DNA of 35,757 nucleotides from Bacillota bacterium (GTDB taxonomy: Bacteria; Bacillota; Dethiobacteria; DTU022; UBA8154): positions 1-35,757 of the forward strand of contig JAAYFF010000050.1 in NCBI GenBank assembly GCA_012728375.1. Reading direction: 5' to 3'. Each line of letters begins with the position of its first letter. The first letter of the stretch is position 1. The position numbers were made by a program, and so were the translations under genes. Below are positions 1 to 35,757 of the stretch, one piece after another. The notes below the pieces were generated by a model. It made no database searches and had not been told where the DNA came from. It saw nothing but the letters and a program-made list of their open reading frames with translations.

Positions 1-330
1 CCTACAACCTACAAAGAATTGCCCAACTGGTATAGCAAATTAGCAAAATTGCCGGTAGGTAATAGCTTCGGCTAAGAAAATTTTAGGTTATTGGTTGTGA
101 ATATAGTTTTCAAAGAACAGTTTTTCAGGTGAAACTAATTACATAATACGACAAATGAGAAGAATTTCCTTGTTAAATTATGCATTTTAACAAAAAATTT
201 TATAATACGGCACCATTTACAACCAACATATTTATTTTTTCGAAAAAAAGGCTCTAATCAAGGCCCTTCCTTTTCATTTTTATGGATATGATTTTATTGC
301 CGCCCAAAAAGGGACAGGAGGATATAATTC
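1..330. other. AT-rich non-coding stretch
   Basis: I see no convincing gene in these 330 bases. They are AT-rich and contain a TATAAT hexamer at 201-206 without a well-spaced -35 box. An imperfect short hairpin with a T-rich tail lies around 247-280 and could be a weak terminator. The last 20 bases carry the ribosome binding site GGACAGGAGG (312-321) of the small ORF that follows. Confidence 0.5.
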
Positions 331-462
331 ATGATGCTTAAATATCTTAAAGCAATCGCTTGCGGTAAAGACAAACAATGCGAAAAGCTCGTCGCGGCCT
401 ATCAGCAGAACCTGGACGAGCTCCTCGATTATATGACGTTCTTAAAGATTGTTTGGGAATAG
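331..462 (+). CDS. Small hypothetical protein, 43 aa
   Basis: This is a 43-codon ORF with a well-placed ribosome binding site: AGGAGG ends about ten bases before an ATG-ATG start. The product is predicted to be mostly helical and charged, with two cysteines (residues 11 and 17), and ends FLKIVWE. No family is recognised with confidence. The segment QQNLDELLDYM only loosely recalls the SQELD motif of Spo0E-like phosphatases, which is too little to name it. The TAG stop lies inside a strong hairpin (457-492), so the gene and its terminator are fused tightly. It is transcribed convergently with the MvhD-type gene. The coding call rests on the ribosome binding site, the ORF and the following hairpin. 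Confidence 0.55.
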   Translation: MMLKYLKAIACGKDKQCEKLVAAYQQNLDELLDYMTFLKIVWE

Positions 463-492
463 CGGGGTAAACAGGCCTTTACCCCGCTATTC
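457..492. terminator. Strong hairpin between convergent genes
   Basis: A perfect 15-bp stem (457-471 pairs with 478-492; core AGCGGGGTAAA / TTTACCCCGCT) encloses the six-base loop CAGGCC. It includes the stop codon of the small ORF and ends four bases before the stop codon of the convergent MvhD-type gene. Neither side has a clear T-run. A bidirectional terminator or transcript-end stabiliser is the likely role, but a canonical U-tract is missing. Confidence 0.6.
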
Positions 493-495
493 GGC

Positions 496-1263
496 TTAGG
501 CAAGGGCAAAACGCCAGCGGCCTTCCTCATAGCGGACTAATCCTTGCCGTGCTGTATTATTAAGATGCCTGGATATATCAGACTGATTCAGGCCTAAAAC
601 CTCGGAGATTTCCCTGGTTGAAAGAGATCTTTCCCTCAGCAGCAGCATAATTTGACTTATAGCCAGTTTGTCTCCAATTAAATCGTCATACAACCTGGCA
701 AACTCTTCACTGCCATAAAAAGCTTCGTATTCTTCCATTGTCTCAAACTGTAATCTCAGCCTCTCATTGATGGCTACCCTAATGTAGGGTATCAGCCTGG
801 TAATTGCGTTAAGCTTGAACTCCAAATTGATTTCCGATATCCTTTCGCCTTTGCCTAAAGGGCCTAAGCTCTCTATCTCCCTGCCAAATTCATTCATAAC
901 ATTGGCAAACCGGATTCCTTCGCCGGCAGATACCCATTCAATCCTCAATCTTTTCGGGTTTATCCCCATATGTTCCATTATTTTCTTCACAACAAGCACC
1001 ATATTTAACGCATAGTAATTTCCATGAGTGATGTAATGACAGTCGCTGAGATGGCAACCTCCGATAAACATACCGTCTGTTCCGTTTGAGAAAGCCCGGA
1101 AGATATGTTTCATGTCGACTCTGGCTGAGCACATGATCCTTATCAGCCTGATATAAGGGGGATATTGAAAACGGGAAACCCCGCAAAGATCCGCGCCTCC
1201 GTAACAGCACCAATTGCATATCATCCCAATGAGCTTTGGTGTAAATTTAGAATCATTACTCAT
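496..1263 (-). CDS. MvhD/FlpD-type electron-transfer protein with C-terminal winged HTH
   Basis: The N-terminal ~140 residues belong to the MvhD/FrhD (FlpD, methyl-viologen-reducing hydrogenase delta subunit) family. These small iron-sulfur proteins pass electrons to HdrA. Cysteines sit where expected: CNWCC (16-20), MCSARVD (C45) and GCHLSDCHY (C70, C75). Unlike the usual ~140-aa subunit, this protein continues to about 255 aa. Its last ~55 residues form a winged helix-turn-helix of ArsR/MarR type (LSTREISEVLGLNQSDISRH and a wing). The start chosen is the ATG at 1263, because AGGGGAGGG lies just upstream and homologues begin close before the CNWC motif. An ATG at 1329 abuts the hdrA stop codon and would add 22 unusual residues. 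It lies directly downstream of hdrA, so the two are probably co-transcribed. No hydrogenase or HdrBC genes are present in the window. Confidence 0.85.
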   Translation of the reverse strand: MSNDSKFTPKLIGMICNWCCYGGADLCGVSRFQYPPYIRLIRIMCSARVDMKHIFRAFSNGTDGMFIGGCHLSDCHYITHGNYYALNMVLVVKKIMEHMGINPKRLRIEWVSAGEGIRFANVMNEFGREIESLGPLGKGERISEINLEFKLNAITRLIPYIRVAINERLRLQFETMEEYEAFYGSEEFARLYDDLIGDKLAISQIMLLLRERSLSTREISEVLGLNQSDISRHLNNTARQGLVRYEEGRWRFALA

Positions 1264-1329
1264 ATCGTTGTCTAACCCTCCCCTAGAAAATAAGTTTTCT
1301 CCTCGAAAGTAAAACCAGCTTGCCTGCAT

Positions 1330-4300
1330 TTATACTTTGAACCGCGCATCAATTTGGTTTAATAGCTGTTGATCGGTATAGTGTTTTAATTGTATAGCTC
1401 CTGTGGGACAGATTGAGTTGCAGAGGCCGTCCCCCTTACAAAGAATAGGATTAACTAAAGCCTTTCTGCCCCGCGGCGTCTCATAAAATTCAATAGCACC
1501 ATACTTACAGGCTGCGATACATGCTCCGCAGGAAAGACAGTTTTCCTCGTCCACACTGCAAACAGAGCCGGAGGCAGTGAATGTATCATGGGAAAGAAGC
1601 GTTAAGACCCGGCCGGCAGCTCCATAAGCCTGGCTGACGGTTTCCGGTATGAGCTTAGGATAATGAGCCATCCCGCACATGTAAACACCTTCCGCACCAA
1701 AGTCAACAGGCCTTAATTTGGCATGGGCTTCCTGGAAGAATTCATCCGGGCCCAAGGTTACTTTAAAAAATTGAGATATTTCCTTTCTGTCTGCAGAGGG
1801 AACAACAGCAGCAGCCAAAGCAACTATATCCGCGTTTATTTCCAGCTTTTTACCTAAGATGTAATCCGGAACAATAACCTTTAGGACAGGCCGGCCTTCT
1901 TCATCCGCGGCGGCCTCTACCTGAGGTTGGTCATCCGGCTCATAACGGATAAACCTTACCTCTTTGCCTGCCGCTTCCCGGTAATAATCTTCTTTAAACC
2001 CATATGTTCTCATATCACGGAAAAGAATGTAGACATCCATCCCGGGATTTATTTCTTTTAGTTTAAGCGCATTTTTAATCGATTCGCTGCAGCATATCCG
2101 GCTGCAGTAGTTTCTATCTTCATTTCTGCACCCTACGCACTGGATCATCACGAGGCATTCCGCTCCTGTAATCTTTTCATTCCCTTTAACGATCAGTTCC
2201 TCCAGCTCCAGGTGGGTCATGACCCTGTCATCTTTTCCGTACAGGTATTCGGTAGGCTTGTACACTTCAGCCCCTGTGGCGATGACGGTTGCTCCATGTT
2301 TAATCTCCAGATCCCTTCCTCCGGAATTTATCCTGGTTGTAAAATTCCCCACATAACCGGTAGCCTCTGTGATAACCGTATTAGTATAGACATGTATCAG
2401 GGGGTTCTGATATACCTTTTTGATAAGATCACGTAAATAGGCCTGAACATCGAGCCCTTCCAGAGTGTAATGTATTTTTCGGGCTGCCCCCCCCAGCTCT
2501 GCTTCTTTTTCCAGCAGATAAACATCATGACCCTGGTTGGCTATGGAGAGAGCACAGGTCATGCCGGCCACCCCCCCGCCGACCACCAAGGCTCTCTTAT
2601 CAACGGGCAGATCGAATTCCTCTAACGGCTCTAAATGGCAAGCCCTGGCCACCGCCATACGGATAATATCCTTTGCTTTTTGATTGACCGCGTCCTGTTC
2701 TTTGGAGTGGACCCAGGAGCAATGTTCTCTGATATTTGCCATATCAAAACAATACTGGTTAATCCCCGCCTCCCGAAGAGTGTCCCGGAACAGGGGCTCG
2801 TGGGTCCTGGGTGTACAGGCGGCGACAACCACCCGGTTAAGCCCTCTTTCCTGGATATCCTTGGCCAACATGGCGGCTGATTCACTGGAGCAGATAAAGA
2901 GATTTTCTTCAGCGTGAACAACATGAGGCAAGGTTAAAGCATACTCAACGGCGGAAGGAACATTTACAACCCTTCCGATATTAGCTCCGCAGTGACATAC
3001 ATAGACACCAACTCGGGGCTCCTCTCCCGAGATGTCCCTTTCCGGCGGATAGATTCTTTCTTTAGAGAGATTTCCTCGCCGGTAGGAAAGAAGTTCACCG
3101 CACTGGGAAGCGGCTCCGCTGGCGGTCATCACCGATTCGGGGATATCCAGGGGACCCTGAAAAGCGCCGCTGACGAATATTCCCGGGCGAGAGGTCTCCA
3201 TGGGATTAACAGGGTTGACTTTACAGAATCCATGGGCATTGAGCTCAATTCCGAACGTTTCGGCCAGCCTTTTAAAATCCGCAGGAGGAGTCAAGCCAAC
3301 TGATAAGACCACCATTTCGAATTCTTCCTCTTTGACTCCGTCATCCGCGGTAGAATACCGGACCATAATATTCTTGGTTTCCGGATCTTCTCTTACTATG
3401 GATGAATAACTTCTAATAAAGCGAACCCCGGGAAGGTTCTCCGCCCTCTGGTAGAACCTTTCAAAATCTTTCCCATAGGAACGTATATCATTATGAAAGA
3501 TAGTGCACTCGGTTTCAGCATCATGGTCTTTCGCCAGAATAACCTGCTTTTGCGTATAGGTGCAGCATACGGCCGAACAGTAGCTGTTGCCGCCCGGCGT
3601 AACCTGCCTGGAACCGACGCAGTGAATCCAGGCGATTTTACGGGGGTGTTTCTTGTCGGAAGCGCGCCGTATCTCGCCTTCGTATGGCCCTGTGGCGCAG
3701 AGCAGCCGTTCAAAGTCCATACTGGTTACCACATTCTCAAACTCGCCGTAGTGATATTCATCCCTCAGCTTAGGGTCATACGGCTCATAACCCGGAGCCA
3801 GGATGATAGCCCCTACTTTTACTTCTATCGTCTCAGCTTTCTGAGTAAAATCTATGGCGTCGGATTGACAAACTCCCTGGCAAATGGTACATGTTTTGTC
3901 CTGAAGATAAAGACAGCTTTCATCGATATAAGGTTTAAGGGGAATTGCCTGGGCAAAGTAGATATGGATAGCTTTGTTCTTCGATATTCCTTGATTAAAC
4001 TTATCGGGGTATACGACCGGGCAATATTCTGCACAAACAGTACAACCGGTACATTTGCTCTCATAAATATACCTGGGCTTTTTAGTCAGCGTTACCCTGA
4101 AGTCTCCGGCTTTCCCCTCCACCTTCTCAACCTCTGTATAGGTTATGATCTCTATATTGGGATGCCTGTCACATTCCACAAATTTAGGGGATTCAATACA
4201 CATGGAACAATCATTGGTAGGAAAGGTCTTATCAAGCTGGGCCATATGACCGCCGATGGTCGGGGCACTGTCAACCAGATAAACCTTAAAACCTGCCGTG

Positions 4301-4422
4301 GCAAGATCAAGAGCCGCTTGAATACCGCTGATCCCTCCGCCGACGACCATCACATCTACGAAATTACTGCCTGTAAGATTTCTAACAAGCTGATCTCCAA
4401 TTCTTTCTGCTTCTTTTTCCAT
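1330..4422 (-). CDS. hdrA: Heterodisulfide reductase subunit A-like protein, long form (1030 aa)
   Basis: HdrA is the FAD-containing core of flavin-based electron-bifurcating complexes. This copy is the long form with two flavoprotein halves. The first FAD Rossmann motif VVGGGISGIQ is at 26-35, with HdrA cysteine motifs at 72-75 (CSMC), 124-134 (CTGCTVCAEYC) and 178-185. A CHCG motif is near 474, a second FAD motif VVGGGVAGM is near 611, and two C-terminal [4Fe-4S] ferredoxin motifs are at 962-972 (CLSCGACIAAC) and 995-1005. GGATGGAG precedes the ATG. The MvhD-type gene follows immediately, the usual HdrA partner that feeds in electrons. HdrB and HdrC are not nearby, so the electron acceptor (disulfide, ferredoxin or another oxidoreductase) cannot be told from this locus. 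The family call is firm; the physiological reaction is open. Confidence 0.93.
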   Translation of the reverse strand: MEKEAERIGDQLVRNLTGSNFVDVMVVGGGISGIQAALDLATAGFKVYLVDSAPTIGGHMAQLDKTFPTNDCSMCIESPKFVECDRHPNIEIITYTEVEKVEGKAGDFRVTLTKKPRYIYESKCTGCTVCAEYCPVVYPDKFNQGISKNKAIHIYFAQAIPLKPYIDESCLYLQDKTCTICQGVCQSDAIDFTQKAETIEVKVGAIILAPGYEPYDPKLRDEYHYGEFENVVTSMDFERLLCATGPYEGEIRRASDKKHPRKIAWIHCVGSRQVTPGGNSYCSAVCCTYTQKQVILAKDHDAETECTIFHNDIRSYGKDFERFYQRAENLPGVRFIRSYSSIVREDPETKNIMVRYSTADDGVKEEEFEMVVLSVGLTPPADFKRLAETFGIELNAHGFCKVNPVNPMETSRPGIFVSGAFQGPLDIPESVMTASGAASQCGELLSYRRGNLSKERIYPPERDISGEEPRVGVYVCHCGANIGRVVNVPSAVEYALTLPHVVHAEENLFICSSESAAMLAKDIQERGLNRVVVAACTPRTHEPLFRDTLREAGINQYCFDMANIREHCSWVHSKEQDAVNQKAKDIIRMAVARACHLEPLEEFDLPVDKRALVVGGGVAGMTCALSIANQGHDVYLLEKEAELGGAARKIHYTLEGLDVQAYLRDLIKKVYQNPLIHVYTNTVITEATGYVGNFTTRINSGGRDLEIKHGATVIATGAEVYKPTEYLYGKDDRVMTHLELEELIVKGNEKITGAECLVMIQCVGCRNEDRNYCSRICCSESIKNALKLKEINPGMDVYILFRDMRTYGFKEDYYREAAGKEVRFIRYEPDDQPQVEAAADEEGRPVLKVIVPDYILGKKLEINADIVALAAAVVPSADRKEISQFFKVTLGPDEFFQEAHAKLRPVDFGAEGVYMCGMAHYPKLIPETVSQAYGAAGRVLTLLSHDTFTASGSVCSVDEENCLSCGACIAACKYGAIEFYETPRGRKALVNPILCKGDGLCNSICPTGAIQLKHYTDQQLLNQIDARFKV

Positions 4423-4472
4423 TTATCTCCATCCTTATCAGTTTTATTTACCCGCAATAATAAAAATAAGAA

Positions 4473-4497
4473 AGCGGGTTTACCGTCGTAACCCGCT
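4473..4497 (-). terminator. Rho-independent terminator-like hairpin upstream of hdrA
   Basis: The arms AGCGGGTT (4473-4480) and AACCCGCT (4490-4497) form an 8-bp stem. On the minus strand it is followed by a T-rich tract (TTTCTTATTTTTATT). It lies about 140 bases past the satP stop codon and about 50 bases before the hdrA start. It may end the satP transcript, or act as a 5' leader hairpin or attenuator for hdrA, since a candidate promoter lies just upstream. Confidence 0.6.
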
Positions 4498-4500
4498 AAA

Positions 4501-4530
4501 ATTCTATCAAATGACCTGAAATTTTCCCAA
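4501..4530 (-). promoter_or_regulatory. Candidate hdrA promoter
   Basis: On the minus strand TTGGGA (4525-4530) and TAGAAT (4501-4506) are separated by 18 bases, a fair sigma-A match. Transcription would start at the edge of the hairpin at 4473-4497, placing that hairpin at the very 5' end of the hdrA-mvhD message. Confidence 0.4.
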
Positions 4531-4634
4531 TACATTATTTCTATTTCCTTAATGGGATGTATCGTCGATATCTATTCAGTTTTTGAAGGAATAATAGAAA
4601 GTAAAAAGGCTAGTCCTTTAATTGAAGTTCCACG

Positions 4635-5210
4635 TTATTTAGACTTACCGCGTAATTCCTCCAACACTTGGGCTAAACCCGTGTAAATAGCTGAAAAACC
4701 GCAAATAATCCCTTCATATCCGGCAATTTTCGTGATTGCCATATTGCCTGTCCAGTCCCCCGCGGCAAGCAGGAAAAACAATATGGCCAGAGACCCAAAC
4801 ACAAATTGAAGACGCGGATTTATTTTAAGCGTTCCAATAAACATAACCGCTGTAAACAAACCCCACATAAAAAGATATGCTCCCATAGCAACGCTGTCAG
4901 CAGGATCTCCCCATGCTCCTTTAGGGATAACCAGTAAACCGACTAATGAAAGCCAGAAAAGTCCATAGGAAGTGAAGGCGGTAGTACCGAATGTATTGCC
5001 CTTTTTCCATTCCATTATTCCGGCAATAATCTGTGCTATCCCGCCATAAAAGATACCCATTGCCAAGATCATGCTGCTCATTCCAAAAAAGCCGGCATTG
5101 TGCAGATTGAGAAGCACTGTCGTCATTCCAAAACCTAATAATCCAAGGGGAGCCGGATTAGCTGTGGAATCCGCCATAGTGATAATTGATTTATTAGATT
5201 TTCCTTGCAT
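4635..5210 (-). CDS. satP: Acetate/succinate transporter, GPR1/FUN34/YaaH family
   Basis: This 191-aa membrane protein matches the AceTr (GPR1/FUN34/YaaH, SatP) family of acetate channels/transporters in length and pattern. The family signature NPAPLGL is at about residues 17-23 and is followed by six hydrophobic helices. The conserved NLHNAG segment is in the first helix and an [13 protein letters not shown] region lies mid-protein. GGAGGATGAAAT precedes the ATG. Its neighbourhood (an ADP-forming acyl-CoA synthetase two genes upstream) fits export or uptake of acetate or a similar short-chain acid, but the substrate is inferred from the family. It is probably a separate unit from hdrA because of the hairpin between them. 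A weak 5-bp hairpin with a short T-run sits at 4605-4619, right after the stop. Confidence 0.9.
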
Positions 5211-5563
5211 ATTTCATCCTCCATTATTAAATTTAAATTTAATCAAAAATAACGACCTGCAAGGTTGTGCCTGTCCCTTAAAAAAATAATTCCGACTGTA
5301 TTTTTTGAGAATAACAAATGTCATAAATTTTTTACTCTGTTGACGAATAAAACACAGCCCCTTTGATTATTTTGCGGGTTTTTTCACCACCCCCTTTTCT
5401 TATTGGCCTTTTATTTGCAGGTCTGACCTTTTTTTATCTTACCATATCTTATTACCAAAAGGTATTATAGCCGGAAAATCAAAAAACGTCCACGGTGTTG
5501 CCCTTTTAAATATATTTTCACAAGTAAGCCGTATAAAAGGGCTTTTGATGTTGTTCTTTATTG
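5211..5563. other. Intergenic region with satP control signals
   Basis: No gene is seen in these 353 bases. Next to the satP ribosome binding site is a perfect 18-bp AT palindrome, ATTAAATTTAAATTTAAT (5226-5243). A weak minus-strand promoter candidate, ATGACA (5319-5324) and TACAGT (5295-5300) with an 18-base spacer, lies behind it. Downstream of the DUF554 gene a 9-bp inverted repeat, GCCCTTTTA (5500-5508) / TAAAAGGGC (5534-5542) with a 25-base loop, could be a transcript end, though it lacks a clean T-run on the minus strand. Confidence 0.4.
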
Positions 5564-6259
5564 TTATACTGGATATAAGGCGGCAAAAAGAAGGCTTAAA
5601 GGAATCGCCACAAAAATTCCCGGAAGGAGATTGCCTACTTTAATTTCTTTTATTTGAAGAATATTCAAGCCGATGCCGACAATCAACAAACCTCCGGTTG
5701 CACTCATTTCCGTAATAATTGGCTGGGAAAGAACATTCTGCAATAAACCGGCCGCCAGGGTAATTGCTCCTTGATATAAAAGCACCGGAATTGCGGAGGC
5801 TAATACCCCGGCTCCCATGGATGTGGCAAACACAATTGCAGTAGTGCCGTCTATCAACGACTTGACCATCAGGATGCTATGGTTTCCTTTAATTCCGCTT
5901 TCAATGGCTCCCGTTATGCTCATCGCCCCTATACAATAGATCAAGCTCGCGCTGATAAAGGCTCTGGTAAAACGTCCATCTTCACCGCTTATGAATTTAT
6001 TTTCCATCCAGGTTCCAAAGCTTTTTAATTTTTTCTCAATATCAATCCATTCTCCGATAACTCCGCCGATAACGAGTGAGCCAATCACAACAAGAGAATT
6101 ATTTGTCTGTAAAGCCATATCAATTCCGACCAGAAGCACGGCCAGGCCTAAGCCCTGCATTATCGTTGAATTCATTTTTTCCGGCATGGCATGGCCAAAC
6201 AGAAGGCCCAAAGCCCCGCCCAAAATTATTGCTGTAGCGTTGACAATTGTCCCCAGCAT
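5564..6259 (-). CDS. DUF554 family membrane protein (YdfK-like)
   Basis: This is a 231-aa polytopic membrane protein of the DUF554 family (Bacillus YdfK-like), which has the family's usual length. It shows glycine-rich transmembrane helices such as IILGGALGLLFG near the N-terminus, a conserved GxxxGxxxxIE segment (IGGVIGEWIDIEKKL) and ISASLIYCIGAMSITGAIE in mid-protein. The biochemical role of the family is unknown. I start it at the ATG at 6259, which has AGGGG eight bases upstream. A TTG two codons earlier is too close to that ribosome binding site. It follows the acyl-CoA synthetase gene by about 90 bases on the same strand with no clear terminator between them, so the two may share a transcript. 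Confidence 0.88.
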   Translation of the reverse strand: MLGTIVNATAIILGGALGLLFGHAMPEKMNSTIMQGLGLAVLLVGIDMALQTNNSLVVIGSLVIGGVIGEWIDIEKKLKSFGTWMENKFISGEDGRFTRAFISASLIYCIGAMSITGAIESGIKGNHSILMVKSLIDGTTAIVFATSMGAGVLASAIPVLLYQGAITLAAGLLQNVLSQPIITEMSATGGLLIVGIGLNILQIKEIKVGNLLPGIFVAIPLSLLFAALYPV

Positions 6260-6349
6260 GTTCAATTCCCCTTTAGCTTAAGAGAAACCCTGTTTTATTT
6301 CGGGAACGAAAAAGGACATAATTTACCACCGGCCTACCAAATTTCTGCT

Positions 6350-8455
6350 TTAAGCCAAAATTACTCTGGCATCCAAAGCTGCCACCCGGCCATCAAAGGC
6401 CAGTAGAGGGTTTAAGTCTATTTCCGAAATGGCCGAATTTTTCAGCACCAGCTCTGAAAGAGCAGCCAGACAATTAATCAACAAATCCATATCCACAGCT
6501 TTAACACCCCTGGCCCCTTTCAGCATCTTACTTACTTTTGTTTCCTCGATCATTTCCCTTGCTTCCTCCCTGCTTAGAGGCGGGATTCTTAAGGAAATAT
6601 CGTTTAATATTTCCGTAAAGATTCCCCCGGCTCCAAAAGCCAGTACAGGACCAAATACCGGGTCCCTTTTACAACCGAGCAAAAGCTCAATTCCACTGGG
6701 CAAATGTTCCTGAATAATCACCCCAGAAAGACGTGCACCCGGCTGCTTTTGTTCGATTTCCGCATACATAGCCGAAAAAGCTTCTTCAAGCTGCCGGCTG
6801 TTTTCAATATTGAGCCTTATCCCGCCAACATCCGACTTATGAATAATGTCCGGGCTTACGATCTTCATCGTTACAGGGTAGCCGATCTTGTTGGCGAGCG
6901 CTAAAGCCTCCCCGATGTTCTCTGCCCGGCCCCAGCGGGCTACGGGAATACCGTATGCTTCCAGAAGGCTCAGAGCGTCGTCCTGGGACAAGTTGCCCGT
7001 TTTACCGGCGAGAAGCCGGGCCGCATCCCCGCTTTGCCGGTGAGGCAAAACAAGTTCCTTATGCCTGCGCACTTTCTTTTTAATCAGGTGGTGATATTTA
7101 TAAAGCGCTGCGAGGGCCCTGGCAGCGCGTTCAAGGGTAAAATAATACGCCACTGTATTGTCTTTTTCCAATTCTTCTTCATAATAGCGGTAGTTATTGC
7201 CACAGGAGGAAACAACTACCGGCTTATCGGGATATTTACCTGCTATCTCCCGTATATCTCCCGAGACGTCCAAAAAATCTTCATCAGTAGTTAAAAAGGA
7301 GCCGGTCATGCAAATTACAGCATCAACCTGCGGATCTTGCAGGAACGCTTCCAAAATGCGGCGGTAGCAATTCTGGTACCCGTGAAACATGGCGGCAGGC
7401 CACATATCCATTGGGTTAGTGCAATGCGCCCATTTGGGAAATAACACTTCGAGCTGCTCTAAAGTGGCCTTTGTGGGGACGGCAATTTCCAGTCCGAAGC
7501 GGATGCAGGCATCTGCGGCCATTACTCCTGCCCCGCCGGATATTGATACTATCCCGATCCGGTTTCCCTTAATACCGTTAAAGGTACAGAAAGCTTTACT
7601 TAGATCGCCCATCTCCTCAGCATCCGCCACCCGGAGCAAACCGCACTGTTTAAAAGCAGCGTCAAAAACCCTGTCCTCGCCGGACAGCTTGCCCGTATGG
7701 GAACTCGCGGCCAGCGATCCGGCGGGGGTGCTTCCCGTTTTATAGATAATCACTGGTTTCAGCGCCGCAGCATCTTTAGCCGCCTCCATAAACCTGGTCC
7801 CGTCACTCAGGCTCTCCATGTGGATATTGATTACTTTAAGACGGGGATCCCGCGCCAGGTGGCCGATCACGTCCGTGACGCTAATATCGGTGGTATTGCC
7901 GGAATCAACAAGTATTCCTATGCCGGTGCATAGCTGGGAGGCGCCTAAATAGAAAGTTCCTGTTTGGCAAGTAATCCCAATCGGTTTAATGGGATTAATA
8001 AAATCAATAAACGAGGTGCAAAAATTATGATAGTTGTTAACAATGCCCAGGGTGTTGGGCCCGAGCACCCGAATGCCGTTTTTTGCTGCTATGTCAAGGA
8101 GCTCTTGCTGCATTAAAATGCCTTCTTCATCCCCGTCAAAAAAGCCTTGGGCGACGATGATCACAATTTTAACCCCTTTTGCGGCGCATTGTTTAAAAAG
8201 CTCAATAACCGCGTCACGGGGTGCACAAATAACCGCCAGGTCCGGCACTTCCGGCACTTCCAGCAGGGAGGTAAAGGCACGGCACCCCAAAATTTCTCCT
8301 CCCTTTGGATTAACCGGATAAATGCGCCCCTTATAGCCCCGTTTAAGCAATACTTCCAGAGCGCTGTTACTGCCCCGGCCTGTCCGGCTGGTAACTCCGA
8401 CAAGTGCAATGGACTCCGGGGCGGTTAACTTTTTGAAATCGCTGTCTGGCAGCAT
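6350..8455 (-). CDS. acdA: ADP-forming acetyl/acyl-CoA synthetase, fused alpha-beta
   Basis: This 701-aa protein carries the alpha and beta parts of NDP-forming acyl-CoA synthetases in one chain. These enzymes make ATP from ADP and acetyl- or acyl-CoA. The CoA-binding Rossmann domain begins near residue 15 (ALVGVTSRTGRGS). The succinyl-CoA-ligase-like domains follow, with the phosphorylated histidine in SSHTGKLSGED (H253). The ATP-grasp domain spans about 480-700 (MKIVSPDIIHKSDVGGI; FGPVLAFGAGGIFTE; EIDLNPL). AGGAGGTCC precedes the ATG by nine bases. With SatP nearby, a role in substrate-level phosphorylation coupled to acetate (or propionate, isobutyrate, aryl-acetate) release is plausible. 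The substrate cannot be read from sequence. The gene symbol reflects the family only. Confidence 0.92.
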   Translation of the reverse strand: MLPDSDFKKLTAPESIALVGVTSRTGRGSNSALEVLLKRGYKGRIYPVNPKGGEILGCRAFTSLLEVPEVPDLAVICAPRDAVIELFKQCAAKGVKIVIIVAQGFFDGDEEGILMQQELLDIAAKNGIRVLGPNTLGIVNNYHNFCTSFIDFINPIKPIGITCQTGTFYLGASQLCTGIGILVDSGNTTDISVTDVIGHLARDPRLKVINIHMESLSDGTRFMEAAKDAAALKPVIIYKTGSTPAGSLAASSHTGKLSGEDRVFDAAFKQCGLLRVADAEEMGDLSKAFCTFNGIKGNRIGIVSISGGAGVMAADACIRFGLEIAVPTKATLEQLEVLFPKWAHCTNPMDMWPAAMFHGYQNCYRRILEAFLQDPQVDAVICMTGSFLTTDEDFLDVSGDIREIAGKYPDKPVVVSSCGNNYRYYEEELEKDNTVAYYFTLERAARALAALYKYHHLIKKKVRRHKELVLPHRQSGDAARLLAGKTGNLSQDDALSLLEAYGIPVARWGRAENIGEALALANKIGYPVTMKIVSPDIIHKSDVGGIRLNIENSRQLEEAFSAMYAEIEQKQPGARLSGVIIQEHLPSGIELLLGCKRDPVFGPVLAFGAGGIFTEILNDISLRIPPLSREEAREMIEETKVSKMLKGARGVKAVDMDLLINCLAALSELVLKNSAISEIDLNPLLAFDGRVAALDARVILA

Positions 8456-8499
8456 TTATGAGGACCTCCTTAAATTAAGCAATTTCTTTTATTTACTCT

Positions 8500-8513
8500 T
8501 TAACAGTTGTTAA
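8500..8513. promoter_or_regulatory. Palindromic operator-like site upstream of acdA
   Basis: TTAACAGTTGTTAA is a 14-bp dyad (TTAACA and TGTTAA arms with a two-base centre), 45 bases before the acdA start codon. A third copy of the half-site occurs about 100 bases further upstream. It could be a repressor site, but no regulator is linked to it here. Confidence 0.25.
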
Positions 8514-8630
8514 CATGATATTCCCATCTTATCAATTACAAGAAAAAAAGTCAGCCCCCACGTTGCTTCTATATAAAGTAAAGCTTACATTCCCAACTGG
8601 TTACAAATGGTTAACACCTTTTTCAAAGAA

Positions 8631-8660
8631 AAGCCCCGGCACGTTCATCAGCCGGGGCTT
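8631..8660 (-). terminator. Rho-independent terminator
   Basis: A perfect 10-bp GC-rich stem (AAGCCCCGGC / GCCGGGGCTT) with a 10-base loop is followed on the minus strand by TTTTCTTT. It closes the minus-strand gene that ends at 8693 and insulates acdA from it. Confidence 0.85.
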
Positions 8661-8692
8661 GCCTGTGTACCAGCTTCTTTTCCCTTGTCTTT

Positions 8693-9349
8693 TTATTCTT
8701 CCGTTATTTCCATCTTCTTCATCATCTGTTCCAAAAACTCTTCCTGAGTAATGGCACCGCTTACATCGGGAATCTTGACTTCTCCACCAAAATCATACAG
8801 CTCGAAATCCCCTGACATTGCCATTTCAAAGCTAACCGCGCCTTCAGGGCTTATGGTCTCATCCAGTTCATACTTCATTTCCATATTAAAAATCATGCGA
8901 TCTGTCAACAATGTCTCTTTGTTAATATAAGTATCCACATAATAGTTTATCTCCATCGTGGCATAAAGCTGCTCGAGCACCTGCTCAAATCCATCCATAG
9001 AATCTGCCATTTCTGCTTCATCTTGCCCGGCAGTTCCCTTAAGGCCGGACAGCAGGCCGCTCAGATCAAAATCAGCCATAAACTCCGTCAATATTTTTTT
9101 AAATGTAGCGCTATCAACATAGTTGTAGATTGTATAGTATTCTTGCCCGTTAAATTCAGCATCATCCCCAAAAACATAAAGGATCCCAAACTTGCGCATC
9201 ATCTCCAAGGATTGCTGGGGAGTTGTCTGCAGCATGCCGGTAAGTTTTTCCATCATATCCCCGTCCAGCAGATCCTGAACTATCCACTGATCGGACAGGG
9301 GCGTTTTTTGATAAATTTTGTTTTCCGTCCACACCATTTCAGTGCTCAT
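8693..9349 (-). CDS. N-terminally truncated DUF6612/LppX-like protein
   Basis: The 218 residues resemble the C-terminal two thirds of the DUF6612-type lipoproteins of Clostridia: a WTENKIYQK stretch after an acidic, methionine-rich region, Y/W-rich beta strands and a KIPDVSGA-like end. The usual signal peptide, lipobox cysteine and first repeats are absent. No proper ribosome binding site precedes the ATG at 9349, and the same frame is closed by a TAA about 30 bases upstream. In another frame an ATG preceded by AAAGGGG (near 9404) opens a short reading frame that runs into this gene and stops just inside it. The gene is therefore probably a deletion or frameshift remnant of a surface lipoprotein, although a leader-less cytosolic protein cannot be excluded. 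A good terminator follows at 8631-8660. Confidence 0.55.
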   Translation of the reverse strand: MSTEMVWTENKIYQKTPLSDQWIVQDLLDGDMMEKLTGMLQTTPQQSLEMMRKFGILYVFGDDAEFNGQEYYTIYNYVDSATFKKILTEFMADFDLSGLLSGLKGTAGQDEAEMADSMDGFEQVLEQLYATMEINYYVDTYINKETLLTDRMIFNMEMKYELDETISPEGAVSFEMAMSGDFELYDFGGEVKIPDVSGAITQEEFLEQMMKKMEITEE

Positions 9350-9457
9350 TTCCCCGCCAAGTAAGGCTGAGCCTTAGTTTAAAGTTGTTATTAAACATAT
9401 AACCCCTTTACAATATTAGACTGCAATTTGTTTAGTTAGGTTCTTTCAATTTTTATT

Positions 9458-10150
9458 TTATTCTTCTTCCCCTAGCATCAGTCTTTCCAGCTGAAGTGGT
9501 TCAATGTATTCTCCATTCCGGTATACACGCATGTTGCCTCCGGAAATTTCATCTATCAGAGCCACATGTTGATCTTCGCCGACTCTTCCAAATTCAAATT
9601 TGATATCATAGAGTTCCAACTGTTTTTTAGCCAGTTCCCTTTTAACAATTTCTCCAATTTTCCTGGTTAACTCAACCAATGTCGTATATTCTTCTTTGGT
9701 CATTATCTTTAGCATCTCAAGGGCATCAACTGTTATCAAAGGATCATTCCTATCGTCATCTTTTAAGGTTACTTCCACGTACCCGTCCAGCGGATCCCCT
9801 TCATTACAATACTTGCCATAGCGCTTATAAAAACTGCCCACTGCCCTATATCTTAAAATCACTTCTACGCCCTGTCCAAACATTTTTGCAGGTTTTACAG
9901 TCATGGTTGCTTGATCAATATCCGCGTCCACAAAGTGAGTCGGGATACCGGCCTTATTGATTAGTTCAAAAAAGAATTTTGTGAGCCGAAGTCCGGCTCT
10001 TCCGGCACCTTCAATGGACAGTCCGACTGTATTTGCACCCGGGTCAAATACTCCGTTTGTTCCTGTGACATCATCCTTAAATTTTAGCAGATAATTGCCG
10101 TCTTCTTTGCGATAGACATCTTTAGTTTTACCCTTGTAAATCCTTTCCAA
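9458..10150 (-). CDS. purC: Phosphoribosylaminoimidazole-succinocarboxamide (SAICAR) synthase
   Basis: PurC joins aspartate to CAIR in de novo purine synthesis with ATP. The 230-aa product has the family's normal length. It shows the N-terminal YKGKTKDVY nucleotide-binding strand, DDVTGTNG, RYRAVGSF (substrate-binding arginines) and the C-terminal LIDEISGGNMRV motif with its metal-binding acidic residues. I start it at a TTG (10150) because AAAGGGG lies nine bases upstream and homologues begin M-E-x-I-Y. A GTG at 10180 would add ten residues but lacks a ribosome binding site. It stands alone here, away from other pur genes, and divergent from the DUF2935 gene. Confidence 0.93.
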   Translation of the reverse strand: MERIYKGKTKDVYRKEDGNYLLKFKDDVTGTNGVFDPGANTVGLSIEGAGRAGLRLTKFFFELINKAGIPTHFVDADIDQATMTVKPAKMFGQGVEVILRYRAVGSFYKRYGKYCNEGDPLDGYVEVTLKDDDRNDPLITVDALEMLKIMTKEEYTTLVELTRKIGEIVKRELAKKQLELYDIKFEFGRVGEDQHVALIDEISGGNMRVYRNGEYIEPLQLERLMLGEEE

Positions 10151-10224
10151 AAAGCACACCCCTTTAATCGTAAATTGCACCGGTTAATCTACTCCCATAT
10201 TACCAGTTAAACGAGAAAAAGTCA

Positions 10225-10293
10225 GCCCATGGATATTTTCTCCAGAGTCCTAAAAGAACAATCCTGGTTTTTAGGAGTACTGCCCATGGATAT
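10225..10293. repeat. Paired direct repeat around an inverted repeat, purC/DUF2935 intergenic region
   Basis: GCCCATGGATAT occurs exactly twice (10225-10236 and 10282-10293). Between the copies lies an inverted repeat, TCCTAAAA (10248-10255) / TTTTAGGA (10269-10276). The block sits in a 307-base divergent gap between purC and the DUF2935 gene, so it may be a control region for either. It matches no riboswitch or PurR box that I recognise. The rest of the gap is AT-rich and shows no gene. Confidence 0.4.
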
Positions 10294-10457
10294 GCCGAAG
10301 ATAACCGGTACCGGCCAAATTGCTTGTAACGTCTGCATCTTTCTCATGAAATAAAAAACGGATTACCGCCTTGAAATACTTTAATCACAAAATGTTGGAC
10401 AGATACGTAATATATACAATATATAATATATTTTTCTTTTATAAAGGAGAGAGAGCA

Positions 10458-11381
10458 ATGACCGGGATTGCACCAGGGGCGTTTGTGCAGAAGTCGCTTG
10501 GCCTCAATTTGTTTTTCCTGCGTATTATGAAAGAACACTCTTTCTTCCTTCAAGCAGCCTTTGTTCCCAAGAATGGTAACCTGGCCGCGAGGGCAGATAA
10601 ATTCAGACATGACTTCGAAGAGTTGCTGGAGGAAGCTGTTGAGTTGGCAGACGGTAACGTTAGCAGGGTAGTTTTAGATTCAGGTGAGATAGTAACCGAC
10701 AAGACAATTGAAGCCGAAAAAAAGACACAATTCTTATCAGGAGCCGCATTTAATACTCGCCTGACCCGAAGAGAAACTCGGTTAAAATTCGGACCCGGAG
10801 ATCCTGATTTGGCAAGGCAGGTGGAAAAATTTAATGACCGGGTCATCGCAGAAACCGCGGCCCTGGTCGATTTTAAAACTGAGATTCTAAAAGACATGCT
10901 CGAATGCCGCCTTTTTACCTGGAATTTCCCCCTGCTGATCGAGCATATCAGGCGTGAAGCGCAGTTTTTCATCGCACATCTGCAAAGGCTGCAAAATGGA
11001 ATCACCTTGGATCCCACCGAAGAAATCATTCAGGAAAAGGTGTTTTGGGATCGTATCATGGCAGAACACTCTTTATTCATCGCTCATTTGCTGGATCCCA
11101 CCGAAAAGAACCTGATCATGACTGCAGATAATTTTGCTCGTCAGTTTTTCGGTCTAGAGAGCCGCGCCAAACAGGTAAAGCAGACAAATTCGCGGTTGCC
11201 GGATCAGCTGTTAGATAACGAAATAAGAGCGACCGGAGAACTTAGGGATTTCAAAAGTGCGGCCAACGATATGATTCTCGCCTGTAGGATCAGGTCTATC
11301 ATAATACCATTGCTGGCTGATCATGTCTTGCGCGAGGCGAATCATTTCTACGCAATACTAACCCAGTATTACAACCAATGA
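10458..11381 (+). CDS. DUF2935 hemerythrin-like helical-bundle protein
   Basis: This 307-aa protein is a tandem DUF2935, a family of four-helix-bundle, metal-binding-like proteins common in spore-forming Firmicutes, of unknown function. Each half repeats the same helix motifs: EHSFFL (about 26) and HIRREAQFF in the first, AEHSLFIAHLLDPTE and DHVLREANHF in the second. The paired E/H residues are the likely metal ligands. I start at the ATG at 10458, where AAAGGAGAGAGAG gives a ribosome binding site; an upstream in-frame start lies in non-coding AT-rich DNA. A rho-independent terminator follows directly. The family call is firm; the role is not known. Confidence 0.88.
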   Translation: MTGIAPGAFVQKSLGLNLFFLRIMKEHSFFLQAAFVPKNGNLAARADKFRHDFEELLEEAVELADGNVSRVVLDSGEIVTDKTIEAEKKTQFLSGAAFNTRLTRRETRLKFGPGDPDLARQVEKFNDRVIAETAALVDFKTEILKDMLECRLFTWNFPLLIEHIRREAQFFIAHLQRLQNGITLDPTEEIIQEKVFWDRIMAEHSLFIAHLLDPTEKNLIMTADNFARQFFGLESRAKQVKQTNSRLPDQLLDNEIRATGELRDFKSAANDMILACRIRSIIIPLLADHVLREANHFYAILTQYYNQ

Positions 11382-11449
11382 TTGTTTGCACTGGGGGAAT
11401 ACTGAAAGTTGAGAAACAGAGTTCAGGCAATAAGTTGCCCATACTTTTT

Positions 11450-11480
11450 AAGCCGATCGCAAATGTCGGCTTTCTTTTAT
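11450..11480 (+). terminator. Rho-independent terminator of the DUF2935 gene
   Basis: AAGCCGA (11450-11456) and TCGGCTT (11466-11472) form a 7-bp stem with a nine-base loop followed by TTTCTTTTATTT. Its T-tract overlaps the stop codon of the convergent MFS gene. Confidence 0.8.
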
Positions 11481-12652
11481 TTATTGCTGATGGGGGGTTG
11501 CCCGGCTCTGACATCCGGCAGGGTAAAGGCGAGGACAATCCCCAAAACCGGAAGCAGGCTGATAATGTTCATGGTAAAGGGCAAGCCTGCGTAATCAGCG
11601 ATGGCACCAAGTATTGTGACCCCGATGGAGCCCATACCAACTCCAAAGCCCAGCAACAGGCCTGAAGCCAATCCGACGTTATGCGGCAAAAGCCTTTGTC
11701 CGAAAACAACTGTAGTGGAAAAGGTCGAAATCACTGAGAGGCCGCAAATAAAAGCCAATACGGGTATCCAATAGCCGTTTAAGTTCAAAAAGGGATAGAT
11801 CGCCACTAACGATACAACCATGGAGACCAACAGACCGTTACGCCCACCGAAACGGTCTGCAAAAGGCCCGCCCAACAAAGTACCTACCGCGCCCGCAATG
11901 AGAAATATACTGACCAAATATTCAGGCTCAGCAATTCCTCTAAAACCGGGGAAATAAAAGGGAATAAAATAAACAAGTCCGGAGTGTATCCATGACCTTA
12001 CGGTTACGTACAAGATCAGCAGCGTTAAGTACGCTACCCTAGTGCCGCTGATTATGGTCTGTTCTTTATCATTTTTTTTCTTGGACGATTTTTCCTCCAG
12101 AATCTGTTTAAATCCGGGCAATAAAAACATAAAAACCAGTGCAGCCAATACTCCCGGGATCATTACACCAAAAATTGAGCCCATACCGGAAAAACTCAGG
12201 ACAAATACCGCGAACAAAGGGCCAAGACCAAAACCGAGATTGCCTCCCACCGAAAAGATCGCCATTGAAGAACCGGCCTTGCCGTCCTCGCTGACAAAAT
12301 GAGCCAATTTAGACCCTTCCGGATGGTATCCCGCCACCCCGACACCGCTCAATAGCACCGCAAGCAATAGCAATCCGTAAGAGTTGACCATCCCGGCCAG
12401 CGCCAGGCCAAAACCGGAAAGGAAAAGGCCAAGGGGCATTAACCAGGGCATGCTGTAACGGTCGCTAAGCACTCCAAAAACCGGCTGGATAATGGCAGAA
12501 CTAAGTGTAAAAGCCAGCGCAACGGTCCCAACTTGAAAGTAGTTCAGGTTTAAACTCTCGGCCAGTAAGGGTGTCACGATGGGAAGGACGCCCTGGCCCA
12601 AATCAACAATAAGATGTCCAATGCTCAAAATCCATAAATACGAGTTAAACAA
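11477..12652 (-). CDS. fsr: MFS transporter, fosmidomycin-resistance (Fsr) type
   Basis: This 391-aa, 12-helix major facilitator protein has the features of the Fsr family: an N-terminal GHLIVDLGQGVLPIVTPLL helix, GVLSDRYSMPW after helix 2 and the diagnostic GYHPEGSKLAHF segment in helix 4. A second half contains GGPFADRFGGRNG. E. coli Fsr exports fosmidomycin, but natural substrates of homologues are unknown, so the call is to family level. A TTG start at 12652 is chosen because GAGG lies eight bases upstream and the frame begins right there. A charged loop (EEKSSKKKNDKEQ) separates the two six-helix halves. It is monocistronic as far as seen and converges with the DUF2935 gene. Confidence 0.85.
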   Translation of the reverse strand: MFNSYLWILSIGHLIVDLGQGVLPIVTPLLAESLNLNYFQVGTVALAFTLSSAIIQPVFGVLSDRYSMPWLMPLGLFLSGFGLALAGMVNSYGLLLLAVLLSGVGVAGYHPEGSKLAHFVSEDGKAGSSMAIFSVGGNLGFGLGPLFAVFVLSFSGMGSIFGVMIPGVLAALVFMFLLPGFKQILEEKSSKKKNDKEQTIISGTRVAYLTLLILYVTVRSWIHSGLVYFIPFYFPGFRGIAEPEYLVSIFLIAGAVGTLLGGPFADRFGGRNGLLVSMVVSLVAIYPFLNLNGYWIPVLAFICGLSVISTFSTTVVFGQRLLPHNVGLASGLLLGFGVGMGSIGVTILGAIADYAGLPFTMNIISLLPVLGIVLAFTLPDVRAGQPPISNK

Positions 12653-12738
12653 TTATTTTTCCTCATTTCTGAGACTATCGCAACAACAATACCACGGCGG
12701 GGACAAACCATACTTGATAGCAGCATCATCTGCTCCAA

Positions 12739-13119
12739 CTAGCCAAACATATATTCTGTAATTGTCTGATAAACCTTAAACAGCAGATTATTTAACTTCT
12801 TGTCCTTAAAGAATTTAAGTTCAATTTTCAAGCCGCCTGCAAGCGTAAGTTTAATTTCCGAATCCAAATCAAAGCGGCCTGCGGTTTCAATTGCATAGGT
12901 AACAATACTTTTATAAGGAATTGAATAATATTCTACTTTTTTACCGGTTAATCCTTGCTTATCAGCAATAAGTATACGTTTATCAGTAAATACTGCCACA
13001 TCTCTGATTGTTTTCACAGCAAACTTAATTGTTTCCGCTTTATGAATTAATTGTTGCAACTCAGGAGTTACTTCTACCTCATTATAAAAACTAAAAACTT
13101 TAGTTGCATTATCTCCCAT
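12739..13119 (-). CDS. Bacterial PH-domain protein (bPH_1-like)
   Basis: This 126-aa protein resembles the bacterial pleckstrin-homology domain family (bPH_1, PF08000-type). It has the strands TIRDVAVFTDKRILIAD, VEYYSIPYKSIVTYAIETAG and SEIKLTLAGGLKIELKF, ending in a C-terminal helix. Such proteins form oligomeric beta-barrel caps; their cellular role is not known. GGAGGCTGAGCA precedes the ATG. It lies 34 bases downstream of the DUF6904-like gene on the same strand and is probably co-transcribed with it. No signal peptide or membrane segment is seen. Confidence 0.8.
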   Translation of the reverse strand: MGDNATKVFSFYNEVEVTPELQQLIHKAETIKFAVKTIRDVAVFTDKRILIADKQGLTGKKVEYYSIPYKSIVTYAIETAGRFDLDSEIKLTLAGGLKIELKFFKDKKLNNLLFKVYQTITEYMFG

Positions 13120-13153
13120 TGCTCAGCCTCCTTGCTTCCTTTTCAAATATTAT

Positions 13154-13924
13154 TTACCAGTCAATAGTATCAGGATACTCGATACCCGCCAAGCGAATAC
13201 TTTCCTTTGGGCATCCATATTCTAATGCTGCTTCCTCTACTACTTCTTTTATTTCCAGATAATCCTTATCAGTGCGAAATTCTGCTATTCTTCTGGCCAT
13301 TTTTGTTAAATTTTTTTCTCTTTTTTCTTTGCTCATATTAATATATTCGATGTTTAAAAAGTCTATATACTGCCCGGCTATTTCCTCAATACCGATATAA
13401 TCGTTATTCATAACTTTTAACCAGCGGGCGAATGATGCCTCTGTAAGCAACTCCCTGACGCATTTCTGAAATTTGGCTTGAAAAGTCCGTAATACTGCGA
13501 TTGTTTCATCCCAGATAACCCTTCTGTTAAGGAGATCATTATACCCATATCTCGATTTTGCAAGCGTTCTTGCTCGCAACTTAATAAGTTCATTCAATGC
13601 AATCATGACGAAAAACATTTCCGGATAGAGATAATTGCACTGATAATACACGTTTTTTTTCGGAGCAATAACGGAGTGGAATTTCATCAGATCCTCAGTC
13701 ATTCCATTGTTCACCAGCTCCACATCCCTATCCCCCTGCATGGCATGTCTCACGTCATAGCATAACCCTAACACGCGAGTTGAAATATCAATATAGCTTG
13801 TATATTTCTCAGAAAATTCGTCAATTGTAATCTCGTAGAAAGCATTAACTAAGGCATTTAAATCGTTATAATCACCGCTTATGCAAACGCCTGCTCTATT
13901 TTTGGTATTCCGCAACGTTATCAT
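13154..13924 (-). CDS. DUF6904-like protein of unknown function
   Basis: This 256-aa soluble protein begins with a short beta hairpin (GVCISGDYNDLNALVNAFYEI) followed by RVLGLCYDVRHAMQGDRDVE and PKKNVYYQCNYLYPEMFFVMIALNEL (in parts). The pattern matches what I recall of the DUF6904 family. The fit is from memory, so the name is tentative. The C-terminal half is helical and charged (MSKEKREKNLTKMARRIAEF). No catalytic motif stands out. The gene directly precedes the bacterial-PH gene, suggesting that the pair works together. No strong AGGAGG is visible, only GAGG about eight bases before the ATG. Confidence 0.6.
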   Translation of the reverse strand: MITLRNTKNRAGVCISGDYNDLNALVNAFYEITIDEFSEKYTSYIDISTRVLGLCYDVRHAMQGDRDVELVNNGMTEDLMKFHSVIAPKKNVYYQCNYLYPEMFFVMIALNELIKLRARTLAKSRYGYNDLLNRRVIWDETIAVLRTFQAKFQKCVRELLTEASFARWLKVMNNDYIGIEEIAGQYIDFLNIEYINMSKEKREKNLTKMARRIAEFRTDKDYLEIKEVVEEAALEYGCPKESIRLAGIEYPDTIDW

Positions 13925-14031
13925 TGTATTACCTCATAGCAAAGCTTTTCCTTCACCCAGTCAACTCATTAGTTACTCCCAAAAACAAGGGGCTATAAAA
14001 ACTTAGCTTTTTATTATCGTCTTTCTTGCAC

Positions 14032-15666
14032 TCATCTTTCGGTTTGATCCGCCACTAACCTGGCAGCGCCGTATTTTTCCCTTAGCCGGGGTTTTTCAAT
14101 CTTGCCGGTAGGATTACGGGGCACATCATCAAAAATAATCCTCCGGGGGCGCTTGTAGCGCGGCAGTTGAGCACAGAAAGCATTGATATCATCTTCAGTA
14201 CATTTAGCACCTGGTTTCAGCTCGATAATAGCCGCGGCTATCTCGCCCAGGCGCTTATCCGACAAGCCGATGACTGCAGCGTCCTTAACAGCCTCATGCC
14301 CCCGGAGAAAATTTTCAATCTCTACCGGGTATAGGTTCTCTCCGCCGGTGATAATGACATCTTTTTTACGGTCAACCAGATAAATAAAGCCGTCTTCATC
14401 CATCCTGGCCATATCCCCGGTTAACAACCAGCCGTCCTTAAGGACTTCCGCAGTTGCCTCCGGATCGTTATAGTAGCATTTCATTACCCCCGGACCCTTA
14501 ACCGCAAGCTCGCCCACCTTCCCCTGCGGTACAGGGAGTCCGTTTTCATCGACAATCCTGGCTTCCCAGTTGTGCCCCGGGATACCGATGGCACCGATTT
14601 TATGAATATTCTCCATGCCCAGATGGACACATCCGGGACCGGTCGATTCGCTCAGTCCATAGTTCGTATCATAAAGATGGTGGGGGAAATATTTTTTCCA
14701 GCGTCGAATTAAACTGGGAGGGACGGGCTGTGCGCCGATATGCATCAGCCTCCAGCAGGAGAGGTCATAATCCTCCAGCTTTACGTCTCCCCTTTCAATT
14801 GCATCGAGAATATCCTGCGCCCAGGGAACCAGAAGCCAAACAATGGTAACTCTTTCCTCGGAAACTGTTCTGAGGATCCATTCCGGTTTTACTCCCCGCA
14901 GCAACACAGCCTTGCTCCCCGCAAGTAAACTACCGAACCAGTGCATCTTGGCACCGGTATGATAAAGGGGGGGAATGCATAAAAAATTGTCGTCGCGGGT
15001 TTGGCCGTGATGCGCCTGTTCAGTATAACAGGCCGACATAAGGCTGCGATGCGGATGCAGAATGGCTTTGGGAAAGCCGGTAGTGCCCGAGGAAAAATAA
15101 ATTGCAGCGTCATCTTCGTCTGTAAGTTTTATTTGCGGAGCTTCAGAGGAACAATTAGCCGTAAGGCGGTCATAGCTTTCCGCAAAGGAAGGACGATTTT
15201 CCCCTGCAAACAAGAGCATTTTCACTTGCGGAATCTGCTCAAAAATGTTTTCTATGCGGCCGATAAATTCAGGTCCGAAAATCAAGCCAACGGATTCCGA
15301 GAGGGACAGGCAATATTTAATTTCTTCGGCCGAATAGCGAAAGTTTAGCGGTACGGCGATCGCGCCGGCCTTTAAAATGCCAAAATAAATCGGCAGCCAT
15401 TCCAGGCAGTTCATTAACAGAATAGCGACCTTATCCCCTTTTTTTATCCCGCGCTTTAACAATAAATTGGCTAGGCGGTTTGCTTTTTCATCAAAAACTC
15501 GCCAGGTTATTTCACGCCGGTACTCGCCGGCAGGGCTGTTTTCAATTAATTCATATTCACGCCAGGTGACATTGTGTTTTTCCTGGAGGTCCAAATTGAT
15601 CTCCGTCAGGCATTTTTCCGGCCCATAGAGATCCGCATTGCGCGCCAATATTTCCGTAATGGGCAT
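14032..15666 (-). CDS. AMP-forming acyl-CoA synthetase (long/medium-chain type)
   Basis: This is a 544-aa ANL-superfamily ligase that activates a carboxylic acid to its CoA thioester through an acyl-adenylate. Its motifs are the P-loop-like IYFSSGTTGFPKAI (near 189-202), the YGLSESTG aromatic/adenylate motif (~336), the hinge TGDMARMDEDGFIYLVDRKK (~415-434) with ITGGENLYPVEIE, and the C-terminal catalytic lysine in NPTGKIEK (K522). GGGAGGAAGG precedes the ATG. Length and motifs fit fatty-acid or aromatic acyl-CoA ligases; the substrate cannot be read from sequence. It is divergent from the stalk-domain gene, and a palindromic site lies between them. Along with the ADP-forming enzyme it suggests an organism that handles several organic acids through CoA esters. 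Confidence 0.9.
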   Translation of the reverse strand: MPITEILARNADLYGPEKCLTEINLDLQEKHNVTWREYELIENSPAGEYRREITWRVFDEKANRLANLLLKRGIKKGDKVAILLMNCLEWLPIYFGILKAGAIAVPLNFRYSAEEIKYCLSLSESVGLIFGPEFIGRIENIFEQIPQVKMLLFAGENRPSFAESYDRLTANCSSEAPQIKLTDEDDAAIYFSSGTTGFPKAILHPHRSLMSACYTEQAHHGQTRDDNFLCIPPLYHTGAKMHWFGSLLAGSKAVLLRGVKPEWILRTVSEERVTIVWLLVPWAQDILDAIERGDVKLEDYDLSCWRLMHIGAQPVPPSLIRRWKKYFPHHLYDTNYGLSESTGPGCVHLGMENIHKIGAIGIPGHNWEARIVDENGLPVPQGKVGELAVKGPGVMKCYYNDPEATAEVLKDGWLLTGDMARMDEDGFIYLVDRKKDVIITGGENLYPVEIENFLRGHEAVKDAAVIGLSDKRLGEIAAAIIELKPGAKCTEDDINAFCAQLPRYKRPRRIIFDDVPRNPTGKIEKPRLREKYGAARLVADQTER

Positions 15667-15721
15667 TATTCCTTCCTCCCGTTCTACTCATACGGCCAAT
15701 AGCCAAAGCCGGCCTGATGTT

Positions 15722-15765
15722 TATATCCTAAGTTATATATTCGTTTAGCTTAAGGATATATCCTT
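15722..15765. promoter_or_regulatory. Operator-like palindrome between divergent genes
   Basis: AAGGATATATCCTT (15752-15765) is a perfect 14-bp palindrome. A further half-site, TATATCCT, lies at 15722-15729, so the 44-base block holds three copies of the TATCCT core. It is 56 bases upstream of the acyl-CoA synthetase start and immediately before the divergent stalk-domain ORF. It could be a repressor site; no regulator gene adjoins it. Confidence 0.35.
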
Positions 15766-15767
15766 CA

Positions 15768-16409
15768 TTGCCAACAGAAATTCCCCCGAAACCTGAAGAA
15801 AACATGTTGAAAAATGGCGCCGCCGGGAAAAGGGGCTATCAGTATATTGCCCCACGGCTCAGCACAGTTTTACGTCCTCTGCTCTATAAAGGAAGTACTT
15901 ATCTGCCTGTGAGGGCCATTGCTCAAGCCTTATCAATCGCAGTGGACTATGATAAGGCCTCACAAACAGTCTTCCTAGGGGAAAAGGAAAAGACCCCGCT
16001 TGAATCAAAGCATTTTAGTCATCTCTGGCACTGCCAGTTAAGCTTTGACAAAAGCCAGCTTCTTGTGAACGGCAAACAATACCAGTCCGGAATTCTTTAT
16101 ACCGGGAAAGATGGCTTTAGCGAAATGGGGGGCTTTGTTCTGCCTAAAGGACAGTTCCAAAAATTTGGCGGGGTAGCCTGCTTGGAAGATAACGACAATA
16201 CTACCGACGAAGTTACCATTAAAATTAGAGAAAAAGACCAATCCGGCAAAGTATTAAAAGAACTTAAAGTGAAAAAAGGCGAATCCATAGCTTTTGAGAT
16301 CGACATTTCCAAAATCCAGGAACTTTATATTCAAAACCTGATTTATGAGCGGGTGCCTAAAAACACTCAACCGGACATCATGGTGATTGGCGACCCATAC
16401 TTTAAATAA
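15768..16409 (+). CDS. Stalk-domain (copper amine oxidase N-like) protein with NPCBM-like C-terminus, 5' truncated
   Basis: Residues 25-72 match the second half of the 'copper amine oxidase N-terminal' stalk domain seen in Clostridia surface proteins (RPLLYKGSTYLPVRAIAQAL, then a V-Y-D strand ending TVFLG). The remainder has the beta-sandwich pattern of NPCBM-type carbohydrate-binding modules (LLVNGKQY, GQFQKFGGVACLEDND, ending VIGDPYF). Related proteins start with a signal peptide and VxVNG repeat, which are missing here. The only starts are a TTG (15768) or an ATG 12 codons later, both without a ribosome binding site, and the frame is closed by TAA at 15729. It is therefore probably an N-terminally truncated surface-protein gene. 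A good terminator follows at 16465. Confidence 0.55.
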   Translation: MPTEIPPKPEENMLKNGAAGKRGYQYIAPRLSTVLRPLLYKGSTYLPVRAIAQALSIAVDYDKASQTVFLGEKEKTPLESKHFSHLWHCQLSFDKSQLLVNGKQYQSGILYTGKDGFSEMGGFVLPKGQFQKFGGVACLEDNDNTTDEVTIKIREKDQSGKVLKELKVKKGESIAFEIDISKIQELYIQNLIYERVPKNTQPDIMVIGDPYFK

Positions 16410-16464
16410 GCTTTTAAAAGCCATTAATTACAGAAATCAAAAGGGCGGTCAAGTACGTTATTAT

Positions 16465-16499
16465 AAACCAGGCCAATTTTACTGTGCTTGGTTTTTTTT
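16465..16499 (+). terminator. Rho-independent terminator
   Basis: AAACCAGGC (16465-16473) and GCTTGGTTT (16486-16494) pair over 9 bp with one G-U. An eight-T run follows (16492-16499). It would end the stalk-domain transcript. The 135 bases after it hold no supported gene. Confidence 0.85.
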
Positions 16500-16635
16500 G
16501 GTATCACATAAAATGTATGAGCCGTAAGATAGATGATAATTTAATACTTTTAGACACAGAGGAAAAGGGAAACATAACAGCGAAGTATTGGCAAGAAATG
16601 TAGGTTTTTATTCTCCCTGAAAAGAGGATGATGAA

Positions 16636-17367
16636 ATGGCAGACCTTTTGGAACAGATCAGGCGGGAACTGGTTAACAACGCCGATGAGGCGACAAAGAA
16701 AAGCGGTAAAAGATTTTTTAAGGAAGAAGTAAAACTTTATGGTGTAAAAACAGCAACAGTGACAAAGATATCCAAAGAGGCATTTAAGAGCATAAATGAT
16801 CTCCCGAAAGAAGAAATATTTAATTTATGCGAGCAGTTGTGGAAGTCCGGAATGCTGGAAGAATCATTTATTGCCTGCAACTGGTCATATCAAATAAATA
16901 AACGGTTTGCAGAGGACGACTTTTTTCTGTTCGAAAGATGGATAAATGAATATGTAAGCAACTGGGCAGCATGCGATACCTTCTGCAACCATACAGTAGG
17001 GGCATTTGTGGAAATGTATCCCGAGTACATAAAAAAGCTCAAGGAATGGACCCAATCCGCAAATAGGTGGGTCAGGCGCGCCTCCGCAGTGTCGCTTATT
17101 ATTCCGGCAAAAAAGGGGCTGTTCAAGGAAGACGTCTTTGAAATTGCCGACAACTTGCTTTTGGATACCGACGATCTGGTTCAGAAAGGTTATGGCTGGA
17201 TGCTGAAATCGTTATCCCATCATTATGAAGAGGACGTGTACCGCTACGTCTTAAGCAAGAAAGATATTATGCCCAGGACCGCCTTAAGGTATGCCATAGA
17301 GAAAATGCCGAAGGAAAAAAAACTTGAGGCAATGAAAAAGGAGAAGAAAAAGAAAATGAAAGGGTAA
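16636..17367 (+). CDS. alkD: DNA alkylation repair protein, AlkD-like glycosylase
   Basis: This 243-aa all-helical HEAT-like protein belongs to the AlkC/AlkD DNA alkylation repair family, glycosylases that remove cationic alkylpurines without base flipping. Expected active-site residues are visible: the W and D of NWAACDTFCNHTV, the arginines of NRWVRRASAVSLI and the W of LVQKGYGWML. These correspond to W109, D113, R148 and W187 of Bacillus cereus AlkD. The tail is very lysine-rich (KKEKKKKMKG), plausible for extra DNA contact. GAGGATGATGAA precedes the ATG. It stands in the same direction as the broken MerR gene but 84 bases apart. Confidence 0.88.
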   Translation: MADLLEQIRRELVNNADEATKKSGKRFFKEEVKLYGVKTATVTKISKEAFKSINDLPKEEIFNLCEQLWKSGMLEESFIACNWSYQINKRFAEDDFFLFERWINEYVSNWAACDTFCNHTVGAFVEMYPEYIKKLKEWTQSANRWVRRASAVSLIIPAKKGLFKEDVFEIADNLLLDTDDLVQKGYGWMLKSLSHHYEEDVYRYVLSKKDIMPRTALRYAIEKMPKEKKLEAMKKEKKKKMKG

Positions 17368-17402
17368 AATGAGTACAGGGGGACTTATTTTTGAAAAAAC
17401 CA

Positions 17403-17433
17403 TTGACTATCCCTTTGGGTGTTGGCTTAAGCT
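17403..17433 (+). promoter_or_regulatory. Candidate MerR-type promoter with 19-bp spacer
   Basis: TTGACT (17403-17408) is followed after 19 bases by TAAGCT. The spacer contains the dyad CCCTTTGGG. The long spacer with a central dyad is the hallmark of promoters controlled by MerR-family regulators, and the site lies just before a merR-type gene. The -10 box is poor, so the call is tentative. Confidence 0.35.
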
Positions 17434-17451
17434 TTTATTGAGGTGATAAAT

Positions 17452-18336
17452 ATGTTTATAAGCGAGGTTAGCAAAGTTACAGGTTTAACAAAAAAGGCGA
17501 TTGAGTATTATGTGGAGAAAAACCTAATTGTTCCGTCTATTTTGGAAAACGGATATAGAGAATTTAGCGAAAATGATGTTAACCGGTTGAACAAAATATC
17601 TGTTCTTAGAAAACTTGGGATAAGCATTAATGAAATCAAAATCGTTCTCGATGATGAAACAGGGGAGTCCTTACGTAAGCTATCTACTCAGAGAGAATTA
17701 GATCTTCAAAGAGAACAGGTTAAGAAAGCAATACTTAATAAACTTAGTTCCGGAATAGGGTATTCTGAAATTAGCGCTGAATTACAAACAATTGAAGATA
17801 GTGCAACAATTACTGAAAAGATACTGGAGGTCTTTCCTGGATATTATGGCAGATTCATTTGCTTACATTTTTCCCGATTTTTAAATGAACCAATTGTGAC
17901 TGAAAAGCAAAGATCCGCATACAACAGAATTGTATCATTTTTAGACAATGTTCCTTCACTTGCTCTTCCAGAAGATTTGAAGATTTTTCTAACGGAGCAT
18001 ATTGAACACATGGGAACGGAAGAAATTAATGAAATGATAACTAGTTTAAAAAAATCAATTGAAAATCCTGACGACTTTCTGGAGGATAATAAAGAAACTC
18101 TTGAATAATATTTAGCCTTTAAGCAAACAGATGAATACAAGAAATTCCCCGCATTTCAAATTCAATCGTTATTAAAAGAGTTTTTCAGCACAAGCGGTTA
18201 TTACGATGTGTTTATCCCTGCATTAAAAAAATTAAGCTCCTCCTATGCCGATTATTACAAGCAACTGGAAATAGCAAATGAAAAGTTGCTGGCTAAATAC
18301 CCGGAGATAGAAAAAATGAACGCCGAAATAAAATGA
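17452..18336 (+). pseudogene. MerR-family transcriptional regulator interrupted by an in-frame TAA
   Basis: The N-terminal ~70 residues form a MerR helix-turn-helix (MFISEVSKVTGLTKKAIEYY, then VNRLNKISVLRKLGISINEI). A coiled coil and a long helical C-terminal region follow. The frame hits TAA at 18106-18108 after residue 218 but continues in the same frame without another stop for 75 codons to TGA at 18334-18336. The continuation (YLAFKQTDEYKKF, TSGYYDVFIPAL, SSYADYYKQLE) reads as the natural end of the same protein, whose intact form would be about 294 aa. A single base change (GAA or CAA to TAA) would explain it. The start is the ATG at 17452 with GAGGTG upstream. The truncated 218-aa form keeps the DNA-binding domain and may still be active. 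A point sequencing error is the alternative. Confidence 0.8.
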
Positions 18337-18370
18337 AGACTCTATCCGAAAACAAGCCATTTGCTTGAAT

Positions 18371-18772
18371 TTAAGCTTTATGTTCTATTTCCGTAACACA
18401 TCCGCTTTTAATTTTTTCCACAAGAAACTGGAGAGCAGCAACAACATGGGGCCTAATATCGCCGCCGATGAGGACATACATGATGTCATCCCCGATTTCC
18501 AGCCGGCCCTCATTCAGCCACACTTTAACATAGTATATTCCGTCCATCTTGTATGTTTCCGCAATGGCTTCCTCAACTTTTGCCGCATCATAGGAAAAGT
18601 CCATTCCTTTTACCAATGAACCATCATCAAGCCCCTGGCGGACCTTTGCTTTAGGCGTTTGGCGCACAATGCCATTATGAACTAAAAACATCCCTACCTT
18701 TGAAGCAGAAGGGTCTGCTTTTGCTTCCTTAAGCCATTCATCAATAGACGGCGGTGTTTTTTTATTAACCAT
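18371..18772 (-). CDS. moaE: MoaE-like molybdopterin synthase catalytic subunit homologue
   Basis: This 133-aa protein resembles the divergent MoaE-type proteins of anaerobic Firmicutes. After a short N-terminal helix (SIDEWLKEAKADPSASKVGM) comes the hot-dog-like core FLVHNGIVRQTPKAKVRQG. It ends in the typical strand-helix WLNEGRLEIGDDIMYVLIGG / DIRPHVVAALQFLVEKIK. Genuine MoaE transfers sulfur to precursor Z together with MoaD. Here the early catalytic loop differs from E. coli MoaE, and no other moa gene is nearby, so a related but different role is possible. AAGGAGCG precedes the ATG. Confidence 0.75.
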   Translation of the reverse strand: MVNKKTPPSIDEWLKEAKADPSASKVGMFLVHNGIVRQTPKAKVRQGLDDGSLVKGMDFSYDAAKVEEAIAETYKMDGIYYVKVWLNEGRLEIGDDIMYVLIGGDIRPHVVAALQFLVEKIKSGCVTEIEHKA

Positions 18773-18836
18773 TGCCGGATACGCTCCTTTATAGAAATCT
18801 TATAACTGCTCAGCCTAAGAGATAATCTGTTATACC

Positions 18837-18920
18837 GTGAAGCAGGGGGACGGTTCCATCGTCTTCCCATTGGTCCTTCGCTTCGCTACGGAGACGATCG
18901 AACCGTCCCCGCAGCTTCAC
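18837..18920. repeat. Long imperfect inverted repeat (REP/MITE-like hairpin)
   Basis: An 84-base element folds into an almost continuous ~30-bp stem. GTGAAGC, GGGGACGGTTC and ATCGTCT on the left pair with AGACGAT, GAACCGTCCCC and GCTTCAC on the right, around a ~22-base loop. GGGGACGGTTC palindromes of this kind recur as dispersed intergenic repeats in Clostridia genomes (from memory). The surrounding 301-base gap (18773-19073) holds no gene. It also contains a 7-bp hairpin ACAACAG/CTGTTGT (18990-19006) and, just before the following stop codon, an AGCAAA/TTTGCT hairpin that could be a weak terminator for the B12 operon. Confidence 0.7.
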
Positions 18921-19073
18921 TTTATACATTAACCTCCGAGTAGTTACGAAATTTTTCTAACTGCCGGTTACCCGGTACTGCCGCAGGCAACAACAGAGGC
19001 TGTTGTATTAATCATAGCATGTCTAAAGAAATAATGCATCTTCAGCTAAGCAAATAAGCAAATTTTTTTGCTA

Positions 19074-20519
19074 CTAAGATCCGCTCTGTTCTAAAAAACG
19101 CATCAGACTGTAAGCGCACTGGGCACGGGTAGCCGGCCTTGCGGCATCGAAACCGCCGTATAAAAGTCCCTTTTCCCGGGCGACCCGTACGGATCCGGCA
19201 TACCAAGCCTCGCCCGGTTTCGCAACAGTTCGTTCTTCCTCACCAAGGGCACGCACCAGGATGGTCATTACCTCGGCACCGCTGATATTGTCGGCCGGAG
19301 CGAAAAGGTTTTTATCTTTCCCCCTGATCAAATTATGCTCAACAGCTACACGTATATAAGGGTTTGCCCAGTGTGATGGGGGAACATCGGCAAAACGGGT
19401 AGTTGTAAGATTTGATCCGGGAGACTTGCCCAGTGCAGCCACGATCATTTTGGCAAATTCATCTCTTCTGACCGGGTTTTGAGGACGAAATGTCCCGTCA
19501 GGATAACCGCTTAAAACCTGTCGAAACACAAGTTCACTCACATCAGCGAAAGCGCTGTGATTAGGCGGCAAGTCGGTAAATCCGGCATTTTTCCTGTGCA
19601 GCAGCGTATAGATGCTTTCCCCGCGGTTTACATCGCCCAGGGCAGCTAAAGCCTGGTAAGTGGAAATAAAATCCATTTCTCCGCCAGGGCGACGGCTAAA
19701 AGAACCGTCGGCACGCCGGTAACGGAGCAGGGCAGAAACCAGGCTGCCGCCTTTGCGCGTCCACTCCCGCCCGGCCGGGTCGATGTCCAGCATAATCAGC
19801 CCGTGAATTACCTGGGCAATAGATTCGGGGCCGCTGCTGCTCCAGGGAGAAAAATCCCCGTTATCCTGTTGCTGGGACTTTAAATAGTTCAGGGCCTTCC
19901 GCACAGCAGGGTGATCAGCGTCCAGGCCCAATGCGGCAAAGGCCATCAGGGCCATACCGGTCATATCCACATCAGAACTGCTCATGCCTGTTTCCACGCT
20001 GAACCCCCCATCCTCCTTCTGGTTGTTGACCAACCAGCTAAGGGCCCTAAATCTGTTGGGGATCGGCTCACCGGCCACATAGAGGGAAAGGATGCCCCAG
20101 ATGTGGGCATTAACAAGGTTTTCGCCCTCGCCGGAAATAAGATCGCCAAATTTACCGCTTTCCCTTTGTGAATCCTTAACCTTTTGCACCAGGTTGTAGC
20201 CTCCGAAGTTTCGCGGGTTTACCCCCGCGGCTACGGCCCCCACAATGGTGCGGTGATAATCAGTGCTGCGCCGGGCATCAAAGAGCTCTCCCCGTCTTAC
20301 CTGCTGTTCCCGGATGCGGATTAAACTGTCCACCTTCTCCCCCGCACCAACCAGAGCCAGGATAGGCCAGTCCAGCCGCTCAGAAAAATTGCTTGCGCCA
20401 ACCGCTTGACGCACATGCCTGACGGTGGACGAGAGGTCCTGTGTTGTTGCCAGGAGCGGCGCGGGCAACATAGAAAAAAACATGATGAAAAGTAGCACTA
20501 GGCAAAGAACTTTCTTCAT
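19074..20519 (-). CDS. SLH-anchored alpha/alpha-toroid (prenyltransferase/squalene-oxidase repeat) surface protein
   Basis: This 481-aa exported protein is the last gene of the B12-riboswitch operon. A signal peptide covers about residues 1-25 (hydrophobic core then PAPLLA). Residues ~45-310 form a terpenoid-cyclase-like alpha/alpha toroid with the repeat motif Q-x-x-x-G-x-F (NQKEDGGFS, QQQDNGDFS, RRADGSFS). Three SLH domains (from FADVSELVFRQVLSGYPDGT at ~325 to the end) tether it to the cell wall. The toroid matches the N-terminal half of intrinsic factor and transcobalamin in fold class. No cyclase DxDD/DxDDT motif is seen, consistent with binding rather than catalysis (inferred). GGAGG precedes the ATG, and the gene begins two bases after the S-component stop codon. 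Confidence 0.85.
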   Translation of the reverse strand: MKKVLCLVLLFIMFFSMLPAPLLATTQDLSSTVRHVRQAVGASNFSERLDWPILALVGAGEKVDSLIRIREQQVRRGELFDARRSTDYHRTIVGAVAAGVNPRNFGGYNLVQKVKDSQRESGKFGDLISGEGENLVNAHIWGILSLYVAGEPIPNRFRALSWLVNNQKEDGGFSVETGMSSSDVDMTGMALMAFAALGLDADHPAVRKALNYLKSQQQDNGDFSPWSSSGPESIAQVIHGLIMLDIDPAGREWTRKGGSLVSALLRYRRADGSFSRRPGGEMDFISTYQALAALGDVNRGESIYTLLHRKNAGFTDLPPNHSAFADVSELVFRQVLSGYPDGTFRPQNPVRRDEFAKMIVAALGKSPGSNLTTTRFADVPPSHWANPYIRVAVEHNLIRGKDKNLFAPADNISGAEVMTILVRALGEEERTVAKPGEAWYAGSVRVAREKGLLYGGFDAARPATRAQCAYSLMRFLEQSGS

Positions 20520-20521
20520 AG

Positions 20522-21169
20522 TTAATCCTCCTTTTTTCCCTGGACTGTCTTTTCAGATATTGGGTAAAAAGACAATCTTCGTTTAAACCTTCTTAAAATT
20601 TCAGCCGCTTCAGGACCCAGAAAAACCATAAATAAGGCATTGGACATTGCATGCATGAAGTCAAAACCAATTCCCGCGAGGATAGTTGCAATAAAGGATT
20701 GAATTGTCAGGGGGTAGACAAATGTAATCCAGTGCCAGAAATTCATAATCCACCCAAAGACAAATCCCCAGATGAAACCCATTCCGGCAAAAAACCAGCG
20801 GGGAAACATTTTCTTTTTCCGAAAAATGACTCCTCCGCACACACCTGCAAGCCCCCAGGCCAGCATCTGCCACGGGGTCCAGGGACCCTGCCCCAGGAAC
20901 AAATTTGAAGTAAAAGCAGCCGTGGAGCCGACAAGAAAGCCGGCCACAGGACCAAAAACATGGCCGCATACCAAGACCAAAAAGGTAGTGGGCTGCAAAC
21001 CGGGAACAGCGGCAAAGGGCACCCTCCCCAGGCCGGCCAGGGCGGCAAGGGTAGCAATAACGGCAATTTCTGCCGGGGCAATGCGGCGCCGTTCATACCA
21101 GAGATAAACAGCAGCCAGGGCGGTAACCGCCATAATTAGGCTGAAAAGGGAAAGGTATGTCGTGCTCAT
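20522..21169 (-). CDS. cbrT: ECF transporter S component, CbrT-like (cobalamin)
   Basis: This 215-aa integral membrane protein has about six helices. It carries the pattern of a B12-type ECF substrate-binding subunit: GRVPFAAVPGLQPTTFLVLV, GPVAGFLVGSTAAFTSNLFL and GQGPWTPWQMLAWGLAG. The GPWTPWQM segment is typical of CbrT-like S components. Its start overlaps the ATPase stop in an ATGA tetranucleotide, indicating translational coupling. Specificity for cobalamin (or a corrinoid/precursor) is inferred from the riboswitch that heads the operon and from the CbrT-like sequence. The C-terminal tail is basic and cytoplasmic. Confidence 0.82.
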   Translation of the reverse strand: MSTTYLSLFSLIMAVTALAAVYLWYERRRIAPAEIAVIATLAALAGLGRVPFAAVPGLQPTTFLVLVCGHVFGPVAGFLVGSTAAFTSNLFLGQGPWTPWQMLAWGLAGVCGGVIFRKKKMFPRWFFAGMGFIWGFVFGWIMNFWHWITFVYPLTIQSFIATILAGIGFDFMHAMSNALFMVFLGPEAAEILRRFKRRLSFYPISEKTVQGKKED

Positions 21170-22830
21170 TTTTCTACCCCATGCTGCCGGTTAGTCAATT
21201 TGCGCAAGGCCGCCTCCACAGTGGGCACGTTTTCATCCATACCCCGGAAAAGACGGTTTATCTGGGGAGCATAGTACAGGGAATTGGCAAGCACCGTTTC
21301 CCGGTCTCCATCGGCTACTACCTGGCCGTCATGGAGGATCAGCACCCTTGTTGCCACTTCGGCAGCAAACTCCACGTCGTGCGTTACCACCACGATTGTT
21401 TTTCCCTTATCCTGGATTTTTTGCAACAAACTTGCCAGATGCTCTTTCATCGCCGGATCCAAACCCCTGGTAGGCTCATCGAGCAGCAGGATATCCGGAT
21501 CAGTAACCAGCACAGCGCCAAGGGCAATGCGCTGTCTTTCTCCTCCGCTGCCATCCCGGGGATGGGCCTCTGCAAGGTGTTCGATCTCTAATAGTTGCAT
21601 CGTTTTTTTAACCCGCTCAGGATTTTTGCTGCCGCGCACCTTGATTCCGTAAGCAATTTCCTCCTGCACCGTATTATGAAAGAGATAATCGTTTGGATCC
21701 TGGGAAAGATAGGCAATACGGTCAGCAAGCGTTTCTGCACGCTTTCCCGTTATTTCCCCTCCTTTTAGAAAAATCTTCCCCCTTTGAGGGGATAAAAGTC
21801 CGTTAATCGTTTTGAGCAGAGTAGTTTTTCCTGCCCCGTTTTCCCCCAGGATGACCGTAATTTCGCCGGGATAAAAGGAAAGGTTAATACCCTTCAGGCA
21901 AGGCGACCGGCTGTCATAGGCAAATTCCAAGTCTCTTATCTGCAGGAGGGGAGACGCGGGAACGCCTGCCCTTTGAACAGCTCTATTTTTTATCTCCGCG
22001 GTAAGGGGCAAGCCGTTTTGTTGCAGCAGTTTCCGCGCTTCTTTGATGGTCAGGGGGATGCTTCCCAACCCCAGCTGTGCAAAAAACCGGGCAACAGGAG
22101 GCATGAAAGAGCGGTATTGCCCTCCCCCCCAGGAGGCCATTTCCCGGGGTGTCCCCTGATGGATTACTTTGCCCCGCTCCATCAGCACAATCCGGTCAGC
22201 AAGGTGAAAACAACGGTCTGTTCTTTGTTCCACCAGGATAACCGTAAATCCCCATTCCAGATTAAGGCGCTGGATATAATTAAGCAGTTCTTGGGCTGAC
22301 ACAGGGTCCAACTGGGATGTCGGCTCATCCAAAAGGAGTACCCGGGGATACATTGCCAGCACGGATGCCAGCACGACTTTTTGCTTTTGTCCCCCCGAAA
22401 GAGTGAAAGCGGAACGTTTTCTCAGCGCTGTCAAATCGAAAAGAGAGAGAACTTCCGCCACGCGCCGTCTCATTTCAGCAGGATCAATGCCCAAATTCTC
22501 CAGGCCAAAAGCTATTTCCTGTTCCACGGAGGTCATCACCAACTGCTGTTCCGGATCCTGAAAAACCAGGCCCACTTCCCGGGCCAGACGCTTTTTATCC
22601 CAACTGCCCAAAGGACGGCCGGCATAACGAATCTCCCCCCCGATGGCCCCTCCATAATAATCGGGGATCAGACCGGCCAGCGCCCGCAGCAGGGATGACT
22701 TGCCGCAACCGGAAGCACCTGTAAGCAGAACAAATTCTCCTTCGCTAATTTTCAAATTAATATCAATGAGAGCCCCGTCATTTTTTTCGGGGTAGTAGTA
22801 GGTTAAATTTTCCACCTCAAAAAGTTCCAC
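21166..22830 (-). CDS. cbrU: ECF transporter fused A1-A2 ATPase, CbrU-like
   Basis: Two ABC ATPase domains in one 554-aa chain energise the ECF transporter. Domain 1 has Walker A GASGCGKSS (38-46), Q-loop QDPEQQ (91-96), signature LSGGQ (144-148) and Walker B LLLDEP (165-170). Domain 2 has Walker A GENGAGKTT (329-337), the slightly degenerate signature GSGGER (427-432) and LLLDEP (448-453). The joined A1-A2 form is common for cobalamin-linked ECF modules. The GTG start (22830) lies within the end of the T-component gene (28-base overlap), behind GGTGGAATAA. The second signature has G for the leading L, so activity may be asymmetric between sites (inference). Confidence 0.92.
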   Translation of the reverse strand: MELFEVENLTYYYPEKNDGALIDINLKISEGEFVLLTGASGCGKSSLLRALAGLIPDYYGGAIGGEIRYAGRPLGSWDKKRLAREVGLVFQDPEQQLVMTSVEQEIAFGLENLGIDPAEMRRRVAEVLSLFDLTALRKRSAFTLSGGQKQKVVLASVLAMYPRVLLLDEPTSQLDPVSAQELLNYIQRLNLEWGFTVILVEQRTDRCFHLADRIVLMERGKVIHQGTPREMASWGGGQYRSFMPPVARFFAQLGLGSIPLTIKEARKLLQQNGLPLTAEIKNRAVQRAGVPASPLLQIRDLEFAYDSRSPCLKGINLSFYPGEITVILGENGAGKTTLLKTINGLLSPQRGKIFLKGGEITGKRAETLADRIAYLSQDPNDYLFHNTVQEEIAYGIKVRGSKNPERVKKTMQLLEIEHLAEAHPRDGSGGERQRIALGAVLVTDPDILLLDEPTRGLDPAMKEHLASLLQKIQDKGKTIVVVTHDVEFAAEVATRVLILHDGQVVADGDRETVLANSLYYAPQINRLFRGMDENVPTVEAALRKLTNRQHGVEK

Positions 22831-23723
22831 TTATTCCACCCCCAGGCTAATAAGGCCGGAATCATGAGCATGACAAACAAAGCCGGCAAAACCGCGGCCT
22901 GATGCGGGGAAATAATAATTTTCTCCAGATACGGATAAAATGAATAACCTCCCCATCCCCGGCCCAGGCTAAGAATAATAATGGACAAGGCAAAAAAAGA
23001 AGCAATGAATATAAGGGTATCCCCAAAGCGCCAGCGGTGACGGAAATAACTGGTGCGGGAGCCGCTCCCGTAAGCCCTGGCCTGGATGCTTTCCCCTATG
23101 TTAAAGCTGTCTTCCAGGGAAGAAATCAAGAGCACCCGGATCAGCGGCAACCGGTTTTTAATCCTGGTAAAAAGGCTGCCCGTATGAAAGTTTGCTCCCC
23201 GGCACTGGGCAATCTCCCCTGCGCTTTGCAGCTTGCGCAAAAGATAAGGAATGGTTTTGGTGGCCAGCGCCACCAGCAGGGCAGAGCGGGGAAACAATTT
23301 GGCAAACATGGAAAGGGCCCGGTCAGGGTTAACTGTACGGTTATAAAGCATGAAAGCAGTAAACACGGTTAGCAGGCGAAACCCCATTACCAGCGCAAAA
23401 ACCAAAGTTTCCAGGGTAACGGTTATTCTTCCCAGTCCGGGAAGCACGGGACCATACAGTAAAACAGTGCCCCCAAGGCGGTTGATCAGTATGTTGATCA
23501 ATGCGAGCATGGCAATGAGCGCGAAAAAAAAGCGTGCCTTCTGAAACCAGTCATCCAGGCCTCCCGAAGCTGCCAAAGCCGTAAAAACGGGGATAAAAAG
23601 GGCCAGTAGAAATAAGGGATGGCAGAGCGTCACCGCTCCCGCAACAATAACCGCCAAATAGGCGAGGGTTGCAGCAGGATGGAGGGCTTGAAAAAACAAA
23701 TCTTTTTCCTGAAAAATAAGCAT
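22803..23723 (-). CDS. cbrV: ECF transporter T component, CbiQ-family (CbrV-like)
   Basis: This 306-aa transmembrane scaffold belongs to the CbiQ/EcfT family. It links the ATPase to the S component through two coupling-helix motifs of the Ala-Arg-Gly type: QCRGANF (173-179) and QARAYG (214-219). Hydrophobic helices fill the first ~130 residues, and a last helix pair follows the coupling region. AAGGAGACTTCC precedes the ATG. It lies between the DUF4430 lipoprotein and the fused ATPase in the operon. Because it is dedicated to one operon with its own A and S proteins, this is a group-I (single-substrate) ECF transporter. Confidence 0.9.
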   Translation of the reverse strand: MLIFQEKDLFFQALHPAATLAYLAVIVAGAVTLCHPLFLLALFIPVFTALAASGGLDDWFQKARFFFALIAMLALINILINRLGGTVLLYGPVLPGLGRITVTLETLVFALVMGFRLLTVFTAFMLYNRTVNPDRALSMFAKLFPRSALLVALATKTIPYLLRKLQSAGEIAQCRGANFHTGSLFTRIKNRLPLIRVLLISSLEDSFNIGESIQARAYGSGSRTSYFRHRWRFGDTLIFIASFFALSIIILSLGRGWGGYSFYPYLEKIIISPHQAAVLPALFVMLMIPALLAWGWNKWNFLRWKI

Positions 23724-23793
23724 GGAAGTCTCCTTTTTTCGTCATCCAATACCTTTTGCAGCACAGCAGCGTCTATTGCTTACCATCCCCTGT

Positions 23794-24777
23794 CTACTCT
23801 CCACTGCCTGCTGTCTGCGGCAAGCCCAAAACCTTGCCGTGTACCACCAGAGCCCCCACTTTTTTTTCAAATTGCCCGGGATTTTCCACCAAAGCATTCA
23901 CCAATCCGGCCAGGCCTTCCGGATCAGTGGCAGTGACAAGCCAGAGGGGATGGGGATCCCCTAAGCCTGCTGCGGTAGCCAGGACAGCCCCGGTTTTTTC
24001 TCCAAACCCTTCGTTCTGCCGCAGGGCATGCTCGTCGAGGGGGTAAAAGCGCCCGGGTGTCAGCTCAGCAAACCAACCCGTCCGATCCCGGTGCTGCTGG
24101 ATACCTTCCCAAAAAGGGCTCCCGCAGAGCTGTTCCCAAAGGGCTACAACCAGAACCATTTGGGAACGGTTCGACGCGGCTGTCTCCGAATAAGGGACCA
24201 CTTCCACAGATTTGGCACCCGCTTCTTCCAGGAAGCCGGCCAGTTGCCCTGCCCACTTGTCGCATCCCTCACCGGCCAGGATGAGCGTATCCCGGGTTTT
24301 CCCCCCGTAACCACCGCTGAAAGGCTGGGGAAAGGCCCCCACCACCGCGGGAGTAAAGGCAATTTCACCCCAGGGACGGTAATCCCACCAGATGACATCC
24401 CCGTCGGCAGGAACATATTCAGCCGGGCCCTCATCGGAAAGAATGCCATTGACATAGTAGAACCAGTCCACTTTCTGCTGCTCCTCGCCCGTTTTTCTGC
24501 TGTAACCGGACGCGAAACCGTTAATAGCATTAACAAAACCGCCGCCGTATTCCGTTTCCACATCCAGATGCTCCTTTAACAGTTCCATGACAGACTTGTT
24601 TGGTGCTACGGGCACTTCGGAGCAAAAGATGTCTTCTGCACCGAAATCCCGGGTTACCCAGAGACTTACAGTCCCTGCAGCATCTGCCGGCAATTCTGCG
24701 GGGGGGCTGCATCCCCCCGCAAACACCATTAGAATAATTAACAGGCAGTTAAAAAAGACCTGTTTATTGATTCCCAT
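23794..24777 (-). CDS. DUF4430 lipoprotein, putative surface cobalamin-binding protein
   Basis: This 327-aa lipoprotein begins with a signal peptide ending in a lipobox (VFAGGC, C23 as lipidation site). Residues ~35-135 form a DUF4430 domain, a beta fold related to the C-terminal domain of transcobalamin and intrinsic factor, with the characteristic WFYYVNG (105-111) and DGDVIWW (125-131) motifs. The remaining ~190 residues (two or more alpha/beta segments with AGEGCDKWAGQLAGFLEEAG and VVALWEQLCGSPFWEG) match no family that I recognise. AGGAGGAAGAGC precedes the ATG, and it sits 28 bases after the large SLH protein gene. It likely hands a corrinoid to the ECF transporter encoded next; this is inferred. 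Confidence 0.85.
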   Translation of the reverse strand: MGINKQVFFNCLLIILMVFAGGCSPPAELPADAAGTVSLWVTRDFGAEDIFCSEVPVAPNKSVMELLKEHLDVETEYGGGFVNAINGFASGYSRKTGEEQQKVDWFYYVNGILSDEGPAEYVPADGDVIWWDYRPWGEIAFTPAVVGAFPQPFSGGYGGKTRDTLILAGEGCDKWAGQLAGFLEEAGAKSVEVVPYSETAASNRSQMVLVVALWEQLCGSPFWEGIQQHRDRTGWFAELTPGRFYPLDEHALRQNEGFGEKTGAVLATAAGLGDPHPLWLVTATDPEGLAGLVNALVENPGQFEKKVGALVVHGKVLGLPQTAGSGE

Positions 24778-24805
24778 ATGCTCTTCCTCCTGTCTGGACC
24801 AATTA

Positions 24806-27800
24806 TCAACTACCGACCTGTTCCTTTAATATTAATAAACCGTACAATACTACCGCTGCCTGCGCACGTGTCGTTGTCCCCAGCGGCTGGAAGGAACCGT
24901 CGGGAAAACCTTTCATCAAGCCCCTTGAAACTGCTTTGATTACGCCGTCTTTGGCCCAGGGTGCAATCATCCCGGCATCCGCGAAAGAAACATCCGCCAT
25001 TTCCATGTCAGCAGCAGGAATATTTACCCGGGAAAGCATCACGGCCATCTGCTCACGGGTAATCTTTTCATCCGGTTGGAATGCCGTTTCCGTAACCCCT
25101 TTGACAATCCCTGCCTGCATGGCTGCATTTACCGCATCAAAATACCAGGACCCTTTGCTGATGTCTGTAAAGGGAGACTCCGTCTCTCCCCGGGCATCCA
25201 AACCTAAAGCGTTAACCAGCATGACGGCAAATTCAGCCCGGGTCACTTCCCTTGAAGGTTCGAACCTGCCCTCTCCTACACCTTTGATGATGCCGTGCCC
25301 GGCCAGGTAATTGACGGCCTCGTAAGCCCAGGGGTAGCTTTCCGGCGTGACATCATTAAAGGCAGGCACAGCGCCGGCAGGTTCCTCTCCTTTTTGCGGG
25401 GCGAAAACAGCAAAGATGGAAAAGTGGTCCAAAAGGGCGCTGATGTACCCGCTGGATAGATCCACTACTGCAGGCAGGGCATACCATTGATCATTTTTTT
25501 CATCCAGCCAGGCAAGCACCAGTTCAGCCGGCAGGTGCTCATGGGGTACAGCCAGGCGGATAGAGAAAAACACCGGCCTGGAAAACTCCGTGCCCCCCGG
25601 TCCCAGGCGGTAAACAGGGGAAACAGGTTTATGGTTCAGCGCGGCAGGCAAATTGACGGCAGATATCTCTTCCACTGTAAATTCGGCACCCTTGGCAAGA
25701 GAACCCCCATCCACCTGCAGCAGAACCTCTCCGATAGTATCGCTGATCACGGTATCCTCACCGGGATCGACAAGCTGGAATATACTTACAATGTTCTCTT
25801 GCAACTTCTTTCTAAGGTCCTCTTTTTCTTCTTCACCCATGGGTGAGCCGGAACCTATGACGACGGTCAGGTTTAAGGCCTTCTCCAAAGGTATGGCTTT
25901 AATGCCGTCTTGCCGTAATGCCGCGAGCTGCTTGCGGGCAGAAGAAATGATTTCTCTGAGCCTTTCCATCTCCTGAGGCGTAAGGGCTGTTGTCGGTATC
26001 CTCGGAGCTGCTCCGGCACCTGGTCCGGTCACACCGGCATCAGCAGCCCAAAACCATATCACCTCATCGCCGTTGCCAACGCTGTACGATTTTGCCGGAA
26101 CATCGGGTATAACACCGTTCACCATGTACTTCCAGCCGGCTGTCGTGGTCAGGTCCTCCCTCTCCCCTGCTATTTCATAAACATATGCATCGTTTTCCCG
26201 GGTAGAAAACGGAATGCCTGTCTCTCTCAAGGCTTCCAGGGCATTGGCCCGGTTGGCAGGTAGGACCACATTCCTGAAAAAATAATCGAAACTTTTCCCG
26301 GTAACCTGAACCGAAACACTGATGGATGAAGATGCTTGGCCGCCGCTGCCGGGAGAAGAACCATTGTTTCCTGTTTCAGGAGTGTAAGCAACAAACTTGG
26401 TGAAGTGGGTGGTCCAGATTACCAGGTCATCTCCAACATCAATTTTACCCGCCTCACCTGAAGAAAGCTCTGCCGACGCTGCCATCCGGGAATCGCTACT
26501 GAGCGTTTTAGTGATCTCCGTTACCGGTGCACCGGCCCTTGTATAGCCGATCGATTTGCCGGCCTGTCCGGGGATAAGCAACCTGACAGGCTTGTCGAAA
26601 TCCAACTGCCCCTCGGGGAAGCCCAGCTCGATTACAGCGCTCACCGTGCCATCGCTTACATTTACGCTACTATTATCCAGCAGCTTGGGCAGTTTGATGC
26701 TGCCGTTCCAGTTGCCGGGGCCGCTTACCTTCGTTCCCTGAAAAATATCGAGTCTTACAATCCCCAGTGGGGACGTTGCCTCAACTTCTATGGAAGGCAA
26801 CGTGGCTGTTTCTTTATCTCCTTCAGTTGTGGTAGAAGCATTTAGCCTGGCTCCTGCCGCACCCTGGGGAATGGTAATGCTTAAAGGGGCATCATCTACC
26901 CGGATGGCAGATTCTTCAATAGCAAGATCTTCCCCGACTGCTACCAGCCCGGATATGACCGCAGCATTGGTGTTGGCGTTTTCCGCACCCCACTCCCCGG
27001 GCATGGCAAAACCGCCGCCTTCCTGCTGTCTGCCCTTCAGGAAGGTAAGGGCATCATTAATAGCAGCATTAACATCAACACCTGGATCCTCCATGTAGTT
27101 GGAGAGGGCGACCAGCGCCCATCCCGTGTTGTCCAGCTGGCTGAAGGCGCCGAAACTTCCATCGTGATTCTGTTGCGCTAAGAGGTAATTAACAGCGCTT
27201 TCCCGGTTGGCTGCCGCTGACCAGCTGCCCACGTTTTTTCCAAGCTCCCTGCCCGCATCCAGGGCAACGATAGCCCAGATGTGTTTGCCAAGTTCACCGA
27301 AGGAACCGTTTTCCTGCTGCTGGTCCGCCAGTTCTGCAAAAAGGTTCCTGTTACCCCAGATATTGGCGGGATCAAGTCCTACTGACAGTAACCTGAAGAT
27401 ATAATGAATGTGTTCATTACCCGTCGCATCTGCAGCGAACCCGGGATCGGTGTTCCGCCAACCCTGGGTACATTGCCAGGGCGCACTGTTCAGATCTTCT
27501 CCTGCCGTGCGCAGCGCGGGAAGTCCTTCCCAGTTTTCGGGTGCAGGGTAATTAGTCTGATACCACTTCACCGCCTTTTTGATCGCCCTGGAAAGTGTTT
27601 CGTGTTTCGGGTCATAATCCGGGGCCTGGCCAGCTCTGTGCTTGGTTGACTCGCCGTAAGCCAGATCAACCAGCGCTGCCAGCGACTGGGCTGTCGCGCC
27701 TTTAACCGCGCCTGCCGTGTCTTCCTGCCACCAGAAGCTTCCGTCCGCCTGCTGAAATTTTAGAAGAGCGTCGAGTACCGTATGGCCGTTTTTCACCCAA

Positions 27801-28597
27801 TCGCTGTCAAGTGGGTCAAGCGTTACTGTTTTTTTTCCAACGGTCAAGGAAACTGTGGGCCACTGATACCGGCTGGATTCATTGTTCCACTCCGCGTAAG
27901 GATAGAAAGTGCCCGTTTGATTTAAAGTGAAAGACAGTTTACCCGAGCCGTCCGTCTGTCCGATTGGTGTATCGGCAGCAACCGGGCTGCCCCAGTCATC
28001 TAATTCACCACTAACGTAAATATCTGCTCCTTCAACCAGGGTAGTATTACCATCGCCGTCAGTATATTGAACCGATACAGTTACTGTCTCGCCCGCTTCA
28101 ATTTCATTTTTGTCAATGCCTAGTGAAAGAGTATAACGAGCGAGGTTGGAGTGTACAAAGTGCAAGGAATCCCCATCAGAAAGGGTGTATTGATCCGCTC
28201 CCACCATTGGTGATGTTCCATTGACATAGTAGGACCAATAGCCTTTATTGCTATCGTCATCGCCAATCTGGTCAACAGTGATACCCCAGCCCCAGTCCTT
28301 TATTTCAAAATTAATTCCTTCTTCATAGACATAAGCAGCCACAGCTCCCATGGCCGTGTGGCGATCAAGGGTATGCCCGCTGATTGTTATCTCTCCGGCC
28401 GCGACCTCGTAATTTTCTACATTAAATATATCACCGTCAAGGCCGGTGGCACGCAGATTAACAGTAATTGTCGGCTCAGGATCGCTGTTATTGGCCATTA
28501 CAGCAGTCAGCATCACGAAAGATAATATGAATAAAAGGCTTAACAACCATGTCAGACGATTCCTGATAACTTTTCCTTTCGCTCCATGATGTGACAT
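24806..28597 (-). CDS. Large SLH-anchored protein with DUF4430-toroid-DUF4430 architecture
   Basis: This 1263-aa exported protein is the first gene behind the cobalamin riboswitch. In order: signal peptide (~13-36); DUF4430 (~43-152; YWSYYVNG, DGDSLHFVHS); an Ig-like domain (~155-255); an alpha/alpha toroid (~265-560) with Q-x-x-x-G-x-F repeats (QQADGSFWW, QQENGSFGE, QNHDGSFGA, QQEGGGFAM); a beta-rich linker; a second DUF4430 (~762-852; WKYMVNG, GDEVIWFW); a helical plus beta region ending in ALLDHFSIFAVFAP; and three SLH domains (~1077-1263). The toroid plus DUF4430 combination is the domain set of animal intrinsic factor/transcobalamin, here tethered to a bacterial wall. The start is the ATG at 28597 with GGGGAGG ten bases upstream; a GTG 15 codons earlier lacks a ribosome binding site. 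The cobalamin-binding role is inferred. Confidence 0.88.
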   Translation of the reverse strand: MSHHGAKGKVIRNRLTWLLSLLFILSFVMLTAVMANNSDPEPTITVNLRATGLDGDIFNVENYEVAAGEITISGHTLDRHTAMGAVAAYVYEEGINFEIKDWGWGITVDQIGDDDSNKGYWSYYVNGTSPMVGADQYTLSDGDSLHFVHSNLARYTLSLGIDKNEIEAGETVTVSVQYTDGDGNTTLVEGADIYVSGELDDWGSPVAADTPIGQTDGSGKLSFTLNQTGTFYPYAEWNNESSRYQWPTVSLTVGKKTVTLDPLDSDWVKNGHTVLDALLKFQQADGSFWWQEDTAGAVKGATAQSLAALVDLAYGESTKHRAGQAPDYDPKHETLSRAIKKAVKWYQTNYPAPENWEGLPALRTAGEDLNSAPWQCTQGWRNTDPGFAADATGNEHIHYIFRLLSVGLDPANIWGNRNLFAELADQQQENGSFGELGKHIWAIVALDAGRELGKNVGSWSAAANRESAVNYLLAQQNHDGSFGAFSQLDNTGWALVALSNYMEDPGVDVNAAINDALTFLKGRQQEGGGFAMPGEWGAENANTNAAVISGLVAVGEDLAIEESAIRVDDAPLSITIPQGAAGARLNASTTTEGDKETATLPSIEVEATSPLGIVRLDIFQGTKVSGPGNWNGSIKLPKLLDNSSVNVSDGTVSAVIELGFPEGQLDFDKPVRLLIPGQAGKSIGYTRAGAPVTEITKTLSSDSRMAASAELSSGEAGKIDVGDDLVIWTTHFTKFVAYTPETGNNGSSPGSGGQASSSISVSVQVTGKSFDYFFRNVVLPANRANALEALRETGIPFSTRENDAYVYEIAGEREDLTTTAGWKYMVNGVIPDVPAKSYSVGNGDEVIWFWAADAGVTGPGAGAAPRIPTTALTPQEMERLREIISSARKQLAALRQDGIKAIPLEKALNLTVVIGSGSPMGEEEKEDLRKKLQENIVSIFQLVDPGEDTVISDTIGEVLLQVDGGSLAKGAEFTVEEISAVNLPAALNHKPVSPVYRLGPGGTEFSRPVFFSIRLAVPHEHLPAELVLAWLDEKNDQWYALPAVVDLSSGYISALLDHFSIFAVFAPQKGEEPAGAVPAFNDVTPESYPWAYEAVNYLAGHGIIKGVGEGRFEPSREVTRAEFAVMLVNALGLDARGETESPFTDISKGSWYFDAVNAAMQAGIVKGVTETAFQPDEKITREQMAVMLSRVNIPAADMEMADVSFADAGMIAPWAKDGVIKAVSRGLMKGFPDGSFQPLGTTTRAQAAVVLYGLLILKEQVGS

Positions 28598-28640
28598 TGC
28601 AGAAAACCTCCCCTCGTTTAATCGAAAATCCCGGTGTAAC

Positions 28641-28667
28641 ACAAACCCCGGCTACCGGCAGCCGGGG
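28641..28667 (-). terminator. Terminator of the riboswitch expression platform
   Basis: On the minus strand CCCCGGCT and AGCCGGGG (8-bp stem, loop GCCGGT) are followed by TTTGTGTT. It lies between the riboswitch aptamer and the first start codon, with the ribosome binding site further downstream. This is the layout expected for a B12-dependent transcription terminator. An alternative helix with the preceding CCCTA...TAGGG segment could act as antiterminator. Confidence 0.75.
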
Positions 28668-28739
28668 TCAAAGAGGTTTATGTATTATTGTCATAAATAA
28701 CACCACCTTCCCCTATAACCCGTAGGGTAGTAGTAACAT

Positions 28740-28900
28740 AAACAGGCAGGTCTCCTGGCTCGGGTTCGTTGCCGTTTTCGCCTTCCCATCCGGGTAAATG
28801 TTTGTCGGACAGTGGCCAAATGAAAACAGCTCCCCCTTACAGTGGCGGGACCGCGCCGGACTTTCACCGGCTTCCCTATTAACCCCAAAGGGACCTGTTT
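28740..28900 (-). ncRNA. Cobalamin (AdoCbl-class) riboswitch
   Basis: Read on the minus strand, the 161-base element has the classic conserved core. P1 is closed by AAACAGG (5') and CCTGTTT (3'). The run AGCCGGTGAAAGTCC is followed by GCGGTCCCGCCACTGTAA, then GCCACTG, GGGAAGGCG and the B12 box GAGCCAGGAGACCTGCC. It sits in a ~325-base leader between a promoter and the first gene of the operon, with a terminator hairpin after it. Cobalamin binding is expected to switch expression off. It is firm evidence that the whole downstream unit is tied to cobalamin supply. The ligand subclass (adenosyl- or methyl-/aquo-) is not resolved. Confidence 0.95.
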
Positions 28901-28930
28901 AAAAGCATATTTATTTTTCTATTTATTCAT

Positions 28931-28959
28931 ACTATAACACCTTATGCCCCCTAAAACAA
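28931..28959 (-). promoter_or_regulatory. Promoter of the B12-riboswitch operon
   Basis: On the minus strand TTGTTT (28954-28959) and TATAGT (28931-28936) are 17 bases apart. Transcription would start about 28924, some 25 bases before the riboswitch P1 stem. Confidence 0.5.
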
Positions 28960-29023
28960 TACGGACATACCAAGACTTTTCGCTGATAGCAAAAAGATAT
29001 CTCCTTAACTGAAACGAATTTTA

Positions 29024-29052
29024 TTGAATAACCTCAAAATAATTGATAGAAT
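29024..29052 (+). promoter_or_regulatory. Promoter of the FIST-GGDEF gene
   Basis: TTGAAT (29024-29029) and TAGAAT (29047-29052) are separated by 17 bases, with the start codon 60 bases downstream. It faces away from the B12-operon promoter about 65 bases away. Confidence 0.5.
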
Positions 29053-29111
29053 TAAGTTATTGATTTTTCTTAATGGCAGCTCTAATTAAAAAATAAATGA
29101 GGGTTTTCAAC

Positions 29112-30890
29112 ATGGAACAAATAACGCTGATTATTGAAGACCTCAAGCATTTGCGTGAGATGCTGGCGTCAGACGAAATTTGTACGCATTCAGCAGTGGC
29201 CGGAACAATTCTTGTACAGCTTTATACCGCTCGAAATGAAGGGGCATGGCTCCAGGCCGTTGCCGTGGAGATAGAAAAAGCATTGCCGGCTGTGGTGGTG
29301 GGAGTGACAACAGTCGGAGAGATCGCGGGCGGCTCTTCGCTCTCCGGGAAAACGGTGGCTGCATTTTCCTTTTTTCGCTCATCCCAAGCTGATCCCATTA
29401 TCTTGTCATGCCGTCCGGGGGAAGAACTGATGGTTGGACGCTCCCTTGCCCACAAGATCGAACGCTTAGGTGTTAATGTCAAGGGTATGCTCCTGCTGGC
29501 CACCCCCCTCAGTATAAATGTTCATTATGTCTTACGGGGAATGGCGGAGTCCTCCCTTTGCTTTCCGGTATTCGGAGGTGGAGCAGGAGATTATGCCTCC
29601 ATGAATATTTCTTTTGTCTCATACGGTTCAACCTCCCTCTCCGGGGGAATAGTTGCTGTGGTGCTTTCCGGGCCGGAGCTCCATGTGGAGCAGCTGGCCT
29701 GCCTCGGCTGGAAGCCATTGAGCAAGGAGATGACAATTACAAGTACAGACGGCATGCTGGTTAAATCTATTGACGGCAAGCCGGCATTTTCAATTTATCA
29801 GTACTATCTTGGCATTTCCAACGATGATACCTTTTCCGTCAGCGCCATAGAGTTCCCTCTCCTGCTGCAGCGGGAGGATGAATGCCTGGCGCGCATACCG
29901 GTTGCAGTGGAAAAGGATGGCGCTTTACGATTCCTTGCGGATATTAACACAGGAGAAAAGGTTCGTTTGGGGTATGGCAATCCTGAAATGATTATCGACG
30001 ATTCCAAGCGAGCTCAACAGCGCATGGAGAGTTTTGTTCCGGAGGCAATTTTTCTTTATTCCTGCGGAACCCGCCGCTTTTTAATGCAGGAAGACGTGGA
30101 GCTGGAGACCGGCCCCTTTGAAAAAATCGCCCCAACTGCTGGATTTTATACCTATGGAGAATTTTGCGGCACATCCAACAACTTGTCCCTATTAAACGGA
30201 AACCTGGTAGTTGTCGGCTTGCGGGAAGGCCCGCCGCGACAGCGGAAAAGAACTGTCACAGCTGCTGATACAATAATCGCCGATCCTGTTCCTAATGACC
30301 CCTATGCACACAAACATATGAAGATTATTGCACGGCTGCTTCATTTTATTGAGGTTGTGACAACGGAACTGGAACATTCCAATTCCGAACTGGCCCGGCT
30401 CTCAGTAACAGATAAACTGACCCAGCTTTACAACCGCTTGAAGCTGGATGAGATGCTGACCCGTGAGCTTTGCCGTGCCAAGCGCTACGGTTCAAGATTT
30501 TCCGTTATTCTTTGCGATATTGATTACTTTAAGTCTGTAAACGACCTCTATGGTCATCAGGTGGGGGACAAAGTTCTTGTGGAGTTTGCCAAAGTCCTGA
30601 AGAATAATCTGCGGAAATCGGACGTTCTGGGGCGGTGGGGCGGTGAAGAGTTCCTGATCATCATGCCCGAAAATGGTATCGAGGAAGCAGAGATGCTGGC
30701 GGACAAGCTGTGCAAAAGAATAAGCGAACATGAATTTCCGGTAGTTAAACAGGTGACCTGCAGTTTTGGTATTGCTGCCTATCAAACGGGCGATACTGAA
30801 GACACCCTGCTGGCACGGGCTGATAAAGCTCTTTATGAAGCAAAGCAGGGCGGCCGCAACAGAATCGTGATCAGCCAGCCCGTGCTTTGA
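29112..30890 (+). CDS. FIST-domain diguanylate cyclase (GGDEF)
   Basis: This 592-aa predicted cytosolic signalling protein has FIST_N (about 25-215, with VVVGVTTVGEIAG) and FIST_C (about 225-370, with FVPEAIFLYSCGTRR and GFYTYGEF), a sensory pair thought to bind small ligands such as amino acids. A short helix and a GGDEF domain from ~425 follow. The active-site motif is GGEEF (near 510), with the metal/substrate strand CDIDYFKSVNDLYGHQVGD. An RxxD inhibitory site (RKSD) lies five residues before GGEEF, so product feedback by c-di-GMP is likely. I start at the ATG at 29112, which has GAGGG nine bases upstream; an ATG five codons earlier has none. It is divergent from the B12-riboswitch operon. 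Confidence 0.9.
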   Translation: MEQITLIIEDLKHLREMLASDEICTHSAVAGTILVQLYTARNEGAWLQAVAVEIEKALPAVVVGVTTVGEIAGGSSLSGKTVAAFSFFRSSQADPIILSCRPGEELMVGRSLAHKIERLGVNVKGMLLLATPLSINVHYVLRGMAESSLCFPVFGGGAGDYASMNISFVSYGSTSLSGGIVAVVLSGPELHVEQLACLGWKPLSKEMTITSTDGMLVKSIDGKPAFSIYQYYLGISNDDTFSVSAIEFPLLLQREDECLARIPVAVEKDGALRFLADINTGEKVRLGYGNPEMIIDDSKRAQQRMESFVPEAIFLYSCGTRRFLMQEDVELETGPFEKIAPTAGFYTYGEFCGTSNNLSLLNGNLVVVGLREGPPRQRKRTVTAADTIIADPVPNDPYAHKHMKIIARLLHFIEVVTTELEHSNSELARLSVTDKLTQLYNRLKLDEMLTRELCRAKRYGSRFSVILCDIDYFKSVNDLYGHQVGDKVLVEFAKVLKNNLRKSDVLGRWGGEEFLIIMPENGIEEAEMLADKLCKRISEHEFPVVKQVTCSFGIAAYQTGDTEDTLLARADKALYEAKQGGRNRIVISQPVL

Positions 30891-30992
30891 AAAGATAAAC
30901 ATATAAGTTGATGCCTTCTTTTTTTAGAGGATTCGATCAGTCTGCACCTCTTTGATATATAGCAGGCATTATTATTCCACAATTTCTTTGCC

Positions 30993-32384
30993 TTACCTAG
31001 TTCTGAGGTCATACCTGATTTTTATAGTTGAACTTTTACCGCTGGGAGTAGTATGCAAAACTTCATCGCCAGGCATCATTTTCTCGTACATAATCCTGCA
31101 TATCTGCGGCATCCTGTTTTTCATGCCCATCTGCTTATGAATATCCCCTGAAACCAAATCAAGATAGTCTTTGCCCATCATCTTTGCCTCCTGCAACAAT
31201 TTTTCTATGTACTTCCTTACATCATCAGCTGTTTTCCCTTGTGAACCCGTAGTTTTAACAGCCCCCCTAACACTATCCTTTGCTCTTTTTACACGTGCCC
31301 TTCGCCCCGTATTTTTTCTGAAGCTATCATTTCCGAATCTTGCAAGCCATTTGACCCGCTCTAATTCTTCATCTGATAAAGGTTCTCCCTGTAAACCATG
31401 TCTATTCCAAAGACCGCTGCTTGCGATCTCCGCTATAGGGCTATTCAAACCAAGCCAATTGCTGCTCGGGCCAAATGATGGATGCCCGTTAAGTGATGCA
31501 ATAATACCTTCTTCCAGCCTTAACCGCTCAGCTTCTTTATCAACCGGAAAACAGACAAAGGTGACGTTGTCCCTTAAATATCGGCTAATTTTTGCCTCAA
31601 GTTCACTTTCAAGCTCTTCATTTACTAAGTATCTATAGTTTCTTCTATTTTCAGAATTGTGCATATCAATTTCCCACACTTGTAAATATGAAGCCAAAGC
31701 AGTTTGCAATAAAACGCGACCGATATTTTTACGGAAAATGCTACCATCAGCATCCTCTTTCACAAAATGGTCTCTTAACCTTTCCAACAAACGGTCTTGC
31801 CCCCGATGGGTACCTATGCGAACTATTCGATCCATACCATGGTAGCTTTCGCCCTTTTCAAACATGATGTATATACCATTTTGATAAGAAATCTGGTTTA
31901 TCATCGTCCAATCCAATCGCGGCAGGCCATTGAAAAGCATATGAAGAACTATTGCTTTATCTGACTCCCTTTCAAGCCTAACCAGTCTCTCTAACTCCGG
32001 AATCCATTCTCCTTGCCGCTTACCTTTGAGAGGAAGCCAAAAATGAACCAAATGGGGCAGCAGATTTTCATGGTAAACTTCGCCAGCCAAAACAATAAAC
32101 TCATCGCTTTCCAAGTCAGAAACTTTTCGTAAGTCATTTAATACCTTTTCTCCCCATGCCAGCCGCTCCAAGGCATTTTTATCTTTTAAGGTTTCGTTAT
32201 AGGGTTCTATAATCATTTCCTCCGGTACTAAGCCATATTTAGCAGAAAGAATAAATATTTTATCTGCAACAAGCTTTGCCAAAGCATAGGCCGTCCGAAA
32301 CCGCGGGCTTTCCGAATATAAGTCTCTTGCTGGGCATTTATATGCTTTTTTTCTGCTCGTACATGAAATTAAAGCAATTCTCAA
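30993..32384 (-). CDS. DUF6884-like / GIY-YIG-like / winged-helix protein of unknown function
   Basis: This is a 463-aa predicted cytosolic protein. The N-terminus (1-115) follows the DUF6884-type pattern: ALISCTSRKK, PARDLYSES, IFILSAKYGLV (43-53) and PYNETL. A middle segment resembles a GIY-YIG nuclease core: NGIYIMF (169-175), IVRIGTHR (187-194) with R in place of the first YIG tyrosine, then a conserved-looking ERLRDHF and SIFRKNIGRVLL. The last ~90 residues are a basic winged-helix-like domain (KLLQEAKMMGKDYLDLVSGDIH, ending STIKIRYDL), a type I associate with restriction and defence proteins. All three assignments are by eye. GGAG lies ten bases before a TTG start. The gene lies just downstream of a sigma-factor relic, as if it had landed there. 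A role in nucleic-acid modification or defence is speculative. Confidence 0.7.
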   Translation of the reverse strand: MRIALISCTSRKKAYKCPARDLYSESPRFRTAYALAKLVADKIFILSAKYGLVPEEMIIEPYNETLKDKNALERLAWGEKVLNDLRKVSDLESDEFIVLAGEVYHENLLPHLVHFWLPLKGKRQGEWIPELERLVRLERESDKAIVLHMLFNGLPRLDWTMINQISYQNGIYIMFEKGESYHGMDRIVRIGTHRGQDRLLERLRDHFVKEDADGSIFRKNIGRVLLQTALASYLQVWEIDMHNSENRRNYRYLVNEELESELEAKISRYLRDNVTFVCFPVDKEAERLRLEEGIIASLNGHPSFGPSSNWLGLNSPIAEIASSGLWNRHGLQGEPLSDEELERVKWLARFGNDSFRKNTGRRARVKRAKDSVRGAVKTTGSQGKTADDVRKYIEKLLQEAKMMGKDYLDLVSGDIHKQMGMKNRMPQICRIMYEKMMPGDEVLHTTPSGKSSTIKIRYDLRTR

Positions 32385-32391
32385 TTACTCT

Positions 32392-32746
32392 TCACTCCTT
32401 TACTTCTCCTGACTTTAGCAGTTGAGCCAGCACGAACCTGCAAATAATGGGCAAACAAAAAACAGAAAGTGTACATTTTGCCACTACAATTACCAGTATC
32501 TTACAAGCCAACTCCTCTAACAGGGTAATATTCTTGGGCGGCTTTATCCATAGAGCATGCAAGATTTTGCTGCTTAGCTCGGTTCCCTCATTGAATTGAT
32601 CTATCTGCCGCATGGCTTTGAAAAAAAAGTTTCCTGGGTTACTTCTTCCGCAATCGCTTCGCTTTGACATAAAGTTAGCACATATTTTTATATATTTATA
32701 TACACCAGAAAAAATACTTTGTATATATTTCTTCGAAGTCCGCCAC
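32392..32746 (-). pseudogene. Decayed ECF sigma-factor gene (region 2 remnant)
   Basis: Region-2 sequence of an ECF-type sigma factor is scattered over three reading frames. It starts at a GTG (32746) behind AGGTGG: ADFEEIYTKYF, then SGVYKYI, then KYVLTLCQSEAIAEEVTQ and ETFF, then FKAMRQIDQFNEGTELSS, down to about 32569. The frame changes fall at a six-base T run, a five-base A run and an eight-base T run (minus strand). Removing one T, one A and two T (or adding one T to the last) would restore one frame. The rest of region 2 and the whole of region 4 are not found; the remaining ~175 bases are open in one frame but show no sigma similarity. A continuous 121-codon frame (GTG at 32757 to 32392) spans it, but it mixes these frames and is not a real protein. 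Confidence 0.75.
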
Positions 32747-32810
32747 TTTCCCACCACCTGCCTATAAGACTTTCCTTTTGTAAAAGCGTTTCAAAGTTTT
32801 ATAAAAAATC

Positions 32811-32866
32811 TTGACAAGGACAGGCTAATTATGTATTATTGTATTAAGTAATTAATACAATAATAC
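32811..32866 (+). promoter_or_regulatory. GntR promoter with overlapping 34-bp palindromic operator
   Basis: A near-consensus promoter, TTGACA (32811-32816) and TATTAT (32834-32839) with a 17-base spacer, drives the GntR-ABC operon. A perfect inverted repeat (arms GTATTATTGTATTAA at 32833-32847 and its complement at 32852-32866, four-base centre GTAA) covers the -10 box and start site and ends next to the ribosome binding site. This is an obvious autorepression site for the YtrA-type regulator encoded 14 bases downstream. Confidence 0.85.
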
Positions 32867-32879
32867 AGGAGGTGAAGCT

Positions 32880-33251
32880 ATGCCTTGGAATTTCGAAAAT
32901 GACAGACCTATATATATACAATTGGTTGAGAGAATTCAATTGCTGATTTTTTCCGGTACTTATCCTGCCGGAACCAAGCTGCCTTCTGTTCGAGACCTGG
33001 CAAATGAAGCGGCAGTAAATCCAAACACTATGCAAAGAGCACTGGCCAAACTGGAGGAGGACGGGTTGATAATTACCCAGCGCACAAGCGGACGTTTTGT
33101 TACGGAAGATGAAAAAATGATAAAAAAAGCCAGAGATAAACTGGTACAGGAGCAAATAAACGAATTTCTTGTGAAAATACAAGATTTAGGCTTTGGGAAG
33201 GAAGAAGTTTTAGCAATTATAACGAAGATGTTAGAGGAGATGAAAATATGA
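32880..33251 (+). CDS. GntR-family transcriptional regulator, YtrA subfamily
   Basis: This 123-aa repressor has an N-terminal GntR winged helix (RPIYIQLVERIQLLIFSGTY, PAGTKLPSVRDLANEAAVNP, TMQRALAKLEEDGLIITQR). Its short ~45-residue helical C-terminus is the size typical of the YtrA subfamily, which usually controls a neighbouring ABC exporter. AGGAGGTG precedes the ATG. Its TGA overlaps the ATPase ATG (ATGA), so the genes are translationally coupled. The upstream palindrome over the promoter supports negative autoregulation. YtrA-type repressors typically respond to cell-wall antibiotics or envelope stress; the effector here is unknown. Confidence 0.92.
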   Translation: MPWNFENDRPIYIQLVERIQLLIFSGTYPAGTKLPSVRDLANEAAVNPNTMQRALAKLEEDGLIITQRTSGRFVTEDEKMIKKARDKLVQEQINEFLVKIQDLGFGKEEVLAIITKMLEEMKI

Positions 33252-33946
33252 GCACAATTCTAGAATGCAAAGGTCTAACCAAGACCTTCGGCAGGAAAAA
33301 GGTTTTATCCAATATAGACCTGGAGTTGGAAACGGGAAAGATTATAGGCCTTTTAGGGCCCAACGGCAGCGGTAAAACCACTTTTATCAAACTGGTTAAC
33401 GATTTACTGACCCCTACTGCCGGAGAAATCCGCATTGCAGGATTTAAACCCGGCGTGGAATCGAAAAAAATAGTATCCTACCTGCCTGAGAAAACATACT
33501 TGAACGAGTGGATGAAGGTGGAACAGATTATCGAATTTTTCTCCGATTTTTATGAGGATTTTCATGCGGATAAAGCCTACGAGATGCTTCAAAAATTAAA
33601 CCTAAATCCTGGAGATAGGTTGAAAACCATGTCAAAGGGCATGAAAGAAAAGGTTCAGCTCTGTCTGGTTATGGCCCGGCAAGCGAAACTATATCTTTTA
33701 GATGAACCCATCGGCGGCGTTGATCCGGCAGCCAGGGATTATATCCTGGAAACCATTATCAATAATTACAATAAGGATTCGACCATTATTATTTCCACCC
33801 ATCTCATTGCCGATATTGAGAAGGTTTTGGATTATGTCATTTTTTTAAAAGACGGGGAGCTGGTGCTATCATCCTTTGTGGATGAAATTCGAGCCGAACA
33901 GGGTAAATCAGTGGATAAATTATTTAAGGAGGTCTTCAAATGCTAA
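33248..33946 (+). CDS. ABC transporter ATP-binding protein (YtrB-like)
   Basis: This 232-aa ATPase energises the permease encoded next. Walker A is GPNGSGKTT (about 38-46), and Walker B with the catalytic glutamate is YLLDEPIGGVDPA (about 150-162). The switch histidine is in STHLIADIEK (about 185). The signature is MSKGMKEKVQLC rather than LSGGQ, a variant usual in the YtrB/BcrA-related exporters. The start overlaps the regulator stop and the stop overlaps the permease start by seven bases. No substrate can be assigned. Confidence 0.92.
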   Translation: MSTILECKGLTKTFGRKKVLSNIDLELETGKIIGLLGPNGSGKTTFIKLVNDLLTPTAGEIRIAGFKPGVESKKIVSYLPEKTYLNEWMKVEQIIEFFSDFYEDFHADKAYEMLQKLNLNPGDRLKTMSKGMKEKVQLCLVMARQAKLYLLDEPIGGVDPAARDYILETIINNYNKDSTIIISTHLIADIEKVLDYVIFLKDGELVLSSFVDEIRAEQGKSVDKLFKEVFKC

Positions 33947-34740
33947 GAAAGCTGCTGAAATATGAAATCAAAGCCACTGCGAGGATATTTCTGCCCCTTT
34001 ATGCGGTACTCTTTTCTATCGCTCTTATAAACAGGCTAATCTCCTTCATTTCTCCCCTGGAAGTACAGGCGCCAAAAATTATCAGCATGATAATTTACAT
34101 CACGATTCTTGTAGGAATGTTTGTTATTACCTTTGTCATGATGCTCCAACGCTTTTATAAAAACCTCCTCACCGAAGAGGGTTATCTAATGTTTACCCTG
34201 CCTACTCTGCCCTGGAAGCTTATCGTGAGCAAACTTTTCATAGCGATAATGTGGACAATTGCCAGCGGCATAGCTGCCTATATATCAATTTTCATTATTT
34301 TTATGGACTTTACGGGTATTAGCTCCCTTTTCACCGCTCTAATTGAATTTTGCGGTAAATTATATACTCTCTTTGGATTATCATCATTCCTTTTCACAGC
34401 AGAGATTTTGCTGACAATTCTCATAGGCCTGGCCTCGGGGATACTGATATTATATGCCTCAATGGCCATCGGTCATTTATTCAATCGCCACAAAATCCTT
34501 GCTTCAATAGGTGCCTTTATTGCATTAAGCACTATTACCCAGATACTTTTTATTCTATTAGTCAGTATTCTACATTCTTTGCACATTCACGACATTTTAT
34601 TGGAAACAACAAACTTCCTCAACATGGAGGTTACTGTACACCTTGGCATCTGGTTTATCATATTAGCTGCCGGAATTTTAGCAACAGGCTACTTTGTTAT
34701 TACCAATTATATTTTAAGCAATCGCTTAAATCTAGAATAG
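33940..34740 (+). CDS. ABC-2-type transporter permease
   Basis: This 266-aa membrane protein has about six hydrophobic helices, laid out as an N-terminal cytoplasmic stub (MLRKLLKYEIKATAR) followed by helices near 17-40, 48-70, 95-125, 145-175, 185-210 and 235-260. The FYKNLLTEEGYLMFTLP segment after helix 2 is typical of permeases in this GntR-linked exporter type. AAGGAGG precedes the ATG inside the end of the ATPase gene. It closes the three-gene operon. The substrate is unknown; lipid-targeting antibiotic export or envelope-stress signalling are possibilities known for YtrA-linked systems. Confidence 0.88.
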   Translation: MLRKLLKYEIKATARIFLPLYAVLFSIALINRLISFISPLEVQAPKIISMIIYITILVGMFVITFVMMLQRFYKNLLTEEGYLMFTLPTLPWKLIVSKLFIAIMWTIASGIAAYISIFIIFMDFTGISSLFTALIEFCGKLYTLFGLSSFLFTAEILLTILIGLASGILILYASMAIGHLFNRHKILASIGAFIALSTITQILFILLVSILHSLHIHDILLETTNFLNMEVTVHLGIWFIILAAGILATGYFVITNYILSNRLNLE

Positions 34741-34747
34741 TGAGGAG

Positions 34748-34786
34748 CGCTGCCGGCAGCTTAGCTTAAACACTTTGCCGGCAGCG
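34748..34786. terminator. Hairpin between convergent genes
   Basis: CGCTGCCGGCA (34748-34758) and TGCCGGCAGCG (34776-34786) form a perfect 11-bp stem with a 17-base loop right after the permease stop. No T-run follows on either strand, so it is a transcript-end hairpin rather than a canonical rho-independent terminator. Confidence 0.5.
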
Positions 34787-34817
34787 ATCTGAAAAAATGG
34801 AGCATCTTTTGGCAACC

Positions 34818-35651
34818 TTATGGGGACCGGTTGTGTAAAAAATTTTGGGCTTCATCATAAATTTTGCGGTAGCGAATCCTCTGAGGGGCGGCCCAGAGCG
34901 CTTCATAGCCGAAGAGATACTCTCCCTTATAAAGAGATAAAAGCCTTGATGCCAGTTCCTCCGTCTTTTGGGACTTGAATTCTTCATATGTCCTCTCAAA
35001 AAGGTCAATATCGTACTCAATTTCGTCCCGGCAGATAAAATAGCGGTTTTCCCGGCAAATGACCGATTCCCCGATTCCTGCGCATTCGAGATCTTTTTTC
35101 AGGTGCGCCAGATTAACCGCGATCAAATTATTTATATTTTTGGAATCTGACTCCCACCAAATGGCGTTATATATCTGTTCTTTGGTGGCCCCCTGCTCAC
35201 CTGCATCGAGTAAAAAAGCCAAAAGCTCCCGTTCCCGTTTTGTCCTGAATTTTAAAGGCTTTTGCCTGTCTTTGTCCTGATAAACGGCAAAAGCGCCCAG
35301 TGTCTCCATATACGCTTTCTTCCGGCTGTACCCGGCAAATTCCATCATCTGTCCGGTAAATTCCGGCTCTATTCCGTTGTCATACGCAAATGCAAGGACC
35401 GGATCGTAAGCCTTGCGCAGTCTGAAATATTCATAGAGTCCGTTGTCGGAGCAAAGCTTTAGATAACGCGCTGTGAGGCGGGCTGCATTTTCATAATCCT
35501 TTGTCGCTATTGCTGCCCTTGCCAGTATTCCGTAGGCCAGCGAGGGACGAAGGAGCAAACCGGCCTCTTCCCCTGCTTCTATGAAAATAAAACAGGGCAA
35601 AAAACAAAACAGGGGACGGCAGACTGTGTGAAAACCCAACTTTTTCTCCAT
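34818..35651 (-). pseudogene. C-terminal remnant of a BTAD-type (SARP/MalT-like) transcriptional regulator
   Basis: From about residue 24 on, the frame reads as the end of a large regulator. A TPR stretch (LARAAIATKDYENAARLTAR) is followed by the connector EYFRLRKAYDPVLAFAYDNG, then a winged-helix/BTAD output domain (LGAFAVYQDKDRQKPLKFRT, TKEQIYNAIWWES, IAVNLAHLKKDLE, EYDIDLFERTYEEF). Intact members of this type are usually several hundred residues longer, with a P-loop ATPase or more TPRs. Here the first ~22 residues (MEKKLGFHTVCRPLFCFLP) are unlike the rest, come from the left end of an IS1182-type element read backwards, and lack a ribosome binding site. The gene is therefore probably disrupted by the insertion, with its 5' part beyond the window. 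Confidence 0.7.
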
Positions 35652-35664
35652 AAATCCACAAAAA

Positions 35665-35673
35665 TGATATAAT
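35665..35673 (+). promoter_or_regulatory. Extended -10 promoter of the transposase
   Basis: TGATATAAT is an extended -10 element (TG-N-TATAAT) 34 bases before the transposase ATG. No good -35 box is present, as expected for this promoter class. Confidence 0.4.
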
Positions 35674-35706
35674 TTAACTAAAGGATACTATAGAAAGGGT
35701 GGGTTT

Positions 35707-35757
35707 ATGGGGTATATTCAAGGTCAAGACAGAAACCAAATGATTTTATTTCCTGAA
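35707..35757 (+). CDS. IS1182-family transposase, N-terminal fragment
   Basis: The gene is cut by the window end after 17 codons. The visible residues, MGYIQGQDRNQMILFPE, match the very conserved N-terminus of IS1182-family (DDE) transposases, which begin M-x-Y-I-x-G-x-x-R-x-Q-x-x-L-F-P. AAAGGGTGGG precedes the ATG. Confidence 0.8.
   Translation, partial: MGYIQGQDRNQMILFPE

Follow-up and report, generated by a model that had tools for sequence, protein, structure and literature searches.

What could a bacterium gain from an operon that places relatives of the human B12 carrier proteins and an ECF transporter behind a cobalamin riboswitch? The window analysed here, a stretch of 35,757 nucleotides that coincides with an entire contig, G000:C2, in a Bacillota draft genome of 2.38 Mb, contains such an operon: six genes in the same direction on the minus strand, 3' of one full cobalamin riboswitch. 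We consider it likely, at a probability of roughly four in five, that this operon serves to capture corrinoids (B12 and/or cobinamide) and import them, and that it is off when cobalamin is plentiful.

An operon behind a cobalamin riboswitch

The riboswitch aptamer (28728-28913, minus strand) matches the complete RF00174 model (positions 1-189) with 123.8 bits (gathering score, 31.5; E-value 7.3e-31). Between the aptamer and the first gene sits a terminator-like hairpin (28645-28668, minus strand), read from the sequence as ACCCCGGCT-GCCGGT-AGCCGGGGT followed by TTTGTGTT, and the minimum-energy fold contains an 11-bp stem at this site. The hairpin is likely the expression platform: transcription would pass the riboswitch when cobalamin is scarce and would terminate when it is plentiful. 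The program-listed start of the first gene, GTG at 28642, was rejected because it falls within the tail of the hairpin (28668-28645), and translation likely begins at the ATG at 28597, which is preceded by GGGGAGG. Divergently from the riboswitch, a FIST sensor-GGDEF fusion is encoded (29097-30890, plus strand).

The first gene encodes a large surface protein of 1263 aa (24806-28597) with an N-terminal signal region, a DUF4430 domain, an alpha/alpha toroid, a linker, a second DUF4430 domain, a ZU5-like region recognised by eye, and three SLH repeats. It is followed by genes for a DUF4430 lipoprotein (23794-24777), the EcfT transmembrane component (22803-23723; Pfam CbiQ, 1.1e-6), a fused double ECF ATPase, A1A2 (21166-22830; two ABC_tran stretches and a TIGR04521 match of 389.8 bits, cut-off 330), an S component of the CbrT family (20522-21169), and a secreted toroid-SLH protein (19074-20519; Pfam Prenyltrans 4.9e-11, SLH 5.1e-23), with C-terminal SLH repeats and without a DUF4430 domain; all six lie on the minus strand. 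EcfT and the two ECF ATPases are both present and adjacent, and the analysis bears out the inventory that had been predicted from the DNA alone, namely, a riboswitch, two SLH-bearing toroid proteins, a DUF4430 lipoprotein and T, A1A2 and S components on the minus strand. The intergenic spacings are, in order, +28, +70, -28, -4 and +2 nt, so that the transcription unit is tight, and the description of the genes as tightly spaced or overlapping holds (gaps of +28 to -28 nt, that of +70 nt aside). The SLH repeats would anchor both toroid proteins to the cell wall. SLH anchoring needs a CsaB-type pyruvyltransferase, and a protein of this family is encoded in the genome, which has four SLH-repeat proteins, two of them from the operon.

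The region downstream of the operon contains a gene whose stand-alone product weakly matches MoaE (18371-18772, minus strand, 301 bp from the operon; 5.8e-9), as well as a small dispersed palindromic repeat (18846-18910), a 19-nt inverted repeat with arms GGGGACGGTTC...; the 18-mer GAAGCAGGGGGACGGTTC at 18839-18856 has 6 copies in the genome and 0 in the control.

A profile search of the 2.38 Mb genome found no DUF4430 outside the operon, and the genome has only three cobalamin riboswitches; because, in addition, the layout recurs across the phylum, the operon appears to be more than a chance assembly. DUF4430 is present in 90 of the 299 genomes of the phylum, and 96 loci taken from the DUF4430-bearing genomes were scanned with a covariance model and one profile per gene. 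Clusters with DUF4430, EcfT and ATPase number 65. For 56 of them the contig extends 800 nt or more upstream, and all 56 are accompanied by a cobalamin riboswitch (55 directly upstream, 1 inside), as detected with a covariance model whose 14 training riboswitches came partly from such loci; Rfam's own model detected it in all 14 of the loci that were sampled. The background density of 1.46 riboswitches per Mb, estimated from 15 genomes, implies that a same-strand riboswitch would occur by chance within 1.5 kb upstream at about 0.1% of loci. The original prediction had set such a survey as its own possible refutation, through occurrence of these proteins next to unrelated ECF systems as often as next to B12-linked ones; the linkage proved to be universal among the 56 clusters, with S components of the CbrT type.

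When the S component alone was used to search named genomes, a similar set of neighbours emerged. The best 80 of the 591 matches of this second search yielded 74 clusters with T and A components, among which DUF4430 is encoded in 70, a toroid in 62 and SLH repeats in 25; a riboswitch is found in 46 of the 60 clusters that have upstream sequence, those without it including archaea and several lactobacilli. The archaeal versions among these best 80 matches are without a toroid. Eleven loci carry tandem cobalamin riboswitches. Small pairs of DUF4430 and S component genes without a riboswitch were observed at four loci (L083:4701-8167 and three others), the pair in L083 near genes for an oxaloacetate decarboxylase beta subunit and an SDR enzyme; some riboswitch-less pairs adjoin unrelated genes.

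The transporter, its cargo and its fusions to toroids

The nature of the imported compound is indicated by the S component. Its sole PDB sequence match is chain A of 6FNP (E-value 7e-7, nearly full length), that is, ECF-CbrT, for which uptake of cobalamin and cobinamide has been shown experimentally (PMC5997447). A family profile built from 26 S components of DUF4430 loci matches CbrT (6fnp_A) at 1.5e-33, the next S component, 4hzu_S, following at 0.002. With a sole match of this kind and such a separation of the profile scores, the substrate class is well supported by homology, as is membership of the S component in the family of the B12 importer CbrT, in agreement with the CbrT-type assignment originally proposed.

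Kinship with CbrT also bears on the possibility that B12 itself is not the cargo and that the system handles cobalt, cobinamide, lower ligands or a cobamide other than cobalamin instead. A 2007 study of this protein clade tied the operons to CbiO/CbiQ cobalt-transport parts (PMC1796856), cobinamide is also carried by CbrT (PMC5997447), and the host has genes for corrin synthesis along with CobU, CbiB and CobS for salvage. However, the S component is CbrT-like, and CbrT binds cobalamin, whereas a metal ion would need no large toroid/beta sandwich, so we give this alternative a slim chance; cobinamide or other cobamides as cargo are, in any case, compatible with the corrinoid capture-and-import reading.

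Gene fusions link the transporter to the surface proteins. In locus L116, which belongs to the phylum of the window, a single 737-aa frame (3812-6025, minus strand) encodes an S component, a membrane segment, a toroid homologous to that of the toroid-SLH protein of the window, and SLH repeats; frames of 566 and 573 aa that join S component and toroid are present in two actinobacterial MAGs (L198:5349-7049 and L212:9962-11683, both plus strand). In all three fusions, the S component is of the CbrT type and the toroid is extracellular; fusions of this kind suggest that the two cooperate at the membrane. A long open reading frame in L198 that seemingly fuses DUF4430 to the ATPases was discarded as apparent read-through within a GC-rich frame. 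Elsewhere in L116 (9529-13299, minus strand), a large surface protein contains two near-identical consecutive toroids of about 280 aa each, by its sequence a recent internal duplication. At six further loci, both ECF ATPases and the S component share one frame of about 830-940 aa, an arrangement that would prevent the S component from leaving its module.

Surface proteins and the transcobalamin fold

The PF14478 (DUF4430) profile matches the lipoprotein at 7.4e-14 and the large protein, in two stretches, at 1.4e-21; the SLH repeats of the latter score 1.4e-42. The lipoprotein, in which a lipobox, VFAGGC, was recognised by eye, yielded a confident AlphaFold model from an alignment of named relatives (mean pLDDT 90.4, pTM 0.89). 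In Foldseek comparisons, its DUF4430 part aligned with the beta domain of human transcobalamin (5no0) at a TM(target) of 0.68, and more entries for transcobalamin, haptocorrin and intrinsic factor appear among the matches; for the modelled first DUF4430 domain of the large protein, 5no0 is the best PDB match (TM(target) 0.74). As modelled, then, both domains have the transcobalamin beta domain as their best match or among the best. In the lipoprotein model, a helix (41-48) is followed by strands 51-54 and 59-63, a hairpin after the helix that the 2007 study describes as a feature of the transcobalamin-like clade of the SLBB superfamily (PMC1796856). The C-terminal domain of the lipoprotein (about 180 aa; 23797-24357, minus strand) matched no Pfam family; Foldseek gives a fold match to BcsB, and the domain is found in relatives, archaea included.

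These comparisons, together with the riboswitch linkage and the fusions, bear on a different interpretation of the surface proteins, under which the ECF transporter imports B12 while the toroid and DUF4430 proteins bind a polysaccharide, a peptide or a redox ligand, or serve as a wall scaffold, the riboswitch reflecting co-regulation only. Corrinoid binding by these proteins is, after all, something that we infer; DUF4430 lies beside genes without a B12 link in L083 and four other loci; a reviewer of the 2007 paper cautioned against assuming B12 for all members (PMC1796856); and a Ruminococcus gnavus protein of similar fold, 3u7z, which appears in the Foldseek lists of both DUF4430 domains, is titled a putative metal-binding protein. 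Against this, the riboswitch linkage is nearly universal, fusions of S component and toroid exist, and the best fold match is the very domain with which transcobalamin holds B12, so that a role of another kind seems unlikely.

The toroids are harder to place. Pfam does not call that of the large protein, which was recognised through weak cyclase matches and a toroid profile from relatives. The model of the N-terminal DUF4430-toroid part has a pTM of 0.57, with part of the toroid below a pLDDT of 50, and Foldseek matches the modelled toroid to terpene cyclases rather than to transcobalamin. The weakness of the model is explained partly by the apparently unusual order of the helices; the toroid segments (26900-27800, minus strand) are arranged unlike those of most relatives, as if circularly permuted. 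A profile made from 18 toroid-DUF4430 modules of relatives is more informative: its alignment with haptocorrin (4kki) covers positions 29-381 of 400 (E-value 9.8e-8), and among the 40 matches listed, 4kki alone has its best stretch across both toroid and DUF4430, stronger matches, such as squalene-hopene cyclase, spanning the toroid repeats only. Searches of PDB sequences with a DUF4430-only profile (A4) and with a profile of the toroid end plus DUF4430 (A8) gave no transcobalamin match; therefore, it is the full-module profile and the fold comparison that support the sequence link. The prediction that toroid and DUF4430 form the fold pair of transcobalamin was thus upheld for the DUF4430 fold and for the modules of relatives. 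For the toroid of the window, the comparison shows less: the order in the large protein is DUF4430-toroid-linker-DUF4430, its model matched the beta domain only, and the modelled toroid, which points to cyclases, is too weak for superposition.

Given these matches, could the toroid proteins be extracellular enzymes resembling terpene cyclases or prenyltransferases? Squalene-hopene cyclase and drimenyl diphosphate synthase are indeed the top sequence and toroid-fold matches, but the proteins are secreted and SLH-anchored, and the DxDD motif of the cyclases is not intact (the toroid-SLH protein reads DVDM and the large protein LDNT; only 20 of the 222 toroid stretches from relatives have DxDD[TS]). 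On the evidence of this motif, cyclase activity was set aside as highly improbable.

Under corrinoid capture, the wall-anchored toroid proteins and the membrane-anchored DUF4430 lipoprotein would bind corrinoids in much the manner of the alpha and beta domains of transcobalamin. The ligand could be sandwiched between toroid and DUF4430 in cis, within the large protein, or, alternatively, held jointly in trans by the toroid-SLH protein and the lipoprotein, and would then pass to the CbrT-type S component for import by the EcfT-ATPase module. Separately made alpha and beta domains of transcobalamin assemble on Cbl, and the isolated human beta domain binds CNCbl and cobinamide (PMC5599065), which makes a split arrangement, with the toroid bound to the wall and the DUF4430 lipoprotein to the membrane, plausible by analogy. 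More tentatively, and with odds somewhat against it, one can envisage a split, wall-spanning transcobalamin in which the clamp forms only with a corrinoid, whereupon the toroid docks on the S component for hand-over; fusions of S component and toroid would be the covalent version of such docking. If this is the case, the split clamp would be a dedicated extracellular donor for an ECF transporter, as opposed to CbrT, in which binding has been described for the S component itself.

Host corrinoid metabolism and known systems

The other two cobalamin riboswitches of the genome head operons for B12 uptake and synthesis. One (G000:C75:1765-14091) precedes BtuCDF-type genes and a corrin-ring operon of the anaerobic type, with CbiA, CbiC, CbiD, tetrapyrrole methylases, CbiG, CbiJ and CbiK; the other (G000:C13:1741-9061) precedes BtuF/BtuC-type genes along with CobU, CbiB, CobS and others. 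Judging by these genes, the host probably synthesizes corrin rings and has another uptake route besides the ECF operon, so that the need for a capture system is not obvious; recapture of lost corrinoid and competition are possible uses.

The idea of B12 capture at the surface is a rediscovery of a published prediction, strengthened here by independent tests. Burroughs, Balaji, Iyer and Aravind described in 2007 a transcobalamin-like clade of the SLBB superfamily in low-GC Gram-positives, reported toroid fusions in both orders, a second SLBB protein per operon and CbiO/CbiQ neighbours, and predicted a role in B12 scavenging and transfer to animals (PMC1796856). The window shares with that clade the DUF4430/SLBB domain with the hairpin after the helix, the toroid fusion, secretion, the second SLBB protein and the CbiO/CbiQ-like genes. 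The text of that study mentions no riboswitch and, in the passages considered, no S component; here, a riboswitch and a CbrT-type S component can be named, and the host, with its corrin-ring operon, misfits the statement that such bacteria usually lack B12 synthesis (PMC1796856). The additions are, accordingly, the nearly universal riboswitch, the CbrT identity, the fusions of S component and toroid, and a host with both corrin synthesis and BtuCDF-type uptake.

In the open-licence literature, we found the 2007 prediction and no experimental proof of B12 binding by DUF4430 or transcobalamin-like bacterial proteins, so that the prediction has seemingly gone without a bench test for almost twenty years; that the operon is a member of this predicted, apparently bench-unproven kind of system is well supported. 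Because riboswitch linkage, CbrT kinship and the fusions name the domains and pairs concerned, the question is directly testable. If the prediction is true, many Gram-positives and, in reduced form, some archaea capture B12 with relatives of the human B12 carriers, which would bear on competition for B12 between microbes and hosts, and the animal carriers would descend from a bacterial kit, as the 2007 study proposed (PMC1796856).

Among characterized systems, ECF-CbrT of Lactobacillus delbrueckii has an S component of the same family and, likewise, EcfT and ATPases of the ECF type. There, however, a single ECF module serves CbrT along with other S components, and the gene context is nrdJ-cbrS-cbrT-pduO (PMC5997447), whereas the S component of the window has its own T and fused A1A2 as well as wall-anchored proteins. 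BtuG of Bacteroides, a surface lipoprotein that catches B12 before the importer, works with the outer-membrane protein BtuB (PMC6143338) and offers a functional analogy. A structural parallel is seen with transcobalamin, haptocorrin and intrinsic factor, which combine a toroid with a beta-grasp domain as the window proteins do; the beta-domain fold is common to both, and modules of relatives match haptocorrin end to end. Yet the animal carriers are each one soluble chain with the toroid first, whereas the predicted bacterial counterpart would be anchored to wall or membrane and split over several proteins, with DUF4430 flanking the toroid on both sides.
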